Shown piece by piece: positions 1 to 64,000 of a stretch of 64,000 nt of DNA. The translations under genes were made by a program, and so were the position numbers. Each line of letters begins with the position of its first letter. The first letter of the stretch is position 1. Under the pieces are notes generated by a model, which was given only the letters and a program-made list of their open reading frames with translations, did no database searches and was not told the DNA's origin. The stretch comes from Streptomyces sp. NRRL F-2664 (lineage in GTDB: Bacteria > Actinomycetota > Actinomycetes > Streptomycetales > Streptomycetaceae), in the NCBI RefSeq assembly GCF_000719345.1, contig NZ_JOFX01000032.1, positions 1 to 64,000 of the forward strand. The letters are read 5' to 3'.

Positions 1-103
1 CATGACCCGCCGCCTGACAACGGAATCCACCCCGACCTGGCGCGGTGCGTGAACCACCCTCAACACGGCAATCTGGGATGAAACAACGGGATGAAACGCT
101 CTC

Positions 104-1474
104 TCAAGTAGCAACTGGGGAGGACGTGCGCCGTGAAATGCGGAGCCGCATGGCTTTGGGATGCAGGGTGATCGTGGGCCGGGTAGTCACGTGGAAGCCT
201 GGGGCGAGGTCCAGGTGCCAGCGGGCACAGATGGTACCCAGGACCAGGCTGGCCTCGGTGGTCGCAAAGGTCTCCCCGATGCACTTACGGGCGCCTCCGG
301 CAAAGGGGATGAAAGAGTCGCGATGTGCTCGATCATTGGACTGGCCCGTCCAGCGGTCCGGGTTGAACCGTTGCGGCTCCGGGAAGACCTCCGGGTCGTG
401 ATGGAGTACGTACGGGCTGTAAATGACGGTGGAGCCGGCAGCAAGAGCGTGACCACCCAGATGAGTGTCCTCGGTGGTCGTGCGGGTCAACATCCATACC
501 GGCGGGTACAGGCGGAGCGTCTCAGTAACGATCCGACGAGTCAACTTCAGTTCAGGAAGATCCTCAAAGGTAGCCGCCCGCCCTCTGAGGACGGCGTCGG
601 CCTCTTGCTGCAGGGCTTGTTGGATCTGCGGATGTCCGGCCAGGAGGTACAGCGCCCAGGTGAGTGCGAGCGCGGTAGTCTCCATTCCAGCGATGAAAAA
701 AGTGATGACCTGGTCTCTTATCTCAGCATCGGAGAGCCTGCCACTTTTCGGGAATTTCTGTTCGTCGGCGGCGATCCCGGTGTCGCGAGCCGCGATCAGC
801 ATAGACAGCAGATCTCCCTGGTCATTTCCCACCGATCTACGCTGGGAAATTATTTCACTGATCGAGCGCCGAAGCCGATTTCGGCAGCGGGCGTACTGGC
901 GATTGCCGAAGATGGGCAGCTTATCCAGTGGCGGCGCCATCAGGACTCGCCTGTACATTCCGGTGGTAACCACTTCCGAGTCGTGGAGCAATTCTTCTAG
1001 CTTCGTTGGTGACAGGGTGCCGGAGAACATGGTGCCCATTGCTGCCCGGGTAGTGATGGCATACATCGAGGCGAGGACGTCTACAACTTGGCCATGCTGC
1101 CAGTGCTCGGTATTGGCGACGACTTGCTCGGTCATGATGCGTGCGTAGCCGGGAAGCCGGTCGTTGTGGAAAGCCGGTTGGGTAAGGCGCCGCTGACGGC
1201 GGTGCATCTGGTGCGGGCAGGTCCCCAGCCCGTAGCCGGCCACCTCACGCAGCCGGTCGAAGGTCGGCCCGCCCTTGTCGAAGACCCGGTCGTTGAGCAG
1301 GATCTGCCGGGTAAGTTCAGCCGTGCACGCCACGGTTGCCCGGAACGGGCCCAGGCGGATCTCGACCAGATCGCCATGCGCGGGCAGGGAAGCCAGGAAC
1401 CCGAGCGGATCACGTAGCAGTGGAACGGCATGGCCGAATATCGGAACTGCCCCGGGGGCTTGCGGGAAATTCAT
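104..1474 (-). CDS. Cytochrome P450 monooxygenase, terpene-tailoring
   Basis: Haem-thiolate monooxygenase of 456 residues, most likely oxidising the product of the neighbouring terpene cyclase. The oxygen-activation motif AGMETT (about 262-267), the ExxR motif ETLR (about 318-321) and the haem loop FIPFAGGARKCIG with its cysteine ligand (about 398) are intact and in order. There is no membrane anchor, so it should be a soluble bacterial P450 served by a ferredoxin and reductase encoded elsewhere; none is seen here. Overall it resembles P450s of bacterial sesquiterpene pathways such as pentalenene oxygenase (family-level recollection). An ATG 9 bases upstream is possible, but GGAG is better spaced for the chosen start. 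It is the last of three leftward genes. Confidence 0.95.
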   Translation of the reverse strand: MNFPQAPGAVPIFGHAVPLLRDPLGFLASLPAHGDLVEIRLGPFRATVACTAELTRQILLNDRVFDKGGPTFDRLREVAGYGLGTCPHQMHRRQRRLTQPAFHNDRLPGYARIMTEQVVANTEHWQHGQVVDVLASMYAITTRAAMGTMFSGTLSPTKLEELLHDSEVVTTGMYRRVLMAPPLDKLPIFGNRQYARCRNRLRRSISEIISQRRSVGNDQGDLLSMLIAARDTGIAADEQKFPKSGRLSDAEIRDQVITFFIAGMETTALALTWALYLLAGHPQIQQALQQEADAVLRGRAATFEDLPELKLTRRIVTETLRLYPPVWMLTRTTTEDTHLGGHALAAGSTVIYSPYVLHHDPEVFPEPQRFNPDRWTGQSNDRAHRDSFIPFAGGARKCIGETFATTEASLVLGTICARWHLDLAPGFHVTTRPTITLHPKAMRLRISRRTSSPVAT

Positions 1475-1575
1475 CCTATCCATCTCCGTAGGAGCGAGCG
1501 CGGGAATTTTTGGAAGTGTTGCAGCCCCTACCCGCGAGGGGCCTGTCCCCAGTGTTATCCCGGGTCTGATGTACT

Positions 1576-2553
1576 TCAGTTGGAGGCTGAATCAGGGAGG
1601 CGCATGCCGTACCGCCCAACCCCCAGTTCCCACTCATATTCACCGCTCATAAACAGAGCCATCCCCTCGATATAGTGGCCGAGGGCAGCGCACTCGGCGG
1701 CGTTCAGTTCGAGATTCGTGGCCAGCTCATCGATTCCTGGCTGAAGGTCGGCAAACCGTCGCAGCGCCTCATTGACCGACCGCCACACGGCGTCCTCTGC
1801 CTCCTGGCGCGAGCAGTTTCGTTCGCTCTGCGTGACGAGGACCAGGTTGTAGACGTCGCCGTTCGCTTCTTCTTTCGGCAGCGAGTGTGCGTCGTTCGCC
1901 GAGTCGGGAACGAGTGCGGTGATCTCTCGCAGTGCGTGCACGACCGGGCTGTGCAGCACGGACGCAGGAATCTCAATGTGCCGGACTCTCTCAATCAGGT
2001 CCATGACGAGGTCCATCGCACCTGAGCCGCGCCGCACTTGTGCGTACGCGTCCCCGTCGGGGACAACGCCGGTGCGGCGGCCGATAGCTTCGTGCGGGTA
2101 GGCCGACAGGTAGCGGTCCCAGTGGTGCAGGGCACGGGCCCGCCACCGGCCGGACATGTCCCGCTGTATGCGCTGCCACAGGTCGGCCAGAGCGGATGGG
2201 AGCGCAGATGAAGGGGTCGGCGGGCCGTAGTGCAGGACATCCAGCATGTCCCGGCAGAAGCGATCTGCCCGGTGCGGCTGGCGGCCGAGCTGGTGCGGAA
2301 GGTCGAAAAGGTCGTCGAAGACTTGGAACCAGCACATCGCATCGGCGATCAATTCAAGGTCTGCGCCCAGAGCGTACGGATAGGTATAGGCGGCGATGCT
2401 GGCCATGGCCTGGCTTAGGTCCTCGGCTGGCAGCGGGTAATCGGCCGCCAGGCTGTAAGCGCGGATCCATTCCAGGTTGTGCTGTCTCGCCCGGTCCATG
2501 TGGGGGCTGATGCGGAATGCCAGGGGAAAAGCGGGACGCGTCTCAGTCGCCAT
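1576..2553 (-). CDS. Class I terpene synthase (cyclase)
   Basis: Terpene cyclase of 325 residues, normal for bacterial sesquiterpene and diterpene cyclases. It would ionise a prenyl diphosphate with three Mg ions. The aspartate-rich motif is DDLFD at 80-84 and the second metal motif is NDAHSLPKE at 220-228, matching the NSE/DTE pattern. Arg174 or Arg175 lies at the right distance to be the diphosphate sensor, and an RY pair sits near the C-terminus. AAGGA precedes the ATG by about 7 bases. The product cannot be read from sequence, and the chain length of the prenyl synthase at 6304-7425 is also open, so C15 and C20 substrates both remain possible. P450 (downstream) and a membrane protein (upstream) share its strand. 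Confidence 0.95.
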   Translation of the reverse strand: MATETRPAFPLAFRISPHMDRARQHNLEWIRAYSLAADYPLPAEDLSQAMASIAAYTYPYALGADLELIADAMCWFQVFDDLFDLPHQLGRQPHRADRFCRDMLDVLHYGPPTPSSALPSALADLWQRIQRDMSGRWRARALHHWDRYLSAYPHEAIGRRTGVVPDGDAYAQVRRGSGAMDLVMDLIERVRHIEIPASVLHSPVVHALREITALVPDSANDAHSLPKEEANGDVYNLVLVTQSERNCSRQEAEDAVWRSVNEALRRFADLQPGIDELATNLELNAAECAALGHYIEGMALFMSGEYEWELGVGRYGMRLPDSASN

Positions 2554-2769
2554 TTTCAGTCCTTACGAGGTGGTATGAGCGGCCGCTGGCGGCCATCGCC
2601 CGCTCTGCTCCGCCTTGCCGGGGCTGACAGTGACAGATGCCATCGTGTCACGACCGATTTGAGTGGGGTGATGTTGTGCAGTGCGCGGTGTGGGGGCAAG
2701 GCGCCAGTGGCGGTGGCGGATGCCGGTCAGCGGCGCTGCTGTGGAAGGGCTTCCCGGACCGGGGTGGAG

Positions 2770-3549
2770 TCAGCGGTCGGCGTCAGAGGCGGCGAGGCCT
2801 TTGGCGGAAGGGCTGGGCGAGGCCTTGCGGGAGAAGCGGGGCTGTGTGCCCGGCGGTTTTCTCCGGATCAGGCTGGTGCCTGCGGCTACGAGCCACAGGC
2901 ATGCAGGCCCGAGCGTCAGCGCCACGTGCGTTACCGTGCCGGGTGACCACGGTCCTGTTGTCGAGAAGATGGCCCCGATGGATACGATGTTGAGTGCACC
3001 TGTCCCCGCCGCTGCCCAGGTGTAGGCGGGCGGCAGCATGGGGCAGCGGCGGTTGGCGGCGGCAATGGCCAGGAATGCCACGCCCAGGGCAGGTGCCGCG
3101 AGCCCGTACATGAAGTTGGACGCATTCCAGGAGTAGGTAGCAAGGAGCTGGGTCATGCGGTCGCTGCCGAACTCCGGAAAGCCGTTGCCTGTCACGGGAA
3201 TCAGCAGGTAGAACAGGTTTGAAACGAGAGCAAGCGCGGCATTGGTCACGGCTGCGGCACCCATGAGCAGCAGCGCTGGTGTGAGGGCTCCCGTGCTGCG
3301 GTAGTACACCAGGGCCATCAGGCAGAAGAAGGCGCCGATCGCGAAGACAACGGCCGTATAGATCAAAGTCTGAGCTATTCCGATGTGGTAGCCAGCGTAG
3401 TCAAGGTAGCGGCTGCCTTCGAGGTTGCTGTCCGGCCAAAATATTCTGCGCCTGAGTACGATCATGATGATCATGGCGGGAAGAGGAACCAGGGCGATCC
3501 AGCCGACTTTCCGGAGCAGCCGCAGATCAGTGGCTTGCCCAACGTTCAT
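2770..3549 (-). CDS. Six-helix membrane protein of unknown function
   Basis: Hydrophobic protein of 259 residues with about six predicted membrane helices, starting near WIALVPLPAMIIMIV and ending near ALTLGPACLWLVAAG, and a short basic, serine/proline-rich tail. No catalytic motif was recognised. The start is set by GAGAGG about 8 bases before the ATG at 3549; an upstream ATG would add 18 residues without a good ribosome site. It precedes the terpene synthase on the same strand, with a gap of about 215 bases, and diverges from the methyltransferase gene. It may be a non-canonical membrane terpene cyclase or a transporter, but the sequence gives no direct proof of either. Confidence 0.75.
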   Translation of the reverse strand: MNVGQATDLRLLRKVGWIALVPLPAMIIMIVLRRRIFWPDSNLEGSRYLDYAGYHIGIAQTLIYTAVVFAIGAFFCLMALVYYRSTGALTPALLLMGAAAVTNAALALVSNLFYLLIPVTGNGFPEFGSDRMTQLLATYSWNASNFMYGLAAPALGVAFLAIAAANRRCPMLPPAYTWAAAGTGALNIVSIGAIFSTTGPWSPGTVTHVALTLGPACLWLVAAGTSLIRRKPPGTQPRFSRKASPSPSAKGLAASDADR

Positions 3550-3775
3550 GGAAACACACCTCTCTGTCGGCGGCGGTGCTAGCTGTATCTGGCGGCTCAT
3601 ACCGGGTGGGCATTGCGCGGGGTGCGGTGCCCCAGCGAATCCGGGAAGTCAGCTTGCATCAGGACCGATCCATCCAGTATGACCGTTTCAGGGCACTTTG
3701 ACACGTGGGGGTCAGGGTGTGACGATTGAGGCTGGTGAGATTCCCACCGGCCCGCGTGCCGACTTAGAGGCTGAC
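3550..3775. promoter_or_regulatory. Divergent promoter region of the terpene cluster
   Basis: Non-coding gap between the leftward membrane protein/cyclase/P450 genes and the rightward methyltransferase/Rieske genes. It must hold promoters for both directions. No clear operator or sigma-factor box was picked out by eye. Confidence 0.45.
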
Positions 3776-4612
3776 ATGTCTCAGACGCCGAACGTATATC
3801 CCGGCTCCCCCGGGCCTTGCCTGCCGGACAGCCCGTCCCTCTATGGAGGAGGGCTCCTGAGCCATCATCTGCCGGCGGAACTGATGCGCCTGCAGGCGCT
3901 CGAAGCATTCGCTGACCCTGTGACGCACCGGACCCTCGAAGCAACCGGCCTTCAGCCTGGATGGCGCTGTCTTGAGCTCGGCGCCGGTGCGGGTTCGATT
4001 GCATCCTGGATCAGTGAGCGCACTGCCCCGGGGGAGACCGTCGCCACGGACCTTGACACAAGTTTTCTGTCTGCACGTGAAGAATGGCGCCTAACGGTGG
4101 AGCGCCATGACGTAATGAAGGACGATTTCCCGCCTGGATCCTTCGACTTGGTTCACGCACGTGCCCTCCTGGAGCACCTGCACGACCGTGAGGAAGCCGT
4201 CGCGAGAATACGCTCATGGGTGCGGCCGCAGGGCTGGGTCTGCCTGGAAGCCGTCAGTGTCGAGATGGCCTCCCTTGAACCACGTCATGCATTGCGCCGC
4301 TGCATGGCCGCGTTGGGCACCCTTAGTTCCCGGAGGATGGGCGCCGCCGCCCGCTGGGCACTCGAGCTGCCGCACCTCATGGCGCAAGCGGGTCTCACGG
4401 TTGCCGAAGTGTCGTGCAGCCCGGGAACAGTGGGCGGCTCAGGCAACGCGAATACCCTCGTTGGCCTTTCCCTCGGACAACTTGCGCCGGCTCTCGAATC
4501 TGAAGGCCTTGTCACGGCGGAAGACATCAGCGAAGCGATGGGGCTGCTCACATCCCAGGAGTTCTATGACGTCGGACTCGTCCTCGTCTCTGTGCGAAGC
4601 CGCCGTCGGTGA
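3776..4612 (+). CDS. SAM-dependent methyltransferase (class I)
   Basis: Small-molecule methyltransferase of 278 residues. The SAM-binding motif I is LELGAGAGSIA, followed by an acidic strand-2 end (ATDLD) and the motif IV-like stretch FDLVHARALLEHL. The C-terminal part is variable, as in natural-product O- or C-methyltransferases. The ATG at 3776 has AGAGG 5 bases upstream; an open frame reaches 26 codons further up but without a good ribosome site. Its stop at 4610-4612 overlaps a possible GTG of the next frame, so it is probably co-transcribed with the Rieske gene. It most likely methylates a hydroxyl or carboxylate on the terpenoid; the acceptor is inferred from context only. Confidence 0.9.
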   Translation: MSQTPNVYPGSPGPCLPDSPSLYGGGLLSHHLPAELMRLQALEAFADPVTHRTLEATGLQPGWRCLELGAGAGSIASWISERTAPGETVATDLDTSFLSAREEWRLTVERHDVMKDDFPPGSFDLVHARALLEHLHDREEAVARIRSWVRPQGWVCLEAVSVEMASLEPRHALRRCMAALGTLSSRRMGAAARWALELPHLMAQAGLTVAEVSCSPGTVGGSGNANTLVGLSLGQLAPALESEGLVTAEDISEAMGLLTSQEFYDVGLVLVSVRSRRR

Positions 4613-4683
4613 ACCGGTGTTCGCCTGACCGCCAGATCACCGCTCACGCTAGAGGTACCCGACACCGTTGTGGAGGTCGCGAC

Positions 4684-5718
4684 GTGTTCCGAGCCAGGAA
4701 ATACGCCGTCCGCGAGACCGGCCCGGCGCCGGCGGACTCTCTTCGCGCACCCGTGCTCCCCAGCCCCGACGGGTGGTTCTGCCTGGCGTTCTGCGATGAG
4801 CTCGGGCCCGGCACGGTTCTCACCCGCCCTCTGGCCGGCGAGGAGGTCGTCCTCTACCGGACCCTGAGCGGCCAGGTCCGTGCCGTCAGGCCCTACTGCC
4901 CGCACCTGGGCGCCCACCTCGGCGCGGGCGGGACCGTCGAGGGCGAGGATATCGTCTGCCCGTTCCACAAGTTTGCGTTCAGCCCTTCCGGTGCATGTGT
5001 GCGCACCGGATACGGACTGCGGCCCCCGAAGGCGTCCCTGGTCCCGTACCCGGTCTGCGAGGCCAACGGCTCTGTGTACGTGTGGCGCCATGCTCTCGGC
5101 GCACCACCGGACTGGGAGGTCCAGAACATCTACAAGGCCGGGGGCGTCCCCATGAGCCACGCCGCCTTCGAACTGGCGGGCCACCCGCAAGACGTCATGG
5201 AGAACATCTTCGATACCGGCCACGTCGCTCTGCTGCACAGTGTGGAGATAACCCTCACCAGCGGCCCCTTCTTCGACGGCAAAGCCGTCCGGCTCGGCCT
5301 GCGCGTCCGGCGCAGCGCCCCTCTCGTGCGGCGCATGGGATTGGACCACACGATTACGGTGATGGGCCTGGGAACGGCTGTGGCGGAGATCCCCATCCCC
5401 CGCACTGGCGGCCTCATGGCCATTGTCCTCCACTGCACCCCGCTCACCCCGGGACGTATCCATCTGCGGGTCGGCACCGCCCTCGGCTTCAAAGGGGCCC
5501 CCCGGCTTCCCGGCCCGCTGAGCAGGCCAGCGGCCGGATCCCTTTCCTGGCTGGGAACCCGCCTGGCGCAGCCGTTGACGTTGCGTACCGTCGTACAGGA
5601 CCTCCCCGTGTGGAATCACCAGCAGCATCTTATGGAGCCGCGGCTGGCCGAAGGAGACGGACCTGTCGGGCACTACAGGAAATGGGCGCGGCAGTTCTAC
5701 ACCGGGCCCGAGATCTGA
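4684..5718 (+). CDS. Rieske non-haem iron oxygenase 1
   Basis: Oxygenase alpha-subunit-type protein of 344 residues. The N-terminal Rieske [2Fe-2S] ligands are CPH at 72-74 and CPFH at 92-95. The mononuclear iron site follows the D-x2-H-x4-H pattern with Asp177, His180 and His185 in NIFDTGHVALLH. The PHLGAHLG...CPFH pattern recalls Rieske oxygenases acting on sterol-like or terpenoid substrates (KshA, DAF-36 relatives). The GTG start at 4684 is preceded by GGAGGT at 6 bases; the frame also opens at a GTG at 4609 overlapping the methyltransferase stop, giving 25 more residues with no conserved content. It is probably a terpene-tailoring hydroxylase or desaturase. No dedicated reductase lies nearby. 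Confidence 0.93.
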   Translation: MFRARKYAVRETGPAPADSLRAPVLPSPDGWFCLAFCDELGPGTVLTRPLAGEEVVLYRTLSGQVRAVRPYCPHLGAHLGAGGTVEGEDIVCPFHKFAFSPSGACVRTGYGLRPPKASLVPYPVCEANGSVYVWRHALGAPPDWEVQNIYKAGGVPMSHAAFELAGHPQDVMENIFDTGHVALLHSVEITLTSGPFFDGKAVRLGLRVRRSAPLVRRMGLDHTITVMGLGTAVAEIPIPRTGGLMAIVLHCTPLTPGRIHLRVGTALGFKGAPRLPGPLSRPAAGSLSWLGTRLAQPLTLRTVVQDLPVWNHQQHLMEPRLAEGDGPVGHYRKWARQFYTGPEI

Positions 5719-6303
5719 TTTTCCAGACTGCCTTGCCTGCGCCGCAATCGAGGGGGCTGGCATGAGCCCTATCTTTGCTGACCCTCAATGTCCCGGTACG
5801 GGGATCGACTTGGATATCGCGCGCTCGTCGTTGAGGAGGTTGCGCACGTCTTCCTGCAGGGCAACGCATCGAGCGGGCACTGTCACGTTGTCCGGAGCGC
5901 AGTGGGGATGATCTTGGGGTTGTCTGGGAAGGTGGGGTTCGTGTCACGTCTGTGGTGCCGTCGCACAAGCACCACCGCTATCCGGCCGAGATCATCGCGC
6001 ACTGCGTGTGGCTGTACTTCCGCTTCCGCTCACACACCGCCACCTGAAGGCCGTCGGCCGCCACCGCCTCGAAATGGTACTCCGCTTCACATCTGGGACC
6101 AGATCACTCGAGCCGTCGGCATGCCCGCCACGGCCTGAGCAGTCAGCCACCAACGGCTTCTCACGCCCTCAGACGATCACACCACTGACAACGTGACAGC
6201 CCCCGCTCAGCTCCTGACTCCATCACATCCGCGTACCCGGCGACGCGCTCCGCCAAGGACTACGCTGCTGGAGCCGCCTTGCGGCCCATCGGCTCGGATG
6301 TGC
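5719..6303. other. Gene-free gap with transposase debris
   Basis: This 585-base gap contains no intact gene. Its middle (5949-6138) holds fragments of an IS6-type transposase; bases 5719-5948 and 6139-6303 show no recognisable coding sequence. The stretch around 5908-5948 resembles the stretch just left of the second IS6-type fragment near 13245-13288, so part of an element's non-coding end may be preserved. Confidence 0.6.
5949..6138 (+). pseudogene. IS6-family transposase remnant, internally deleted
   Basis: From 5949 the frame reads SVVPSHKHHRYPAEIIAHC then VWLYFRF, the hallmark N-terminus of IS6/IS26-family DDE transposases (PSYRxHRYPxEIISHCVWLYFRF). The reading then stops at about 6032, and 6091-6138 reads HIWDQITRAVGMPATA and a stop, compatible with the C-terminal end of the same kind of protein. 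The catalytic core of about 200 residues is missing, so this is a deletion scar. The N-terminal assignment is firm; the C-terminal one is tentative. Confidence 0.7.
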
Positions 6304-7425
6304 TCATTCAGTTCTCCAGACACACCGCTCCGCCAGGTCACGCAGTTGGTGACGTACGACTTCCGGTACGGGCAGGGCTTCGAGTGCCGCCTGGGCGCGG
6401 TCGTACAGGTGTTGGATCATTTCCTCCGTCTGCCGATCGGCACCAGCGCTGCGGATCGCTGTGCGAACCTGGGCGGCGCCCTCTTCTTCAAGGCACGGGT
6501 TGCCATACAGTGCGTTCAGGATTTGCTTTTCAGCGGGCCTGGCGGATTGGAGGGCCAGGGCAATCAGGGCGGTGTGCTTGCCCTCCCGCAGGTCGTCGAG
6601 ATTGGGTTTGCCTGTGTGGGCGGGGCTGCCGAAGGCTCCGAGGAGGTCGTCGCGCAGTTGGAACGCTTCGCCCAGTGGCAGGGCGAAGGCGGACATTGCC
6701 TGCATCAGGGCCTTATCGGCACCGGCCAGGGAGGCTCCGATGTGGAGGGGGCGTTCTATGGTGTACTTCGCCGTCTTGTAGCGGATGGTCTGCAGTGTGC
6801 CCACGAGGGTGATCGCAGTGTTCGGCTGTTGCGAGCGGGTAACGTCGAGATACTGGCCGTACACCAGTTCAGTCCGCATGAGGTCTACCAGCCCCAGCGT
6901 GCGTGCGAGTTGATCTGGCGAGAGGCCAGCTGTGTGCAGAAGCTCGTCGGACCAGCACAAGGCAATGTCCCCGATGAGGATGGCGCAGCTTTCTCCGGCC
7001 CGCCGGGCTGCCTGCTCCGCCGCCACGGGATGCCTCCGCTCCCGGCCCTGGCGGTGCCGCAATGCGAGTTCGCGGTGAAGAGTGGGGTGACCGCGGCGAG
7101 TAGCGGAGTCGTCCATGATGTCATCATGGATGAGTGCGAAAGCGTGGAACATTTCCAATGCTGCCGCCACATTCACCACACTCGCCGGTATGGGTCGAAC
7201 GGTGTCTGAGGCGGCGCGCCAACCCATCACGCATATCAGAGGCCTCAGTCGTTTGCCGCCGGCGCGCAGGAAGCCTCCCAGCAGATCGGTGACCTCCCTA
7301 GGCAGCACACCGCCGGCCTCTGTGGCCTTCTGCTGGAGGAAGGCGTAGAGAATCTCATCGACTGCTCCACGTACGCCATCCAGGCTGCTCAACGTGCCTT
7401 TACCAGCAGGACAGGTGTGCTTCAT
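6304..7425 (-). CDS. Polyprenyl diphosphate synthase (FPP/GGPP synthase type)
   Basis: Trans-prenyltransferase of 373 residues that condenses IPP with an allylic diphosphate. The first aspartate-rich motif is HDDIMDDS (DDIMD at 101-105), with GGKRLRP upstream for diphosphate binding. The second motif is DDLLGAFG near 259-266. There is no two-residue insertion in the first motif, and Phe and Ala occupy the fifth and fourth positions before it, so C15 versus C20 cannot be settled by eye. The ATG at 7425 has GGGGGAA just upstream; an upstream start would add 9 residues. It diverges from ispH-dxs-ispG and should feed the cyclase at 1576-2553. Confidence 0.95.
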
Positions 7426-7615
7426 GCCTAGCTTCCCCCTATCCCTATGCACGGGGCATGCTGCAAGGTCTAGAATAGACCATCACTGCCAGGAGAAGGA
7501 CGGATCAAAACGCAGCGTAGTCACCCAGCATCCCACTGGAATGAGATTACCCCCTGCTATTTCCTCCCTTTCCGTCCTGTCGCAATGTAACCGCAGTGCT
7601 GATGGAGGTAGATCC
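7426..7615. promoter_or_regulatory. Divergent promoter region with a GGTCTA inverted repeat
   Basis: Intergenic region between the prenyl synthase and ispH. At 7467-7481 it holds a perfect inverted repeat, GGTCTA-GAA-TAGACC, placed so that it could control both directions. The 15-bp size suits a dimeric regulator, but no regulator gene lies in the terpene cluster itself. Confidence 0.4.
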
Positions 7616-8719
7616 ATGAAAAGTGGGTCACCTAGCGGACGCCGCGACGGTGCCCGGACAGAAGCTGACGGTCCCCGGCCTGCGCTGCGTTCGGGACCGG
7701 CTGGGACAGCACAGAGAGTGAGTCCTGCCCTGCCCCAAGCCAGTGCAGAGACACACGGCAGCTCGGCAGCGACTTCCTTCCCCGAATGCGCCCGCAGGGT
7801 GCTGCTTGCTTCACCGCGTTCTTTCTGCGCAGGCGTTGAGAGGGCTATCGAGGTGGTCCGTGCCGCGGTGAAGGCTGCGGAGGGACCGGTGTATGTGCGC
7901 AAGCAGATCGTCCACAACACACACGTGGTGGCCGAACTTGTGTCACTGGGAGTCATCTTCGTCGATGACCTGGACGCAGTGCCTGACGGGGCGACGGTAG
8001 TGTTCTCCGCCCACGGTGTCTCTCCAGCTGTGTGGGCGCAGGCTCACGACCGGCATCTGGACGTCCTCGACGCCACCTGCCCTTTGGTCTCCAAGGTCCA
8101 CGCTGAGGCCCGCCGTTTCGCTGCCCGGGGCGATACTGTGATCCTTATCGGGCATGCTGGCCACGAAGAAGTCGCCGGTACCCTGGGCCAGGCACCCGGC
8201 AGCATCGTCCTGGTCGAGAGCGTGGGTGACATAGCAGGCCTCCAGGTGGCTGACGAGTCGAAGGTGTCGTACCTGACTCAGACCACCCTGTCGGTCGATG
8301 AGACCAGCCTTGTGATCGATGCCCTACGCCAGCGCTTCCCGCTCCTGCAGGAACTTGCCACTGAGGACATCTGCTACGCCACCACCAACCGGCAGAACGC
8401 GGTCCGCGCCCTCCTGGACGAAGCTGACCTGCTGCTGGTCATCGGCTCGGCCAACTCCTCCAACTCTCTGCGGCTGGTCGAACTGGCCGGCCGCCACGGT
8501 GTGCCCGCCTACCTGATTGACGACGCCGACGACCTGGACGGAACCTGGCTTGAGGGCGCGGACACGGTCGCCGTCACGGCTGGCGCCTCGGCGCCGCCTG
8601 TCCTCGTCAAGCAGGTCGTTGTCGCTCTAGAAGCCCATGGACCGGTCCGCGTCGAGGAACGCGCCCTGACCATTGAGAACATCCGCTTTTCCCTCCCTCC
8701 GAAGGTGCACCGGCGATGA
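7616..8719 (+). CDS. ispH: 4-hydroxy-3-methylbut-2-enyl diphosphate reductase
   Basis: Last enzyme of the MEP pathway: reductive dehydroxylation of HMBPP to IPP and DMAPP by a [4Fe-4S] protein. The three cluster cysteines are in [12 protein letters not shown] (about residue 71), [11 protein letters not shown] and [12 protein letters not shown], with the conserved histidine motifs [10 protein letters not shown] and SAHGVSP. It has 367 residues; about 60 N-terminal residues before [13 protein letters not shown] are Ser/Ala/Pro-rich and extra to the usual family. The ATG at 7616 has GGAGG 8 bases upstream; the frame runs 74 codons further up but without a better site. The stop overlaps dxs (ATGA). 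This is probably a cluster-dedicated extra copy beside the housekeeping gene. Confidence 0.96.
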
Positions 8720-10596
8720 ACTACAAGCTTCAAGAGCATGAAGACTTGCTACAGCACGCCGACCCGCTCGGGCAGGAGTATCCGCTCCTGGCCAGCCTCA
8801 CGTCACTGGACGCGCTGCGGGCACTGCCAGCGGAGCAGCTGCCGGTGCTGGCCGCAGAAATGAGAGGTCTTCTGGTCCAGTCCGTCACCGCGACGGGCGG
8901 CCATCTAGGGGTCGGGCTAGGAGTGGTCGAGCTGACGATGGCCCTGCACCGTGTCTTCTCCTCTCCCCGCGACGCGATCATCTTTGACACCGGCCACCAG
9001 AGCTACCCCCACAAGATCCTCACTGGTCGGGCCGGGGGCTTCACCCGCCTCCGCCAGGCGGGCGGCCTTTCGGGCTATCCCTCGAGGGCTGAGTCCCAGC
9101 ACGACTGGGTGGAAAACTCCCACGCCTCCACCGGGCTTGCCTATGCAGACGGCCTGGCCAAAGCATTCAAGCTGACCGGCCAGACTGACCGGCGCACCGT
9201 CGCTGTGGTCGGAGACGGCGCCCTCACCGGCGGTATGGCCTTTGAGGCACTTAACAATATCGGCGCCAGCGGCCGCCCCGTCATCATCGTCCTCAACGAC
9301 AACGGCCGCTCCTACGACCCCACAGCCGGCTCTCTTGCCCACCACCTCACCCAACTACGGCAGGGCGGCGTGCCGCTCAGCCAAAACCTCTTCACCCGTC
9401 TGGGGCTGGCGTACACGGGCCCTCTCGACGGTCACGACACCACGGCTCTCGAAGAAGCGTTCCACCAGGCCGCTGCCTTGCACCGGCCCGTAATTGTCCA
9501 CACCATTACCCAGAAAGGCCGCGGCTACGCGCCAGCCGAAGCCGACCCGGCCGACCGTATGCACGCCTGCGGCGTCGTCGACCCAGCCACCGGCAAGGCA
9601 GCCAGGCCGTCGAAACCCTCATGGACCGCCCTATTTGGCCAGGAGATAACTGCCCTGGCCGAAGAGCGCTCTGATATCGTCGCGCTTACCGCTGCCATGC
9701 GGCTGCCTGTCGGACTGGGCGCATTCTCCGCCAGGTTCCCTGAGCGGACTTTCGACTCCGGCATTGCAGAACAGCACGCCGTCACCTGCGCGGCCGGTCT
9801 CGCGATGGGCGGCCTGCATCCCGTCGTATGCCTGTACGCCACGTTTCTCAACCGGGCGTTCGACCAGCTGCTGATGGACGTAGGGCTGCACCGCCTGCCG
9901 GTCACCTTCGTCTTGGACCGGGCCGGGATCACCGGCCCTGACGGACCCTCCCACCACGGCATGTGGGACCTGGCCCTGCTCTCCCGCATCCCCGGCCTCC
10001 GCCTGGCTGCACCCCGCGACCCAGCCCGCCTGAGCACCCTGCTCCGCGAAGCAGTCGACATCTGCGACGGACCGACCGCGCTGCGCTACCCGAAAGCAAC
10101 GGCCGGACCTGACATCGATGCAATCGCCTCCCTGGACGGCATCGACATCCTCCACCGCACGCCCCATCGGCCCTTGGACGTTCTCCTCGTCGCCATCGGC
10201 GTCACCGCAACTGCGTGCCTGGACGCCGCCCGCCACCTGGCCGTCCTGGGACTGGGCAGCACGGTGGTCGACCCCCGCTGGGCCGCACCCGTCAACCCCG
10301 CCCTCGGAAGCCTCGCCGCTCGCCACCGCCTCACCCTGACAGTGGAAGACGGTATCGCCGACGGCGGTATCGGAACCCTCGTCGCCCACCACTGCAGTGC
10401 CAGCGGCATCTCCGGACCCGTCCACACGATCGGCCTGCCCACCACCTACCTTGCACACGGCGAACGTGACGACCTCCTCGCCTCCGCTGGTATCACCGGC
10501 CCCTCCATCGCCGACTCGGCCTGCAGGCATCTGTCCCCACCGGCCCCGGACCATCACGGCCTGCTGCCTTCCCGGCTCTCGCGGAGCACCCCATGA
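8716..10596 (+). CDS. dxs: 1-deoxy-D-xylulose-5-phosphate synthase
   Basis: First, flux-controlling MEP enzyme: condenses pyruvate and glyceraldehyde 3-phosphate using thiamine diphosphate. The 626-residue length is normal. The ThDP motif [16 protein letters not shown]...NDN is clear, the substrate-loop [13 protein letters not shown] and the [17 protein letters not shown] stretch are conserved, and the catalytic glutamate lies in [19 protein letters not shown]. Start and stop both overlap neighbours (ATGA with ispH and with ispG), which implies translational coupling. Some positions differ from typical housekeeping actinobacterial DXS (for example DTGHQSY for DVGHQAY), as expected of a specialised paralogue. 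Confidence 0.96.
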
Positions 10597-11777
10597 CCGC
10601 CGCCATCGTTCCCCCACCCCCTTTCCCGGAAAAAAATGACCGCAACAATCGGGTCCCACCTCCGAAGAGACTCCCCCGGCGCCATACCCGGCAAGTCCAT
10701 GTCGGCAATGTGCCAATCGGCGGCGGAGCGCCAATCAGCGTTCAGACAATGACCACCACCACCACCGCAGATGTGGATGCGACACTGCAACAGATCGCCG
10801 AAATCACTGCAGCCGGCTGTGACATCGTCCGTGTTGCCGTCCCATCCCAGGACGACGCAGACGCACTGCCGGCGATCGTGGCCAAGTCGGCATTGCCGGT
10901 AGTCGCAGACATTCACTTCCAGCCCCGCTACGTCTTCCAGGCCATAGACGCCGGATGCGCCGCTATACGTGTAAACCCAGGCAACATCAAACGGTTCGAT
11001 GATAAAATCGCCGAGATAGCCATCGCAGCTTCCGCCGCCGGAATACCGGTCCGGATCGGCGTCAATGCAGGCTCCCTCGACCCACGACTGCTCGACAAAT
11101 ATGGGAAGGCAACCGCCGAAGCCCTGGTGGAATCAGTTCTGTGGGAATGCTCCCTCTTCGAAGAACACGGCTTCCGAGATCTCAAGATCGCGGTCAAGCA
11201 TCATAACCCACTTACAGTGATTGCCGCCTACCGGCAGCTCGCTGACGCCTGCGACTACCCCCTCCACCTCGGCGTCACCGAAGCAGGTCCAGCCTTCCAA
11301 GGAGCCATCAAATCGGCCGTCGCCTTCGGCATCCTCCTCTCAGAAGGAATCGGCGACACCATACGGGTCTCCCTCTCCGCACCACCAGTAGAGCAGGTCA
11401 AAGCCGGCTGTCACATCCTGCAAGCCCTCGGCCTCCGGCCCCGAAAACTCGAAATCGTCTCCTGCCCCGGCTGCGGCCGTCTCCAAGTCGACATACACCG
11501 CCTCGCCCAACAAGTAGAAGCTGCTTTCAGCGACTTCCCCCACCCCCTCCGCATCGCCGTCATGGGATGCGTCGTTAACGGCCCCGGCGAATCACGCGAA
11601 GCCGACCTCGGCGTCTCCTGCGGCAACGGCAAAGGGCAGATATACGTCCAAGGCAAGACCATAAGAACCGTACCAGAGACGCAGATAGTCGACGCCCTCC
11701 TGGAAGAAGCCCTCAAACTGGCCAGTCAAACTGCCGGGCTCACCGGCCAGAATACGGACTTCAACTTGCCAGGGTAA
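10593..11777 (+). CDS. ispG: 4-hydroxy-3-methylbut-2-enyl diphosphate synthase
   Basis: MEP enzyme that converts methylerythritol cyclodiphosphate to HMBPP with a [4Fe-4S] cluster. It has 394 residues, normal for actinobacterial IspG. Cluster ligands are the CxxC of [13 protein letters not shown] and the cysteine of [16 protein letters not shown]; the TIM-barrel motif [13 protein letters not shown] is also present. The ATG overlaps the dxs stop. With ispH and dxs it supplies IPP/DMAPP to the prenyl synthase. The remaining MEP genes are absent here, so the cluster boosts the first step and the two last steps of the pathway only. Confidence 0.96.
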
Positions 11778-11958
11778 TCTTTCGCGAAGTCCCTGATGCA
11801 GCTGCGTGCTGATTCTATTAATCGTGCAATTTTGATATTGCTCTCGAAGTTATACTTATGAAGAACAACCTTCAATTGGCGACCATATTGAAGAATCTAA
11901 CTGGACTTCAGGAGGGCTTGTGAGAAATTGGCATATCGGCGCCAGGTGGGGGGAGTCC
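11778..11958 (+). promoter_or_regulatory. AT-rich leader upstream of the second Rieske gene
   Basis: The stretch after ispG is strikingly AT-rich for this replicon, with TTGATA near 11832 and TATACT near 11850, and must carry the promoter of the second Rieske gene unless it is read through from ispG. The spacing of those two boxes is too short for a standard promoter, so they are only indicative. Two ribosome sites are possible: AGGAGG before a GTG at 11920 and GGGGGGAG before the ATG at 11959. Confidence 0.4.
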
Positions 11959-12978
11959 ATGAGCCCCAATTATTTGAATGAATCCCCTCCGCTCCCCTAT
12001 CCTGATGGCTGGTTTATGATCGCACCTTCTAGCGAGGTCAAGGCGGGGCAGGTCGTGACTCGAAAATTTGCGAGCGAAGACGCCGTGATATACCGAACTC
12101 AAAGCGGATATGTTCGAGCCATTCGACCGTATTGTCCACACTTGGGAGCGCACTTGGGATATGGCGGTAGAGTCAATGGCGAGTGCATCGTATGCCCATT
12201 CCATGGATTCTCGTTCGCGATGGACGGCTCTGTATCCCGACCGGGTATTGGGTATGATGGGCATCTCACAAAAGGCCTTACGACGCTTCCTGTAAAGGAG
12301 GTGAACGGCGGAATATGGGCGTGGCATGGGAGGGCTGGGGTTCAACCGCTATGGGATCCGCCATCGGTGATAGGCAACTCCGATAGAATTCATTTTATCA
12401 GATCGGAAATCCACTCCCATCCACAGGAGCTTGCTGAAAACTTTGTCGACTTGGGCCACGTGATAAATCTCCATGGGTACACCCAAAAAGAGGTTGAGCT
12501 GAGATTTGACGACCATAAGATCGAACTTTCAGTTGAAATTGAAAGAGCAATTCCTCCATTTAGGGCGGTGAATGTCAAGGCGAGGGCCACCCTTCATGGG
12601 ATTGGGATGTGGCATTTGCAGTTCTTTGCGCCGATACGCGGTGTGGAAATAAACGTTATCGGATCACCTCGACCCATCGGGCCTTGGCGAACCGAGCTAT
12701 TCATTGGGGCATCAACGAATATCGAAGAGGAGTCGGGAAAACTTCTCGGAATCCTCCCTAAGGGCGCGATACGCTTGATGGCGGACATAATCAGCTGGGC
12801 AAATTTGTACGGTATCGCGCGAGACCTGAACGCCGATCTGCCGATATGGAATTCTAAGCGATATTCGGCTCCGCCGCGGCTCGCCAAGGGGGACGGCCCC
12901 ATAGGTCCATATCGAAAATGGGCCCACCAATTCTACTCTAGTGAACTTAACCAGGAAAGTCGCTTTCGAGAGACCTGA
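11959..12978 (+). CDS. Rieske non-haem iron oxygenase 2, low-GC gene
   Basis: Paralogue of the oxygenase at 4684-5718, 339 residues from the ATG (352 from the GTG at 11920). The [2Fe-2S] ligands lie in CPHLGAHLGYGG and CPFHGFSF, and the mononuclear iron residues in NFVDLGHVINLH (Asp, His, His in the D-x2-H-x4-H pattern). The C-terminal ends of the two proteins match closely (ADLPIWNSKRYSAPPRLAKGDGPIGPYRKWAHQFY against the ending of protein 1), so they share a specialised subfamily. Base and codon use differ sharply from neighbours, with many A/T third positions, which indicates recent acquisition from a lower-GC source. Probably a second terpene oxidation step. Confidence 0.9.
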   Translation: MSPNYLNESPPLPYPDGWFMIAPSSEVKAGQVVTRKFASEDAVIYRTQSGYVRAIRPYCPHLGAHLGYGGRVNGECIVCPFHGFSFAMDGSVSRPGIGYDGHLTKGLTTLPVKEVNGGIWAWHGRAGVQPLWDPPSVIGNSDRIHFIRSEIHSHPQELAENFVDLGHVINLHGYTQKEVELRFDDHKIELSVEIERAIPPFRAVNVKARATLHGIGMWHLQFFAPIRGVEINVIGSPRPIGPWRTELFIGASTNIEEESGKLLGILPKGAIRLMADIISWANLYGIARDLNADLPIWNSKRYSAPPRLAKGDGPIGPYRKWAHQFYSSELNQESRFRET

Positions 12979-13352
12979 CGTCGACTCCATCGGTCGGTGA
13001 TTGTAGCGATGACGGGATGACTTAACCCTGGCGGATGCGCTGTTGACCGGAAACGGTGAGTTCCGCGTTCTTGATTTGGGCGTGACGGATCTGGTGGGGG
13101 ACGCGCGGAGCCTTTCGCCGAAAGCTCAGGACGTTCCGCGGATGCGGGCGTTGCAGCGCTTCGCGCGGGCCGGGACCGGCATGAGGTGGCCGAAGTGCTC
13201 AGCGTCAAGCCGAGAGCGGCTGCTGTCACGTTGGTGGCCGGGTGTGATGATCTTCGGACTGTCCGTCTGGGGAGGGGCCCGATCGTGTCGCCTGCCCTCG
13301 TACGCGAATCACCGCTATCCGGTCGAGGTGATCTCGCACTGTGTGTGGTTGC
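12979..13352 (+). pseudogene. Transposase remnants: HTH fragment and IS6-type N-terminus
   Basis: No intact gene. Around 13085-13250 two frames together give LSPKAQDVPRMRALQRFA then GRDRHEVAEVLSV, resembling the helix-turn-helix N-terminus of IS630-like transposases with a frameshift between (tentative). From 13289 a clearer fragment reads PSYANHRYPVEVISHCVWL, the N-terminus of an IS6-family transposase, and ends abruptly at about 13352 where unrelated sequence begins. This second IS6-type piece is in the same orientation as that at 5949 but differs in about one base in five to six, so they come from related, not identical, elements. Confidence 0.6.
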
Positions 13353-13651
13353 GAGAGCCTGCCGTGCTTCAGCCCACAGCCGCTCGAACTCCTCCGCGGA
13401 GATCTCGGCCGCCTGCGGCTGGTCCTGCCAGCCGTACATGGAACCTTCGGCGAGAACGCCGTACTGCCGTTCATAGCGGAACATCGCCGCGAGATCGGCA
13501 TGATCACGCAAGTGCAGCACCTCTTCCAAGGAAGCCGCCGTCACCGGACGCAAGTCCTGCCCCCGGACCTCAACCTGTCGCGCTGCCCACCGGCCTCGAA
13601 ATACAGCCACAGATCTTCGTCCTCGTAGTAGGTACGGAACCAGGTCGTCAT
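13353..13651 (-). pseudogene. Frameshifted small protein gene, truncated at 3' end
   Basis: An ATG at 13651 opens MTTWFRTYYEDEDLWLYFEA; at about 13590 the sense continues in another frame as WAARQVEVRGQDLRPVTAA then LEEVLHLRDHADLAAMFRYE and on to AEISAEEFERLWAEARQ. A single-base indel therefore breaks a gene of about 95-100 codons whose end abuts the IS6 fragment at about 13352. The function of the family is unknown; the acidic, aromatic composition suggests a soluble protein. Confidence 0.55.
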
Positions 13652-13673
13652 GCCGCCATCCTGACCCACGACC

Positions 13674-14195
13674 TTGACCAAAGAGATAGGGGCCCCCGCA
13701 GTCGTCGGCGGCTGGGCCGCCGTGGAGTCCCTCCTCGTCCACGCCGACGACCCGAAGGGCGATGCAGAGCGGTCCGGCAAGGCCATCGCCGCCGACCGGA
13801 TGGCCGCCATCATCGCCTGCTCCTGGCCCCGCGCCGGCTCACCACCCTGGCCCACCGCCACAACCCGAGCGAGCCCGACGACCTCTTCCGGGCGGTTGCC
13901 ACCTCCACCACGAACAGGGAAGCCGCCCGCCTGGTCGCCGACGCTCTCGAAGCCACCGGCGCAGAAGCCCTCACGCTGACCAAGCCCACCGGCTACAGCG
14001 ATCAGGCCGCGGCGCATGGTCGCGCTCCTCGCCAACCCCCGATCTCAGCTCAACGAGGTCACCAAGGCGTTCCGCCTCGCCATGCGCCGCCTCTACCGGA
14101 CCCGCAACATCATCCTCCACGGCGGAGCCACCCACGGCGTCGCGCTCGAAGCCTCCCTGCGCACCGCCGACCCACTCCTCGGTTCGGGTGGCGGC
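13674..14195 (+). pseudogene. Decayed HEPN-like hypothetical gene, two frameshifts
   Basis: One protein can be followed through three frames: WAAVESLLVHADDPKGDAER near 13710, LTTLAHRHNPSEPDDLF onward in a second frame from about 13840, and LNEVTKAFRLAMRRLYRTRN with ILHGG in the first frame again from about 14055. The helical repeats and the RxxILHGG ending resemble the ApeA-like HEPN fold (RNIILHGG at the active-site-like end). The N-terminus is missing. The family call is tentative, but the two frameshifts show the gene is dead. It points towards the convergent gene at 14214. Confidence 0.5.
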
Positions 14196-14213
14196 ATGCG
14201 CCAGGCTCACCGG

Positions 14214-14525
14214 TCAGACGGTCGCGGGGATGCCGAGCATGGCGGAGGCCTGCTGGAGGGGGCTGAGGGCACGCGCGGGCGCGGCGGCACGGGGCAGGTC
14301 GCGGCAGGTGAAGCCGAGCTTGGCCATGGCCCGCAGGACTTCGGCGGCGCTGAAGTCGCGGCGGTCCTGACGGGTGATGACCTGGCCGACCTGCTTGGCG
14401 GGGTAGGTGCGGCGGCCGATGATCACGGACTCGCCGATGACGTGCTCGGGCTTGACGCCCTTCATGGATTCCAGGACGCCCGCCTTGGTGAGCTCGAACG
14501 GGAAGCGGGCGATGACGCAGCGCAT
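14214..14525 (-). CDS. Conserved Streptomyces small protein (SCO5918-like)
   Basis: Basic-acidic protein of 103 residues beginning MRCVIARFPFELTKAGVLES, with the segment VIIGRRTYPAKQVGQVITRQ, recognised from memory as a family found near DEAD-box helicase genes in Streptomyces; no function is known. No membrane segment or metal motif. It is downstream of the CBS protein and helicase on the same strand, suggesting one cold- or stress-related locus. The family name is moderately certain; that it is a real gene is well supported by codon bias and sequence conservation. Confidence 0.75.
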   Translation of the reverse strand: MRCVIARFPFELTKAGVLESMKGVKPEHVIGESVIIGRRTYPAKQVGQVITRQDRRDFSAAEVLRAMAKLGFTCRDLPRAAAPARALSPLQQASAMLGIPATV

Positions 14526-14574
14526 GGTGCCTCACAGGGGGAAGAGGGGTACGGTCCGACCACGGTCAGGTGGT

Positions 14575-14979
14575 TCAGCGGGCGAGGGCGAGGACGCCCA
14601 GAGCGCTGCCTTGCTCGTCGATGACGGGCAGGGCGTCGAGCCGGCGGTAGCGCATCGCGCGTTCGGCTTCGGCAACCGTGGTCGTGGGTGAGGCGAACTG
14701 CCCACGGGCGCCAAGGATCTCGCGCAGCCGGACCTGGTCCGTGTACGCGTCGCTGTCACGGATGGTGGTCAGCTGGGTCTGAGTGACCAGCCCGGTGCAC
14801 ACGCCGTCGTTGTCGCAGACGAGCAGATGTCGCGTAGGGGCGCTGTTCATGACGGACAGGGCCACCTCGACCGTCATGTCGTCGCAGACCTGCAGTCCGG
14901 CGGCTTTCATGGCGTCATGCACCGTCCGGTGCGCGGGGTCGGCGCCCACCGGGCGGGGCTGCATCTGGACCAGCGTCAA
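14575..14979 (-). CDS. CBS-domain protein
   Basis: Protein of about 134 residues with two CBS motifs: VHDAMKAAGLQVCDDMTVEVA through RHLLVCDNDGVCTGLVT, and ASPTTTVAEAERAMRYRRLD through LPVIDEQGSALGVLALAR. CBS pairs bind adenine nucleotides and sense energy state. The TTG at 14979 is preceded by AGGAGG at a good distance; an ATG at 14964 would drop five residues, and a GTG at 15018 would add thirteen that read through the ribosome site. It lies between the DEAD-box helicase and the SCO5918-like gene and is likely co-transcribed. Confidence 0.82.
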   Translation of the reverse strand: MTLVQMQPRPVGADPAHRTVHDAMKAAGLQVCDDMTVEVALSVMNSAPTRHLLVCDNDGVCTGLVTQTQLTTIRDSDAYTDQVRLREILGARGQFASPTTTVAEAERAMRYRRLDALPVIDEQGSALGVLALAR

Positions 14980-15026
14980 AAGGTGCCTCCTGCAGAGATG
15001 GGTCAGTTTCCGGATCACGTGGGGTC

Positions 15027-16547
15027 TCAGGCCGCCGCGTCGAAGGCGGACTGGCGCCCACTCGCGCGCCGGGCGGCTGAAGCGTGCCCGCGGCGGCCAC
15101 GGGAGGCCGTGGTGCGCTTGGGGCGCTCGGACACCGGTGCGGTGATGGTGACCGGAATGCCGGAGGGTGCCTGGGCGCCGGTGATCCGGGTCAGGGCCTC
15201 GTCGCCCGAGCGGACCTGGGTGGTCTGCGCTGTGATACCCGCGGCCGTCATCAGGCGGGCCATCTCGCGGCGCTGGTTGGGGGTGACCAGGGTGACGACG
15301 CTGCCGGACTCCCCGGCGCGGGCGGTACGCCCACCGCGGTGGAGGTAGTCCTTGTGGTCGGTCGGCGGGTCCACGTTGACGACGAGGTCGAGGTTGTCGA
15401 CGTGGATGCCGCGGGCGGCGACGTTCGTGGCGACCAGGACAGTGACATGGCCGGTCTTGAACCGGGCCAGGGTCCGGGTGCGCTGCGGCTGGGACTTGCC
15501 TCCGTGCAGGGCGGCGGCGCGGACCCCGCTGTCGAGGAGGTCCTGCGTCAGCCGGTCCACGGCGTGCTTGGTGTCGAGGAACATGATCACTCGGCCGTCA
15601 CGGGCGGCGATCTCCGTGGTCATGCGCTGCTTGTCGGCGCCGTGGACGTACAGGATGTGGTGCTCCATCGTGGTCACCGCGCCCTGCGAGGGGTCCACCG
15701 AGTGCACGACCGGGTCTGTTAGATAGCGGCGTACGAGAAGGTCGACGTTGCGGTCGAGGGTCGCGGAGAACAGCATCCGCTGGCCCTCGGGACGGACCTG
15801 GTCGAGCAGCGCGGTGACCTGGGGCATGAACCCCATGTCGGCCATCTGGTCCGCTTCGTCCAGGACAGTGATCGCGACCTGGTTCAACCGGCAGTCGCCG
15901 CGGTCGATGAGGTCCTTCAGCCGGCCGGGTGTGGCCACGACGACCTCCGCGCCTGCGCGCAGTGCGCCGGCCTGCCTGCCGATCGGCATGCCGCCGACGG
16001 CCGTGGTCAGGCGCAGCTTCACGGAGCGGGCGTACGGGGTGAGGGCGTCGGTCACCTGCTGGGCCAGCTCGCGGGTGGGGACGAGGACGAGCGCGAGCGG
16101 CTGGTGGGGCTCGGCACGCTGCCCGGCGGTGCGGGCCAGCAGGGCCAGGCCGAACGCGAGGGTCTTGCCGGAGCCGGTACGGCCGCGGCCGAGGACGTCG
16201 CGGCCGGCGAGCGTGTTGGGGAGGGTGGCGCCCTGGATCGGGAAGGGCACGGTCATGCCCTGTGTGTCGAGGGTGGCCAGCAGCTGGGCCGGCATGTCGA
16301 GGTCGGCGAAGGACTCGACGGCGGGCAGCGCGGGAGTGATGGTCTTCGGTGGTGCGAACTCGCCCTGGACCCCGGCGGGCCGGCGGCCGTAGCCGCCCGA
16401 ACGGCTCGGGCCTCCGGCACGGCTCGAGGCCGACGAGCCGAAACGGCTGCCCCGACCCGAAGCGGCGGCGGTGCGACTGCCGAAAGCGGGGCCGCCGGTG
16501 CGGCTGCGGGTGCGGGAGGAGCGCTCATTCGGACGTGCGGGGTTCAT
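15027..16547 (-). CDS. DEAD-box ATP-dependent RNA helicase
   Basis: RNA helicase of 506 residues. Motif I is GRGRTGSGKT, Ia PTRELA, Ib TPGRL, II DEAD (VLDEADQM), III SAT, and the C-terminal RecA domain has RGIHVDNLDLVVN and HRGGRTARAG. The N-terminal 70 residues are rich in Arg, Ser and Gly, a typical RNA-binding tail, and the C-terminus is basic. The ATG at 16547 follows AAGGAAGG at 6 bases; an upstream start would add 8 residues. Such proteins unwind structured mRNA, particularly in cold, in keeping with the cold-shock gene next upstream on the same strand. Confidence 0.95.
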   Translation of the reverse strand: MNPARPNERSSRTRSRTGGPAFGSRTAAASGRGSRFGSSASSRAGGPSRSGGYGRRPAGVQGEFAPPKTITPALPAVESFADLDMPAQLLATLDTQGMTVPFPIQGATLPNTLAGRDVLGRGRTGSGKTLAFGLALLARTAGQRAEPHQPLALVLVPTRELAQQVTDALTPYARSVKLRLTTAVGGMPIGRQAGALRAGAEVVVATPGRLKDLIDRGDCRLNQVAITVLDEADQMADMGFMPQVTALLDQVRPEGQRMLFSATLDRNVDLLVRRYLTDPVVHSVDPSQGAVTTMEHHILYVHGADKQRMTTEIAARDGRVIMFLDTKHAVDRLTQDLLDSGVRAAALHGGKSQPQRTRTLARFKTGHVTVLVATNVAARGIHVDNLDLVVNVDPPTDHKDYLHRGGRTARAGESGSVVTLVTPNQRREMARLMTAAGITAQTTQVRSGDEALTRITGAQAPSGIPVTITAPVSERPKRTTASRGRRGHASAARRASGRQSAFDAAA

Positions 16548-16809
16548 GCGGAACCTTCCTTGATACGGCACGCATCAAGGAATTCCCGCAGCGTAGGAGC
16601 GGTGCAGGGAATTGCGAGAACGGACCGAATTGAATGCGAAGCGGAGCTGGCGGACAGGGAAATCTGTACAGGCTCAGCCGCTGAAAAAAGGGGGCGCCAC
16701 AGAGGTGCGGCAACCAAAAATGGTCCACTCGGGTGCGGCTCAGGGAGAGCCGGTCGACGGAGTTTCTCCATGCTCACTACCGCGGGGGAACGCACCGCGG
16801 GAAATGCAT
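16548..16809. other. Non-coding gap between helicase gene and csp terminator
   Basis: Gene-free stretch carrying the helicase promoter and 5' leader. No coding signal or repeat stands out. Confidence 0.5.
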
Positions 16810-16851
16810 GCAGCTGGGGCCCGCACCCCAAGGGATGCGGGCCCCAGCTGC
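16810..16851 (-). terminator. Strong hairpin terminator of the cold-shock gene
   Basis: Perfect 16-bp inverted repeat: left arm 16810-16825 (GCAGCTGGGGCCCGCA), loop 16826-16835, right arm 16836-16851. It starts 15 bases beyond the csp stop codon on the minus strand. There is no U-tract, as is usual for Streptomyces terminators. Confidence 0.85.
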
Positions 16852-16866
16852 GAACGCGTGTCAGCG

Positions 16867-17070
16867 TCAGGCGGGAACGATGTTCTCGGCCGTCGGGCCC
16901 TTCTGGCCCTGCGCGATGTCGAAGTTCACCTTCTGGCCCTCGTTCAGCTCGCGGAAGCCCTGGGCGGCGATGTTCGAGTAGTGGGCGAACACGTCAGGGC
17001 CGCCACCGTCCTGCTCGATGAAGCCGAAGCCCTTTTCCGCGTTGAACCACTTCACGGTACCAGCAGCCAT
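16867..17070 (-). CDS. Cold-shock protein (CspA family)
   Basis: 67-residue OB-fold nucleic-acid chaperone: [20 protein letters not shown] carries RNP1 (KGFGFI), VFAHYSNI carries RNP2-like VFAHY, and the end is [10 protein letters not shown]. Length and sequence are typical of the Streptomyces CspA/SC F40 group. The ATG at 17070 is preceded by AAGGAG at 8 bases. It would bind single-stranded RNA and keep it unstructured, in keeping with the DEAD-box helicase downstream. A strong terminator separates the two, so they are separate transcripts. Confidence 0.96.
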
Positions 17071-17097
17071 GTCATATCTCCTTTGGGGCACTACATC

Positions 17098-17121
17098 GGC
17101 GTCTGCACTGTGCAGGACGCC
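17098..17121 (-). promoter_or_regulatory. 5'-leader hairpin of the cold-shock gene
   Basis: In the leader, about 28 bases upstream of the start codon, GGCGTC-CTGCAC can pair with GTGCAGACGCC with one bulge. Structured leaders are known to control csp mRNAs; a role here is inference. Confidence 0.35.
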
Positions 17122-17931
17122 GTGTCGCCGCGATGATGCCCCGCCCGGTAGATGACCGGAAATATTTAAGCGCTTTCAGCGGAAATGGATTCCGACTGAA
17201 GGTGCCTGAAGTTCTTGGGTACCAAAACTGCAACTGAGATCGACAGTAGCACGCCGCAGCGGCTTGTGTGCGTCATAAATTTTCGCCGACTGCGTTGCGA
17301 CAGAAACTCTCCCCGCGAGATCCGTCAAATTCTCAGGCCGCGGTGACAGATATTGGCTCGACCCGATCCCTGCGGCTTGCCCAGGCCCCCTTGGGCTTGA
17401 TCGCGTGGCGCTGCCGGGGCGGGTACTCCGATGGCCTGCCACCGCCTGCTGGGCGGCCACTGCGGAACAATGGTGGAGGCATGTCCGCCAAGGTGATCGT
17501 CTACCCGCCCCCGGCGAACAGGGGTGGCGTCGGGTCCGCTACGACGACGTTGTCCATGCTCCCGCAGAATTGAGCAGGCTCTGCTGAACGGTTTGGTCAG
17601 AAGTCAACTCGCCGCCATGCCCGCTGTTCCTGCTCAGGGGGTGTCGCCGATCCAGTGGAACGCGCCACGCGGATCGGCTTCGGCAGGGCTGTACAGCGCA
17701 CGCCCGCCCAGACCGTAGAGGCCCCGCCCGGTGATCGCGGGCCTTCGGCGCCGGTCAGGCGGCCGGTGTCGACGCGCTGGTGCGCGGCCCCGCACCATGC
17801 TGCTCGAGGCCGTCACACGCCGCCACCACGCTCACTTGCTCGCCGCCATCGTCGAGCTCGGCGGTGAGCTGGAGCTCCCAGCCAGCCGTAACGGGCGCTT
17901 CAGGGGCGCGGCCTTCCAGAAAGGTGCGCGG
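17122..17931. other. Largely gene-free interval with one gene remnant
   Basis: About 810 bases upstream of the cold-shock gene. The first part holds its promoter. Apart from the small remnant at 17481-17587, no reading frame shows convincing protein character; frames over 17600-17930 are arginine/proline-rich shadows. Confidence 0.5.
17481..17587 (+). pseudogene. Frameshifted remnant of a small Streptomyces protein
   Basis: An ATG preceded by GGTGGAGG opens MSAKVIVYPPPANRGG, the start of a common short Streptomyces hypothetical family (MSAKVIVYPP, then a WRRVR...D segment). The continuation EQGWRRVRYDDVVHAPAELS lies in another frame and ends early. A frameshift and truncation are therefore likely. 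Family recognition is from memory. Confidence 0.45.
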
Positions 17932-18324
17932 TCAGCGACGCCGGCCGCCGCCGATGCGGCGGTCGTCGGCCAGAGCGGTAAGCGGGCCGAACTCGCAGGC
18001 AAGCTGGCTCCACGTCAGGACCTCGCCACAGCGGGCCGGGAACTCCTTCGGGTTGAACTCGGGCATAGTCCAGGTGCCAGTGCCCCGGTCCCGCAGCCAC
18101 AGGTCCCCCTCACCGTCGACCACGGTCGGCGGGACCGGAACGGGCTCGGCCTGATCGATGGGCTCCCAGGTGACCCGGCCCGGGTGGGAAACGCGGCGCA
18201 GCTCGGTGGTGGCCAGCCGCGCGGCCAAGTCACGGGCGGACTCTTCGGCGTCCTTGACCGACGCGAGTCGGAATGCGTCGTCAAGTACGGGCAGGGCTGG
18301 ATTCTTGCTGCGCTTTGAACTCAT
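17932..18324 (-). CDS. Hypothetical protein, 130 residues
   Basis: Begins MSSKRSKNPALPVLDDAFRL and contains RDLAARLATTELRRVSHPGR and a Trp-rich WEPID...DLWLRDRGTGTWTMPEF segment, ending basic (GGGRRR). GGAGGT lies 9 bases before the ATG at 18324. The tryptophan-spaced second half looks like a small beta-rich domain. No family recognised. It sits alone between the cold-shock locus and the tap-tpg locus. Confidence 0.6.
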   Translation of the reverse strand: MSSKRSKNPALPVLDDAFRLASVKDAEESARDLAARLATTELRRVSHPGRVTWEPIDQAEPVPVPPTVVDGEGDLWLRDRGTGTWTMPEFNPKEFPARCGEVLTWSQLACEFGPLTALADDRRIGGGRRR

Positions 18325-18816
18325 ACGCTGACTACCTCCAGTGAGGGGTGTCACATCCGTTATGGCACCCCCGTAGAGCAACACGGTATCCGAGGCGGGA
18401 GCCGGGCCGGCTACGACCGCTGTCCAGGTGGAGGCGCTGACGCACCGGGCGGTGGGGCTGGGTGTGGAAGATCACCGGGTTCGGGGGCCCTCTCCGGTCA
18501 CACCTGCGGTCCCCCGCCCAGTGCACCCCTGCCGCCACCTGCGCACGCAACCTTCGGTGCAACCCCATGCCTCTCGTGTGGCATACGGCCGGGCCGGGCT
18601 GGGCAAGCCCCCGGCAGCAATCCGGCGGGAGGGCAGCCGGCGCTTGGCTGGCCGGTCTCTTGCGCCTGGGCGGCGGGCTGTTCGGCCGTTTGGGGATCTG
18701 TTGTGCTGTTCGGGGGGAGTACGGGTTTGGGGAACAACCGGGTACGGCTCAGCGGTGGTGCGGCCTGGCAGACGGATTTCCGTCGCCGGACCACGGGCCG
18801 GGCTTCCAGGACCGCG
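18325..18816. other. Intergenic region without recognised features
   Basis: About 490 bases between two divergent unknown genes. Frames present are low-complexity shadows. It should contain both promoters. An alternative GTG at 18703 would extend the next gene into the region. Confidence 0.45.
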
Positions 18817-19659
18817 ATGGAGATCGCCACGGTCCGCCGCACGCTGAACCACACGCTGACCGAACTGCAGCGGGCCATCGACCGGTACGCGGTCGCGGTC
18901 GCCGCCGACCTGTACGCCCTAGCCTGGCAGCAGGCCGCCGGAGCTCCGCCGAGCGAGACCCGCGAGCAGCGGGCCCAGCTGAAAGGCCTCAAGGAGATTC
19001 TGGGCTCGCGCCGGTGGCAGGAGGAAGAACGCCGCCAGGCCGCCGCGGCTCCCCCGAAGCCCGTACCGTCACAGGCCCGGCCGGCCTCTGCCGCGCCCCG
19101 CGTACTGCCGGACGCCGCACGGGCCGGTGAACCCGTCGTCCGGTCTCCGCGCCGGAAGCCGTCTTCGTCTCCTGCACCCCGGCGTTCCTCCGTACCACCC
19201 GTCCCAGTATCGGTACCGACCCCGACCCCGATTCCGGCCCCGGCCCCGTCGCCGGTCGGGACACCGGTCGTGGCGGACCGCACGCCGCGCAGGCAAGAGC
19301 CGGCGCTCCTGGAGACCGGGCAGTTGTGGGAGATCGCGACCGAGTTGCGGCCGCTGCTGGAGCAGACCGCCCGGGCCGGCGCCGTCGTCACCTGGCCCCA
19401 GATCCACAAGCGCCTGCCGAGCCTGCCCCGCCTGCACGCCGACGACCAGTGCGTACTCCTGTGGCTCGTCGACGAAGACGGGCGGAAGGGAGAACCGCTC
19501 CTGTCCGCGCTCGTCACCGTCGGAGACCGCCAGATGCACCCCCGGTTCCCGGCCGTGGCCGAACAACTCGGCTGGGCGGCCCCGGCCGGCACCCGCCCGG
19601 ACACCGCATGGAGTTACGAAGTCCTCAAGGTGCACCAGCACTGGCGCCACCGACGCTGA
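18817..19659 (+). CDS. Hypothetical protein with Pro-rich linker
   Basis: About 280 residues from the ATG with AGGA 5 bases upstream (318 from a GTG at 18703). The N-terminal 75 residues are helical (EIATVRRTLNHTLTELQRAI) and probably coiled-coil. A linker of Pro/Ala/Ser/Arg with PVPVSVPTPTPIPAPAPSPV follows. The last 110 residues form a compact domain (LLETGQLWEIATELRPLLEQ to WSYEVLKVHQHWRHRR). No known family was recognised. It is convergent with tpg and may belong to the replicon-maintenance locus, but that is position-based only. Confidence 0.7.
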   Translation: MEIATVRRTLNHTLTELQRAIDRYAVAVAADLYALAWQQAAGAPPSETREQRAQLKGLKEILGSRRWQEEERRQAAAAPPKPVPSQARPASAAPRVLPDAARAGEPVVRSPRRKPSSSPAPRRSSVPPVPVSVPTPTPIPAPAPSPVGTPVVADRTPRRQEPALLETGQLWEIATELRPLLEQTARAGAVVTWPQIHKRLPSLPRLHADDQCVLLWLVDEDGRKGEPLLSALVTVGDRQMHPRFPAVAEQLGWAAPAGTRPDTAWSYEVLKVHQHWRHRR

Positions 19660-19669
19660 CCCGCCCGGG

Positions 19670-19686
19670 GCCCCAGGCCCTGGGGC
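19670..19686. terminator. Candidate bidirectional terminator
   Basis: GCCCCA-GGCCC-TGGGGC, a 6-bp perfect stem with 5-base loop, immediately after the 18817-19659 gene and on the side of the convergent tpg stop. Confidence 0.4.
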
Positions 19687-19859
19687 AGGTCCGTTGTGCG
19701 GCCGGGCTTGCCCGGGGTCCCCTCGGGCTTGCCCAACCCACGGCTCCCGGAAAGGCCGGGCGACACCCGGCCGCCTTGCGCGAATGGGTGAGGCCGCCCC
19801 GGGTCGCAGCTCACGGACGGTGGCACCGGCGCCGCCTGCAGCCGCGCGGTGAGCTGGTG

Positions 19860-20417
19860 TTACAGGTCGAACTCGAGATGTTGGACGTCGGTGAAGCGGA
19901 CTTCTCCCAGGTCGCCGGCGCGGCGGCCGCCGTCCTGGAAGTAGACCTCCTTGAGTGCGTCGGCGGCGATCTGTTGCAGATGCTGGTCGCTGGCGCCGGC
20001 TTCCTGGGCATCGAAGAGGCGGGCGGCGTACTGCGGCGGCAGGGCGACGGTCAGGTGCCGGACGCGGTCTTCGTCCGTCGACCCGACCGGCGCGGTGTAG
20101 CCGATTCTGGCGCGGGTGTCGATGACGATGCCGCCGGTGGTGGCCGCCTTCTGCCGCGCCTTGGCCCTGATCTGGGGCTGCCACCGCTTCTTCACCTCGC
20201 CTTCCAAGCGGGCAGCGAGGTCGGGACGCGGCTTCTTGATCTGCTCTTTGACGTACCGCTCAACCGTGCGCTGGGAGATCCGCAGCATCTGGGCGGCCGC
20301 CTTGGTGCCCCTGAGCTGCTTGACCAGGTAGCGCATCTGCGCGGGCGCGCTCTTCGGCGCCGGGCGGGTGAACGCCTTGTGCACCGCGGCGTCCAGGCCG
20401 TCCCCGAACAGGCTCAT
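19860..20417 (-). CDS. tpg: Telomere terminal protein Tpg
   Basis: 185 residues that follow the Streptomyces terminal protein family along the whole length: MSLFGDGLDAAVHKAFTRP, RYLVKQLRGTKAAAQMLRIS, the helix-turn-helix QRTVERYVKEQIKKPRPDLA, GIVIDTRARIGYTAPVGSTD, LTVALPPQYAARLFDAQEAG and FTDVQHLEFDL. Tpg is covalently attached to the 5' ends of linear Streptomyces DNA and primes end-patching of the telomere. It lies 12 bases downstream of tap and is surely co-transcribed with it. This gene is the best single sign that the host replicon is linear or derived from a linear one. Confidence 0.95.
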   Translation of the reverse strand: MSLFGDGLDAAVHKAFTRPAPKSAPAQMRYLVKQLRGTKAAAQMLRISQRTVERYVKEQIKKPRPDLAARLEGEVKKRWQPQIRAKARQKAATTGGIVIDTRARIGYTAPVGSTDEDRVRHLTVALPPQYAARLFDAQEAGASDQHLQQIAADALKEVYFQDGGRRAGDLGEVRFTDVQHLEFDL

Positions 20418-20429
20418 CGTCCCCTTCTC

Positions 20430-22697
20430 CTACTCTCCGTTGTCGGCGTCGGTGACGGTGCCGTCCTTGATGTACCGGGCGAGGTTGAGTTCCGGGGCGT
20501 TGAACCGCTCGCGGACCTCCTCGCCCCACAGCACGCTCTGGGTTCCCTCGTGCTTGACCAGGCCGGGGTTGATGCCGAGTTTGAAGCCGCCCGGGAGCGG
20601 TTTGCCGTCCCGGTAGGGCAGGAAGTCCAGCGGACTCGGTCCGGCGGCGGCGTAGACGACGCAGTCGGACAGGATCGCGACCGGGTACTGCCCGGTGAAC
20701 GCCGCGTGCTTGACGATCTTGCGGTGCAGGTTGATCCGGGTCCGGGAGATGACCGCCGCGCGGATGTCCGGCCGCCACGTCGGCCGGGACAGGGCCCGCC
20801 ACGGCTGGCCCGGCCGCCAGCCCTCGCCGCGGGGGCGCTCGCGGAGCTTGCCCAGGCCGCCCTTGACGGTCGCCTTGATGGCCGAGGCGACGATCGCCAG
20901 TTCCGGGTCGCGGTTCTTGTGGCCGTCCATTGCGGTGAGAAAGTCGGCCGGGGCGAGGTCGGCGTGGACGCCGAGGTCGGCCATCGTGGCGAGGTAGGCG
21001 TCGCGCAGCCGCTGGTACCAGCCGTCCAGGTAGCGGCCGTTGTCGTACCGGACGTACGCCTCGGTCGGCTTCACCTCGTAGCCGAGTTCCACCGCGTACG
21101 CCACGGTGGGCGTCGCGTACCAGGCCGGGCCCTCGGGGGTTTCGCCCTTCGGTGTGAACGGGGAGGGCAGCAGGGTGCCGTCCAGCTCCACCCACTGCTT
21201 GCCGGCCTTCACCTTCGACAGGTCGACGTGGGAGAGGTCCACCAGCCAGCTGCCGGGCAGCTTCGGATCGAACACCGGGTTCGTCACGTGGGTGGGCGCG
21301 CTCAGGCCGACGGGGAGCCCGTTGGCGCCGGCGGCGAAGGCCATGTTGACGTCAATGCCGACCAGGTGGCGCAGGGTGCATTCGGCGTCGGTCATCGGCC
21401 GCGCCCAGTCGTAGGCCTCCTCGAAGAGCTTCTCTGCCGGGCCGCGGACGTGGAAGCGCGGCAGGTCCGCCAGGAGGGGGTGCCCGTCGGGGGCCTCGCA
21501 CGGCGCCGGGTCGACCGGGTCCTTGCCCAGGGAGCCGGGGTTGTGTTCGGAGTGGCGTCGGCCATCGGCGTCGGGCGCGGAGGCGCGGGTCGGCGGGTGC
21601 AGAGCGGTCATCAGCTCCAGGCCGGTCACTGCGGTCGAGCCGCGCGGCGTCATCACCCGGGAGGCATATACGCCCAGGAGCCGGGCGAGTTCCGCGGGTG
21701 CCAGCTGCCCGGCCTCGCCCCAGTGCCGGGCATCCAGCGCGTTCCAGGAGGGGATGCACAGCTGCATGCAGGCCCGCTCCGAACCGGTCGCGGGGCGGTA
21801 GATCCGCGCCCACGGGCCGAAGCCCCGCTTCGTCAGCTTCCACTCCGCGCGCGCGAGCTGCTTGATGACCTTGTGGCCCTCCGGCAGGCGCCCGGCGATG
21901 CGCTCCTGCTGCGTGAGCGTGACCGGTAGGCCGTAGCGCTCCAGCGCGGCCTCGGTGAGTACGAGGAGCGGGTCGGCGTCCTTGCCGGGGCCGGAGAGTT
22001 TCGGCGCCCCGAGCTTCGCCTCCTTGAGGGTCCAGTCGACCAGGGCGGGCAGGGATTTGGCGGGTACGTCCAGGACCAGGCCGCCGGTGCAGTACGCCAG
22101 CACCCGCCCGTCCTCGTCGACGTCGACGACCGCCAGCGGACCGTTTTCGAAGCGCGGGTCCGCGTCTCCCGCCGCTGCCCGGGTGCCGGCTGAAGCCGTT
22201 TTCGTAGTCGCCGGGCCGCGTGACGTCGCCGACGGCCTGCCGGTGGGCGCTGGACGGGACGCGGCCACCGGAGCGGCGGCGACCGGCGCATCAGGGGCGA
22301 CGGGAGCAGGGGCCTGGGTGTTGCCGTGGGCGGCCGTAGCCGCAGCATCGGGGGCCGGGACGGTGGCCGAAGTACCGGTCTTGGGGGCTGGAGTTGCGGC
22401 GCCGGTGCAGGTCTCCGACTGCGTGGTGTCCTCGTCCGCCGCTCCAGGGTTTGCCGGGGCGGGATAGAGCCGGGCGAGGCCGTCGAGGAGGCGCGCATAA
22501 GCATCACGCTCGGGCGGGCGGGGCTCGGTCTTGCCCGCTTCCCATCCCGATACCGTCGCCCGGCGTACCCGCAGCGCGGTGGCCACTTCGTCGATTGTCA
22601 GACCGTGCGCGGCGCGCAACCGCTTGCGCTCCGGCGGCGGCGGAAGCGTGGCGCGGGACGCGATCAGAGCATCCACCGCGTCGAACAACTCGGACAT
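20430..22697 (-). CDS. tap: Telomere-associated protein Tap
   Basis: 755 residues, the expected size for Tap. The N-terminus MSELFDAVDALIASRATLPP followed by the XRE-type helix-turn-helix LTIDEVATALRVRRATVSGW and EAGKTEPRPPERDAYARLL is characteristic. A Pro/Ala-rich linker (about 95-185) is followed by the long conserved body. Tap binds the telomeric 3' overhang and recruits Tpg (family knowledge). GGAGGTG stands 6 bases before the ATG at 22697; an upstream start adds 7 residues. The order tap then tpg matches known loci. Confidence 0.94.
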   Translation of the reverse strand: MSELFDAVDALIASRATLPPPPERKRLRAAHGLTIDEVATALRVRRATVSGWEAGKTEPRPPERDAYARLLDGLARLYPAPANPGAADEDTTQSETCTGAATPAPKTGTSATVPAPDAAATAAHGNTQAPAPVAPDAPVAAAPVAASRPAPTGRPSATSRGPATTKTASAGTRAAAGDADPRFENGPLAVVDVDEDGRVLAYCTGGLVLDVPAKSLPALVDWTLKEAKLGAPKLSGPGKDADPLLVLTEAALERYGLPVTLTQQERIAGRLPEGHKVIKQLARAEWKLTKRGFGPWARIYRPATGSERACMQLCIPSWNALDARHWGEAGQLAPAELARLLGVYASRVMTPRGSTAVTGLELMTALHPPTRASAPDADGRRHSEHNPGSLGKDPVDPAPCEAPDGHPLLADLPRFHVRGPAEKLFEEAYDWARPMTDAECTLRHLVGIDVNMAFAAGANGLPVGLSAPTHVTNPVFDPKLPGSWLVDLSHVDLSKVKAGKQWVELDGTLLPSPFTPKGETPEGPAWYATPTVAYAVELGYEVKPTEAYVRYDNGRYLDGWYQRLRDAYLATMADLGVHADLAPADFLTAMDGHKNRDPELAIVASAIKATVKGGLGKLRERPRGEGWRPGQPWRALSRPTWRPDIRAAVISRTRINLHRKIVKHAAFTGQYPVAILSDCVVYAAAGPSPLDFLPYRDGKPLPGGFKLGINPGLVKHEGTQSVLWGEEVRERFNAPELNLARYIKDGTVTDADNGE

Positions 22698-22732
22698 GGA
22701 ACACCTCCTGCGCGACACTCTAGCCCGGGAGC

Positions 22733-22760
22733 CGTACGCTTCGCGTACGCTTGGCGTACG
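22733..22760 (-). promoter_or_regulatory. Three CGTACG boxes spaced 11 bp, upstream of tap
   Basis: CGTACG occurs at 22733-22738, 22744-22749 and 22755-22760, each 11 bases apart (one helical turn), 36-63 bases upstream of the tap start. Flanks are partly conserved (CTTsG). The regular phasing suggests cooperative binding of a regulator on one DNA face, possibly Tap itself through its N-terminal HTH; identity is inference. Confidence 0.5.
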
Positions 22761-22827
22761 AATGGCGTGCAGATTGCTGGCTGTGGGGACCAGGCACGCT
22801 GCGATCTCTCGGGCCCATGCCCGTTGC

Positions 22828-23238
22828 TCACCAGATCCGCATCCCGCCGAGCGGGGAGGTCCCTCCGTCCCTGTCGACGCCGACCAGGTGGGCGGACTCG
22901 GGCCCCAGGCTCGATCCGTCGTCCAGCGGGATGACGAAGAGGTGATCGCCGAAGTGGAGAGCGAGGGCTCGTCCGCTGTCCTCCTGACAACCGTCGACGG
23001 TCTTACCGATGTAGCGGTGCATGAGGTCGAGGGACCCCGGTGCAGGGAAGCGCCACTCCCGCCCTCCGTACACCCCTGTGGGGTTGCTCAAGGCTCGTAG
23101 GACCGGCCCGTCGAAGTGCAGCTCGACATAGTCGCGCACGAAAGACACGGCACTCACCTCCATGCCCACCAGCGATTGCAGTCCGTCGTGCGGATTGTTG
23201 ACGTCGCTGTTCATGCGGCCATGCTGCCACTGGTTCAT
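22828..23238 (-). CDS. Hypothetical protein, 136 residues
   Basis: Begins MNQWQHGRMNSDVNNPHDG, with a core LVGMEVSAVSFVRDYVELHF and ...YIGKTVDGCQEDSGRALALH... resembling small Streptomyces proteins of unknown function with alternating beta strands. An ATG eight codons later is an alternative start. No membrane segment or catalytic motif. It lies in tandem with three other short leftward genes between tap and the StrR-like regulator. Confidence 0.65.
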   Translation of the reverse strand: MNQWQHGRMNSDVNNPHDGLQSLVGMEVSAVSFVRDYVELHFDGPVLRALSNPTGVYGGREWRFPAPGSLDLMHRYIGKTVDGCQEDSGRALALHFGDHLFVIPLDDGSSLGPESAHLVGVDRDGGTSPLGGMRIW

Positions 23239-23325
23239 TTCCGTCCGGCGGGTGCCGGGCTGCTGACGTGCGCTTCGAAGGCGGCGGGTGGTGCTCGGGC
23301 TGGGGCGGTGCTCGGGGCGGACCGG

Positions 23326-23589
23326 TCAGTGCAGGGGGGTGGGGCCGTTGAACTCGACACCGACTCGGCAGGGGACCCGGCCGGTGGGGGTTCGTAGGAG
23401 GGGGGCGGTGTCGCCGAGCAGGAGGCGGGCGTGTTCGGGGTCGAGGGTGACCTCGACGCGGTCGCATTCGTGCGGTCGGTCGGAGGGGCCGACCAGCAGG
23501 TGGAAGGCGAGGGCGCCGTCCGCGTCGCGGGTCGTGGTGACGACCGCGTCCATGATTCCGGAGATGGGCCTGGGGGTGTGGGGCGACAC
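23326..23589 (-). CDS. Small hypothetical protein, 87 residues
   Basis: GTG start at 23589 with GGGAGGGG 6 bases upstream. The sequence ISGIMDAVVTTTRDADGALA...FHLLVGPSDRPHECDRVEVT...VEFNGPTPLH suggests a small soluble alpha/beta fold. No family recognised. It is 45 bases downstream of the StrR-like regulator on the same strand and may be co-transcribed with it. Confidence 0.6.
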   Translation of the reverse strand: MSPHTPRPISGIMDAVVTTTRDADGALAFHLLVGPSDRPHECDRVEVTLDPEHARLLLGDTAPLLRTPTGRVPCRVGVEFNGPTPLH

Positions 23590-23634
23590 GGCCGGCCCCT
23601 CCCTTCCTGTCGGTGGGTCGCGCCTGCCGGTGTG

Positions 23635-24750
23635 TCAGGCGCTGAGTGCGGCCGGGTCTTCCCCGGCGGCCAGTTCGTCGGCGAGCTGGTTCCACAGCCG
23701 GGCGTAGCCCTGGGCGAGCTGGGCCATCGGCTGTTTGCAGTGGGCGGGCAGGGTGGCGGCGATCTGTTGGCGGTCCTGGGTCATCACGGTGCAGGCGCTG
23801 AGGAGCCGCAGTACGTTGCGGCCGGATTCGCTGAGCCGCAGGGAGGGGTCGCGGCGCAGGGCGTCGAAGATGCGCAGCAGCCGGTCGGGGGACGGGGCGG
23901 CGGGGAGGGCCGGGCGGCGCAGGGCGAGCTGGACCGGTGCGAGGTCCACCGGTGCGGTTGTCTCGGCCGGGCGCGGGGTGGAAGCGGTGGGGTCGGTGCG
24001 GGGCTCGGCGGGATGGCCTTGCGGTTGGGGGTCGTGCGCTTCGGGGCCGGGGCTGCGGCCGGGGACGGGGTGTTGTCCGCGGCGCAGGCGGTCGCGTACG
24101 TCGGCGACGGTCGCCGGTGCCAGCCCGGCCTGGGCGGCGATCTGCCGCAGGGAGGCGCCGGGGTTGGCGCGGAGCAGTTCGCCGGCTCGTTCCCGGCCCG
24201 CGCAGGAGTTCACCGGTCGGACGCGCCCGTCGCGGCCGATCCGGCGGACGGCGGTGTCGGCAGCGCCGGTGTCCTTGCGCAGCCTGCCCACCCGGCGGGC
24301 GGAGAGTCCGGTGAGCGCGGCCACCGCGCGGTCGGACCACAGGGGGTGGACGGTGAAGATGCGGGAGGCTGCGGCGGCCCGGTCGGCCGGGGTGAGGGGG
24401 CGGCCGTGGGCTGTGTTGGTGGCCACGGCCAGCAGTTGGGCCTCGGAGGGGGGCCCGTCGAAGAACCGGACCCGGATGTCGGTGCGGCCCTGGGCGGCGG
24501 CGGCGCGCAGCCGGTGGATGCCGTCGACGACGGTCATGGTGGGGCGGTGGACGAGGATGGGCGGGAGGTCGCTCTCCGTCTCGGCGAGGGTCCGTACCCA
24601 GTCGGCGTCCTCGCCGTCCACGCGGGGTGAGAAGCCGACGGAGATCTCGTCCAGGGGGACCCGTTCGACGGGGAGGTCGAGGATTCCGCGGTCCCGGAGC
24701 CCGATCAGCCGGTCTGCTGTTTCGGCGGGGCGGGGGGCCACGGTGGTCAC
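23635..24750 (-). CDS. StrR/ParB-like pathway regulator
   Basis: 371 residues. The N-terminal ParB-like domain has VERVPLDEISVGFSPRVDGE, LPPILVHRPTMTVVDGIHRL and RFFDGPPSEAQLLAVATNTA with HGRPLTPADR, the signature of StrR-type regulators of antibiotic clusters. A helix-turn-helix follows (SDRAVAALTGLSARRVGRLR) and a second one (LRQIAAQAGLAPATVADVRD); the C-terminal third is Pro-rich then helical. It starts at a GTG overlapping the stop of the upstream secreted peptide gene. StrR proteins activate by binding GTTCGActG-N11-CagTcGAAC; palindromes and boxes of closely related sequence lie at 31.9-32.1 and 37.9-38.1 kb, so this is the probable activator of that cluster. Confidence 0.88.
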   Translation of the reverse strand: MTTVAPRPAETADRLIGLRDRGILDLPVERVPLDEISVGFSPRVDGEDADWVRTLAETESDLPPILVHRPTMTVVDGIHRLRAAAAQGRTDIRVRFFDGPPSEAQLLAVATNTAHGRPLTPADRAAAASRIFTVHPLWSDRAVAALTGLSARRVGRLRKDTGAADTAVRRIGRDGRVRPVNSCAGRERAGELLRANPGASLRQIAAQAGLAPATVADVRDRLRRGQHPVPGRSPGPEAHDPQPQGHPAEPRTDPTASTPRPAETTAPVDLAPVQLALRRPALPAAPSPDRLLRIFDALRRDPSLRLSESGRNVLRLLSACTVMTQDRQQIAATLPAHCKQPMAQLAQGYARLWNQLADELAAGEDPAALSA

Positions 24751-24929
24751 TGCCAGCCGAGGTCGTCGCCGCTCGGACGCTGTTCCGGGGTGGTGCTCGC
24801 AGCGGGTGACGGGGGTGTCGTCGCGGTTGCGGTGTCGGCGTGGGCGGCGCCCGCCGTGAGGGTGGCGAGGGCCAGGGCCCCCGCCATGACGGCTGCGCGG
24901 AGCATGCTGGGGGAGATCTTCGGCGACAT
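24747..24929 (-). CDS. Small secreted peptide (60 residues)
   Basis: MSPKISPSMLRAAVMAG opens a classical Sec signal peptide with hydrophobic core AAVMAGALALATLTAG and cleavage after AHA (about residue 32), leaving a mature peptide of about 28 residues that is Thr/Ser/Pro-rich and ends SGDDLGWQ. A purine-rich GCAGGAA stands before the ATG. The TGA overlaps the GTG of the StrR-like regulator, so the two are translationally coupled. Role unknown; a secreted signal or accessory peptide is possible. Confidence 0.65.
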   Translation of the reverse strand: MSPKISPSMLRAAVMAGALALATLTAGAAHADTATATTPPSPAASTTPEQRPSGDDLGWQ

Positions 24930-25084
24930 GGTGTTCCTGCCCTTCCACCGGACGGGTTTGGTGTCGCCCCTGAGTCTGCTGAGTGCCCTGATCTGTGGAA
25001 AGGGGGTCCGGGACGGGCAAAGCGGCCTTGGCATACTCAGTCCAGCTCCGCCCGAGGACGGGTGGGCCTGGGGTGAAGCGGTAA

Positions 25085-25405
25085 TCAAGTGGGCGGTTGT
25101 GGCGGCGGGTTGGGCAGGGCCTGCGGCAGCAGCGGTACCTCGGCCCGGAGCAGGGTCCAGCCGGCCAGCGACGGCAGGGCCGTCTGCGCCAGCTGCCACA
25201 CGCGTACGGCTGCCGCCTCCGCTTCCGCCAGCGACGCAGCCCGCAGATAGACCCCGACGACCGGGCGGTCCTCGGGGTCGGGGTGCACGCTGACGTGCAG
25301 CAGGCCCTCGTATTCCTCGGCGTGGCCGGTGATGTCCGCCGCGGTGGTGTGCGGGAGTCGGCCGGAGGCGGACGAGGCCCACAAGTGGACGTGGACGAGG
25401 TACAT
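25085..25405 (-). CDS. Hypothetical protein, 106 residues
   Basis: MYLVHVHLWASSASGRLPHT starts a short protein with EYEGLLHVSVHPDPEDRPVV and a helix of repeated Ala (SLAEAEAAAVRVWQLAQTAL), ending in a Pro-rich tail. The fold resembles small ACT/ferredoxin-like domains often encoded beside Streptomyces regulators, but no family is claimed. The ribosome site is weak and the true start could be elsewhere up to about 25579. It diverges from the regulator at 25554. Confidence 0.6.
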   Translation of the reverse strand: MYLVHVHLWASSASGRLPHTTAADITGHAEEYEGLLHVSVHPDPEDRPVVGVYLRAASLAEAEAAAVRVWQLAQTALPSLAGWTLLRAEVPLLPQALPNPPPQPPT

Positions 25406-25553
25406 CGAGCGCCGCAAACCCTTCGCTTCCGAATATTGACGTAGGGAGGTTGTATTCCGGACGCATGTGCCAAGGCTGTATTGATCAGTGGCCGGGTGGC
25501 CCGTATGTTTGGCGGAATCACGCATCTCATCTCCCGATCTGGAGTGGTGCTCG

Positions 25554-26543
25554 ATGCTTGACCTGCTCGGACTCGACACGGCGGCCGAATCGGTCTACCG
25601 CGGAATCCTGGACGGGCCGCGGGACGTACCCGATCTGTGCGCCCGGCTCGGACTGTCCGAGGAGGAGGTCCGCGATGCTCTCGACCGGCTCAGCGCGATG
25701 GCCCTGGTGCGCCCGTCGACGGAGGATTCGGGGCGGATGCATGCGGTCAGTCCGCACGTCGGCATGGAAATTCTGCTCGCCCGCCAGCAGGCCGAACTCG
25801 CCCACCATCAGCAGCGGCTGGAGGAGAGCCGGGCCGCTGCCGCGCAGCTGATCCTCGAGTACGACGGGCGGAGCGACGGTACGGCCGGGGTGCGCTATTT
25901 CGACGGGATCGATTCCATACGCGACCACCTGGCCGTGTTGCGCAGCAAGGTGACCGAGGAGTTGCTCACCTTTGCCCCGGGCGGTCCGCAGACCTTGACC
26001 AACATGAATGCCTCGCGCCCGTTGAACCAGCAGTTGCTGGAACGGGGGGTGCAGATGCGTACGGTCTACCTGGATTCCATTCGCAGCTGCCCGGACACCA
26101 TGGAGTATGCCCACTGGCTCTCCGAGCAGGGTTGCCAGGTGCGTACGGTGCCCTCGCTGCCGAACCGGGTGATCATTTACGACCGTCGGGCGGCGGTGAT
26201 AGCGGCCGACACGGGCAACACGGCGGCCGGGGCGGTGGAGCTGACCTCGCAGGGGATGGTGGCCACGCTGCACGTGCTGTTCGAGAGCGTGTGGCAGTCG
26301 GCCGAACCGTTGGACGCGTGCAGCCGCCCGGTGCCCGGCGCCCTCAACCGGCAGCAGGCCGAGGCCCTGCGGCTGCTGGCGCAGGGCTACACCGACGAGG
26401 CCATCGGCACCCGGCTCGGTGTCTCGCCGCGCACCGCGCGCCGGATCGCTTCCGGCTTGATGGACGCCCTCGACGCTGCGAGCCGTTTCCAGGCCGGCGT
26501 GCACGCGGTGCAGCGCGGCTATCTGCCCACCGCCCCCGACTGA
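25554..26543 (+). CDS. TrmB/LuxR-type transcriptional regulator
   Basis: 329 residues. The N-terminal winged helix (MLDLLGLDTAAESVYRGILD, LCARLGLSEEEVRDALDRLS) resembles TrmB, a middle domain of about 150 residues has a PLD-like look (RVIIYDRRAAVIAA), and the C-terminal 60 residues are a LuxR-type HTH (LNRQQAEALRLLAQGYTDEA, IGTRLGVSPRTARRIASGLM). This architecture is common in Streptomyces natural-product clusters. The ATG at 25554 has GGAG upstream; an earlier start would add 22 residues. It is convergent with the LOG-family gene and may be a second regulator of the cluster. Confidence 0.85.
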   Translation: MLDLLGLDTAAESVYRGILDGPRDVPDLCARLGLSEEEVRDALDRLSAMALVRPSTEDSGRMHAVSPHVGMEILLARQQAELAHHQQRLEESRAAAAQLILEYDGRSDGTAGVRYFDGIDSIRDHLAVLRSKVTEELLTFAPGGPQTLTNMNASRPLNQQLLERGVQMRTVYLDSIRSCPDTMEYAHWLSEQGCQVRTVPSLPNRVIIYDRRAAVIAADTGNTAAGAVELTSQGMVATLHVLFESVWQSAEPLDACSRPVPGALNRQQAEALRLLAQGYTDEAIGTRLGVSPRTARRIASGLMDALDAASRFQAGVHAVQRGYLPTAPD

Positions 26544-26578
26544 CCGGGTGGCCCGCAGGGTCGGCCCATGGCCTGTTT

Positions 26579-27163
26579 TCACACCGGGGCCAGAACGGCC
26601 GCCCCCGGTGCGGCCAGCAGGTCCAGGGCTTCGTCGGCGGTCTCGGCGCTGCGGACGACACGGCGCTCCTGTGCGGTGAGGAAGCCCTCGGTCACCAGGT
26701 GGTCGAGCATGGCGAGCATCGGGGTGTAGAAGCCGCGGTGGTTGACGACCACGACGGGCTTCTCCATCAGGGAGAGCTGGTTCCAGGTGGCCACCTCCAT
26801 CAGCTCGTCCATGGTGCCGATCCCTCCGGGCAGCACGGCGAAGCCGGTGGAGAGCCGGTACATGAGCGCCTTGCGCTGGTGCATCGAGCGCACCACGAAC
26901 GTCTCGCCGCGGGCCCGGTCCGCGCGCTCCCGCTCGTAGAGGCTGCGGGGGAGCACTCCGGTGACGGTGCCGCCGCCGGCCAGCACCCCGTCCGCGACGG
27001 CTCCCATCACGCCCACTCCCCCGGCGCCGTAGACCAGGTCCCGGCCGCGGCGGGCGAGTTCGTAGCCGAAGGCGCGGGCGAAGGCGACGTGGTCCTCGCT
27101 GGCTCCGGGGCGGGCGCCGCAGAACACCGCGATCCGTTCGCTCGTGGTGACGGGCGTCTGCAT
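26579..27163 (-). CDS. LOG-family protein (TIGR00730 Rossmann fold)
   Basis: 194 residues with the family motif PGGIGTMDELMEVATW and the nucleotide-binding start RIAVFCGARPGASEDHVAFA. Known members are cytokinin-type nucleoside 5'-monophosphate phosphoribohydrolases that release a free base from a nucleotide; several natural-product clusters use them. RMxxRK-type residues are present as RSMHQRKALMYRLSTGFAVL. GGGGAG lies upstream of the ATG at 27163. It is the last gene of the operon that starts at the 27-codon gene. Its role in a peptide pathway is not obvious; it may act on an adenylate or nucleoside-like appendage, or be a passenger. Confidence 0.9.
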   Translation of the reverse strand: MQTPVTTSERIAVFCGARPGASEDHVAFARAFGYELARRGRDLVYGAGGVGVMGAVADGVLAGGGTVTGVLPRSLYERERADRARGETFVVRSMHQRKALMYRLSTGFAVLPGGIGTMDELMEVATWNQLSLMEKPVVVVNHRGFYTPMLAMLDHLVTEGFLTAQERRVVRSAETADEALDLLAAPGAAVLAPV

Positions 27164-27219
27164 GGGCTCTTGCTCCCCGGTTGTCCTCGTACGTTCGACC
27201 GGACCGTCTCCCGGCCGGT

Positions 27220-28518
27220 TCACAGCACGGTCCCGTCGGCCACCCGCAGGGCGGTGCGCAGCAGCACCCGGGCTCCGGCCACCAGGTCCTCCGGTCGGCT
27301 GTCCTCCTCGGGTACGTGGCTGATTCCGCCGAGGCTCGGGACGAAGATCATTGCGATCGGGGCGAGGTCGGCCACCACTTGCGCGTCGTGGCCCGCGCCG
27401 CTGGGCAGGACCTCGTGGGTCAGGTCCAGGGCGTCCGCGCTCTGTTCGATCGCCGTGCGCAGGCGCAGGTCTGCGGAGACCGGGTCCGAGCGGGTCTCGG
27501 CCACCACTTCGATCTCGGTGCCGGTGGACAGCTCGATGGAGCGGAGCATCCGGCGCAGGACCTGTTCGGCGCCGGTCATCCGCCATACGTCGGTGTCGCG
27601 GAGGTCCACCGTCAGGCGGACGGCGCCGGCGATGGTGTTCGGCGTGTTGGGGTGGGGGTCGAGGCGGCCGACGGTGGCCACCCGGCACAGTCGGCGCTCC
27701 GTTGCCAGGTTCTCCGTCGCCAGGACGACCCGGGCCGCGGCGGCCATCGCGTCGCGCCGGCCCGCCATGGGGCTGGTTCCCGAGTGCCCGGCGCTGCCGC
27801 GTACCTCCAGGGTGAGTACGGTCCGGCCGGTGATGGCTTCCACCACGCCGATGCGGTTGCCGCTGCGTTCCAGTACCGGTCCCTGCTCCACGTGGAGTTC
27901 CAGGTAGGCGGCGATGGAACCGGCCGGCCAGCAGGCACTGCCCAGCGCGTCCAGGTCTCCGCCGGCCCGGCGCAGCGCTTCGCGCAGCGGCCTGTTGTGG
28001 TGGTCGGCGGGTTCCTGGGGCAGCGCGTCGAGCCGTCCTGCGACGGCCATGGATCCCCAGAACGGTTGGGGGAACAGGGCTCCCTCCTCGTTGGCGAAGG
28101 CCACCGCGACCGGCTCGCAGGCGGTGTCCAGTCCCGAATCGGCGAGGGTCTGCACCACTTCCAGGGCGGCGAGCACCCCGTATGCGCCGTCCAGCCGTCC
28201 GCCGTTGACCACGGTGTCCAGGTGTGAGCCCATCATGAGCACCTGCCGTTCGCCGGCCTCGCCGCCGACGGAGCCGGGGCAGGCGCGTACCACGATGTTC
28301 CCGGCGGCGTCGACCGAGGGGGCCAGTCCGGCCGTCCGGGCCTGGTCCATCAGGTAGGTGCGCCCCTGGCGGTCGGCGGCGCTGAAGCCCTCCCGGGTGA
28401 TGCCTCCCGTCATCGGGTCCGCGCCGATGCGTGCCAGCTCGGCGACGCGCCGCAGCAGACGGTCGGGGTCGATGTCCAGGGTGCGCTGTTCGCCCCGCTC
28501 CAGTACCTGGTCGCTCAT
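27220..28518 (-). CDS. M20-family amidohydrolase (N-carbamoyl amino acid hydrolase type)
   Basis: 432 residues of the hydantoinase/carbamoylase subfamily. Metal-site residues are seen in GSHLDTVVNGGRLDGAYG (His, Asp), FANEEGALF (Glu pair), ELHVEQGPVLE (His) and SGAGHDAQ (His), with the lid domain motif RGSAGHSGTSPM. Such enzymes cleave N-carbamoyl amino acids, allantoate or ureidoglycine-type amides. It follows the M13 peptidase by one base. Beside a carbamoyltransferase gene in the partner operon it could trim a carbamoyl or amide group, or release an amino acid during maturation; this is inference. Confidence 0.9.
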   Translation of the reverse strand: MSDQVLERGEQRTLDIDPDRLLRRVAELARIGADPMTGGITREGFSAADRQGRTYLMDQARTAGLAPSVDAAGNIVVRACPGSVGGEAGERQVLMMGSHLDTVVNGGRLDGAYGVLAALEVVQTLADSGLDTACEPVAVAFANEEGALFPQPFWGSMAVAGRLDALPQEPADHHNRPLREALRRAGGDLDALGSACWPAGSIAAYLELHVEQGPVLERSGNRIGVVEAITGRTVLTLEVRGSAGHSGTSPMAGRRDAMAAAARVVLATENLATERRLCRVATVGRLDPHPNTPNTIAGAVRLTVDLRDTDVWRMTGAEQVLRRMLRSIELSTGTEIEVVAETRSDPVSADLRLRTAIEQSADALDLTHEVLPSGAGHDAQVVADLAPIAMIFVPSLGGISHVPEEDSRPEDLVAGARVLLRTALRVADGTVL

Positions 28519-28519
28519 C

Positions 28520-30532
28520 TCACTCGCTCCTCGGCGCCATCAGCGTGAACCGGTTGGCCGGCCGGATGTACATGCGGTCGCCCTCGCCGACCCCGAACGC
28601 TTCGTAGAAGGCGGGGATGTGGCCGAGGACGCCGTTGCAGCGGAATCGGGGTGGTGCGTGGGTGTCGTTCTCCAGGCGCTCGCGCATCCGCTCCGGGGTG
28701 CGCTTGGCGCGCCACATCGACGCCCACAGCACGAAGAACCGGCGCAGTTCGCGGCGGCGGGCGGCTCCGGTCACCGCGCGGGAGGCCAGGTGTTCGTCGA
28801 ACGCGGCCTGTGCCACGGTCAGTCCGGCGATGTCGGCGATGTTCTCGGCCAGTGTGCGGGCGCCGCTGACCCGGCGGCCGCCGGGTCCTTCGGGCGTGTA
28901 GCGGTCGTACTGGGCCGTGAGCGGGGCGGTACGGCGGTCGAATTCGGCGCGGTCGGCGCCGGTGCGCCAGGCGCGGACGAAGGCGTGTGCCATTTCGTGG
29001 CAGACGATCGCGCCGAGCACCGCGTGGTCGCGGGCCGGGTCCGCCCCGGCGGTGAACACCGGGGGCCGCAGGAGTCCGGCCGGGACCACGACCTGGTTGA
29101 GTCCGTGCCGGTAGTAGGCGGTGACGGCCTGTGGCAGGACGCGCCATTCGGCCGGGTCGGGCGGGCCGGCGAGCCGGCTGAGCTGGTGGGCGAACAGTCG
29201 GGCCCGGCCGCGTTTGACGTTGCCGATCAGGTCGGCGGGGTCGGTGACCAGGGGGCCGGGCTCGGGCGGGCGGCCGGGACGGGGGTGGTCCGGGTGGTGG
29301 GTGGCGGGGCCGCCGAGGTCGAAGCGCATGCCGGCCAGCAGTGCCAGGTTGGCCGCCCGGCCTGCGGGGCTTGGCCAGTCGGCCGCGGCCAGCCGGTCGC
29401 GGAAGGCGGTGGCCAGCCGGTCCACCAGGGCGGTGGCGGCGTGGAGGGTGTGCGGGTCCAGGTGGGTGCGCAGGTAGCGGGCGCCGACCAGGTCGCCTGC
29501 GGCGGTCTGGACGAAGGCGGTGGCCCGCAGCCGGCGCGGCCAGGGCCGGCGGACGCCGGTCAGGTCCCGCCAGTAGAAGCTGAAGTGCTCGCCGAACATC
29601 CGGCGTGGCCCGAACGGGGCCATGTCGTGGAGGTAGCGCCAGGCCAGCCAGAGCCGCAGGGAGTCCAGCTCGGTGGTGGCCCACCAGTGGTCGAGGGCGT
29701 CCAGGAAGCCGGCGGGCCGGATTCGCACGCGGGCGGCGCCGGGTACCGGGCCGAGTTCCTGCAGCCACTGCGTCCAGGGGAACCCGCGGTCCCGGTCGGC
29801 CAGCTCGGCGGCGGTGCCGGGCACCGGGGGGGCGTCGGGGGCACCGGCACCCGTGCTGTCCGGCGGGACGTGCCCGCCGGACAGCAGGGTTTCCGCCCGC
29901 AGGACGCGGGCCGCGGCCGATTCGGCGTCGGGCAGCCCGGCGAGGGAGAGCATCGCCGCCACGTGGACGGCGTACCGCTCGCGCAGGCGCCCGCTGCGCG
30001 CCTCGCGGTACAGCGAGGCGGAGGGCAGGCCGAGGCCGGACGGGGTGAGGTCGAGTACGTACTGGCGTGCGTCGATGGTGACGGCGGGGGCGGCGGCGCC
30101 GGTCACGCCCTGCGCCTGCAGCCGTCCCAGCACCCGGGCGAGTGCCCGTCGGTCGGGCGCGGTGCGGATCGCGGCGAGGTCGCCGGCGAGGGCGCCGATG
30201 CCGAGCTCCTCGATCCGCGGTTCGTCCATGAAGCTCGTGTACAGGTCGGTGATGCGGCGCCCGTCGGGGTCGGTGCCGGGGGTCCGTACCAGGGCGGCGA
30301 CCTCCTCCTGCACCTGTTCGGCGAGGAGGGACAGCATGGTGGCCTCGGCCCGGTGCTCGGGCAGGACGAACGCTTCGGCCCAGCGGCCCGATGCGTACTG
30401 GTGGAAGTCGTCCTGCGGGCGGACCGAGGGGTCGAGCAGTTCGGGCTCGGTGCCGTGGGTCTCGGCAGCGGGGTCGAGGATGTCGGCGGGCGGGCGGGCG
30501 GGGGCCGGGACGGCGGTGGGGGCGGTGGTCAT
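28520..30532 (-). CDS. M13-like (neprilysin-type) metallopeptidase
   Basis: 670 residues, normal for M13. Zinc motif CHEMAHAF (His512, Glu513, His516) and third-ligand motif ENIADIAG (Glu563, Asp567) are present, with the substrate motif TAYYRHGLNQVVVPAGLLRP standing in for the usual NAYYxPxxNxIxxPAG. The C-terminal RCNGVLGHIPAFYEAFGV replaces the RVNGPLxNxxEF pattern. No signal peptide or membrane anchor, so it is cytoplasmic, as often in bacteria. M13 enzymes cut short peptides. Its ATG overlaps the stop of the JmjC gene (ATGA). It probably trims or removes a leader, or protects against the product. Confidence 0.92.
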   Translation of the reverse strand: MTTAPTAVPAPARPPADILDPAAETHGTEPELLDPSVRPQDDFHQYASGRWAEAFVLPEHRAEATMLSLLAEQVQEEVAALVRTPGTDPDGRRITDLYTSFMDEPRIEELGIGALAGDLAAIRTAPDRRALARVLGRLQAQGVTGAAAPAVTIDARQYVLDLTPSGLGLPSASLYREARSGRLRERYAVHVAAMLSLAGLPDAESAAARVLRAETLLSGGHVPPDSTGAGAPDAPPVPGTAAELADRDRGFPWTQWLQELGPVPGAARVRIRPAGFLDALDHWWATTELDSLRLWLAWRYLHDMAPFGPRRMFGEHFSFYWRDLTGVRRPWPRRLRATAFVQTAAGDLVGARYLRTHLDPHTLHAATALVDRLATAFRDRLAAADWPSPAGRAANLALLAGMRFDLGGPATHHPDHPRPGRPPEPGPLVTDPADLIGNVKRGRARLFAHQLSRLAGPPDPAEWRVLPQAVTAYYRHGLNQVVVPAGLLRPPVFTAGADPARDHAVLGAIVCHEMAHAFVRAWRTGADRAEFDRRTAPLTAQYDRYTPEGPGGRRVSGARTLAENIADIAGLTVAQAAFDEHLASRAVTGAARRRELRRFFVLWASMWRAKRTPERMRERLENDTHAPPRFRCNGVLGHIPAFYEAFGVGEGDRMYIRPANRFTLMAPRSE

Positions 30533-31746
30533 CGGTTCACGCTTCCCGCTGCGACGGGGGCCGGTTCCAGCAGGCCGAGCCGGGTCAGGGACTCGGCGGC
30601 GCGTACGGAGCGGGGGGCGGGGGCGCCCTGGAGCAGTTCCCCGGCCCGGACCGAGCCGCCCGCCTCCAGCAGGCGCAGGGTGGCGGCCACCGCGTCGGGG
30701 ACGGCAAGGGTGTGGCCGTTGACGGTCAGCTGCGTTCGGCCGCCCTCGCTCGGGCCGATCGCCACCGGGATCCTGCTGCGCTGCAGCGGGTCGTGCGGGG
30801 TGAGACCGCACAGGGAGGCCAGCCGTTCGAACTCACGGGGCGGGAAGGCGCCGGCCCGCTCCTGGCCTGCTGTGGTGAGGCGGGCCGCTTCTGCGGCGGG
30901 GGCCACCTGGGCCAGCCGTTCGGCGAGCAGGGCAAGCTTGGCGGCGAGCGCGGTGGCGGCCGGGCCGCCGTCGGTGCCCGTGCCGCCGAGGTGGGGGACG
31001 GTGGCGAACTCCTCGCCGGCGGTCAGTGCGTCCACCGTCTCGCGCAGGAGGTCGCGCCAGCGGCGGGGGGTGACGGTGACCGATACGTGCAGGGAGACCA
31101 GGTCCCCCGCGGCGGCGGCGTGCGGGGTGCCGTACGGCAGGTAGAGCACGTCGCCGGGGTGCAGGGTGGTTTCCAGGGCGGGCTCGCCGAGGGTGCCGTC
31201 GGGGTAGGTGGCGGGGTCGCTGCGGCGTTCGCCGGCCGGCTCCCAGATCCGCCAGCGCTTGGTGCCCTCCGTCTGCACGACGAACACGTCCAGCGGGTCG
31301 TGGTGGGGGGCGTAGCCGTCGTGGCCGGCGGGGGTGAGGAAGGCGACCGCCTCGGCCGGGGCGGCGAAGGCCTGGGTGAACGCCTGGACCAGGCGGCGGG
31401 CGGAGGGCAGGAAGTGGTGGAGGTAGTTCCAGGTGATGGTGCCGCCGGAGCGGAACAACTCGTAGACCTGCTCGGGCACGACGGCCTCGGTGAGTGCCGC
31501 GCCGTGCTCGGTGGCCACCCTGGTGTAGGCCTTGCCGGGGATGCCCTGGCCGCCGCGGGCCACGCGGATGTAGGCGGGGTGCACGGTCTCCATGGCGATG
31601 AGGTCGTCGAGCCGGCCGACCGACACCAGCTCCCGGGCGCGGGCGGCGTCCAGCGCCCCGCGGCGCAGCAGCGGGCGCTCGCCGAAGTGCCGTGAGAAGA
31701 ACTCGTCGGTGTCTCCGACCAGTTCCTCGAAGGTCCAGTCCGTCAC
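30529..31746 (-). CDS. JmjC/cupin-type Fe(II)/2-oxoglutarate oxygenase A
   Basis: 405 residues of the ribosomal-oxygenase-like JmjC (cupin_4) family, which hydroxylate amino-acid side chains in peptides. Iron ligands are His148 and Asp150 in APHHDPLDVF and His209 in GTPHAAAA; VVQTEGTKRWRIW carries the basic residue expected for 2-oxoglutarate. The C-terminal third is a winged-helix-like dimer/recognition region (LTVNGHTLAVPDAVAATLRL). GTG start with AGGAG 10 bases upstream. It directly follows the 27-codon gene with a hairpin between, so it is a strong candidate modifier of that peptide. A paralogue lies at 32710-33891. Confidence 0.92.
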   Translation of the reverse strand: MTDWTFEELVGDTDEFFSRHFGERPLLRRGALDAARARELVSVGRLDDLIAMETVHPAYIRVARGGQGIPGKAYTRVATEHGAALTEAVVPEQVYELFRSGGTITWNYLHHFLPSARRLVQAFTQAFAAPAEAVAFLTPAGHDGYAPHHDPLDVFVVQTEGTKRWRIWEPAGERRSDPATYPDGTLGEPALETTLHPGDVLYLPYGTPHAAAAGDLVSLHVSVTVTPRRWRDLLRETVDALTAGEEFATVPHLGGTGTDGGPAATALAAKLALLAERLAQVAPAAEAARLTTAGQERAGAFPPREFERLASLCGLTPHDPLQRSRIPVAIGPSEGGRTQLTVNGHTLAVPDAVAATLRLLEAGGSVRAGELLQGAPAPRSVRAAESLTRLGLLEPAPVAAGSVNR

Positions 31747-31794
31747 GATCCCGTCTCCTGTCCGCGTCCCTGCGTGCCTGCGGCCGTGCGGCCA

Positions 31795-31818
31795 AAGGGG
31801 CGGCCGGAGCCGCCCCTT
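31795..31818 (-). terminator. Intercistronic hairpin after the 27-codon gene
   Basis: Perfect 10-bp stem AAGGGGCGGC/GCCGCCCCTT with a CGGA tetraloop, 17 bases beyond the stop of the 27-codon gene and 49 bases before the oxygenase A start. Such hairpins between a RiPP precursor gene and its modification genes typically give partial termination or stabilise the short precursor mRNA. Confidence 0.75.
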
Positions 31819-31834
31819 GTGCCGCGACCGGCTA

Positions 31835-31918
31835 TTACTGGATGTTCACGTGGTACGCGGTGGCCAGCAGCTCGGCGGAGGTCTCGATGAACTCGATGTC
31901 GTCGTAGGTGTTCTCCAT
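31835..31918 (-). CDS. Candidate 27-residue precursor peptide
   Basis: A 27-codon gene: ATG at 31918 with GGGAG 10 bases upstream (AAAAAGGGAGTTGATTGTC), ending in TAA. The N-terminal half MENTYDDIEF is acidic, as in recognition leaders; the end is LATAYHVNIQ. It contains no cysteine, serine only once, and no tryptophan; candidate modifiable residues near the end are Tyr22, His23, Asn25 and Gln27. It has its own promoter, is bracketed by a terminator upstream and an intercistronic hairpin downstream, and heads an operon of oxygenase, peptidase and amidohydrolase genes. No known RiPP family is recognised. A regulatory leader peptide is the main alternative. Confidence 0.7.
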   Translation of the reverse strand: MENTYDDIEFIETSAELLATAYHVNIQ

Positions 31919-31968
31919 GACAATCAACTCCCTTTTTCTGTGGCCGGGTTGTTCCCGGCGTTGATGAA

Positions 31969-31998
31969 ATGTTGTCCCACGGGCGGGGTCGCGGTCAA
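31969..31998 (-). promoter_or_regulatory. Predicted promoter of the 27-codon gene
   Basis: Minus strand -35 TTGACC (31998-31993), 18-base spacer, -10 CAACAT (31974-31969). Start of transcription is expected near 31962, giving a leader of about 45 bases. GTTGAAC boxes end 14 bases upstream of the -35, an activator position. Confidence 0.6.
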
Positions 31999-32012
31999 CG
32001 AATGCCGATGGT

Positions 32013-32051
32013 GTTCAACCTGTTCAACCGATGCCGTGTGCGCACTTGAAC
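32013..32051 (-). promoter_or_regulatory. GTTGAAC boxes, probable StrR-like activator site
   Basis: Minus strand reads GTTCAAGTG (32051-32043), 12 bases, CGGTTGAAC (32030-32022), then directly AGGTTGAAC (32021-32013). The first two form an imperfect version of the StrR-type palindrome (12 instead of 11 bases between arms); the last two are direct repeats with 9-bp period. Position just upstream of the predicted promoter supports activation. Confidence 0.6.
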
Positions 32052-32101
32052 GGAAATCCCGGAAGAAGGTTCGGAAGAGAGCTGGGCGGAAACACGAAAA
32101 A

Positions 32102-32139
32102 GCCGTGCCTCGCTGCCGGGAAGGGCAGTGAGGCACGGC
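32102..32139 (-). terminator. Rho-independent terminator of the S9-peptidase operon
   Basis: Stem of 16 bp with one G-U type mismatch (GCCGTGCCTC-GCTGCC at 32102-32117 against 32124-32139) and 6-base loop, followed on the minus strand by TTTTTC. It lies 30 bases after the DinB-like gene's stop and closes the leftward operon that begins at 37909, so the 27-codon gene is transcribed from its own promoter. Confidence 0.9.
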
Positions 32140-32168
32140 GTGAAAGGGGTTTGGCAGGTGCCGGTGAT

Positions 32169-32675
32169 TCAGACTCCGGTGGTGCCGTCGATTCCCTCGC
32201 GGAGGAAATCGGCGTGTCCGTTGTGCCGGGCGTATTCGTGGATCATGTGGAGCATCACCCAGCGGAGCGAGACGTCGAGGCCGCGGCGACGCTCGTGGAC
32301 GACGAGTTCCAGGGAGCCGGCCTCCTTCTCGATGCGCCGGGCGTGTTCGACCTCGGCCTGCCAGGCGGCGAATGCGGCGGGCACGTTCGCGTCGTCGGCC
32401 TCGTAGGCCGTCTGGAAGTCGAAGTCTTCGGACCACACCAGCGGAATGTCCTGCCCGTCGACCACCCTGCGGAACCAGGACCGTTCCACTTCGGCCATGT
32501 GCCGGACCAGGCCCAGGAGGGTGAGGGTGGAGGGTGGCATGGAGCGGGTGCGGAGCTGGTCGTCGGACAGGCCGGCGCATTTCAGTTCGAGGGTCTGCCG
32601 GTGGAATTCCAGGTGGGCGCGGAGCATTTCGCGCTCGTCGGCGATGGTGGGCGGAGAAGGTCGTTCGATGGTCAT
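32169..32675 (-). CDS. DinB-like (DUF664) protein
   Basis: 168-residue four-helix-bundle protein. The metal-binding-type histidines are in LVRHMAEVERSWF and MLHMIHEYARHNGHADFLRE, the pattern of DUF664/DinB proteins, some of which are thiol-dependent (mycothiol) transferases or isomerases. It is 34 bases downstream of oxygenase B and is the last gene before the terminator. Its role in the pathway is unknown; a thiol-dependent step or detoxification is possible. Family is well supported, function is not. Confidence 0.88.
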   Translation of the reverse strand: MTIERPSPPTIADEREMLRAHLEFHRQTLELKCAGLSDDQLRTRSMPPSTLTLLGLVRHMAEVERSWFRRVVDGQDIPLVWSEDFDFQTAYEADDANVPAAFAAWQAEVEHARRIEKEAGSLELVVHERRRGLDVSLRWVMLHMIHEYARHNGHADFLREGIDGTTGV

Positions 32676-32709
32676 CGCCGGATCCTCTCATCCGGAGGGC
32701 GGGTCCGGT

Positions 32710-33891
32710 TCAGGCTGCTACCTCCAGCAGGCCGATCCTGGCCAGCCCTTGCGCGGTGCGGGTGGCCCGTTCGGCGGGGACTCCGGGGAACACGTTGGCG
32801 GCGGACATCTGTTCGCCCACTGCGAGGCGCGCGAGGCTGGCGGCCACCGGCTCGGGCACGGCGATCCGGTGCCCGTTGACGGTGAGTTGGACCCGTCCGC
32901 GGTCGGGAGCGTCGAATGCGACGGTGGCGGCGGTGCGGCGCATCGGCGTGTCGGGTTCCAGGGCGTCGAGGCGGGCGGTGGTGCGGAAGGTGTTCCCGGC
33001 GGAGTTGCCGGGCATCCGGCGGCCGAGCTCGGCCAGCCGGTCCAGCTCCGGTCCGGGGGCGAGGGTGGCTAGGCGCTCGGCAACGGCTCGCAGCTTCTCG
33101 GTGAACAGCGTCTCGGTGGCGAGCGTGCGGTCCGCGCCGATGAACGGGAACTCGTTGAACTCCGGGTCCCGGACGAGCTCCTCGAAGGTCTGCCCCAGCA
33201 GGTCCTTCCACATCCGCGGGCGGATCATGATGGAGAGGTGGACCGAGGCCAGCTCCTCGGCGGCGGCCGCGTGCGGGGTGTCGTACGGCAGGTAGAGGAC
33301 GTCGCCGGGCTCCAGCAGGACGTCGATGACCGGCTCGCCGAGCTGCTCGGCGGTGTACGAGGCCGCCTCACCGCGGCGGACCTCGGCCGGGTTCCACAGC
33401 CGCCACCGCTTGGTGCCCTCGGTCTGCACGATGAACAGGTCGACGGGGTCGTGGTGCGGGGAGAAGCCCTGCTTGCCGGCCGGGGTCAGGAAGGCCACGC
33501 AGTCGGTCTTGGCGCCGAAGCGGTCGCTGATGACGCGGGTGAAGTCGCGCAGCGAGGTGTCGAGGTGGTTCAGGGAGCTCCACACGATGGTGGCGCCGGC
33601 CCGGAACAGCTCGTAGACCTTCTCCGGGACGATGGCGTCGGTGAGGTCGGTGCCCTGGACGGTGATGGTCCGGGTGAACCCCTGGTCGGGGACGCCGGCG
33701 CCCTTGAGGTTGGCCCTCAGGTAGGGCGGACGGATGATGTCGAGCTGGACCAGCTCGTCGAGCCGACGCAGCGAGAGGATGTCCTGGGGGGCCTTCAGCG
33801 CGCCCTTGCGCAGCAGCGGCTTCTTGTTGAAGTACTCGGCGAAGAATTCCTTCTCGTCACCGACCAGGTCGGCGAAGGTGTAGTGCGTCAT
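32710..33891 (-). CDS. JmjC/cupin-type Fe(II)/2-oxoglutarate oxygenase B
   Basis: 393 residues, paralogue of oxygenase A throughout: both begin MTxxTFxxLVGD and share PEKVYELFRAGATIVW. Iron ligands are His146 and Asp148 in SPHHDPVDLF and His207 in DTPHAAAA, with IVQTEGTKRWRLW. The C-terminal winged-helix-like part is also shared (LTVNGHRIAVPEPVAASLAR). Presence of two diverged copies, one in each operon, suggests two sites or two successive oxidations on the same substrate, or a heterodimer. It follows the carbamoyltransferase with a 48-base gap. Confidence 0.92.
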   Translation of the reverse strand: MTHYTFADLVGDEKEFFAEYFNKKPLLRKGALKAPQDILSLRRLDELVQLDIIRPPYLRANLKGAGVPDQGFTRTITVQGTDLTDAIVPEKVYELFRAGATIVWSSLNHLDTSLRDFTRVISDRFGAKTDCVAFLTPAGKQGFSPHHDPVDLFIVQTEGTKRWRLWNPAEVRRGEAASYTAEQLGEPVIDVLLEPGDVLYLPYDTPHAAAAEELASVHLSIMIRPRMWKDLLGQTFEELVRDPEFNEFPFIGADRTLATETLFTEKLRAVAERLATLAPGPELDRLAELGRRMPGNSAGNTFRTTARLDALEPDTPMRRTAATVAFDAPDRGRVQLTVNGHRIAVPEPVAASLARLAVGEQMSAANVFPGVPAERATRTAQGLARIGLLEVAA

Positions 33892-33939
33892 GCTGGTAGT
33901 CCGTTCCAGGTGTCCGGGATCTTCTCCGGAAGGCGGGTG

Positions 33940-35934
33940 TCAGTGGCGCAGGGCGGGGGCGTCGCCGAAGACGGTGCCCGGGCCGTGGTCGCGGCGGAAC
34001 TGTTCGAGGCTCTGCGCGAAGGCCGGGTCCTTGGAGGCGACCCGTTCGGCGAGCAGCCGGATCCGGTTGGGGGTCCAGGTGTCCGGGTCGGCCAGGAGCT
34101 GCGGGGTGCCGGTGAGGAGCAGCAGGCCGGCTTCGGTGTGGCCGCGGTCGAGCCAGGACTGCCAGATCGCGTCGCGGTCGGCCTCCTGTCCGGCGAAGAA
34201 TGCGGTGGCCCGGGGGTGCGGGCCGGTCGGCGGGGCGGCGTCTGCGGTGCCGTACTCGTGGAGGAGCACGCGGCGGCCGGCCAGGTAGACGGTGCGGATG
34301 CCCTTGCGGACGGCGAAGTTGAGCGCTTGTGCGGCGGTGTCGGCAATCGGCTCCCCCTTGTCGTTGAGGGAGGTGTTGCACACGATCGGAACCCCGGTGG
34401 CGTCCCGGAACGCCTCGATGGCCCGGTGCAGCAGCGGGTTGTCGGCGGCGGCCAGGGTCTGGTGGCGGGCGGTGCCGTCGAGGTGGAGGACGGCCGGTAT
34501 CCGGTCTCGGACTTCGGGGCGGACCCGGGCGGCCTCCAGCATGTAGGGCGAGGGGCGGTCCTGCTCGAACCAGTCGCCGGCGTGCTCGGCGAGCACGATG
34601 GGGGCGACCGGACGCCACCACTGACGCTGCTTGTACTCGTTGAGGAGGTCCTTGACCTTCCCCGAGCGGGGGTCTCCGAGCAGGCTTCGGTGGCCGAGGG
34701 CGCGGGGTCCCATCTCGGCGGCGCCGTCCGCCCAGACCACCACCGAGTCGGTGAGGTCCTCGGCGAACCGCTCCGGTGTGAAGTCCGCGACCTCTTCGAT
34801 GAACGGGGCGAACACGGCGAGCGCCTCGTCGATCTCGTCGGCGCGCAGGTCGTTGCCCTGGTAGGCGGTGGCGATCGTGAGGTCGGCGGTGTCGAGGGCG
34901 CCGGTCGTCCACAGCCCGAGCAGGCCCAGGCCCAGCGCTACGCCGGAGTCGTTGGCGCAGGGCGGGGTCAGCAGGCCCCGGAACCGGTACCGCTCCAGCA
35001 TCCGGGTGTTGGCCTGCACGTTGAGGGCGAAGCCGCCGCTGACGGAGAGGTAGGCGTCCTCGGGGCGCACGCCTCCCAGCGCGGCGAGTGTGTCGACGGT
35101 GCGAGCCGTGATCAGCTCGCAGCACTCCTGGACCACCTTCATCACGGCGCTGTGCAGGTTCTCCTCGGCGGTGAACCGCACGTCGGGGGCGGTGCCGGCC
35201 AGCTGCCGTTCCGCTTCGGCGAGGACTCGCCGGACCAGGCCGAACGCGGCGGCCCAGGGCTGCACGTGCCCGCCGAAGAAGGTGAGGTCGCCGAGTTCGG
35301 CGGCCGCGTCGAGGTCGACTGCGGTGTCGCAGGCGGAGGCGAGTGCCATCAGGGTGCCCGGCTCCTTGCCCAGCACCCGGTCGGCGGCGTGGTAGAGCGG
35401 CGCGGGCGACTCGATCGGGGCGAAGGTGATGTCGCCGCGGACCGATACGCATCCGGCGTAGTAGGCGGGGGGCAGTTCCCGCTCCAGGACCAGGTCGGGG
35501 GCGGCGTCCACCGCGAGCCCGATGATCACCGACTCCTTGAACAGCCGGGTGTCCGTCATCAGTCCGCTGAACAGGTGGCCCAGGCTGTGCAGCGGCAGCC
35601 CCTCGGCTCCCCGGGGCAGCTGGAGCGGCTGGTGGCCGGGCAGGCCGGGGGTGCCCCAGCTGACGGTGACGTCGGCGGGGGTGAGGCCCTCGCCGGCCAG
35701 CAGATGGGCGAGGAAGGCCTCGGACCGCTCGGCCGTGTAGAGCGGCCAGGAGTGGTGCTTCTGTCCGCTGATCCGTTCCAGCTCCCAGTGCCGGACCAGT
35801 TCGACCCGGTCGGCGGTGCGCCGCCACAGGGAGAGGTTGTGGTCGTGGCGCGGGGAGATGACGGCCCGTTCGCCGGGCGGGGTGAGATAGGTGGAGAGGA
35901 TGTACTCGGCGGGTTGGTCAGTGTGCGGGGGCAC
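33940..35934 (-). CDS. NodU/CmcH-type carbamoyltransferase
   Basis: 664 residues. The C-terminal YrdC-like/carbamoyltransferase motifs are clear: MGPRALGHRSLLGDPRSGKV, QWWRPVAPIVLAEHAGDWF and VCNTSLNDKGEPIADT, and the Kae1-like half has YLSVSGGFALNVQANTRML. The first 60 residues diverge from the usual FNHDSSA start, having RHDHNLSLWRRTADRVELVR instead. The family makes carbamoyl-adenylate from carbamoyl phosphate and ATP and carbamoylates a hydroxyl. Here the acceptor could be a hydroxyl made by one of the JmjC oxygenases (inference). The ATG overlaps the end of the S9 peptidase gene by 17 bases. Confidence 0.92.
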   Translation of the reverse strand: MPPHTDQPAEYILSTYLTPPGERAVISPRHDHNLSLWRRTADRVELVRHWELERISGQKHHSWPLYTAERSEAFLAHLLAGEGLTPADVTVSWGTPGLPGHQPLQLPRGAEGLPLHSLGHLFSGLMTDTRLFKESVIIGLAVDAAPDLVLERELPPAYYAGCVSVRGDITFAPIESPAPLYHAADRVLGKEPGTLMALASACDTAVDLDAAAELGDLTFFGGHVQPWAAAFGLVRRVLAEAERQLAGTAPDVRFTAEENLHSAVMKVVQECCELITARTVDTLAALGGVRPEDAYLSVSGGFALNVQANTRMLERYRFRGLLTPPCANDSGVALGLGLLGLWTTGALDTADLTIATAYQGNDLRADEIDEALAVFAPFIEEVADFTPERFAEDLTDSVVVWADGAAEMGPRALGHRSLLGDPRSGKVKDLLNEYKQRQWWRPVAPIVLAEHAGDWFEQDRPSPYMLEAARVRPEVRDRIPAVLHLDGTARHQTLAAADNPLLHRAIEAFRDATGVPIVCNTSLNDKGEPIADTAAQALNFAVRKGIRTVYLAGRRVLLHEYGTADAAPPTGPHPRATAFFAGQEADRDAIWQSWLDRGHTEAGLLLLTGTPQLLADPDTWTPNRIRLLAERVASKDPAFAQSLEQFRRDHGPGTVFGDAPALRH

Positions 35935-37909
35935 AGTCGTCCTCCTCGGGCATCTGGCGGGACCACCAGTCGAGAATCGCCTCGTAGCGGGCGATGCGGT
36001 GGCTGGGCAGACCGGTGCGGGACATGTCGTGCCCCTCGCCGGGGAACAGCAGCAGCTCGACGGGGACCCCGCGCATCTTCAGCGCGACGAACATCCGCTG
36101 TGCCTGCTCCATGGGGGTGTGCCGGTCCTCCTCGGACTGGATGAACATCATCGGGATGTCGATCCGGTCGGCGTAGCTGATCGGGCTGAGCTCCGCCCAC
36201 CGGGCGGTGTCGGCGCCGTACAGGGCGATGGAGTTGTTGACCCCGTCGTCGGCCGAGCCGAAGTGGCTGTCGATGGCGTAGCAGCCGCGCTCGCCCATCG
36301 CTGCCCGGAACCGCTTGCCGTGGTGGGCGGCCAGCCAGGCCGACATGTAGCCGCCGAACGAGCCGCCCTGGACGCCGACGCGGTCGGCGTCCAGGGAGGT
36401 GTCGCGCAGCGCGTGGTCGAGCAGGGCCAGCAGGTCGGGGGCGGTCCGACGGGCCAGGTCGTCGGCGGCCCAGCGGCCGTGCGCCTGCCCGTAGCCGGAG
36501 GTGCCGCGCGGGTTGCCGAGGACCACCGCGTAGCCGGCGCGGGCGTAGACCTGCGCCTCCTCGAAGGAGGCGGGCCCGTTGAGGGTGTAGCCCCACTGGG
36601 TGTACGGGCCGCCCTTGATCTGGAGCAGTACCGGGTGCGGTCCGGGGCCCTCGGGGCGGACCAGCCAGCCCTGGAGGGGGTATCCGTCCTCGGCGTGCGC
36701 GGTGAACTCCTCGATCGGTCGCAGCCGTGCGCGGGCGCGCAGTTCGGCGCCGAAGGAGGTCAGTTCGCGTTCGGTGCCGTCGCGCAGCAGGGTGAGGTCG
36801 CCGGCGCTTTCGGCCGAGGACAGTACGGCGGCCACGGTGGTGGTGCCGTCCGGGGCCTCGGCCACCGCGAACCCGTTGACCTGGCGGAGGCCGGTGACGA
36901 CCGGGCGGGGTTCGCCGCCGTCGTAGGGCACGAGGACCAGGTGGACCTCGCCGTGCCAGTCGTTGGGGAAGTACACCCCGTCCCGGCCGGTCCGGATCAT
37001 CAGGGAGGAGAAGCTCAGGTGGTGGGTCTCGGGGTCGGTGAGCCGGACCGGGTCGGCGGAGCCGTCGCTGGGGACCGACCACAGGCCGTAGCTGCTGGCG
37101 CCCCGGGCGCGGCCGTCGGGGGTGAGGGTCTCGGCGGCGAAGTGGACGTTCCTGCCGTCCGGGGAGAACTGCGGGCAGCTCATTTCCAGGCCGCCCCGTG
37201 TGAGGGGGCGCTGGCCGGTACCGTCCGGGGCGCATATCCACACGTCACGGCGCAGGTCGTCGGCGTGCCCGGGGTGGCGGCCGGAGACGAAGGTGAGCTG
37301 GGAGCCGTCCGGGCTCCAGGCCACCTCGTCGTGGTCGAAGGGGCCCGAGGTGAGCTGGGCGGCGGCCGGGGCGGCGGCGAAGGCGCCCGTGGCGAACGGG
37401 GCGGTGACGAAGACGTGGCGGGGCCGGTCGAAGGTGAAGCCGAGGCCGTCGGCCATGTAGCGCAGCGCGGTGATCCGGCGCGGCCGCTCCTTGCCCGGCG
37501 GTACGCCGGGCAGGTACCGGCCCGGCTCGGGCACCCGGGCGGTGAAGGCGAGCCGGGTGCCGTCCGGGCTCCACGCCGGCTGACCGGCGCCGAGCGGCAG
37601 GTCGGTCACGGGGAACGGGTCGCCGCCGTCCATGGGGAGCAGGTGGATCTGGGCAGGACCACCTGCGGGCAGCGGGCGCAGGAAGGCGAGCCAGCGTCCG
37701 TCCGGGGAGAAGGCCGGGGCGCTGTCGGAGGGGCCCCGGGTGAGCCGACGGGCCGGCGTGGACCCGTCGGTCGCGGCCACCCACAGCTCGGTCGCGTTGG
37801 CATCGGCGGCCGCGTCGGGCGCCGTCACGCTGACGGCAGCCAGACGTCCGTCGCCGGACAGGGTGGGCCGTCCCAGAATTCGCAGCAGATCGATATCCGT
37901 AGGGAGCAT
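35918..37909 (-). CDS. S9-family (prolyl-oligopeptidase-type) serine peptidase
   Basis: 663 residues: an N-terminal beta-propeller with repeated SPDG motifs (FSPDGRWLAF, WSPDGTRLAF, WSPDGSQLTF, FSPDGRNVHF) and a C-terminal alpha/beta hydrolase domain with nucleophile Ser517 in GGSFGGYM, Asp595 (QSEEDRHTP) and His627 (GEGHDMSR). No signal peptide, so cytoplasmic. The propeller restricts entry to short peptides. The predicted -10 box lies so close to the ATG that the mRNA would be leaderless. It heads the operon with the carbamoyltransferase, oxygenase B and DinB-like genes and is a candidate leader peptidase for the small peptide. Confidence 0.93.
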   Translation of the reverse strand: MLPTDIDLLRILGRPTLSGDGRLAAVSVTAPDAAADANATELWVAATDGSTPARRLTRGPSDSAPAFSPDGRWLAFLRPLPAGGPAQIHLLPMDGGDPFPVTDLPLGAGQPAWSPDGTRLAFTARVPEPGRYLPGVPPGKERPRRITALRYMADGLGFTFDRPRHVFVTAPFATGAFAAAPAAAQLTSGPFDHDEVAWSPDGSQLTFVSGRHPGHADDLRRDVWICAPDGTGQRPLTRGGLEMSCPQFSPDGRNVHFAAETLTPDGRARGASSYGLWSVPSDGSADPVRLTDPETHHLSFSSLMIRTGRDGVYFPNDWHGEVHLVLVPYDGGEPRPVVTGLRQVNGFAVAEAPDGTTTVAAVLSSAESAGDLTLLRDGTERELTSFGAELRARARLRPIEEFTAHAEDGYPLQGWLVRPEGPGPHPVLLQIKGGPYTQWGYTLNGPASFEEAQVYARAGYAVVLGNPRGTSGYGQAHGRWAADDLARRTAPDLLALLDHALRDTSLDADRVGVQGGSFGGYMSAWLAAHHGKRFRAAMGERGCYAIDSHFGSADDGVNNSIALYGADTARWAELSPISYADRIDIPMMFIQSEEDRHTPMEQAQRMFVALKMRGVPVELLLFPGEGHDMSRTGLPSHRIARYEAILDWWSRQMPEEDDCAPAH

Positions 37910-37916
37910 GGACGGA

Positions 37917-37972
37917 AAATTAGGGGTGGAATCCGAATATCCTCAACCGCGTTCAACTGCGCCGTTCAACTG
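37917..37972 (-). promoter_or_regulatory. Predicted promoter of the S9 operon with CAGTTGAAC repeats
   Basis: Minus strand -35 TTGAGG (37946-37941), 18-base spacer, -10 TAATTT (37922-37917), so transcription should begin near 37910, at the start codon. Immediately upstream are two direct repeats of CAGTTGAAC (37972-37964 and 37959-37951), and the -35 itself lies in a third related box (CGGTTGAGG). Confidence 0.6.
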
Positions 37973-38030
37973 CTCCGCACACGTGCGGCCCAACTGCGTT
38001 GTGTCGACGGCTTCTTTGGCCTTTGGGGGT

Positions 38031-38059
38031 GTTCAACCGCGGTAATGCGGCGGTTGAAC
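38031..38059 (+). promoter_or_regulatory. Perfect StrR-type operator palindrome
   Basis: GTTCAACCGC (38031-38040), 9 bases, GCGGTTGAAC (38050-38059). Written as GTTCAACCG-N11-CGGTTGAAC it matches the arm order and N11 spacing of the published StrR consensus GTTCGActG-N11-CagTcGAAC. It lies 8 bases upstream of the predicted MFS promoter and 120 bases upstream of the S9 peptidase gene. Confidence 0.75.
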
Positions 38060-38066
38060 GGGGAAG

Positions 38067-38095
38067 TTGAGCAGGCCACGTATGTCCGGCATCAT
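38067..38095 (+). promoter_or_regulatory. Predicted promoter of the MFS exporter gene
   Basis: -35 TTGAGC (38067-38072), 17-base spacer, -10 CATCAT (38090-38095), ending 43 bases before the MFS start codon. Confidence 0.5.
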
Positions 38096-38138
38096 CGTGC
38101 GCTCCTGCCCGTCAACCGCAGATGGTGAGGTCTCCGCA

Positions 38139-39506
38139 ATGACCCGAGCAGAAGGCCTCCCCGAGGGACCGCCGAAGGGGCCGCAGAAGGGGCCGTTGAA
38201 GGGGCCGTTGGCGAACCCGGATTTCCGGCGGCTGTGGACCGCCGGGTTCGTCTCGGAGACCGGCGACTGGATCTTCATGATCGCCATGCCGGTGTACGTC
38301 TACCAGCTCACCGGTTCGGTCACGGCCACCGCGACCAACTTCATCCTGGAGCTGCTGCCCGGTCTGCTGCTGTCGCCGGTGGCCGGGGTGCTCGCGGACC
38401 GCTGGGACCGGCGGCGGCTGATGATCGGCGTGAGCCTGCTCCAGGTGCTGGTACTGCTGCCGCTGCTCGCCGTCGACGGGCCCGGCCAGCTGTACCTGGT
38501 CAACCTGGTCACCTGCGCGCAGGCGGCGCTCGCCACGGTCTTCCAGCCCGCCAAGTACGCGCTGCTGCCTTCGGTGGTCGCTCCGGAGGATGTCGCCGCC
38601 GCCAACGGCCTGGCCAGCCTCAACGGCAACCTGGCGCGGCTGCTGGGTGCCTCCTGCGGCGGGTTCGTGGTGGCGGGGCTGGGGCTGCCGGGAGTCCTGG
38701 TCATCGACGCGGCCTCCTTCTTGGTGGCGGTGGCGCTGCTGGCCCGCCCGTTCGGGGTGCCGCGGCCGGCTGCGGTGCGGGAGCCGGTGTGGCAGGCGTG
38801 GGTGGCCGGGCTCCGGGAGATCAGGAACCGGCGCGGGCTGCGGCTGATGGTGCTGCCGGTGGGGCTGATCGGCCTGGCGCAGGGCCTGTTCGCCGTGCTG
38901 TTCGTCGTTTTCGTGACCGAACGGCTGGGCGGCGGCGAGGGCGAAACCGGTCTGCTGCGCGGGGTCCAGGCGATCGGCGGTATCGCGGGCGGGGCGTTGA
39001 TCGGCACGCTGGCCCGTCGCACCGATCCCGGCCGGCTGCTGGGCTGGGCGCTGCTGGTGTTCTCCGCCATGACCGCCTTCACCTGGAACAGCGCGTACGT
39101 GACCACTGCGATCTGGTTCCAGGCGGCGCTGTTCGCGGTGCTGGGTGCGCCGGGGATCGGGGTGTTCGCGGGCCGGATGGCCATCGTGCAGCTGCACACC
39201 TCGGATGCCACCCGCGGGCGGGTCCTGGCCAGTTTCCAGAGCGTGTTCGACGGGTTCACGGCCCTGGGCATGGCGCTGGCCGGCGCCCTGGCCGGGCTGC
39301 TCGGGCTGCCGTTCGCACTCGACGTCCAGGCCGCGCTGCTGGGCGTGGCGGGGGTGTTGGCGCTGTGGCACTTCCGGCCCGGGGCACGGGCGGCGGAGGC
39401 GGCCGAGCCGCACGCCGGTGCGGCCACGGGCACTGAGGCGGCCGGCACCGCCGGCGCACCGGACCGGACGCCGTCGCCGGCGTCCTCCTCCCCCGCTTCT
39501 CCCTGA
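38139..39506 (+). CDS. MFS exporter (EntS/MFS_3 type)
   Basis: 455 residues with about 12 membrane helices and the MFS motif A-like GVLADRWDRRRLMIG between helices 2 and 3. The arrangement resembles EntS-type exporters of siderophores and antibiotics. The cytoplasmic N-terminus has a tetrapeptide-like repeat (PPKGPQKGPLKGPL) and the C-terminal tail is Ala/Thr/Pro-rich. The ATG at 38139 has GAGG 8 bases upstream. It diverges from the S9 operon and its promoter adjoins a StrR-type palindrome, so it is probably the product exporter and self-resistance protein of this cluster. Confidence 0.92.
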   Translation: MTRAEGLPEGPPKGPQKGPLKGPLANPDFRRLWTAGFVSETGDWIFMIAMPVYVYQLTGSVTATATNFILELLPGLLLSPVAGVLADRWDRRRLMIGVSLLQVLVLLPLLAVDGPGQLYLVNLVTCAQAALATVFQPAKYALLPSVVAPEDVAAANGLASLNGNLARLLGASCGGFVVAGLGLPGVLVIDAASFLVAVALLARPFGVPRPAAVREPVWQAWVAGLREIRNRRGLRLMVLPVGLIGLAQGLFAVLFVVFVTERLGGGEGETGLLRGVQAIGGIAGGALIGTLARRTDPGRLLGWALLVFSAMTAFTWNSAYVTTAIWFQAALFAVLGAPGIGVFAGRMAIVQLHTSDATRGRVLASFQSVFDGFTALGMALAGALAGLLGLPFALDVQAALLGVAGVLALWHFRPGARAAEAAEPHAGAATGTEAAGTAGAPDRTPSPASSSPASP

Positions 39507-39619
39507 GCGACGTCGCCGACGTCGAGGTTCGTCAGGACGAGCAGGGTGCGCGGGTTGCGTGGCAGGGTCGGTGCGGAGTGCGGCTGCTCGTGTCGGGCCG
39601 GCTCTGGGGCCGACGCCGG

Positions 39620-40480
39620 TCAGCAGATCCGCGGGTCGGTGTCAGCGTGCTGCTCGCCCGCGTGAAGCAGTTCGATGACCCGTTCCTCGTAGCGGATGCG
39701 GGCCGGGGAGAAGTCGTACGGCATCTTGCCGATGGCCTCCCTCGCGCTCATCCTCGCCTCGTCTCCTTCCTCGCCCTCGTGCTCGTCCTCCCGGTCGAGG
39801 AGGGCGTCGAGGGCTTCTTCCAGGCCGGATCGTTCGCCGGTGGCTGCCAGGGCGGCTTCGTGAGCGCATCGCTGGGCAGCCAGGTCTTCGATGCGGGGGT
39901 CGTCGGGGGCCATGGTGTCGTCCAGGGCCGCCTCGGCCCGGGCCAGTCGGTCCTCCTCGGCCCGCAGGTCGGGGTGGGTGGCCAGGACGATGAACCGGTT
40001 GGCCTGGATGGCGGCGCCCAGAGGGCCGAAAGTGCGCTCCGTGACCAGGAGGGAGTCGAGGTCGGCGGAGCGCAGGGCTCCTGGCGGTAGATCGCGCAGG
40101 CGGCCGGTGACCAGCGGTGGGAGCAGGCCCAGGGGGCTGCCCACCTCGCGGAGGCGGTTCACGGCGGCCCGCTGGGTCTCGATGGCGGCCGCCTTGGAAG
40201 CGAGGGACTCCTCCAGGCGGGCCAGGGACTGCTCGATTTGTGTGCCGTCCTTGAAGGCGGCGTGGATGTCGTCCAGGGAGATGCCCGCGTCGGCCATCTT
40301 GCGGATCCACAGCAGGCGGATCATGTCGTCGTATCCGTAGCGGCGGCGGTCGTCGCTGCCGCGTTCGGGTTCGGCGAGGAGCCCGATGGCGTGGTAGTGG
40401 CGGATGGCGCGGGGTGTGGTCCCGGCGAACGCGGCGGCGTCGCCGATCTTGACCCGGCGGGGAATCGCAGGAAGGGGCAT
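39620..40480 (-). CDS. MerR-family transcriptional regulator
   Basis: 286 residues. The winged helix KIGDAAAFAGTTPRAIRHYH and AIGLLAEPERGSDDRRRYGY with DDMIRLLWIRKMADAGISLD is typical MerR, followed by a coiled-coil dimerisation helix (QIEQSLARLEESLASKAAAI). The long C-terminal part is acidic and unlike small-metal sensors, with no clustered cysteines, suggesting an organic effector. It diverges from the lipase gene at 40722, whose promoter it may control, and is convergent with the MFS exporter. Confidence 0.9.
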   Translation of the reverse strand: MPLPAIPRRVKIGDAAAFAGTTPRAIRHYHAIGLLAEPERGSDDRRRYGYDDMIRLLWIRKMADAGISLDDIHAAFKDGTQIEQSLARLEESLASKAAAIETQRAAVNRLREVGSPLGLLPPLVTGRLRDLPPGALRSADLDSLLVTERTFGPLGAAIQANRFIVLATHPDLRAEEDRLARAEAALDDTMAPDDPRIEDLAAQRCAHEAALAATGERSGLEEALDALLDREDEHEGEEGDEARMSAREAIGKMPYDFSPARIRYEERVIELLHAGEQHADTDPRIC

Positions 40481-40721
40481 GGGAGGGGACCTCTCGATGG
40501 TGCGTTCGCCGCCTACTGGAGCACATGCCGCTACGGCACATGCAACCCGCAGACTCTCGATGCCGGGCCCGTCGCGGCCGCCGTCGTGCTCGCCCGCGGC
40601 AGGCCCGGGCGGGGCGGCTCGTCGTCGCCGAGGGCATGGGGGCCTGCGTGTGAACGCTCGGGGCGGGGAAACGTTCCTCGGGTGATGCAGGGCGGGCCGG
40701 TCGGGTGATGGACGGCGCGCA

Positions 40722-41459
40722 GTGCGGTCGAAGGAGCGCGACGGCGCTACAACGCTGGCTGTGACTTACAGCATCCGGTGTGCATTCCGCGTGATCGCCC
40801 TCGCTTCCCTCGCCGTCCTTCCTCCGGCCGCTGCTGCTCCGGTGGTGGCGGCCCAGGTGGCGGCCGTGCCCGATCCGGTCGTCTTCGTACACGGCTGGAA
40901 CAGTGACGGGTCGACCTGGACCACCATGGCCGACCGGTTCCGCGCCGACGGCTGGCCGGCCGACCGCCTCCACCGGTGGAGCTATCCCACCAGCCGGTCC
41001 AATACGACGACCGCCTCCGAGCTGGCCCGCGAGATCGACCGCGTGCTGGCTGCCACCGGCGCCTCCCAGGTCGACCTCGTCACGCACTCCATGGGCGGCC
41101 TCTCCTCCCGCTACTACCTCAAGAACCTGGCTGGGGACGCCAAGGTCGACGCATGGGTGTCCTTGGCGGGTCCCAACCACGGCACGGGTGCCGCCTACTG
41201 GTGCGGTGGAGCCTCGTGCGCCGAGATGCGTCCGGGATCTGCGTTCCTCAACGAGCTGAACGCCGGCGACGAGACGCCCGGAACCGCCCGCTACGCCACC
41301 TGGCGCTCCTCCTGCGACGGCATCGTCACACCCGAGGAATCCGTCGTCCTCGACGGCGCGTTGAACACCCGCACGTCGTGTCTGCAGCACACCGCCTTCC
41401 CGACCGATGCGGCCGTCTATCAGCAGGTCAGGGACTACATCGCGGCAGCAGGCAGGTAA
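40722..41459 (+). CDS. Secreted lipase (alpha/beta hydrolase)
   Basis: 245 residues. The N-terminal signal peptide (FRVIALASLAVLPPAAAAPVVAA) directs secretion. The core starts PVVFVHGWNSDGSTW (oxyanion HG), nucleophile elbow is THSMGG, and the family ending has a C-terminal Cys pair (SSCDGIVTP, SCLQHTAF). It matches the Streptomyces extracellular triacylglycerol lipase/esterase group. The exact start is uncertain: GTG at 40722 or GTG at 40761, the latter giving a shorter, more typical signal peptide. Confidence 0.85.
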   Translation: MRSKERDGATTLAVTYSIRCAFRVIALASLAVLPPAAAAPVVAAQVAAVPDPVVFVHGWNSDGSTWTTMADRFRADGWPADRLHRWSYPTSRSNTTTASELAREIDRVLAATGASQVDLVTHSMGGLSSRYYLKNLAGDAKVDAWVSLAGPNHGTGAAYWCGGASCAEMRPGSAFLNELNAGDETPGTARYATWRSSCDGIVTPEESVVLDGALNTRTSCLQHTAFPTDAAVYQQVRDYIAAAGR

Positions 41460-41540
41460 TCGCGTGGGGTGCTGGTTCGCCGGAGGCGGCCCGCGTGCCC
41501 GTCCTTCGTCGCGGCGGGCACCGGGCCGATCACCGGGGAG

Positions 41541-43052
41541 TCAGGGGGTGTGGACGGTGGTGTCCTTCGTGGTGCCGTCTTCGTCCTGGGCCTGCGGCGC
41601 AGCAGGCTGGTGCGGGACGGGTGGGGTGCGGATCAGCAGTGCGACCAGCACGGCCAGGACACCGAGCGCGGCGCCGACGCCGAATCCCCACTGGATGCCC
41701 GTGGCGAGGGCGCCGGCGGGTTCGGCGCCGTCGGCTGCCGCCGTGGCCGCCTGCCCCGACATGATGCTGATGACCAGGGCGGTACCGGCGGCGGCAGCGA
41801 CCTGTTGGAGCGAGCCCAGGATGGCGGAGCCATGGGGGTAGAGGTGCGGTGGCAGTACCGACAGACCGGAGGTGAAGACGGGGGTGAAGACGAAGGCCAT
41901 GCCCGCGCTCAGGGCCACGTGGAGGGTGAGCACCAGCCACGGTGAGGTCTGTTCGCCCGTGAGGGCGAACAGCGCGAGACACAGCGCTGTGAGGACGGCT
42001 CCGGGAACGACCAGGCGTGGTGCGCCGAATCGGTCGTAGAGCTTGCCGACCTGCGGTCCGAGCAGGCCCATGGTCAGGCCGCCGGGGATGAGGAGCAGCC
42101 CGGTCTGCAGCGAGGTCAGGCCGCACACCTCCTGCAGGTAGATCGGCAGCAGGATGAACGCACCCATGAGGGCCATGAACGACAGGCACATCAGGCCCAG
42201 CGCCACCGCGAAGTGACGGAACGTCAGTGCGCGCAGGTCCAGCAGGGGGGCGGAGGAGCGCTGCAGCGCCAGTTGCCGCCATACGAACAGCCCTACGAGC
42301 ACGGCGCCGGCCAGGGTGACGGCCTCCGGGGGCAGGGGGGCCTGGGCGGCGTTCTCGGCGCCGAGTCCGCTCAGGCCGTACACCAGGGCGCCGAAGCCCG
42401 CTGCCGCCAGGGGGACGGACATCCAGTCGATGGGGACGGCCTGCGGCTCGCCGATGTTGACCAGGTTGCGCAGACCGAAGACGACCATGGCTCCGGCGAT
42501 GGGAAGCACGGCCAGGAACAGCAGTCGCCACGACCCCAGTTGCAGCAGTACGCCGGAGACGGCGGGCCCGAGGGCGGGTGCGACGGAGATGACGAGGGTG
42601 ATGTTGCCCATGACGCGGCCGCGGTCGTGCGGGGGCACGAGGGTCATCAGCGTCGTCATGAGCAGCGGCACCATGACGGCGGTGCCGCCGGCCTGGATGA
42701 CGCGGGCGGCCAGCAGTACGGGGAAGGCCGGCGCGGCCGCGGCCAGAGCCGTACCGGCGAGGAACAGTGCCATCGCGAGGCCGAAGGCGGTTCGGGTCGT
42801 CACGCGCTGGAGGAACCACCCCGTCACCGGGATGACGACCGCCATGGTGAGCATGAAGGCCGTGGACAGCCAGCCTGCGGCGGCTGCGGTGACGTCGAAG
42901 TCGCGCATGAGCCGCGGGATCGCGTTGACCATGATCGTCTCGTTGAGGAGGACGACGAAGGTGGACAGCACGAGGATCCGCAGCACGGCGGTGACGCGGG
43001 CGGGTGGGAGGGTGGGTGTTGCGTGGGGTGCGGGCATGATGCCTTCCGTCAT
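41541..43052 (-). CDS. DHA2-family MFS drug exporter
   Basis: 503 residues and about 14 predicted membrane helices, as in EmrB/QacA transporters. Family signatures: LNETIMVNAIPRLMRDFDVT in helix 1, GWLSTAFMLTMAVVIPVTGW, RVIQAGGTAVMVPLLMTTLM (motif with RxxQ), and ALGPAVSGVLL (motif C, antiporter). GGAGG lies 8 bases before the ATG at 43052. Proton-driven efflux of organic compounds is expected. No regulator is directly attached; the neighbouring secreted lipase converges with it. Confidence 0.93.
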   Translation of the reverse strand: MTEGIMPAPHATPTLPPARVTAVLRILVLSTFVVLLNETIMVNAIPRLMRDFDVTAAAAGWLSTAFMLTMAVVIPVTGWFLQRVTTRTAFGLAMALFLAGTALAAAAPAFPVLLAARVIQAGGTAVMVPLLMTTLMTLVPPHDRGRVMGNITLVISVAPALGPAVSGVLLQLGSWRLLFLAVLPIAGAMVVFGLRNLVNIGEPQAVPIDWMSVPLAAAGFGALVYGLSGLGAENAAQAPLPPEAVTLAGAVLVGLFVWRQLALQRSSAPLLDLRALTFRHFAVALGLMCLSFMALMGAFILLPIYLQEVCGLTSLQTGLLLIPGGLTMGLLGPQVGKLYDRFGAPRLVVPGAVLTALCLALFALTGEQTSPWLVLTLHVALSAGMAFVFTPVFTSGLSVLPPHLYPHGSAILGSLQQVAAAAGTALVISIMSGQAATAAADGAEPAGALATGIQWGFGVGAALGVLAVLVALLIRTPPVPHQPAAPQAQDEDGTTKDTTVHTP

Positions 43053-43406
43053 GTGAGTGTCCTCCGTACCTGGCAGGTCTCTCTGACAGACGGCGGCGCC
43101 GGGAAGAACTCATCGGTCTTCCCCGATCCTGTCGGTGCCGCCGTCCGAGCTCAAACCATTTCGACGCCCCCGAAACGGACGGGAACGGTCCGACTGGACC
43201 GGATACAGGCGCCGGCGGTTCGGGAGCGCCCGCCCCTCCCCCGGTGGGTGCGGCCGTCGCCGCCGGGGGGTGCGGCGTCGCCGCCAGGGGGTGCGCGGAA
43301 ATCAACAACCCGTTGCGCGCGTCTATCCGCGGAGCCTTCGCCACTGCTAGAAGAGTGACGCTTCAACAACTCCTGTTCCCCACAACACGTCAAGGAGTTT
43401 CTTGTC
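43053..43406. other. Divergent promoter region, no gene seen
   Basis: 354 bases between the DHA2 exporter and the SGNH esterase genes. Promoters for both should lie here. The left part is shadow coding only. The ribosome site of the esterase, AAGGAG, is at 43391-43396. Confidence 0.45.
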
Positions 43407-44213
43407 ATGTTCGCGACACATCGGAGACGGGTCCTGCCCGCTCTGCTCGCCCTGGCGACCGCGGCGACTCTCGCTCTGGCACAACAGGCTTCCGCCGCCC
43501 CGGCCGCGGGAGAGCGCTTCGTCGCTCTCGGCGACTCGTACTCCTCGGGGGTGGGCGCCGGAAGCTACCTGTCGGACAGCGGGAGCTGCCAGCGCAGCAG
43601 CAAGGCCTACCCGTCCTTGTGGGCGGCGGCCAACGCCCCCGCCTCCTTCTCCTTCACCGCCTGCTCAGGAGCCACGACCGGTACGGTCCGGAGCAGTCAG
43701 CTGAGCCCGCTCAACAGCTCCACCACGCTCGTCAGCGTCACCGCCGGCGGCAACGACGTGGGCTTCGCGAGCGTCATGCAGACCTGCGTCCTGCAGAGCG
43801 AGGCGACCTGTGTGAGCGCCGTGGACAACGCCATCGCGCAGATCACCAACACCCTGCCCGGCAACCTCTCCTCCCTCTACGGCGCCATCCGCAGCAGGGC
43901 CCCTCAAGCCCGTGTCGTCGTCCTCGGCTATCCCCGCTTCTACCAGCTCAACGGCGGTTGCATCGCCGGCCTGAGCGAAACCGAACGAGCCGCGATCAAC
44001 CGGGGCAGCGACGCCCTCAACGGGACGCTCGCGAAGCAGGCCGCCAACGCCGGCTTCGCCTACTCCAGCGTCGTGGACGAATTCACCGGCCACGAGATCT
44101 GCTCGGGCGCAGCCTGGCTGCACAGTGTCTCGGTGCCCGTATCCAACAGCTACCACCCCACGGCTGCGGGCCACTCGGGCGGGTACCTCCCCGCCTTCCG
44201 CTCCGCCGTGTGA
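43407..44213 (+). CDS. Secreted SGNH-family esterase/lipase
   Basis: 268 residues with a signal peptide (LLALATAATLALAQQASA, cleavage near residue 30). SGNH blocks: GDSYSSGVGAG (nucleophile Ser), SACSG-like region TACSGATTG, GGND (oxyanion Asn), and SYHPTAAGH (catalytic His). Six cysteines suggest the three disulfides of Streptomyces extracellular lipases of this type. Expected to hydrolyse lipid or aromatic esters outside the cell. AAGGAG stands 10 bases before the ATG. Confidence 0.93.
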   Translation: MFATHRRRVLPALLALATAATLALAQQASAAPAAGERFVALGDSYSSGVGAGSYLSDSGSCQRSSKAYPSLWAAANAPASFSFTACSGATTGTVRSSQLSPLNSSTTLVSVTAGGNDVGFASVMQTCVLQSEATCVSAVDNAIAQITNTLPGNLSSLYGAIRSRAPQARVVVLGYPRFYQLNGGCIAGLSETERAAINRGSDALNGTLAKQAANAGFAYSSVVDEFTGHEICSGAAWLHSVSVPVSNSYHPTAAGHSGGYLPAFRSAV

Positions 44214-44343
44214 CCTGCCGGACGACATCCTCAGGGTCTGGCGTACGCCCGGAAGTCCACGCGGGTAGACCGCCGTCGTCCACCGCTTCGCACCCCGCCC
44301 GCCCGCGTACTTCGGTCCGCGCGATCCGCACTCGGAGGAAAGC

Positions 44344-44919
44344 TTGACGTTCCCCAAGGCCCCCACAGGCCCCCGCGCCCACGACGCGGCTCCCCACCGC
44401 CCCGCAGGCAGCACGCTCCGCTGCGTCCTCACCGCCTTCGCCCTCGTCCTCGGCGCGTTCCTCGCCCCCGGCGTCGGCGTCGTCGGCGGGGCCGGCGAGG
44501 CCCACGCGGCCACCAGGATCAGCCACGCCACGGCGACCTCCATGTTCCGCAGCTCCGCCATCACCTGGTCCTCCTCCGGCGGCTGCTCGGACCGCAACAA
44601 CCCGACCTGCACCTCCTTCGAGCAGCTCAACCTCGCCACGGCGAAAGGCGCCCAGACCCTCAAGAGCGCCAGTGGCTGCGCACTGAACATCACCGGCGGC
44701 ACGGAGACCGGCCACGCCGGCGGCACCTACTCGCACTGGAACGGCTACAAGCTCGACTTCAGCAAGTACACATGCGTCGGGAACTACATCAAGAGCACGT
44801 TCACCTACATCGGCGTCCGCGGTGACGGCGCCCCGCAGTGGAGGTCGGGGGCGGGCAACATCTACGCCGACGAGGGCAACCACTGGGACGTGCTCTTCTA
44901 CAACTGCGGCGGCTGCTGA
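44344..44919 (+). CDS. Secreted zinc-peptidase-like protein
   Basis: 191 residues from a TTG with GGAGGAAAG just upstream. A long signal sequence (VLTAFALVLGAFLAPGVGVV to EAHA) precedes a mature domain of about 135 residues. The pattern TETGHAGGTYSHWNGYKLDF has His-x6-Asp (HWNGYKLD), and NHWDVLFYN has His-x-Asp, as in the metal site of D-Ala-D-Ala peptidase/hedgehog-like (M15) folds. Six to seven cysteines include the ending YNCGGC. Probably a secreted enzyme acting on cell-wall material; assignment to M15 is tentative. Confidence 0.7.
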   Translation: MTFPKAPTGPRAHDAAPHRPAGSTLRCVLTAFALVLGAFLAPGVGVVGGAGEAHAATRISHATATSMFRSSAITWSSSGGCSDRNNPTCTSFEQLNLATAKGAQTLKSASGCALNITGGTETGHAGGTYSHWNGYKLDFSKYTCVGNYIKSTFTYIGVRGDGAPQWRSGAGNIYADEGNHWDVLFYNCGGC

Positions 44920-44938
44920 CCGGCAGCACGCAGTCCCG

Positions 44939-44973
44939 CGGTCTGCCCGCCCGGACCCCGGCCGGGCAGACCG
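44939..44973. terminator. Terminator between convergent genes
   Basis: CGGTCTGCCCG (44939-44949) pairs perfectly with CGGGCAGACCG (44963-44973), 13-base loop. It lies just beyond the 44344-44919 stop and towards the convergent phosphopantetheinyl transferase gene. Confidence 0.75.
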
Positions 44974-45061
44974 TGTGCGGGCTTCGGCCGGGACGAGCGG
45001 GGCGGGGCGGCAGCCGTCGGAAGACGGACAGCAGCAGTGATCTGCACGACGAACTCCCGGT

Positions 45062-45793
45062 CTACGGGCCCCTTCCCGCGGGCGGGTCCTGTGGCGGGGC
45101 CTCGGGGCGTCGGCCGGAGCAGGTGTCCGATGGGGGCGGGGGCGCCAGTACGAGGGCCAGGACGGTGTTGTCCGTGTGCCAGAGCATGGTGTGGCGGCGG
45201 CCGGTGAGGAGGGGCGGGTGCAGGGCGAGCAGCGCGATGCGGCGGGGGGCCGGGCCGAAGAGGGAGCTGCGGTCCGCCTTGACGGCCGCTTCCTTCAGGG
45301 CCCAGGCAGCGGCTGCGGCTTCGGGCCGGTCCGTGCCGACGAGGGTGCGTTCCGCGGGTGACAGGACGTGGTCCGCGGCGCGGTGCACTGCGGCGGCCGA
45401 GGCCGTCTCGCACAGGTCGACGCCCACCGGTTGCGGTGCGAGGGCGGCCGCTGCGTGGCCGGTGGTGTGGCTGACCGACACGTGCCAGGAGGGCGTCGGC
45501 GCTCCCCCGACGACGAGGTGGGGGCTGCCGTCGTCACGGGGCAGGACCTCCACCTCCGCCGGCGGGACGGCGAGGACGTCCCCCACCAGGCGCTTGGCGA
45601 GCAGTCGGCCCTGCGTCCACTCGGCGTGCCGGCGGACCGGGAGCGCCTCCAGCACCCGTTGCTCCGCCGCCGAGAGGGGCGGTGGCCGGTGCAGGGCCGG
45701 GCGCCGGGCCACGACCAGGGCTGCTCCGCCCCACCGGTGGACCGGGCCCGGCGTGATCGTCGGGAAGGCGGGGTGCCCGGCGCCGGGGGTCAT
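45062..45793 (-). CDS. 4'-phosphopantetheinyl transferase (Sfp type)
   Basis: 243 residues. It attaches the phosphopantetheine arm of CoA to carrier-protein serine. Family motifs: RLLAKRLVGDVLAV, SPHLVVGG...WHVSVSHTTGHAAAAL, VGVDLCE (metal Asp) and WALKEAAVKADRS (WxxKEA). Its ATG overlaps the stop of the PKS-AOS gene, so it is translated from the same message and almost certainly activates that enzyme's ACP (Ser1091). The last 20 residues are Pro-rich. Confidence 0.94.
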   Translation of the reverse strand: MTPGAGHPAFPTITPGPVHRWGGAALVVARRPALHRPPPLSAAEQRVLEALPVRRHAEWTQGRLLAKRLVGDVLAVPPAEVEVLPRDDGSPHLVVGGAPTPSWHVSVSHTTGHAAAALAPQPVGVDLCETASAAAVHRAADHVLSPAERTLVGTDRPEAAAAAWALKEAAVKADRSSLFGPAPRRIALLALHPPLLTGRRHTMLWHTDNTVLALVLAPPPPSDTCSGRRPEAPPQDPPAGRGP

Positions 45794-48700
45794 GCGGCGG
45801 CCACCTGGTCCAGTTGGCGCAGTTCCTGCGCCAGTGCGGTCACGGTGTGCCGGATCTGGCCGGGGGTGTGGTCCCGTGTGACGAAGAAGCGCAGCCGGGC
45901 CATGTGCTCGGGGACGGCCGGGTGGAGGATCGGATTGACGCTGACGCCCCGCCGGAACAGGGCCTGCGCCAGGCGCAGTGCCTTCAGCGAGTCCCCGACG
46001 ATGCACGGGACCACTGGTGTGCGGTGGCTGTCGCCGGTGTCGACGCCCGCGTCGCGGGCGAGGCGGACGAACAGCGCGGCGTTGTCCGCCAGTCGGGCCA
46101 CGCGCTCCGGTTCGTCGCGCAGCAGCCGCAGTGAGGCCAGGCATGCGGCGGTGTCGGCCGGGGTCATGCCGGCGCTGTAGACGAAGCCGGGAGCGGTGTA
46201 GCGCAGGTACTCGACGACCGGGCTGCTTGCGGCGACGTAGCCGCCGCAGCCGGCCAGGGCCTTGGACAGGGTGCCCGACCACAGGTCGACGTCGCGGCGG
46301 TCGATGCCGAAGTGCTCGCCGACGCCGCCGCCCGTCGCGCCGGTGGTTCCGATGCTGTGGGCCTCGTCGACCATCAGCAGTGCGCCGTGGCGCTGCTTGA
46401 CCGCGACGAGGGCGGGCAGGTCGGCGATGTCGCCGTCCATGCTGTAGACGCCCTCGATGACGACGAGTACGCGCCGGTACTGGTGGCGGACCTGTTCGAG
46501 CAGGTGGTCGAGGGCGGCCGCGTCGTTGTGCGGGAACGGTCGCCGGGTGGCGCCGGAGAGCCGGCAGCCCTGGAGGATGCTGTCGTGGGCGAGGGCGTCG
46601 TGCACGACGAGGTCGCCCGGGCCGACGAGATGGCCGATCACGGTGACGTTGGTGGCGTGCCCGTTGGCGAGGGTGACCGCGGCCTCGCATCCGAGGAGGG
46701 CGGCGAGTTCGGTCTCGAGTTGCGTGTGGAGGGGGCGGCTGCCGGAGAGGAGGCGGCTGGCGGACACCGAGGTGCCGTAGGTGTCGATCGCCTGCTTGGC
46801 GGCCTCGTTCACCCGGGGGTGTGTCGCCAGGCCCAGGTAGTTGTAGCCGGAGAAGGAGAGGAACTCCCGGCCGCCGATGACGGTCGTGTCCGTCATACCG
46901 CGCTCGTGGACGAGGAAGTAGGGGTTGGACAGTCCGGTGCCGGCCAGGGCGCCGACGCGCTCGGCGTGGGCGGTGACCTCGGGGAAGCGGTCGATGCGGG
47001 TGTGCTCCTCGGGTCGTGGCGCGGGGTGGGTGGGGCCGCCGGGGTCGGCGGGCGGGTCCGCGGCAGGAGGCGGGGGCGGGGGCGGGGGTACGTCGCCTCC
47101 CTCGCACTGCTCGGCGCGCTGTTCGGGGACGGTGCCCGGTGCGGGTTCGGCGGTGGCGCCGGTGAGGGCCGCGGTGGCGAGGGTGAGGGCCGCGGCGACG
47201 CCGCCGACGGTCGGCCGGTCCGCGTCGTGTTCGTCGAACGTCCATTGCGGCCACTGCCTGCGGAGGGCCGTGAACAGGTCGGTCAGCATCAGTGAGTCGA
47301 AGCCGAGGTCGTCGGTCAGCAGCTGTTCGGGGCGCAGGTGGTCGACCGGGAACGCGGAGATCCGGGCTATGTGCGCGAACACGGATGCGGTGACCTCGGC
47401 GGCGTCGGCGGCCGCAGCGGGCTCCTCGCCGGTCGCGGCGGGCTCCCCGCCGGCCGGGGCGCGGGCGGCCCCGGGGAAGCGGGACATGAGCTCCACCTGG
47501 TCCCGGACCAGTTGCCGCAGATCGTCCATGGGGTGCACCGGCGGGTCGTACGCACCGGAGGGCTCCGGGTCCACGGGGGCCCCTCCAGGGTCCTGTCCGG
47601 GTGCCGTGGGCCGGGCGGGGGGCACCTCGGCCGGGGAGTCGTGCGGCGGCGGTGCCGCCTTCGGCGGAGTCGTGCGTCCGGCCCAGTACGACTGTCCGGC
47701 GAGTCTGGCCACCGGCAGGTCGATCAGGTGGCGCTCGTGGGCCGCAACCGGCGCGCGCGGGTCGACGGGGACGCCCAGGACCGCGAGTCGGGCCAGAGCC
47801 TGCGCGAGGGTCCGTGCGCCGTCCGGTGCCGCGCCGGTTGCGGCGACGAGGTGCACGTCGTCCCGGTCGGCGAGGTTGCGGCGGACCGGGTCGAGGAGCG
47901 AGCCGCCCCCGCTCACCTGGAGGTACAGGCGGGCTCCCGCGTCGTACGAGGCGCGCACGGCGTCGGCGAACCGCACCGGCGCGGACGCGTGGCGGGCCCA
48001 CAGCTCGCGCAGTTCCTCGGGGTCGGTGCACGGTGTCCCGCTGACGGACGAGACGAACGCCAGGCGGGGAGGGTGCACACGGCGGCCGGCGAGGTCCGTG
48101 CGCACGGTCTCCTCGGCGCGGGCCAGCCGCGGGGAGTGGAAGGCGTCGGACACCTCCAGCGTCACGGTGGCGATGCCGGCGTCGGTGCAGGCCCGCCGGA
48201 CGTCGGCGAGACCCTGCGGCGTGCCGCTGAGCACGACCTGCCGCGGGTGGTTGTAGCAGGCGAGCCATACGTCGTCGATGCCGGTGAGGAGCCTGCGGCA
48301 GGTCTGCGGGTCGCTCTGTACGGCGATCATTCCGCCCCGCAGTGCGTTCCCGGCCCGTCGGAGGGCCGCGCCCCGGTGTGCCAGCAGCCGTACGGTCTCC
48401 TCCCCGGTGAGCGCTCCGGCCGCCGCGGCCGCGGCGAACTCTCCGACGCTGTGGCCGAGGGCCAGGTCCGGAACCACGCCGCAGTCGGCGAGCAGTCGGG
48501 TGGCGGCGATCTGGACGGTGCCGAGGAGCGGCTGGCACACCTCGGTGTCGGCGAGCCGCCGCCCGAGCTCTGCGGCGGTGCTGCCGCCGGGGGCGGGTGC
48601 CGTCCGGCCGGGGTCGTCGGCGGGCGCCGTTTCGCCGTACAGCAGTGCGGCGGGGTCGACGTCCGTGGTGCGGCGGACCTCGGAGCCGAGTGCGTCGAGC

Positions 48701-50565
48701 ACGGTGCGGAAGCCGGCGAACCGTTCGTACAGGTCCCGCATCATGCCCGGCCGCTGGCTGCCCTGGCCGGGGAAGACGAAGGCGATGCGGCGCTGCGCGG
48801 CCGGCAGGGGGGCGTCGGCCGCGAACGTGCCCTCGCCGAGGTCGCCGCGGGCGCCTTCGGCCAGGCGTGCGCGGGCCCGCAGCAGCCGCCGGGTGAACTC
48901 CTGCGTGTCGGCGGCCACGATCGCGAGGCGGGCCTTGAGCGGCTCGCGGCCGCCCAGGGTGTGCGCCAGCGCTCCCACCGGTGTGCGGGGGGCTCGTTCC
49001 ACCGTGTCCAGCACCTCGCCGAGGTGCAGGTCGAGCAGTTCGACGGAGCCGGCCGAGAGCAGGACGACCTGCGCGGCACCCTGCGTGCCCTGCGCGCCGC
49101 CGGCCACCGGCCGGGCGGGCGCGGGGGTCGGGGCGGGGGCAGGGGTCGGGGCGGGGGCAGGGGTCGGGGCGGGGGCCTCCTCCAGTACCACGTGGACGTT
49201 CGTGCCGCCGAAGCCGAACGAGCTGACGGCGGCCCGGCGCGGAGTTCCCGTACGCGGCCAGGGCCGTGCGGTTTCGGCGAACCGCAGACCCGCGGCTCCG
49301 ACGCCCAGGTCGGGATGAGCGGTGGTGCGCGGCTGCGGCACGATCGTGCGGTGGTGGACGACCAGGGCCGTCTTGATCAGGCCCGCCATCCCGGCCGCGG
49401 CCAGGGAGTGCCCGATGAGGGCCTTGCCCGCGCCGAGGTAGCAGAGTGAGGGGTCGTCGTCCGGGTACTCGGTGCGCAGCCGGCGCAGCGCCTCGATCTC
49501 GGCGCGGTCGCCGGACCGGGTGGCGGTTCCGTGGGCCTCCAGGAAGGCCACGGACGACGGGGGGAGGTCCGCGTCCTGGTAGGCCCGGCGCAGCGCGCGC
49601 AGTTGGCCCTCGGGCGCGGGGGCCAGCGGGCCGGGGGACGCGCCGTCGTTGGCGGAGCCGACGCCCTTGATCACCGCGTAGACGCGGTCGCCGGCGGCGA
49701 GGGCGTCCGCGAGCGGCCGGATGACCACGGCCCCGGCGCCCTCGCCGAGGACGAAGCCGTCGGCCTGTTCGTCGAAGGGGCGGCACACCCCGGTGGCGGA
49801 CAGGGCGCGCAGGGTGGAGAAGCCGATGAGGCTGTCGGGGGTCAGGTTGACGTAGACGCCGCCGACGACGGCGATCCGGCAGCCGCCCTGGCGCAGTTGT
49901 GCCACGGCCTGGTCCAGGGCCACCAGGGAGCCGGAGCAGGCGGCGTCGACGGCGAAGCTGGGGCCGCCGAGGTCGAACTGGCGGCTGACCGTTCCGGCGG
50001 CCATGTTGAGCAGGCTCCCGGGCAGGCTGAAGGGCTGCACGGTGGCGAGCCGTCCGGCGTGCTCCCGGACCGCGTCGAGGGCGGCGGCGAGGGCGGGGTC
50101 GGTGGCGCCGTCGTCGGCCGCCGAGCGCCGTGCCTGGTCGGCCAGGGCGATGGCCCGGATCGGGGCCGTCATGACGTCCTTGTAGTCGGACACCGACATC
50201 GCGCAGAAGACCCCGGTGTTCTCGCGGTCGAAGTCGCGCCGGCCCAGTCCCGCGTCGTCGAGGGCCTCGCGGGTGACGTCGAGCATCAGCCGGTGCTGCG
50301 GGTCCGTGGCCCGCGCCCGGGCGGGCGGCACTCCGTAGTGGAGGGCGTCGAAGCGGTCCACGTCGTCGAGGAGGGCGACCTGGTCGGTGTATGCGGCGTG
50401 CGGGGCGGACGGATTGCCGGGGTCGTGGAAGACGTCGTGGTTCCAGCGCTGCGCGGGGACCGTGGAGAACTGCCGTTCCCCGCTCATCAGGAGCTTCCAG
50501 TAGGCGCGGAGGTCGCGGGCTCCGGGGAAGCGGCAGCCGAGTCCGACGATGGCGATGTCAGTCAT
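45790..50565 (-). CDS. PKS-alpha-oxoamine synthase fusion (KS-AT-ACP-AOS)
   Basis: 1591 residues. KS (1-460): Cys210 in VDAACSGS, His345 in EAHGTATRSGD, His386 in KALIGHSLAA. AT (about 595-900): GHSVGEF with Ser706 and the VSDAFHS motif, closer to malonyl than methylmalonyl types. ACP (about 1055-1125): Ser1091 in DDLGFDSLML. Pro-rich linkers (repeats of PAPT near 465-485, nine prolines near 1158). AOS (about 1190-1590): PLP Lys1434 in SGTLSKALAGCGG, VDEAHSIG with Asp1399. No KR, DH, ER or TE. The AOS would release the chain by decarboxylative condensation with an amino acid, giving an alpha-aminoketone. The start at 50565 overlaps the MMPL stop. Confidence 0.95.
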   Translation of the reverse strand: MTDIAIVGLGCRFPGARDLRAYWKLLMSGERQFSTVPAQRWNHDVFHDPGNPSAPHAAYTDQVALLDDVDRFDALHYGVPPARARATDPQHRLMLDVTREALDDAGLGRRDFDRENTGVFCAMSVSDYKDVMTAPIRAIALADQARRSAADDGATDPALAAALDAVREHAGRLATVQPFSLPGSLLNMAAGTVSRQFDLGGPSFAVDAACSGSLVALDQAVAQLRQGGCRIAVVGGVYVNLTPDSLIGFSTLRALSATGVCRPFDEQADGFVLGEGAGAVVIRPLADALAAGDRVYAVIKGVGSANDGASPGPLAPAPEGQLRALRRAYQDADLPPSSVAFLEAHGTATRSGDRAEIEALRRLRTEYPDDDPSLCYLGAGKALIGHSLAAAGMAGLIKTALVVHHRTIVPQPRTTAHPDLGVGAAGLRFAETARPWPRTGTPRRAAVSSFGFGGTNVHVVLEEAPAPTPAPAPTPAPAPTPAPARPVAGGAQGTQGAAQVVLLSAGSVELLDLHLGEVLDTVERAPRTPVGALAHTLGGREPLKARLAIVAADTQEFTRRLLRARARLAEGARGDLGEGTFAADAPLPAAQRRIAFVFPGQGSQRPGMMRDLYERFAGFRTVLDALGSEVRRTTDVDPAALLYGETAPADDPGRTAPAPGGSTAAELGRRLADTEVCQPLLGTVQIAATRLLADCGVVPDLALGHSVGEFAAAAAAGALTGEETVRLLAHRGAALRRAGNALRGGMIAVQSDPQTCRRLLTGIDDVWLACYNHPRQVVLSGTPQGLADVRRACTDAGIATVTLEVSDAFHSPRLARAEETVRTDLAGRRVHPPRLAFVSSVSGTPCTDPEELRELWARHASAPVRFADAVRASYDAGARLYLQVSGGGSLLDPVRRNLADRDDVHLVAATGAAPDGARTLAQALARLAVLGVPVDPRAPVAAHERHLIDLPVARLAGQSYWAGRTTPPKAAPPPHDSPAEVPPARPTAPGQDPGGAPVDPEPSGAYDPPVHPMDDLRQLVRDQVELMSRFPGAARAPAGGEPAATGEEPAAAADAAEVTASVFAHIARISAFPVDHLRPEQLLTDDLGFDSLMLTDLFTALRRQWPQWTFDEHDADRPTVGGVAAALTLATAALTGATAEPAPGTVPEQRAEQCEGGDVPPPPPPPPAADPPADPGGPTHPAPRPEEHTRIDRFPEVTAHAERVGALAGTGLSNPYFLVHERGMTDTTVIGGREFLSFSGYNYLGLATHPRVNEAAKQAIDTYGTSVSASRLLSGSRPLHTQLETELAALLGCEAAVTLANGHATNVTVIGHLVGPGDLVVHDALAHDSILQGCRLSGATRRPFPHNDAAALDHLLEQVRHQYRRVLVVIEGVYSMDGDIADLPALVAVKQRHGALLMVDEAHSIGTTGATGGGVGEHFGIDRRDVDLWSGTLSKALAGCGGYVAASSPVVEYLRYTAPGFVYSAGMTPADTAACLASLRLLRDEPERVARLADNAALFVRLARDAGVDTGDSHRTPVVPCIVGDSLKALRLAQALFRRGVSVNPILHPAVPEHMARLRFFVTRDHTPGQIRHTVTALAQELRQLDQVAAA

Positions 50566-53036
50566 GACGGGTCTTCCTTGTCGTGGTGCCCGGGCCGGAC
50601 GGCTGCCGGGGCGGTGGGGTCGGTACGGGGGGTACGGGCGGTGGGCGCGGGTCGGGCGGTGGGCGCGGCGGCGGCGTATTCGGGGTCGGCCGCGGGTGCG
50701 GGCCGTGGCGGCCCCACGGCGTTCTGCGGCAGGTGCCGGGTGGTGGGCTGAGGGGGCGGATGAGGGGATGTGAGGCGCGAGGGCTCGCGGGGCGGCCGGT
50801 GCGGCGGTGTGCGCGCGGGCCTGCGGGGTGGCCGCTGCGGCCACGGCGTCCACCAGTTCAGGCCGCCGGCCAGGCGCATGAGCGCCGGTACGAGCACGCC
50901 CCGGACGAGCGTCGCGTCGAGGAGGACGCCCAGGCCCGCGCCGATCCCGAAGAACTGCAGGAGCGAGACCCGGGAGGTGCCGAAGCCGAGCAGGGTGAAG
51001 GCGAGCAGCGCCCCGGCCGTGGTGACGATGCCTCCGGTGCGGGCGATGCCGGAGACGATGGCGCAGGCGTCGTCCTGCCCGGCGTCGTGCGCCTCCTTGA
51101 TGCGCGCGAGGACGAACACCTCGTAGTCCACCGACAGTCCGAAGACGATGCAGAACAGCAGCACGGGCATGGTGGTGCTGAGCGGACCGGGGGTGAAGCC
51201 GAGCAGGTCCCGCAGGTGTCCCGCCTGGAAGATCCACGTCATGGCGCCGAGGACGGCGGCGAGGCTCAGGGCGTTCAGTGCGATGGCCTTCAGCGGGAGC
51301 AGCAGGCTGCGCGTGAAGCCGAGCAGCAGCACGAAGGTGGTCGCGGTGATCACGGTGAGGGCCAGGGGGATCCGGTCGCCCACCGTGTCCTTGGCGTCCA
51401 CCAGTACGGCGCTCGGTCCGCCGACGAGGACGGCGGCGCCGGCCGGGCCGGGGGTCGCGCGGATGTCGCGTACGAGTTGCTGCGCGGCGCGGGAGTGCGG
51501 GTCCACCAGCGGTACGACCGACAGCCGGGCGGTAGCGGCGGGGGCGTCCGCGGATGGGGCGGGGCCGGGCAGCGGGGCGGGGCCGGGGAGCGGGGCGGGG
51601 CCGGGGAGCGGGGCGGAGCCCGGCAGCGGGGCGGGCGCGCCGTTGCGGAAGGTGCCCTCGGGCGTCACGACCTGGGCGACCTGCGGCAGCGCGGACAGGG
51701 TGCGGGCGTGGTCCACCCGGGCCGACGGGGACGCCGTACCGGTGGTGAGGACGGTGAGCGCGCCGGCGCCCTTCATGTCGAAGGCGCCGCGCACCAGGTC
51801 GCCGGTCTGCCGGGCGGCCGAGCCCGCCGGCAGCGCCCGGTCGTCGGGGGTGGCGAAACCGGCGTGGGCGAACGGTCCGGCGAGCAGCGCCAGCAGTCCG
51901 ATCACCGGCAGCGCCGCCAGCAGCGGACGGCGTACGACGATCCGCGCGAGCCCCTCCCAGAACCGTGAGCGCGACCCGGCGTGGGCCCGGCGGCGCCAGG
52001 GCACGGCCCAGGCGTTCACCCGTTTGCCGAGCAGCGCGAGCAGGGCCGGCAGCACGGTCACGGCGCTCACCGCGGCGATCACCACGACGGCGATGCCGGC
52101 GTAGGCGAAGGACCGCAGGAAGTACGGCGGGAACACCAGCAGTGTGGCGAGCGCGGCGGATACGGTCGCGGCGCTGAAGACGATCGTGTGGCCGGCGGTG
52201 CGCACGGTCCGTACGGCGGCGGCGCGCGGTGCGTACCCGCCGGCGAGCTCCTCGCGGAAGCGTGAGACGACCAGCAGGCCGTAGTCGATGCCCAGGCCCA
52301 GGCCGAGCGCCGTGGTGAGGTTCAGTGCGAAGACGGAGACGTCGGTGACGCTGCCGAGAACCTTCAGGGCGAGCAGCGTCCCGACGACGGCGAGGACGCC
52401 GATGAGCAGGGGCAGGGCGGCGGCCACGACGCTGCCGAACACGAGGACCAGCAGGATCAGGGTGCCGGGCAGGACGACGGCCTCGGCCCGCTTCAGGTCG
52501 GACTCCGACAGGTGCTGCAGCTCGGCGTCGACCAGCGCGGACCCTCCGACGCGCACCGTCAGGGCATCCTCCCCGGACCCGGACCCGGCCCGGGTGGTGA
52601 GCTGTTCCCGCAACCGCTCGACGCGCGCGCCGAGCCGGTCCCCCTCGCCGTCCACGTGCGCGACCAGCATGGCGGCGCGGCCGTCCCGGCCGCGTAGCTC
52701 CGCCGCGCCGCCGCTCCAGTACGAGGTCACCGCGCTGACGTCCGGCTCGGCGGTCAGGCGCCTGGTCAGGGCCTCGCCCGCGGCCCGGGCGGCCGGGCTG
52801 TCGACGGAGCCGGCGCGGGCCTGCGCGACGACGACCAGGTTGGGGGACTCCCCCGCGTGGCGGGCGGCGAGGACGGCGGCCCGGCTGGACTCGGACCGCG
52901 GGTCGTCGTACCCCTGGGTCTTCAGCCGTCCGGTCGCATCCGCGCCGAACACGGCCGCCAGCAGCAGGAACACGAACGCGGCGAGGAGGACCAGTCGGGG
53001 ACGACGGGTCGCAAGGCTCCCTGCACGACGGAACAT
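50562..53036 (-). CDS. MMPL/RND-family lipid transporter
   Basis: 824 residues with two homologous halves, each one helix, a large outer loop and about five further helices. Motifs FALNLTTALGLGLGIDYGLL (helix 5 region) and LFCIVFGLSVDYEVFVLARI are typical MMPL. Family members in actinobacteria export lipids and lipid-like polyketides. The second loop holds a PLPGPA repeat encoded by tandem DNA repeats near 51560-51620, and the tail of about 110 residues is Pro/Arg-rich and cytoplasmic. GGAGG lies 5 bases before the ATG at 53036. It heads the three-gene unit, so it is probably the exporter of the PKS-AOS product. Confidence 0.93.
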   Translation of the reverse strand: MFRRAGSLATRRPRLVLLAAFVFLLLAAVFGADATGRLKTQGYDDPRSESSRAAVLAARHAGESPNLVVVAQARAGSVDSPAARAAGEALTRRLTAEPDVSAVTSYWSGGAAELRGRDGRAAMLVAHVDGEGDRLGARVERLREQLTTRAGSGSGEDALTVRVGGSALVDAELQHLSESDLKRAEAVVLPGTLILLVLVFGSVVAAALPLLIGVLAVVGTLLALKVLGSVTDVSVFALNLTTALGLGLGIDYGLLVVSRFREELAGGYAPRAAAVRTVRTAGHTIVFSAATVSAALATLLVFPPYFLRSFAYAGIAVVVIAAVSAVTVLPALLALLGKRVNAWAVPWRRRAHAGSRSRFWEGLARIVVRRPLLAALPVIGLLALLAGPFAHAGFATPDDRALPAGSAARQTGDLVRGAFDMKGAGALTVLTTGTASPSARVDHARTLSALPQVAQVVTPEGTFRNGAPAPLPGSAPLPGPAPLPGPAPLPGPAPSADAPAATARLSVVPLVDPHSRAAQQLVRDIRATPGPAGAAVLVGGPSAVLVDAKDTVGDRIPLALTVITATTFVLLLGFTRSLLLPLKAIALNALSLAAVLGAMTWIFQAGHLRDLLGFTPGPLSTTMPVLLFCIVFGLSVDYEVFVLARIKEAHDAGQDDACAIVSGIARTGGIVTTAGALLAFTLLGFGTSRVSLLQFFGIGAGLGVLLDATLVRGVLVPALMRLAGGLNWWTPWPQRPPRRPARTPPHRPPREPSRLTSPHPPPQPTTRHLPQNAVGPPRPAPAADPEYAAAAPTARPAPTARTPRTDPTAPAAVRPGHHDKEDPS

Positions 53037-53383
53037 CGGGGCCTCCGGTCCGGGTGGCTTGTCGCTCCTGCTTTTCCTCAGGACGGTCGATTGCCACCCT
53101 GCCCGGGGCAGGGAACGGGCCGTAGTCCCGGCCATTCGTCACTTGACAGGAGAGGGAGGGGGCGGTTCCGCCGGGCGAAGCGCGGGATGGGATGGCGCGA
53201 CACCGCCGCCGGTGGGGCCGGGTGTATGCGACGTACGCCTTCCCGGTAGGCCCGGAGCCGGAGGCCGCGCGCGTGCAGCTCCCCGCGCCACTCCCCCGCA
53301 CCAGTTCTGCGCGAAATTGGTGCGCTTCAGCGCGGGATTGATGCAACCCTGTGGCTGCCTCTGTTTCTCAGGAAGGACGCACC
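53037..53383. other. Divergent promoter region, no gene seen
   Basis: 347 bases between the MMPL gene and the ribbon-helix-helix gene; promoters of both must lie here. A 38-base stretch at 53281-53345 is AT-richer (TTGGTGCGC...GATTGATGCAA). No clear box found. Confidence 0.4.
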
Positions 53384-53611
53384 GTGGAGCAACTCCCCCC
53401 GCACCCCGACACCGAGCGGTACTCCGTGACCCTCTGCCCGCCGGCGGTCACGATCGTCTCGGAGCTGACGGCCGCCTCCGGCGTGAGCAAGTCCGACGTG
53501 ATCAACCGGGCCGTGCTCCTGCTCGGATTCATCGAACGGGAACGCGCCAAGGGCAACGACCTGATGATCCGCGACAGCACCGGCACCCTGGAGCGCATCC
53601 ACATCATCTGA
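53384..53611 (+). CDS. Small ribbon-helix-helix-like protein
   Basis: 75 residues from a GTG with AGGAAGGA upstream. The core RYSVTLCPPAVTIVSELTAA followed by SGVSKSDVINRAVLLLGFIE matches the beta-strand plus two helices of RHH/CopG-type DNA-binding proteins found widely in Streptomyces. Ends RIHII. It diverges from the PKS-AOS transporter operon and may be its local regulator (position-based inference). No partner toxin is seen beside it. Confidence 0.75.
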   Translation: MEQLPPHPDTERYSVTLCPPAVTIVSELTAASGVSKSDVINRAVLLLGFIERERAKGNDLMIRDSTGTLERIHII

Positions 53612-53620
53612 CCGCCGGGC

Positions 53621-53676
53621 CGGGGAGCCGGGGAGCCGGGGAGCCGGGGAGCCGGGGAGCCGGGGAGCCGGGGAGC
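53621..53676 (+). repeat. 8-bp tandem repeat, seven units
   Basis: CGGGGAGC repeated seven times without error, with a partial eighth unit, ten bases after the RHH gene's stop. Low-complexity expansion in a 3' untranslated region; copy number is probably unstable. Confidence 0.9.
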
Positions 53677-53816
53677 CGGGGGAACGATACGGGTCGGACG
53701 TCCCGGCCCTCGGCGGACGGCAGTTCGGCCGGTGCCGCGCCGCCGTCGGGCGGCGGTCGGTTGCCGCGGGATCCGGCCGCGGGACGGGTCACCTCACGCA
53801 CCGTACGCTGCGTCGG

Positions 53817-53842
53817 CCCCCGGACCGGGTGGGGTCCGGGGG
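53817..53842. terminator. Terminator between convergent genes
   Basis: CCCCCGGACC (53817-53826) and GGTCCGGGGG (53833-53842) form a perfect 10-bp stem with 6-base loop, 17 bases beyond the methyltransferase stop and downstream of the RHH gene. Confidence 0.8.
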
Positions 53843-53859
53843 TGTGGGGCCTGTGCGCG

Positions 53860-54804
53860 TCAGCCTCTGCGGCGGCGGTTGCGGGCGACGATCGCGCGGG
53901 TGATCACGGGCGGGAGCAGGTCCTTGGCCAGCTTGCGCCAGCGGGCGGCGGGCCTGCGTGCGGCGGTGGGGGCGGGGGCGGGGGCCGGCGGTGCCGGTTC
54001 CGTCGGCGGCGCGGGGTGGAGGGGCTGCGGGGGCTGCGGCGCGACCACGCCGTGGTCCCCGACGCGTACCAGGGGGCGGCCGTCGATCACGTCCACGCCG
54101 TGCCAGAGGTCGGTGCGCTCCTCCAACCATGCGCGCAGGGCGGCCTGGTGGGGCGCCGGGTCGCCCCAGGTTGCGTAGAGTTTCGAGGCCGAGACGCAGA
54201 TGGGGTGCAGGTCGCCCGTGACCACGGCGGTCCAGACGGCGGCCGCGACGCCGGGGCAGTGCTCGGAGCGGTAGTCGTCGAAGACCACCACGGCGTCCGG
54301 GGTCGTCAGCAGGCGCGAGGAGGCGATGTCCGTGACGACGTGCTCGTAGAGGTGTGAGGCGTCGATGTGGACGAATCGGCAGCTCCCCGGTTTGACGCGG
54401 TCGGCGACAACCGAGGTGGGGGCCTGGATCACCGTCGGCAGTGCCTCGTGGAAGGCCAGGTAGTTCGTCTCGAAGCCGCGCCGGGTGAGCGTGGGGTAGG
54501 AGCTGCGGTTCTCCGCGACGTTGAAGTCGTCCGTCGCGGGCGAGTCGAAGAGGTCGCAGACGGTGAACTCCTCGCCGGGCCGGAGGTACCGTCCGAGGAA
54601 GATCGCGCTCTTCCCCATGAAGGCGCCGAGCTCCAGGAGGTCGCCCGGCTGGTCCTCAGTGCTGTTCTGACGCGTCAGGAACCAGTCGAAGAGCACCTGG
54701 TCGTAGTCCGAGAACCACCCTTTGACCTCGCCGTACGTGGTGGGGACGAGCGGGGCCGGCTCACCGTCGGGGGTAGTGACGGAAGCTTGTGAAACGTGCG
54801 ACAC
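53860..54804 (-). CDS. Class I SAM-dependent methyltransferase
   Basis: 314 residues. Motif I is LLELGAFMGKSAIFLGRYL; later motifs include FVHIDASHLYEHVVTDIASS and AVVVFDDYRSEHCPGVAAAV, as in the Methyltransf_24 group of natural-product or sugar methyltransferases. About 60 C-terminal residues are Pro-rich linker followed by a basic helix (RRPAARWRKLAKDLLPP) that may bind membrane or nucleic acid. It stands alone. It may tailor the PKS-AOS product or another metabolite; no direct evidence links it. Confidence 0.88.
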   Translation of the reverse strand: MSHVSQASVTTPDGEPAPLVPTTYGEVKGWFSDYDQVLFDWFLTRQNSTEDQPGDLLELGAFMGKSAIFLGRYLRPGEEFTVCDLFDSPATDDFNVAENRSSYPTLTRRGFETNYLAFHEALPTVIQAPTSVVADRVKPGSCRFVHIDASHLYEHVVTDIASSRLLTTPDAVVVFDDYRSEHCPGVAAAVWTAVVTGDLHPICVSASKLYATWGDPAPHQAALRAWLEERTDLWHGVDVIDGRPLVRVGDHGVVAPQPPQPLHPAPPTEPAPPAPAPAPTAARRPAARWRKLAKDLLPPVITRAIVARNRRRRG

Positions 54805-55180
54805 GGAGAGTCATCCTCCAGCGGAGTGGCATCGGTTTTCACGCTGAGACCCGGCCGGGTAACGGAACACTAAGCCCTGGGGGGACGTGTGACGAGATGT
54901 GAGCGGGATCGATCTTGATTCCCGTCACCGGGGTGGGGATGGTGTAGTGCGGTGGCCGCGGATTTCGTCTGCGGCGCGGCCGCCCCGGCCTCCCATGGGT
55001 CGCACCCCTGCCCTGCCGCGGGGGGCGTGCCGGACTCCGCCGCGCGGCGGGGGCGGTGTGGACACGCCCGGGGTCGGAGCCCGCTCATCACCGCAGCCGG
55101 TTCGCCGGCCGTACGGGTCGGGCCCGCCGTCCGCCGGTGGCCCGCGGACGTCGTCACGGCGCCGAACTGGAGGGGGTTGG
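54805..55180. other. Intergenic, no gene seen
   Basis: 376 bases upstream of the methyltransferase gene and downstream of the acetyltransferase-like gene. Frames present are shadow-like with poor codon bias. AT-richer bases at 54840-54930 probably carry the methyltransferase promoter. Confidence 0.5.
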
Positions 55181-55696
55181 TCAGCCGGCGGCGAGGAGGG
55201 GGCCGGTCTGTTCGTGCGGGGTGGGGTCGGCGTGGGGGCAGGGCGGGGCGGGGGTGAGGGTGGGGATGCGTATGCGGCGCAGGAGGTCGCGGGTGGCGCG
55301 CTGGTGCAGTGTGCTGCTCCAGGTGAGTCCCGGGTGGCGGGAGCGCAGGTGGGAGAGTGCGCGGGTGCCCAGGCCGGTGCTGCGGAAACGGTCGTCGATC
55401 ACGATCGCGGTGATGACTCCCCGGGCGCAGTCCTGGCAGATCCGGTACTGGATTTCGCCGACGACCTGGCGGATGTGGACGAGGAGCAGGCATTCCTCGC
55501 CGGGGCCGGGGGCGTGGGGGATGTGCGTGGACAGGAAGTCGATGGCCCGGTAGGCGAGGATCCGGCGGCGCAGGCGGCCGGTGAGGCGGCTGCGGCGGGA
55601 GTGCCTGGCCCCGGTGCGGGCGGGTGGCGGTGTCGCAGCTGCGGGGGCGGGGCCGAACAGACTGCTGCTGGTGGGACGCGCATGTTGTCCGTGCAT
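55181..55696 (-). CDS. GNAT-like acetyltransferase protein
   Basis: 171 residues from the ATG at 55696 with GAGGGAAC upstream. Central part: LLLVHIRQVVGEIQYRICQD, GVITAIVIDDRFRSTGLGTR and ALSHLRSRHPG carry the GNAT motif A (RSTGLGTR, matching RxxGxG/A). The first 45 residues are Ala/Pro/Arg-rich and probably disordered. Catalytic substrate unknown; many such Streptomyces proteins are small and plasmid or arm encoded. It follows the 55753-56031 gene on the same strand. Confidence 0.75.
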   Translation of the reverse strand: MHGQHARPTSSSLFGPAPAAATPPPARTGARHSRRSRLTGRLRRRILAYRAIDFLSTHIPHAPGPGEECLLLVHIRQVVGEIQYRICQDCARGVITAIVIDDRFRSTGLGTRALSHLRSRHPGLTWSSTLHQRATRDLLRRIRIPTLTPAPPCPHADPTPHEQTGPLLAAG

Positions 55697-55752
55697 GTTC
55701 CCTCGTGTGCCCAGGCCGCAGGCGGATACCCGCTTCCCTCCTTCGGAGGTCA

Positions 55753-56031
55753 CTACGGGGGGTGTTCGCTTCCGTGGCGGGGGTGGAGCGAGGTGATCCT
55801 GTTCCGGTACTGCTCCAGGTGGGCGTCGGTTTCCGCGGGGGCCGGTTCGAGGTAGGCGGCGTGCAGTTCGGCCACGCGGTCGGCGCGCGGACAGAGGGCT
55901 GCGGGGCCGGCGGCGTCGTGTGCGTCGCGGACCGGTCGGGTGGCCTGCCGGCGGGTGAGGAGCACTGCGGTGGTGACAGCGGTGGTGACAGCGGCGGCGG
56001 CGATGGCGGGGAGCCGAAGGTGCGCGGCCAC
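55753..56031 (-). CDS. Small membrane-anchored hypothetical protein
   Basis: 92 residues from a GTG with AAGGAGGAA 5 bases upstream. One N-terminal membrane helix (LPAIAAAAVTTAVTTAVLLT) followed by a soluble acidic/aromatic tail (RVAELHAAYLEPAPAETDAH). No family recognised. Confidence 0.65.
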   Translation of the reverse strand: MAAHLRLPAIAAAAVTTAVTTAVLLTRRQATRPVRDAHDAAGPAALCPRADRVAELHAAYLEPAPAETDAHLEQYRNRITSLHPRHGSEHPP

Positions 56032-56140
56032 GCTTGTTCCTCCTTGGGTGGGTGTTCGGCGACCGGGCCGGATCGGACGGGCGGGCGGGGGCGTTGCGGG
56101 CCCGGCCCGGGGGCGGAGCCGACCGCCCCCGCAAGCGGGC

Positions 56141-56172
56141 GGCGCCGACCCCGGGGGCGTGGGGTCGGCGCC
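56141..56172 (-). terminator. Terminator of the DUF3618-DUF4235 operon
   Basis: Perfect 12-bp stem GGCGCCGACCCC/GGGGTCGGCGCC with 8-base loop, 13 bases after the DUF4235 stop on the minus strand. Confidence 0.85.
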
Positions 56173-56185
56173 GGTCCGGGGCGGC

Positions 56186-56452
56186 TCAGCCGGGCCAGGT
56201 GCCGGTGAGGCGGCGGGTGGTGGCGGCTCCTGCGCGGTCGACGGCCGCCTTGACGACGGCGAAGATCGCTCCTTGCAGGGCCGCGGCGATCAGGACTTCG
56301 CGCCAGGTGCGGTCCTCGTCGGTGGCGTCGGGGGCGTCGCCGTCGTGGCTGATCATCTTCCAGGCCTGCTTGAAGGCCGCGCCGGCGATCATGCCGCTGG
56401 TGGCGCCGAGCGCCAGTCCGATCGGCTTGTAGGCGATCTTGGATGCTTTCAT
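56186..56452 (-). CDS. DUF4235 membrane protein
   Basis: 88 residues matching DUF4235: MKASKIAYKPIGLALGATSG, MIAGAAFKQAWKMISHDGDA and LIAAALQGAIFAVVKAAVDR, ending RRLTGTWPG. Two membrane helices flank an acidic loop. Function unknown; usually next to DUF3618, as here, whose stop it overlaps (ATGA). Envelope stress or structural role is guessed for the pair. Confidence 0.9.
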   Translation of the reverse strand: MKASKIAYKPIGLALGATSGMIAGAAFKQAWKMISHDGDAPDATDEDRTWREVLIAAALQGAIFAVVKAAVDRAGAATTRRLTGTWPG

Positions 56453-56946
56453 CGGCGCCTCCGGCTGCGGCGCAGGAGCAGGAGGACGACGACCGCGGCG
56501 GCCGCGGCGATCAGCGGGGTGCGGTTGGCGCGTGCCAGGGTGGCGGCCCGGTCGGCCTTTTCACGCACCGGGTCCGGCGTCTTCTCGGCGGCGAGGTGTC
56601 CGGCCCGGGCGGCGGTGTCGCGTACCTGGGCGGCGGCGTGTGCGGCTTTGTCGAGGAGGGGGTCGGGCGTGTTGTCCTTCACCAGCCGGCCGGCGTGCGC
56701 GGCCTTGTCCCGGAGCTGGTCGGTCACCTGGGCGGCCTTCTCGGTGGCCTGTTCCTGGAGCTTTGCCGCCTTCTCGGTGGCCTGTTCCTGGAGCTTTGCC
56801 GCCTTCTCCTTCGCCTGGGCCTTGACGTCCGCCTTGCCTGCCAGGGCCTCGACGGTCTGGCCGAGTTCATCGCGGGTGTGTTCGACCTGTTTGCGCAGTT
56901 CCTCGGGGGTGGGCGAGGGCTGCTTGTCGCCCTGGGGGGTGTTCAT
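56449..56946 (-). CDS. DUF3618 protein with coiled-coil repeats
   Basis: 165 residues. The start TPEELRKQVEHTRDELGQTV is the DUF3618 signature. A lysine/alanine/glutamate helix follows with two exact copies of KAAKLQEQATE, a DNA-level 33-bp duplication at about 56722-56790. The end LIAAAAAVVVLLLLRRSRRRR is a tail anchor, so the coiled coil is held at the inner membrane. Operon with DUF4235. Confidence 0.88.
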   Translation of the reverse strand: MNTPQGDKQPSPTPEELRKQVEHTRDELGQTVEALAGKADVKAQAKEKAAKLQEQATEKAAKLQEQATEKAAQVTDQLRDKAAHAGRLVKDNTPDPLLDKAAHAAAQVRDTAARAGHLAAEKTPDPVREKADRAATLARANRTPLIAAAAAVVVLLLLRRSRRRR

Positions 56947-57193
56947 CGGGGTGCTGCCTCCTTCTTCTCGGCCGCGTGGGCCTGGCGCTGTCGATGGCCT
57001 GCTCCGGTGCAGGTGGGCGGGTGGCCGGCCGCGGCGGCCTGCTGCCGGACGGCAGCAGGCCGCTGTGGTGGCGGCCGGGCCCGGGCCGTGGGGACGGCCG
57101 GCCGGGCCCGGCCTGCCGGTCCTCTTCTTGCTTCCCGCTCCTGCGTCGGCGCGCATACCCCCCGAGCAGCCGATCACCCGCCCGGCCGCCGGG

Positions 57194-57802
57194 TCATCGC
57201 AGACGGCGCAGGAACGGACGGGGCGGGAGCAGGCGGGGCAGGAGCAGGCGGGGCAGGAGCAGGCGGCGCAGGAGCAGGCGGGGCGCGGCCCGGACCAGGG
57301 CGGCCGCGGTCAGGCCGATGGCTGCGCCGGCTGCGACGTCGGAGGGGTAGTGCGCGCCGCTGTGGACCCGCTCGATCGCCACCATCACGGCCGGTACGCA
57401 GCATGCGGCGGCGGCCCCCGGCCGGGTGGGCGCGACGGCCGCGGTGAACGCCACGGCTGCGGCGGTGTGGCCGGAGGGGAAGGAGGAGCTGTCGGGGCGG
57501 TCCTGCACGTCGGGGTGCGGGATCCACTCCTTGGGGGGCCGGCGTCGCTCGACGAGGGGTTTCGCCACCCCGTTGGCCAGCAGCTCGGCGACCGCCATGG
57601 CCGTGATCCCGGTGGCGGCCGCCTTGCGGCCGCGCCGGCCCCCGCCGGCCGCCATGAGCACCGCGGCCGCCCACCACAGTTTGGTGTGCTCGGCCGCCTC
57701 CTCGACCGGCGGGAGGAGGCGCCGCGCCCAGGCGGAGTCCCATGCGGCCATTCGCCGGACCAGCCGGTGATCGCGGCTGCGCAGCAGGGCCAGGACGTCC
57801 AT
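57194..57802 (-). CDS. PAP2-family phosphatase
   Basis: 202 residues. Motifs: KPLVERRRP (KX6RP), SSFPSGHTAAAVAF (PSGH) and RVHSGAHYPSDVAAG (xxxHxxxD), the three phosphatase signatures. Four to five membrane helices. Expected to dephosphorylate lipid phosphates such as undecaprenyl diphosphate or phosphatidate. The C-terminal tail is a Leu/Arg/Pro repeat (LLLPRLLLPRLL) from a tandem DNA repeat and may be a recent extension. ATG at 57802 follows GAGGAGGT. Confidence 0.9.
   Translation of the reverse strand: MDVLALLRSRDHRLVRRMAAWDSAWARRLLPPVEEAAEHTKLWWAAAVLMAAGGGRRGRKAAATGITAMAVAELLANGVAKPLVERRRPPKEWIPHPDVQDRPDSSSFPSGHTAAAVAFTAAVAPTRPGAAAACCVPAVMVAIERVHSGAHYPSDVAAGAAIGLTAAALVRAAPRLLLRRLLLPRLLLPRLLPPRPFLRRLR
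57225..57290 (-). repeat. 15-bp tandem repeat inside the PAP2 gene
   Basis: About four copies of a 15-base unit (minus strand sense CTCCTGCCCCGCCTG) in frame, encoding the repeated pentapeptide LLxRL near the end of the phosphatase. In-frame expansion outside the conserved domain. Confidence 0.75.
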
Positions 57803-57843
57803 GCTCCGCACACCTCCTCGTCCCGTGCCGTGGTGCGCCCGGC

Positions 57844-58884
57844 TCATTCCAGGCGGCGGCGGTCCTCGTCGCTCCACTTACGGGTGTCCCGGGGTTCGAC
57901 GTAGGGTTCCTCGTCCTCGGGGTGGCCGCCGGCGATGGCGCGCTGGCGGACCATTTCGGCGTCGAACTCCAGGCCGAGGAGGATGGCGAGGTTGGTGATC
58001 CACAACCAGATCAGGAAGACGATGACGCCGGCGAGGGTGCCGTACGTCTTGTTGTACGAGCCGAAGTTCGCGACGTAGAACGCGAAGCCGGCCGAGGCGA
58101 TCAGCCAGATCAGCAGCGCCAGGAAGCTCCCGGGGGTGATCCACTTGAAGCCGCGGCCCTTGGCGTTCGGTGCCGCCCAGTACAGGATCGCGATCATGAT
58201 CGTGACGAGCAGGACCAGGACGGGCCACTTCGCGATCGACCACACCGTCATGGCGGTGTCCCCGACGCCGAGAGCGGCGCCCGCCTGCCGGGCCAGGCCG
58301 CCGGTGAACACCACGATCAGGGCGCTGACCACGGCCAGGACCATCAGGGTGATGGTCAGGGCCAGGCGCAGGGGCAGGATCTTCCACACCGGGCGGCCCT
58401 CGGGCATGTCGTAGACGGCGTTGGAGGTGCGGATGAAGGCGGCGACGTATCCGGAGGCCGACCAGATGGCGACGGCCAGGCCGACGATCGCCACGAGGGA
58501 TCCGATGCCGGCGTTGCCCTGGAGCTGCTGGACCGCCTGGGTGATCACGTCGCGCGCGGAGCCGGGTGTCAGCTTCTGCAGGTTGGCCAGTACCTGTTCG
58601 GTCGCTGATTTCCCGGCGATGCCCAGCAGGGAGACCAGCACCAGCAGGGCCGGGAAGAGTGCCAGCACCCCGTAGTAGGTCAGGGCTGCGGCCCGGTCGG
58701 CGAGCTCGTCGTCCTGGAACTCCTTCAGCGTGCCGCGCAGCACCGCCGTCCACGACCGTTTCGGCATCTGCGAGAGCCGGTCCGGGGCCCGCTCCTCGAC
58801 CTGTTCGTCGGGGCCCACGCGGTCGGGTCCGGGCGGGGCGGGCTGCGGGGCGGCGCCGTGCTCTGGTTTCGGGGCGTGTGTCAT
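57844..58884 (-). CDS. YihY/UPF0761 family membrane protein
   Basis: 346 residues from the ATG at 58884. Family signatures: LADRAAALTYYGVLALFPAL in helix 1, SLVAIVGLAVAIWSASGYVA, and FGSYNKTYGTLAGVIVFLIW near the end. About six helices, basic/acidic ends outside. Often annotated ribonuclease BN but membrane function is unknown. An ATG at 58920 would add 12 residues. Operon-like spacing (41 bases) with the PAP2 phosphatase. Confidence 0.92.
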   Translation of the reverse strand: MTHAPKPEHGAAPQPAPPGPDRVGPDEQVEERAPDRLSQMPKRSWTAVLRGTLKEFQDDELADRAAALTYYGVLALFPALLVLVSLLGIAGKSATEQVLANLQKLTPGSARDVITQAVQQLQGNAGIGSLVAIVGLAVAIWSASGYVAAFIRTSNAVYDMPEGRPVWKILPLRLALTITLMVLAVVSALIVVFTGGLARQAGAALGVGDTAMTVWSIAKWPVLVLLVTIMIAILYWAAPNAKGRGFKWITPGSFLALLIWLIASAGFAFYVANFGSYNKTYGTLAGVIVFLIWLWITNLAILLGLEFDAEMVRQRAIAGGHPEDEEPYVEPRDTRKWSDEDRRRLE

Positions 58885-58959
58885 ACCCAGCGGCTTTCCT
58901 CTCACGGGGGTCTCATGCACCGCCCCACGCCGCTGTCGTTGGTGCCGGCGCTCCCGTGG

Positions 58960-61080
58960 TCAGTCGGTGTCGGGGCGCGTGGCGGGGGCCGCGGGGGGAG
59001 TCTGTTCGGTCCAGATGGTCTTGCCGTGATCGCCGTGGCGCACGCCCCAGCCGTCGGCGAGTTCGCCGACGATGAAGAGGCCGCGGCCGCCCTCGTCGGC
59101 CGGGCCGGCGTGGCGCAGGTGCGGGGCGGCGACGCCGGCGTCGCGGATTTCGCAGGCGAGGGTGCGGTCGTCGTTGATGAGTCGCAGCTCCAGAGGGGGT
59201 TTGCCGTAGCGGACGGCGTTGGCGACCAGCTCGCTGACGATGAGTTCGGTGGTGAAGGCCGTCTCCTCCGGCACGTTCCAGATGCTGAGCTGTCGGCGCA
59301 CATGGCGGCGGGCGGCCGCCGCGGCCGTGGGCGCGGCCTGCAGCTGCCAGGTGGCGACGTTCTCGGCGGGGAAGGCGCGCGTACGGGCGAACAGGACGGC
59401 GGCGGGTGTGGCGCGGTTCTCGGCAGGGAGGGCGTAGAGGACGTCGTCGCGCAGGGCGGCGAGGGACCGGCCGGCCCGGGTGGCGAGGGGGCCGGTGCCG
59501 GGGAGACGGCCGATCGCTTCCAGGGCGGGGACCGGGCGGGTGGAGAGGATCACCAGGCTCTCGTCGGGGACGTCGAAGCGGGAGGCGGCGAAGGGGGTGC
59601 GCTCCGGCCTGCCCAGCGGCGGACCGGAGGAGAGTTCCCGGACGCGGGCGCTGCCGTCCGGCAGGACCAGGGTGAGGGCCGGGGAGCCGGCGCCCGCGAC
59701 GGTGAGGGTCCTGTTGAGCGGGTCGTGGACGGCGTAGGCGCAGGCGGCTGCGAGCGCCTGGTGGTGCAGGGGGTCGGAGGGCGGCAGGCCGGCGCGCTCG
59801 GCGGCCAGGGAGGCGACGGTGGCGTGCAGTCGTGCCAGGAGTTCGTCGGGGTGCAGGTCGAAGGCGGACAGGGAGTTGATGACGGTGCGCAGCTGCCCCA
59901 TGAGGGTGGCGGTGTGGATGCCGCTGCCGGCGACCGTGCCGACGACCAGTGCGGTGCGGGCTCCGGACAGGGCGATGGTGTCGTACCACTGGCCGACTCC
60001 TTCGGCGGGTACGAGGAGGTGCTCGGTCTCCAGCGCGGTGCGGGAGAGGGGGCGTCGTGGGAGCAGGCTGCGCTGGACCGTCGCGGCGATGGTGTGTTCT
60101 CGGGTGTAGCGGCGGGCGTTGTCGATGCACAGGGCCGTATGGTCGGCCAGTTGCAGCACGAGGTCGGCGTCGGACTCGTCGTAGGGGGCCGGCTGCCGCG
60201 TGCGGTACAGGCTGATCAGCCCCAGTACGGTGCCGCGTACGGTCAGGGGGGCGGTGATGAGGGTGTGGGCGCCCGACCGGCGGATCGCCTCGGTCCGCTC
60301 GGGGGCGGCTGCGAGCCAGGGCAGGTCGCCGTCCAGTGCCACCACCCGGGGCCGCAGGTCCGAGAGCGCCTGGGTGTACGGGGTGGGGAAGGGAAGGCCG
60401 CGTACGTCGCCGAGGGGGTGGGCCTGCGGCTCCTTCGCTTCCCCGTCGCCGCTGCTGCGGAACGCGGCGCGGCGCAGGGGCACGCCGGGGGCGAGGGGGG
60501 ACGGCGGGGGCTCCTCGCCGCGCACCACGGCGTCCACCACTTCGACGACCGCGACGTCGGCGAAGGCCGGTACGAGGGTGTCGACCAGTTCCTGGCAGGT
60601 GGTCACCACGTCGAGGGACCGTCCCACTCCCTGGCGTACGGCGTTCAGGACCGCCGCGCGGGCCCGTCCCCTCTCGCGTTCGCTGACGTCCACCACGGTG
60701 AGGGCGACGCCCAGGACCTCTCCGCCCGGTGTCTGGAGACGGAAGACGGACACCTCGTAGAAGTGCCCCCGGCCGGGGTCGGCGCTGGTGTGGGCCTGCA
60801 CGACGTGGCCGACGACGGGGTGGCCGGTGTCCAGCACCCCGCGGACGAGGGACGCGACGGCGGCCGCGTCGGTGAGGAGCGGGAGGTAGACCTCCTGGAA
60901 AGGGCGCCCCACCAGGTCCTGGGTCCGCAACGCCCGCATGGCGGGCGTGGCGGAGTTGACCCGTACGATGCGCAGCTCGGTGTCCAGGACGTGCAGGCCG
61001 ATCGGGGACTGGCCGAAGAGGGCCTCCAGCAGGGCCGCCTCCGGGCCGTCCACGGCCCCGGTCGAGTCACCCCGGCCCAT
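58960..61080 (-). CDS. PAS-GAF-pseudo-SpoIIE-HATPase regulator
   Basis: 706 residues: PAS (about 15-130, GLHVLDTELRIVRVNSAT), GAF (about 145-320), SpoIIE/PP2C-like (about 345-575) and an anti-sigma-type ATPase (about 585-700: TELIVSELVANAVRYG, CEIRDAG, DEGGRGLFIVGEL). In the PP2C part the usual metal aspartates are lost: WYD is preceded by VGQ not GGD, VGTVAGSG replaces VGDVVGHG, STRPVPA replaces YTDGLVE and RATPAAVLFAR replaces ADDVALLxAR. So the phosphatase is probably dead while the kinase-like ATPase is intact. GGAGGAGG precedes the ATG. Likely a sigma-factor switch component. Confidence 0.9.
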   Translation of the reverse strand: MGRGDSTGAVDGPEAALLEALFGQSPIGLHVLDTELRIVRVNSATPAMRALRTQDLVGRPFQEVYLPLLTDAAAVASLVRGVLDTGHPVVGHVVQAHTSADPGRGHFYEVSVFRLQTPGGEVLGVALTVVDVSERERGRARAAVLNAVRQGVGRSLDVVTTCQELVDTLVPAFADVAVVEVVDAVVRGEEPPPSPLAPGVPLRRAAFRSSGDGEAKEPQAHPLGDVRGLPFPTPYTQALSDLRPRVVALDGDLPWLAAAPERTEAIRRSGAHTLITAPLTVRGTVLGLISLYRTRQPAPYDESDADLVLQLADHTALCIDNARRYTREHTIAATVQRSLLPRRPLSRTALETEHLLVPAEGVGQWYDTIALSGARTALVVGTVAGSGIHTATLMGQLRTVINSLSAFDLHPDELLARLHATVASLAAERAGLPPSDPLHHQALAAACAYAVHDPLNRTLTVAGAGSPALTLVLPDGSARVRELSSGPPLGRPERTPFAASRFDVPDESLVILSTRPVPALEAIGRLPGTGPLATRAGRSLAALRDDVLYALPAENRATPAAVLFARTRAFPAENVATWQLQAAPTAAAAARRHVRRQLSIWNVPEETAFTTELIVSELVANAVRYGKPPLELRLINDDRTLACEIRDAGVAAPHLRHAGPADEGGRGLFIVGELADGWGVRHGDHGKTIWTEQTPPAAPATRPDTD

Positions 61081-61173
61081 CGTCACCCTCCTCCGTCGCC
61101 CCGGATCCGCCGCCGGTGGGGCCGTCGACGGGCACCGACCGCTCCCGCTCGTCCCCACATGTAGACCAGCCCG

Positions 61174-61215
61174 CCGGTACGGGCCCCGCGCCACGCCGGG
61201 CGGGGCCCGTACCGG
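61174..61215 (-). terminator. Strong terminator of the S14-L28 operon
   Basis: Perfect 16-bp stem (61174-61189 with 61200-61215, CCGGTACGGGCCCCG and its complement) with a 10-base loop, 85 bases beyond the S14 stop on the minus strand. It separates the ribosomal operon from the SpoIIE-type regulator gene. Confidence 0.85.
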
Positions 61216-61300
61216 TGGCCGGCGCCCGCCCGCACGCGGGCGCCGACGGCCGGGTGCGGGTGTGCCCGGGCGTCCGGCGCCGCTGTGCCCGGGCCGGCTG

Positions 61301-61606
61301 CTACCAGGACGACTTGGTGACTCCGGGGAGGAATCCGGCGTGGGCCTGCTGCCGCATCCTCATCCGGGACAGGCCGAATGTCCGCAGGTGTCCGCGGGGC
61401 CGCCCGTCGACGCTGTCGCGGTTGCGCACCCTGGTCGCGCTGGCGTTGCGCGGTTGCCTGCGCAGCTGCGCCGTGGCCGCCTGCCGTTCGGCCGCGGTGG
61501 AGGACGGCTTGCGGAGGGTTTCCTTCAGCTCCGCCCGCCGGGCGGCGTGGCGCTCGACGGTGGCCTTGCGCTTCTCGTTCTGCGCGATCTTGCTCGCTCT
61601 GGCCAT
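61301..61606 (-). CDS. rpsN: 30S ribosomal protein S14, zinc-independent paralogue
   Basis: 101 residues, [20 protein letters not shown] to [11 protein letters not shown] with the RNA-binding [20 protein letters not shown] and [14 protein letters not shown]. It has no cysteine, whereas the zinc form has a C4 knuckle, so it is the long C-minus S14 used when zinc is scarce. It overlaps the L28 gene stop by one base, TGATG, so it is translationally coupled. Confidence 0.96.
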
Positions 61607-61842
61607 CAGACCTTCTGTCCCCGTGCGCGGATGCGTGCCACGGCGGCCTCGATGCCGATGGTGTCGATGGTCTTGACGGCCCGGGCGCTGAGCGTGAGGC
61701 GGACGTGTCGGCCCTCGCTGGGCAGCCAGTACCTCTTGCTCTGGATGTTGGGGTCGAAGCGGCGGGGGGTGCGCCGGTGCGAGTGGGAGATGGTGTTGCC
61801 GAATCCCGGCTGGGCGCCGGTCAGTTGGCAGCGTGCGGCCAC
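61606..61842 (-). CDS. rpmB: 50S ribosomal protein L28 paralogue
   Basis: 78 residues from a GTG ([40 protein letters not shown] and so on), the L28 start C-x-T/L-G followed by SHRRTxRRFxPN. Only one cysteine (Cys5), not the four of the zinc-binding form. GGAGAGG stands before the GTG. It opens the leftward operon from the shared region at 61843-61908 carrying a Zur-like box. Confidence 0.95.
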
Positions 61843-61882
61843 GAGCCTGCCTGCCTCTCCACCGCCGGGGCGGTATTGGTAA

Positions 61883-61897
61883 TGGAAATCATTCCCA
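61883..61897. promoter_or_regulatory. Candidate Zur operator
   Basis: TGGAAATCATTCCCA, a near-palindrome with the TGxAAATCATT layout of actinobacterial Zur boxes, lies between the divergent L28-S14 and L33-L31-CobW-S18 operons, 12 bases before the L33 start and 41 bases before the L28 start. In such loci Zur with zinc represses both sides (family knowledge). Confidence 0.75.
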
Positions 61898-61908
61898 TAT
61901 AGTACGGC

Positions 61909-62073
61909 ATGGCACGCAACGAAGTACGCCCCGTCATCAAGCTCCGCTCCACCGCGGGCACCGGCTACACCTACGTCACCCGCAAGAACCGCCGCAACGA
62001 CCCGGACCGGATGGTGCTGCGGAAGTTCGACCCGGTGATCCGCCGGCACGTCGACTTCCGCGAAGAGCGCTGA
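61909..62073 (+). CDS. rpmG: 50S ribosomal protein L33, zinc-independent paralogue
   Basis: 54 residues: [54 protein letters not shown]. The typical [11 protein letters not shown]33 core is present and all four zinc cysteines are absent. No strong ribosome site (the leader is short after the Zur-like box). It starts the rightward operon. Confidence 0.95.
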
Positions 62074-62113
62074 ACCGCACCCCATCGGCCACTCCCAGAA
62101 GGACAGCAGCACC

Positions 62114-62362
62114 ATGAAGCCCGCAATCCACCCCGCGTACGGCCCCGTCGTCTTCCGCGACAAGGCCGCCGACTTCGCCTTCCTCACCCGCTCCACCGCC
62201 ACCAGCGAGAAGACGATCGAGTGGGAGGACGGCCGCACCTACCCCGTGATCGACGTGGAGATCTCCTCGCAGAGCCACCCCTTCTACACCGGCACCGCCC
62301 GCGTCCTGGACACCGCCGGCCGCGTGGAGCGCTTCCAGCGCCGCTACGGGAGCAAGCCGTGA
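62114..62362 (+). CDS. rpmE2: 50S ribosomal protein L31 type B
   Basis: 82 residues: [60 protein letters not shown] and the ending [12 protein letters not shown]. The IHPxY and EISSxSHPFYTG motifs are type B; no cysteines. Replaces the zinc-binding type A under zinc limitation. AGAAGG lies upstream; its TGA overlaps the GTG of the CobW-like gene. Confidence 0.96.
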
Positions 62363-63501
62363 CCCTGCCCGTCGCCCTCGTCGGCGGGCTCCACGGCGAC
62401 GCCCGCAGGGAGGTCGTGGAGCAGCTGCTGCGCTCCGTACCCGGCAGCGTCGTGCTCCACCACGACCTGGCCGCCGCACGCGACGGCACGGTGCTGCGCG
62501 TGGTCCGCGACGCCTGCGGCGAGCTCTCCCGCGACGAGGCCCCGCTCGTCAACGACTGCGCCTGCTGCGCCCTGCGCGAGGACCTGGTCCCCGAGCTGGA
62601 ACGACTGGCCGGCAGCGCCATGACGCGCCTGGCCGTCGTGGAGCTGTGGGACTCCGTCGAGCCCAGGGCGATGGCCGAGGTCGTCGCCGCGCACGGCAGG
62701 GGGGTGTTCGACCTCACCGCCGTGATCACCGCGGTGGACCCCGCCCTCGTACTCCCCTGCCTCGCCGACGGGAACGACCTGGCCGACGTCGGGCTCGCGG
62801 CGGCCGCCACCGACCGGCGCACGGTCGCCGACACCTGGGCCCGGCAGCTCGAATACGCCCCCGTCCTCGCCCTCGTCGACAGCGAGGGCGCCGACGCCGA
62901 GGACCGCGCCCTGCTCTCCCAGCTCCATCCGACCGCCCGCCACGTGCCGGCCGGGTCCGGAGAACTGGCCCGGGTCGTGTTCGCCGGCTTCGACGTGGAG
63001 ACGGCAGCGGCGGCGCAGCACCCCGCGTGCGCCCTGCTGCCGCAGGAGGCGCAGGAGGCGGGAGTGACGACCTTCGTCTGGCACCGCCGCCGGCCGTTCC
63101 ACCCCGAGCGCCTCTACGACGCCCTGGAGGACCTGTGCTGTGCCGCTGCCCGCAGCCGGGGCCGGTTCTGGCTCGCCGACCGTCCCGACACCCTGCTGGC
63201 CTGGGACGCCGCCGGCGGAGCCCTGGGCGTGGAGAACGCCGGCCCCTGGCTGGCCTCCTTGCCTGACGCCGCCTGGGAGATGGTGCCGCCGATGCGCAGG
63301 GCAGCCGCCGCCCTCGACTGGCATCCCGAACACGGCGACTGCTGCCAGCACCTGGTCTTCACCTCCCCCGGCCTCGACCGCGACGGGCTGGAACGGCTCC
63401 TGGACTCCTGCCTGCTCACCGACGCCGAGTACGCCGCAGGGCGCGCGGCATGGCGCCGCCTGCCGGCCGCCTTCGACGCCCTCCTCGACCCCGTCTCCTG
63501 A
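62359..63501 (+). CDS. CobW/COG0523-like GTPase-fold protein, P-loop degenerate
   Basis: 380 residues from a GTG overlapping the L31 stop. The COG0523 CxCC motif is DCACCAL (about residue 70-76) and the C-terminal CobW domain region ends [15 protein letters not shown]. The Walker A region reads [20 protein letters not shown], lacking the GKT/S, so ordinary GTP binding is doubtful. COG0523 proteins in Zur regulons are zinc metallochaperones (family knowledge). His- and Asp-rich stretch [14 protein letters not shown] may bind metal. Confidence 0.9.
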
Positions 63502-63612
63502 CCCCGCCCGGCCCCGCCGGCCCATCCCCGTCTCCCGAACCGGCCCGCGCCCCGCCGGCCCGACCCCGCCCTTCCGCCCCGCGTACGTCCACCCCGGCCC
63601 CGAGGAGTTCCC

Positions 63613-63852
63613 ATGGCCCGTCGTCCAACCCCCCACAAGCCCCTGAAGTCCCGCCCCAACCCACTCGACACGGCCGGGATCACCTTCATCGACTACAAGG
63701 ACACCGACCTCCTGCGGAAGTTCCTCTCCGACCGCGGCAAGATCCGCAGCCGCCGCGTCACCCGGGTCACCGCGCAGCAGCAGCGACAGCTCGCCGCGGC
63801 GATCAAGAACGCCCGCGAGATGGCCCTCCTCCCCCACGTCGGCGGCCGCTAG
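63613..63852 (+). CDS. rpsR: 30S ribosomal protein S18 paralogue
   Basis: 79 residues: [73 protein letters not shown]. The [13 protein letters not shown] and GKIxxRRxTxVxxxxQR motifs are S18. It has no cysteine where the primary copy often does. GAGGAG lies upstream. The 111-base gap after the CobW-like gene is non-coding; same operon. Confidence 0.96.
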
Positions 63853-63929
63853 CGGCCGGTGTGACAGTCCTGGTCGCGCCAGGTGTGGTATCCGCGAGGG
63901 GCGTCGTTGTCCGTGGTTAAGCGGCGTGT

Positions 63930-63949
63930 GCCGCGTCCGGAGACGCGGC
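63930..63949 (+). terminator. Candidate terminator after S18
   Basis: GCCGCGTC-CGGA-GACGCGGC, 8-bp perfect stem with tetraloop, 77 bases beyond the S18 stop. Confidence 0.6.
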
Positions 63950-64000
63950 GCACCGGCCGCCGCGTTCAGCCGGGGCCCCGGGGAGGCTGCGTCCGGTCCC

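What the first reader, a model, noticed from the sequence alone, without database searches (positions are those of the whole stretch)
26579..39506. Undescribed-looking peptide natural-product system around a 27-codon gene
Seen: a 27-codon gene heading an operon with a JmjC/cupin oxygenase, an M13-like peptidase, an M20 carbamoylase-like enzyme and a LOG protein; a second operon with an S9 peptidase, carbamoyltransferase, second JmjC/cupin oxygenase and a DinB-like protein; a divergent MFS exporter. Known: JmjC ribosomal-oxygenase-type enzymes hydroxylate peptide side chains, NodU/CmcH enzymes carbamoylate hydroxyls, S9 and M13 enzymes cut short peptides. Inference: a ribosomal peptide is hydroxylated, possibly O-carbamoylated, cut free and exported. 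I recall no described RiPP class with this enzyme combination, and no YcaO, radical-SAM, LanM or cyclase is present.
Basis: partly seen in the sequence, partly recalled or inferred. Interest (0 to 1): 0.92.

Follow-up and report, generated by a model that had tools for sequence, protein, structure and literature searches.

The report
JmjC-oxygenase ribosomal peptide gene cluster
A Streptomyces gene cluster pairs a tiny 27-amino-acid peptide gene with two oxygenases related to ribosome-modifying enzymes; the tiny gene is preserved beside the same enzymes in other strains, which points to an uncharacterised kind of peptide natural product.

The parts
25554..26543 (+). LuxR-type HTH transcriptional regulator at the LOG end of the cluster
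   Evidence: PF13384 over cut-off, GerE weak; relatives at the same end in the loci, some cut by the end of the stretch fetched
26579..27163 (-). LOG-type Rossmann-fold protein (TIGR00730)
   Evidence: PGGIGTMDE motif; conserved in the type-1 and type-2 loci and in L059 and L068
27220..28518 (-). M20-type amidohydrolase (N-carbamoyl amino acid hydrolase / allantoate amidohydrolase family)
   Evidence: TIGR01879 361.6 bits over cut-off 204; conserved in the same loci
28520..30532 (-). M13 (neprilysin-like) metallopeptidase with HEMAH and ENIADIAG motifs
   Evidence: PF05649, PF01431; motifs
30529..31746 (-). JmjA: JmjC_2 (PF08007) Fe/2-oxoglutarate oxygenase with C-terminal winged-helix (RRE-like) domain
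   Evidence: H148, D150, H209 invariant in 48 aligned sequences; model pLDDT 89.6; NO66/MINA53 closest overall; RRE folds among the matches of the C-terminal domain
31795..31818 (-). 10-bp G+C-rich hairpin just after the peptide stop codon, before JmjA
   Evidence: z -3.15; equivalents after the other nine copies folded
31835..31918 (-). 27-codon precursor gene MENTYDDIEFIETSAELLATAYHVNIQ
32013..32028 (.). two GTTCAAC repeats upstream of the precursor gene (candidate operator)
32169..32675 (-). DinB / mycothiol-S-transferase-fold protein (type-1 loci only)
   Evidence: PF04978
32710..33891 (-). JmjB: second JmjC_2 oxygenase, 47% identical to JmjA
33940..35934 (-). NodU/CmcH-type carbamoyltransferase (HSLGH and GPRALGHRS motifs present)
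   Evidence: no ortholog in the type-2 genomes
35918..37909 (-). S9 peptidase with PD40 propeller, GGSFGG nucleophile motif
37951..38059 (.). four GTTCAAC/GTTGAAC repeats in the divergent S9/MFS promoter region
38067..39506 (+). MFS exporter (exact start uncertain; an ATG further in is possible)
   Evidence: PF05977

Best explanation
This is a RiPP biosynthetic cluster. The 27-residue peptide is the precursor: an acidic leader around (D/E)DIEFIET and a C-terminal core around AT(S/A)Y(Y/H)xNIQ. Shown: the gene is conserved, coding and genetically tied to two JmjC oxygenases with intact iron triads; the C-terminal domain of JmjA models with a fold like RiPP recognition elements (that of JmjB is 45% identical and was not modelled). 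Inferred: the RRE-like domains hold the leader as an added beta strand and present the core to the Fe(II)/2-oxoglutarate centre; the two enzymes hydroxylate core side chains (my first guess is the invariant Asn or its neighbouring aromatic residue); M13, S9 and M20 hydrolases remove the leader and trim the core to a very small product; in type-1 loci such as this one the carbamoyltransferase caps a new hydroxyl or the freed N-terminus; the MFS protein exports the product; the LuxR-type protein may regulate through GTTCAAC repeats. The role of LOG is unknown to me.
For: Peptide DNA motif in 8 of 392 Streptomyces genomes, all 12 matches at the JmjC locus; the same 8 hold the JmjA/JmjB pair; the reversed-pattern control is 0 in the rows listed. 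17 intact copies in 12 strains, up to three per locus. pN/pS 0.38 over the last 22 codons of 10 distinct sequences; the two copies in G209 differ by 4 synonymous and 0 other changes. Conservation mainly confined to the ORF. Hairpin after the stop in 10 of 10 copies folded, out of 17 intact ones. JmjC triad invariant in 48 sequences. C-terminal domain: of the 50 rows listed, 20 are JmjC ribosomal oxygenases and 25 of the other 30 are RiPP enzymes or leader-binding proteins by title or recall (PqqD, TigE, MibB, NisB, TbtB, MccB, TbiB1, heterocyclases, ThcOx, McbBCD, a sactipeptide enzyme, PbtF RRE). Relatives in other RiPP settings: G096 behind LanB and LanC genes and a lanthipeptide-like precursor; G290 with a DIELIE peptide and an MFS gene. 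Precedents: BipG/PbsQ; tiny precursor plus 2OG oxygenase plus carbamoyltransferase in crocagin.
Confidence: 0.78

Rival explanations
1. The short ORF is a regulatory leader peptide: its translation controls whether the G+C-rich hairpin after it stops transcription into JmjA-M13-M20-LOG (attenuation).
For: A short ORF immediately followed by a strong hairpin in 10 of 10 copies folded, one of them (second copy of G563) followed by a U run.
Against: Synonymous but no amino-acid changes between the two copies of G209; type-2 loci and G563 carry two or three copies, the first of them in G209 about 1 kb from the next oxygenase gene with a TPR gene between; no run of one codon type; in the window the hairpin is not followed by a T run and was not among the 3 terminator-like sites found. 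A partial terminator after a RiPP precursor gene would give the same picture.
Confidence: 0.07
2. The peptide is a secreted signal (pheromone) that is processed by the peptidases and sensed by the LuxR-type regulator, and not a small-molecule scaffold.
For: A regulator and exporter sit in the cluster; copy number varies; repeated GTTCAAC sites could form an autoregulated regulon.
Against: No evident secretion signal in a 27-residue acidic peptide (by eye); two oxygenases, carbamoyltransferase and M20 are more than a pheromone needs; LuxR-type regulators are also usual in biosynthetic clusters (recalled); no relative of the regulator was found in the two variant loci.
Confidence: 0.1
3. A crocagin-like product: the two 2-oxoglutarate enzymes oxidise C-terminal residues and trigger ring closure, and the released di- or tripeptide is N-carbamoylated, so the product is an alkaloid-like small molecule and not a hydroxylated peptide. 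This is a chemical variant of the main explanation and overlaps with it.
For: Crocagin uses a 21-residue precursor with a three-residue C-terminal core, an Fe/2OG dioxygenase, a protease and a carbamoyltransferase; here three hydrolases also suggest a very small product; C-terminal Asn-Ile-Gln is the same in 17 of 17 copies.
Against: No Trp in any of 17 precursors; the crocagin dioxygenase CgnC and binding proteins CgnB/CgnE were not compared here; the carbamoyltransferase ortholog is missing from the type-2 genomes.
Confidence: 0.2
4. The enzymes act on free amino acids or dipeptides, and the small ORF is an unrelated conserved gene caught in the same locus.
For: M20, LOG and carbamoyltransferase families usually act on small molecules (recalled; families).
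Against: The peptide tracks the JmjC pair in 8 of 8 genomes out of 392 and across loci with different gene order; the JmjC proteins resemble protein hydroxylases and JmjA has an RRE-like domain; G290 keeps a related peptide with a single JmjC.
Confidence: 0.05

Closest known systems
Biphenomycin cluster (bip/bpm/pbs): JmjC hydroxylase BipG/PbsQ
   Same: A JmjC/cupin 2OG oxygenase hydroxylates a residue of a ribosomal precursor (ornithine side chain); an MFS exporter and a peptidase, and in bip a TPR-annotated protein, are in the cluster (passages of PMC12707348 and PMC12257519).
   Different: Key steps there are an MNIO, a B12 radical SAM enzyme, an arginase and a TldD protease; no MNIO, radical SAM or TldD domain is among the 10 cluster proteins scanned here. 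Here two JmjC enzymes are the only evident oxidative enzymes.
Crocagin cluster (cgn)
   Same: Very short precursor with a C-terminal core, Fe/2OG dioxygenase, protease and carbamoyltransferase (PMC10070186: outline with abstract, section 4 and passages).
   Different: CgnB/CgnE are peptide-binding proteins that may derive from aminopeptidases (section title) and the core holds Trp; here leader binding is more likely within the JmjC proteins (inference).
Ribosomal oxygenases NO66 (RIOX1), MINA53, YcfD
   Different: Those act on ribosomal proteins (titles); here the genes sit with a peptide gene and peptidases.
JmjC (PF08007) proteins with RRE-like domains in RiPP-like contexts (RRE-Finder 2025)
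   Same: That paper (PMC12710340, section 6 read) reports RRE-like domains fused to JmjC in fish and algae and says that the closest bacterial JmjC homologs lie in RiPP-like contexts.
   Different: In the parts I saw (abstract, section 6, passages, two of three parts of the reference list) it names no precursor, cluster or product of this kind.
std cluster of S. thermodiastaticus (NodU-like carbamoyltransferase StdF)
   Same: A NodU-like carbamoyltransferase acts on a RiPP precursor (passages of PMC13174530).
   Different: It carbamoylates a lysine and is fused to a peptidase domain; the type-1 precursors here have no lysine.

Membership tests
RiPP biosynthetic cluster | Short genetically encoded precursor conserved next to its enzymes | tested here: met
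RiPP biosynthetic cluster | Leader recognition domain (RRE or equivalent) in the enzymes | tested here: inconclusive
   C-terminal domain of JmjA matches RRE folds, but NO66/MINA53 share the fold and no Pfam RRE model matched; binding not tested
RiPP biosynthetic cluster | Post-translational modification of the precursor by cluster enzymes | not testable with these tools
   needs mass spectrometry
JmjC_2 Fe(II)/2-oxoglutarate oxygenase (ribosomal-oxygenase type) | HxD...H iron triad | tested here: met
   H148, D150 and H209 invariant in 48 aligned sequences, the two of the window and 46 of the 125 hits
JmjC_2 Fe(II)/2-oxoglutarate oxygenase (ribosomal-oxygenase type) | JmjC core plus C-terminal winged helix as in NO66/MINA53 | tested here: met
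   JmjA; JmjB by sequence only
Biphenomycin-type RiPP | MNIO, B12 radical SAM and TldD protease | tested here: not met
   none among the 10 cluster proteins scanned with Pfam and NCBIfam
Lanthipeptide / lasso / YcaO-type RiPP | LanB/LanC/LanM, lasso cyclase or YcaO in the cluster | tested here: not met
   none among the 10 cluster proteins. YcaO genes occur near two relatives, NBC_00503 and G290
Crocagin-type RiPP | Trp-containing core | tested here: not met
   no Trp in any of the 17 precursors
Crocagin-type RiPP | CgnB/CgnE-type peptide-binding proteins | not tested
   the Cgn sequences were not fetched or compared

The most novel reading that the evidence does not exclude
JmjC enzymes of the ribosomal-oxygenase type, many with a built-in RRE-like domain, define a broad undescribed RiPP group in actinobacteria. 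The 27-residue DDIEFIE family here is one branch; other JmjC loci carry other conserved short peptides (18-residue MDIVIIED..., 48-residue ...DNDPSDPVI repeats, ...QINEA peptides, a lanthipeptide). In this branch the precursor is mostly scaffold, cut to one to a few oxidised, sometimes carbamoylated, residues. The C-terminal winged helix of eukaryotic NO66/MINA53 would then be related to the RiPP leader-binding domain. (Lowered from 0.40 to 0.36 on recount: a candidate peptide was seen in 11 of 22 other JmjC loci, not in the other 11, and the lanthipeptide-type JmjC lacks the C-terminal domain.)
Probability: 0.36. Interest if true: 0.82.

Novelty: new variant of a known kind. Interest (0 to 1): 0.66.

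Why it matters
If right, a family of enzymes best known for hydroxylating ribosomal proteins is also the main tailoring machinery of a group of ribosomal peptide products that is easily overlooked, because the candidate precursors have only 18 to 58 residues: the gene tables of the three annotated plasmid records I read list nothing at the precursor positions (those tables are known to be incomplete). It gives a concrete precursor and two enzymes for immediate reconstitution, and a leader motif (DIE-F/L-IE) for genome mining. It also bears on how the winged-helix domain of NO66/MINA53 relates to RiPP recognition elements.

Tried and rejected
Chance small ORF: rejected by conservation. Attenuator leader peptide: kept as a weak rival. 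YcaO as a core enzyme: a YcaO gene lies upstream in NBC_00503 and another downstream in G290, where I read the next ORF as TfuA-like and a separate small ORF before YcaO by eye; none is in the window-type cluster. Plasmid location of the window: the flanks of the window match plasmid records only in pieces of at most 13% of the query in the rows listed, so I do not claim that the window itself is a plasmid, although five plasmid records hold the locus, four of them seen to be linear; in G172 and G012 it lies on contigs of 7.5 and 9.0 million bases. Pfam RRE models against three C-terminal pieces: nothing convincing. Cupin_8 (PF13621) in the own genome: no match at E 0.001; these proteins are JmjC_2 and score below the Cupin_8 cut-off. 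The second genus draw and the class draw gave no new locus; the genus draw overlapped the first.

Other JmjC loci: of the 22 loci L011-L032 that are not of the window type, I saw a candidate precursor in 11 (L011 and L012 by way of the longer stretches L040 and L041; L014-L018, L023-L025, L031) and none in 11 (L013, L019-L022, L026-L030, L032), where mostly only 1.5 kb on each side was looked at. Most of those without one are 31-37% identical to JmjA and may be unrelated to peptides. The clustering returned many families that are overlaps with other genes or frames; I kept only those with strong third-position G+C, a ribosome-binding site and a place beside a JmjC gene, a choice made by eye. 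For L002 and L050 a candidate was seen without a conserved partner. The GTTCAAC excess is not confined to promoters: 10 of the 16 window sites lie elsewhere, which alone is more than the shuffle mean of 3.24, and none was found between S9 and MFS in G117. Not followed: P0099, a JmjC protein joined to an aminotransferase.

Limits: the peptide could not be searched against the large protein database (minimum 40 residues). The JmjB search there scored only the 7998 candidates sharing most words. My single genome-contig scan went on a single-protein query and returned 2 loci.
Full report
OBSERVATION. On minus, in transcription order: S9 peptidase, carbamoyltransferase (CarbT), JmjC_2 protein (JmjB), DinB/mycothiol-S-transferase protein; then, after 250 bases, the 27-codon gene, JmjC_2 protein (JmjA), M13, M20, LOG. 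MFS is divergent from S9. JmjA and M13 overlap by 4 bases and CarbT and S9 by 17. A LuxR-type regulator (25554-26543, +) accompanies the block. Catalytic motifs are present: HxD and TPH in both JmjC proteins, HEMAH/ENIADIAG in M13, GGSFGG in S9, PGGIGTMDE in LOG, HSLGH and GPRALGHRS in CarbT.

IS THE SMALL GENE REAL? A search with JmjA in 392 Streptomyces genomes found some JmjC relative in 148 at E <= 1e-10, but the closely related pair JmjA+JmjB (both E below 1e-100) in only 8, the window's genome included (read from its list of matches, which is cut at the weak end). A DNA pattern for DIEFIET in 392 genomes of the same draw matched 8 genomes, the same 8, and each of the 12 matches lies at that locus; the reversed-pattern control is 0 in the rows listed. 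Reading the loci gave 17 intact copies in 12 strains: window, S. yangpuensis fd2-tb and CM253, S. lavendulae BP39, G172, G117, G378, NBC_00503, G209, G083, G012 and G563. Two copies in G061 lack an in-frame start codon and were left out of the counts. Copies within one locus are identical in protein: two in each of G209, G083 and G012, three in G563. Over the last 22 codons the 10 distinct DNA sequences give pS 0.23 and pN 0.09, ratio 0.38; the two copies in G209 differ by 4 synonymous and no amino-acid changes; but some close pairs show no excess of synonymous change (window-G117 pN 0.10, pS 0.07; G117-G378 pN 0.04, pS 0.00). In an alignment of four type-1 loci the strongly conserved block runs from ATG to stop, then a hairpin. 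Small ORFs with a ribosome-binding site and ATG are common here by chance (29 and 27 on the two strands), so the case rests on conservation.

THE LOCUS FAMILY. Type 1 (window, fd2-tb, G172, G117, G378 by tblastn; CM253 by annotation): LuxR, LOG, M20, M13, JmjA, precursor, DinB, JmjB, CarbT, S9, MFS. Type 2 (G061, G209, G083, G012): LuxR, LOG, M20, S9, M13, another MFS, JmjA, JmjB, precursor, TPR gene, precursor; no CarbT or DinB match in the 18.5 kb searched. Variants: G563 (LOG and M20 divergent, three precursors, no CarbT, DinB or LuxR match) and NBC_00503 (likewise no CarbT, DinB or LuxR match; YcaO, GNAT, DUF885 and TPR genes upstream and a ScbR-type regulator downstream). M13, S9, M20 and LOG relatives are in all ten loci other than the window that (8 loci; L059, L068) show to be of this kind. 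A CarbT search of eight neighbour genomes found the ortholog (74-82%) in G172, G117 and G378 only; G061, G209, G083 and G012 have no match at E 1e-20 and G563 only 38-43% partial relatives. Beyond these, 125 proteins match JmjB at E <= 1e-60 in a database of 5.8 billion, of which only the best 7998 candidates were scored; among the 120 listed I count 20 contig lengths that occur with two of the proteins, which I take as pairs on one contig. One of 70 genomes of the genus of G563 has the pair. Five plasmid records hold the locus, four seen to be linear.

REGULATORY SIGNALS. A G+C-rich hairpin follows the stop in 10 of 10 copies folded (of 17 intact; z from -1.13 to -4.96). GTTCAAC occurs 16 times in the window against 3.24 expected; 6 of the 16 lie in two intergenic stretches of 250 and 157 bases, before the precursor and between S9 and MFS, while the other 10 lie elsewhere and already exceed the expectation, so the background is underestimated. 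A GTTCAAC or GTTGAAC lies within 250 bases upstream of 14 of 17 precursor copies examined (CM253 and BP39 left out, the two G061 copies included). Between S9 and MFS such sites are 4 in the window, 4 in fd2-tb, 1 in G172, 1 in G378 and 0 in G117. I read these as candidate operator sites; nothing here tests it.

RELATIVES IN OTHER RiPP SETTINGS. In G096 a JmjC gene (44% to JmjB) directly follows genes with LANC_like and Lant_dehydr domains; upstream of LanB lies a 73-residue ORF with leader DLDLDIQL and a Ser/Thr/Cys-rich end, a lanthipeptide-like precursor by eye. This JmjC protein has only 313 residues and so lacks the RRE-like domain. In G290 (42%) a 29-residue ORF with DMDIELIE precedes a transposase and then JmjC and MFS genes; no M13, S9 or M20 relative was found in the 18 kb. 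More distant JmjC loci carry other conserved small ORFs: MDIVIIEDREVVAHHPS(L/K) in G269 and G071, in three and two copies, beside two JmjC genes and an MFS match, with a nitroreductase-family protein confirmed by Pfam for G269 and alike by eye in G071; a 48-residue repeat peptide in L016-L018, each with an S9 match in the same locus (Pfam for G310); and ...QINEA-type peptides near two JmjC matches (L023, L024/L049, L025/L046, L031, L063, L064). In all, 11 of 22 other JmjC loci showed a candidate and 11 did not (list in Tried and rejected). DIE-F/L-IE and DLDLDIQL look alike, which suggests one recognition mode; this is inference.

MECHANISM. See Best explanation. Established knowledge used: JmjC_2 enzymes couple oxidative decarboxylation of 2-oxoglutarate to hydroxylation; M13 enzymes prefer short peptides; NodU/CmcH enzymes transfer carbamoyl through an adenylate (all recalled). 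Direct RiPP precedents are from papers: BipG is a gamma-ornithine hydroxylase on a precursor peptide (PMC12707348, passages); PbsQ hydroxylates ornithine likewise (PMC12257519, passages); crocagin combines a 21-residue precursor, an Fe/2OG dioxygenase and a carbamoyltransferase (PMC10070186, outline with abstract, section 4, passages); StdF carbamoylates lysine in a RiPP (PMC13174530, passages). The residues hit here are a guess: His is present in 5 of 17 copies, the window's among them, and is Tyr in the other 12, so an NO66-like His target is not conserved; the Thr, the first Tyr and Asn-Ile-Gln are the same in 17 of 17.

NOVELTY. None listed a paper on this cluster, as far as titles, abstract starts and the passages read show. 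The library lacks most subscription papers, one of them a 2025 paper on 2OG-dioxygenase macrocyclisation in RiPPs (not held; seen only as a reference). The RRE-Finder 2025 paper already states that RRE-like domains fused to JmjC exist and that the closest bacterial homologs lie in RiPP-like contexts. I therefore file this as a new variant of a known kind, with a precursor family and an enzyme set that I found described nowhere.

Noticed in passing
L043 7103-7359, L044 8015-8168: Tandem 18-codon genes MDIVIIEDREVVAHHPS(L/K), three in G269 and two in G071, upstream of a nitroreductase-family (SagB-like) protein, two JmjC genes and an MFS gene: a second candidate JmjC RiPP family.
   Followed up: partly
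L047 8833-8979, L048 9608-9754, L018 2633-2779: 48-residue ORF with an internal repeat (ISDNDPTDPV / IADNDPSDPV) beside a JmjC gene, with an S9 peptidase match in each locus: a candidate multi-core precursor.
   Followed up: partly
L045 10048-10221, L049 7956-8132, L046 10330-10470, L063 9006-9131, L064 1064-1189: Small ORFs ending in QINEA, NINEA or QISNA near pairs of JmjC matches: a further candidate precursor family.
   Followed up: partly
L041 8091-13851: Class I lanthipeptide-like operon in G096 (small ORF at 13630-13851, LanB, LanC) followed by a JmjC gene that lacks the C-terminal domain.
   Followed up: partly
L040 7443-13400: G290: DIELIE peptide separated from its JmjC gene by a transposase; next to it a YcaO gene with what looks like a TfuA gene and its own small ORF.
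   Followed up: partly
L002 8126-8293: 55-residue ORF with two NHV repeats before a JmjC gene in an actinomycete MAG.
   Followed up: no
P0099: A protein that joins an aminotransferase domain with a JmjB-like JmjC domain (517 residues): natural fusion or gene-call artefact.
   Followed up: no
window 61299-63833: Similarity to plasmid NZ_CP108713.1 over genes annotated there as GTP-binding protein and ribosomal proteins S14, L31, L28 and S18.
   Followed up: no
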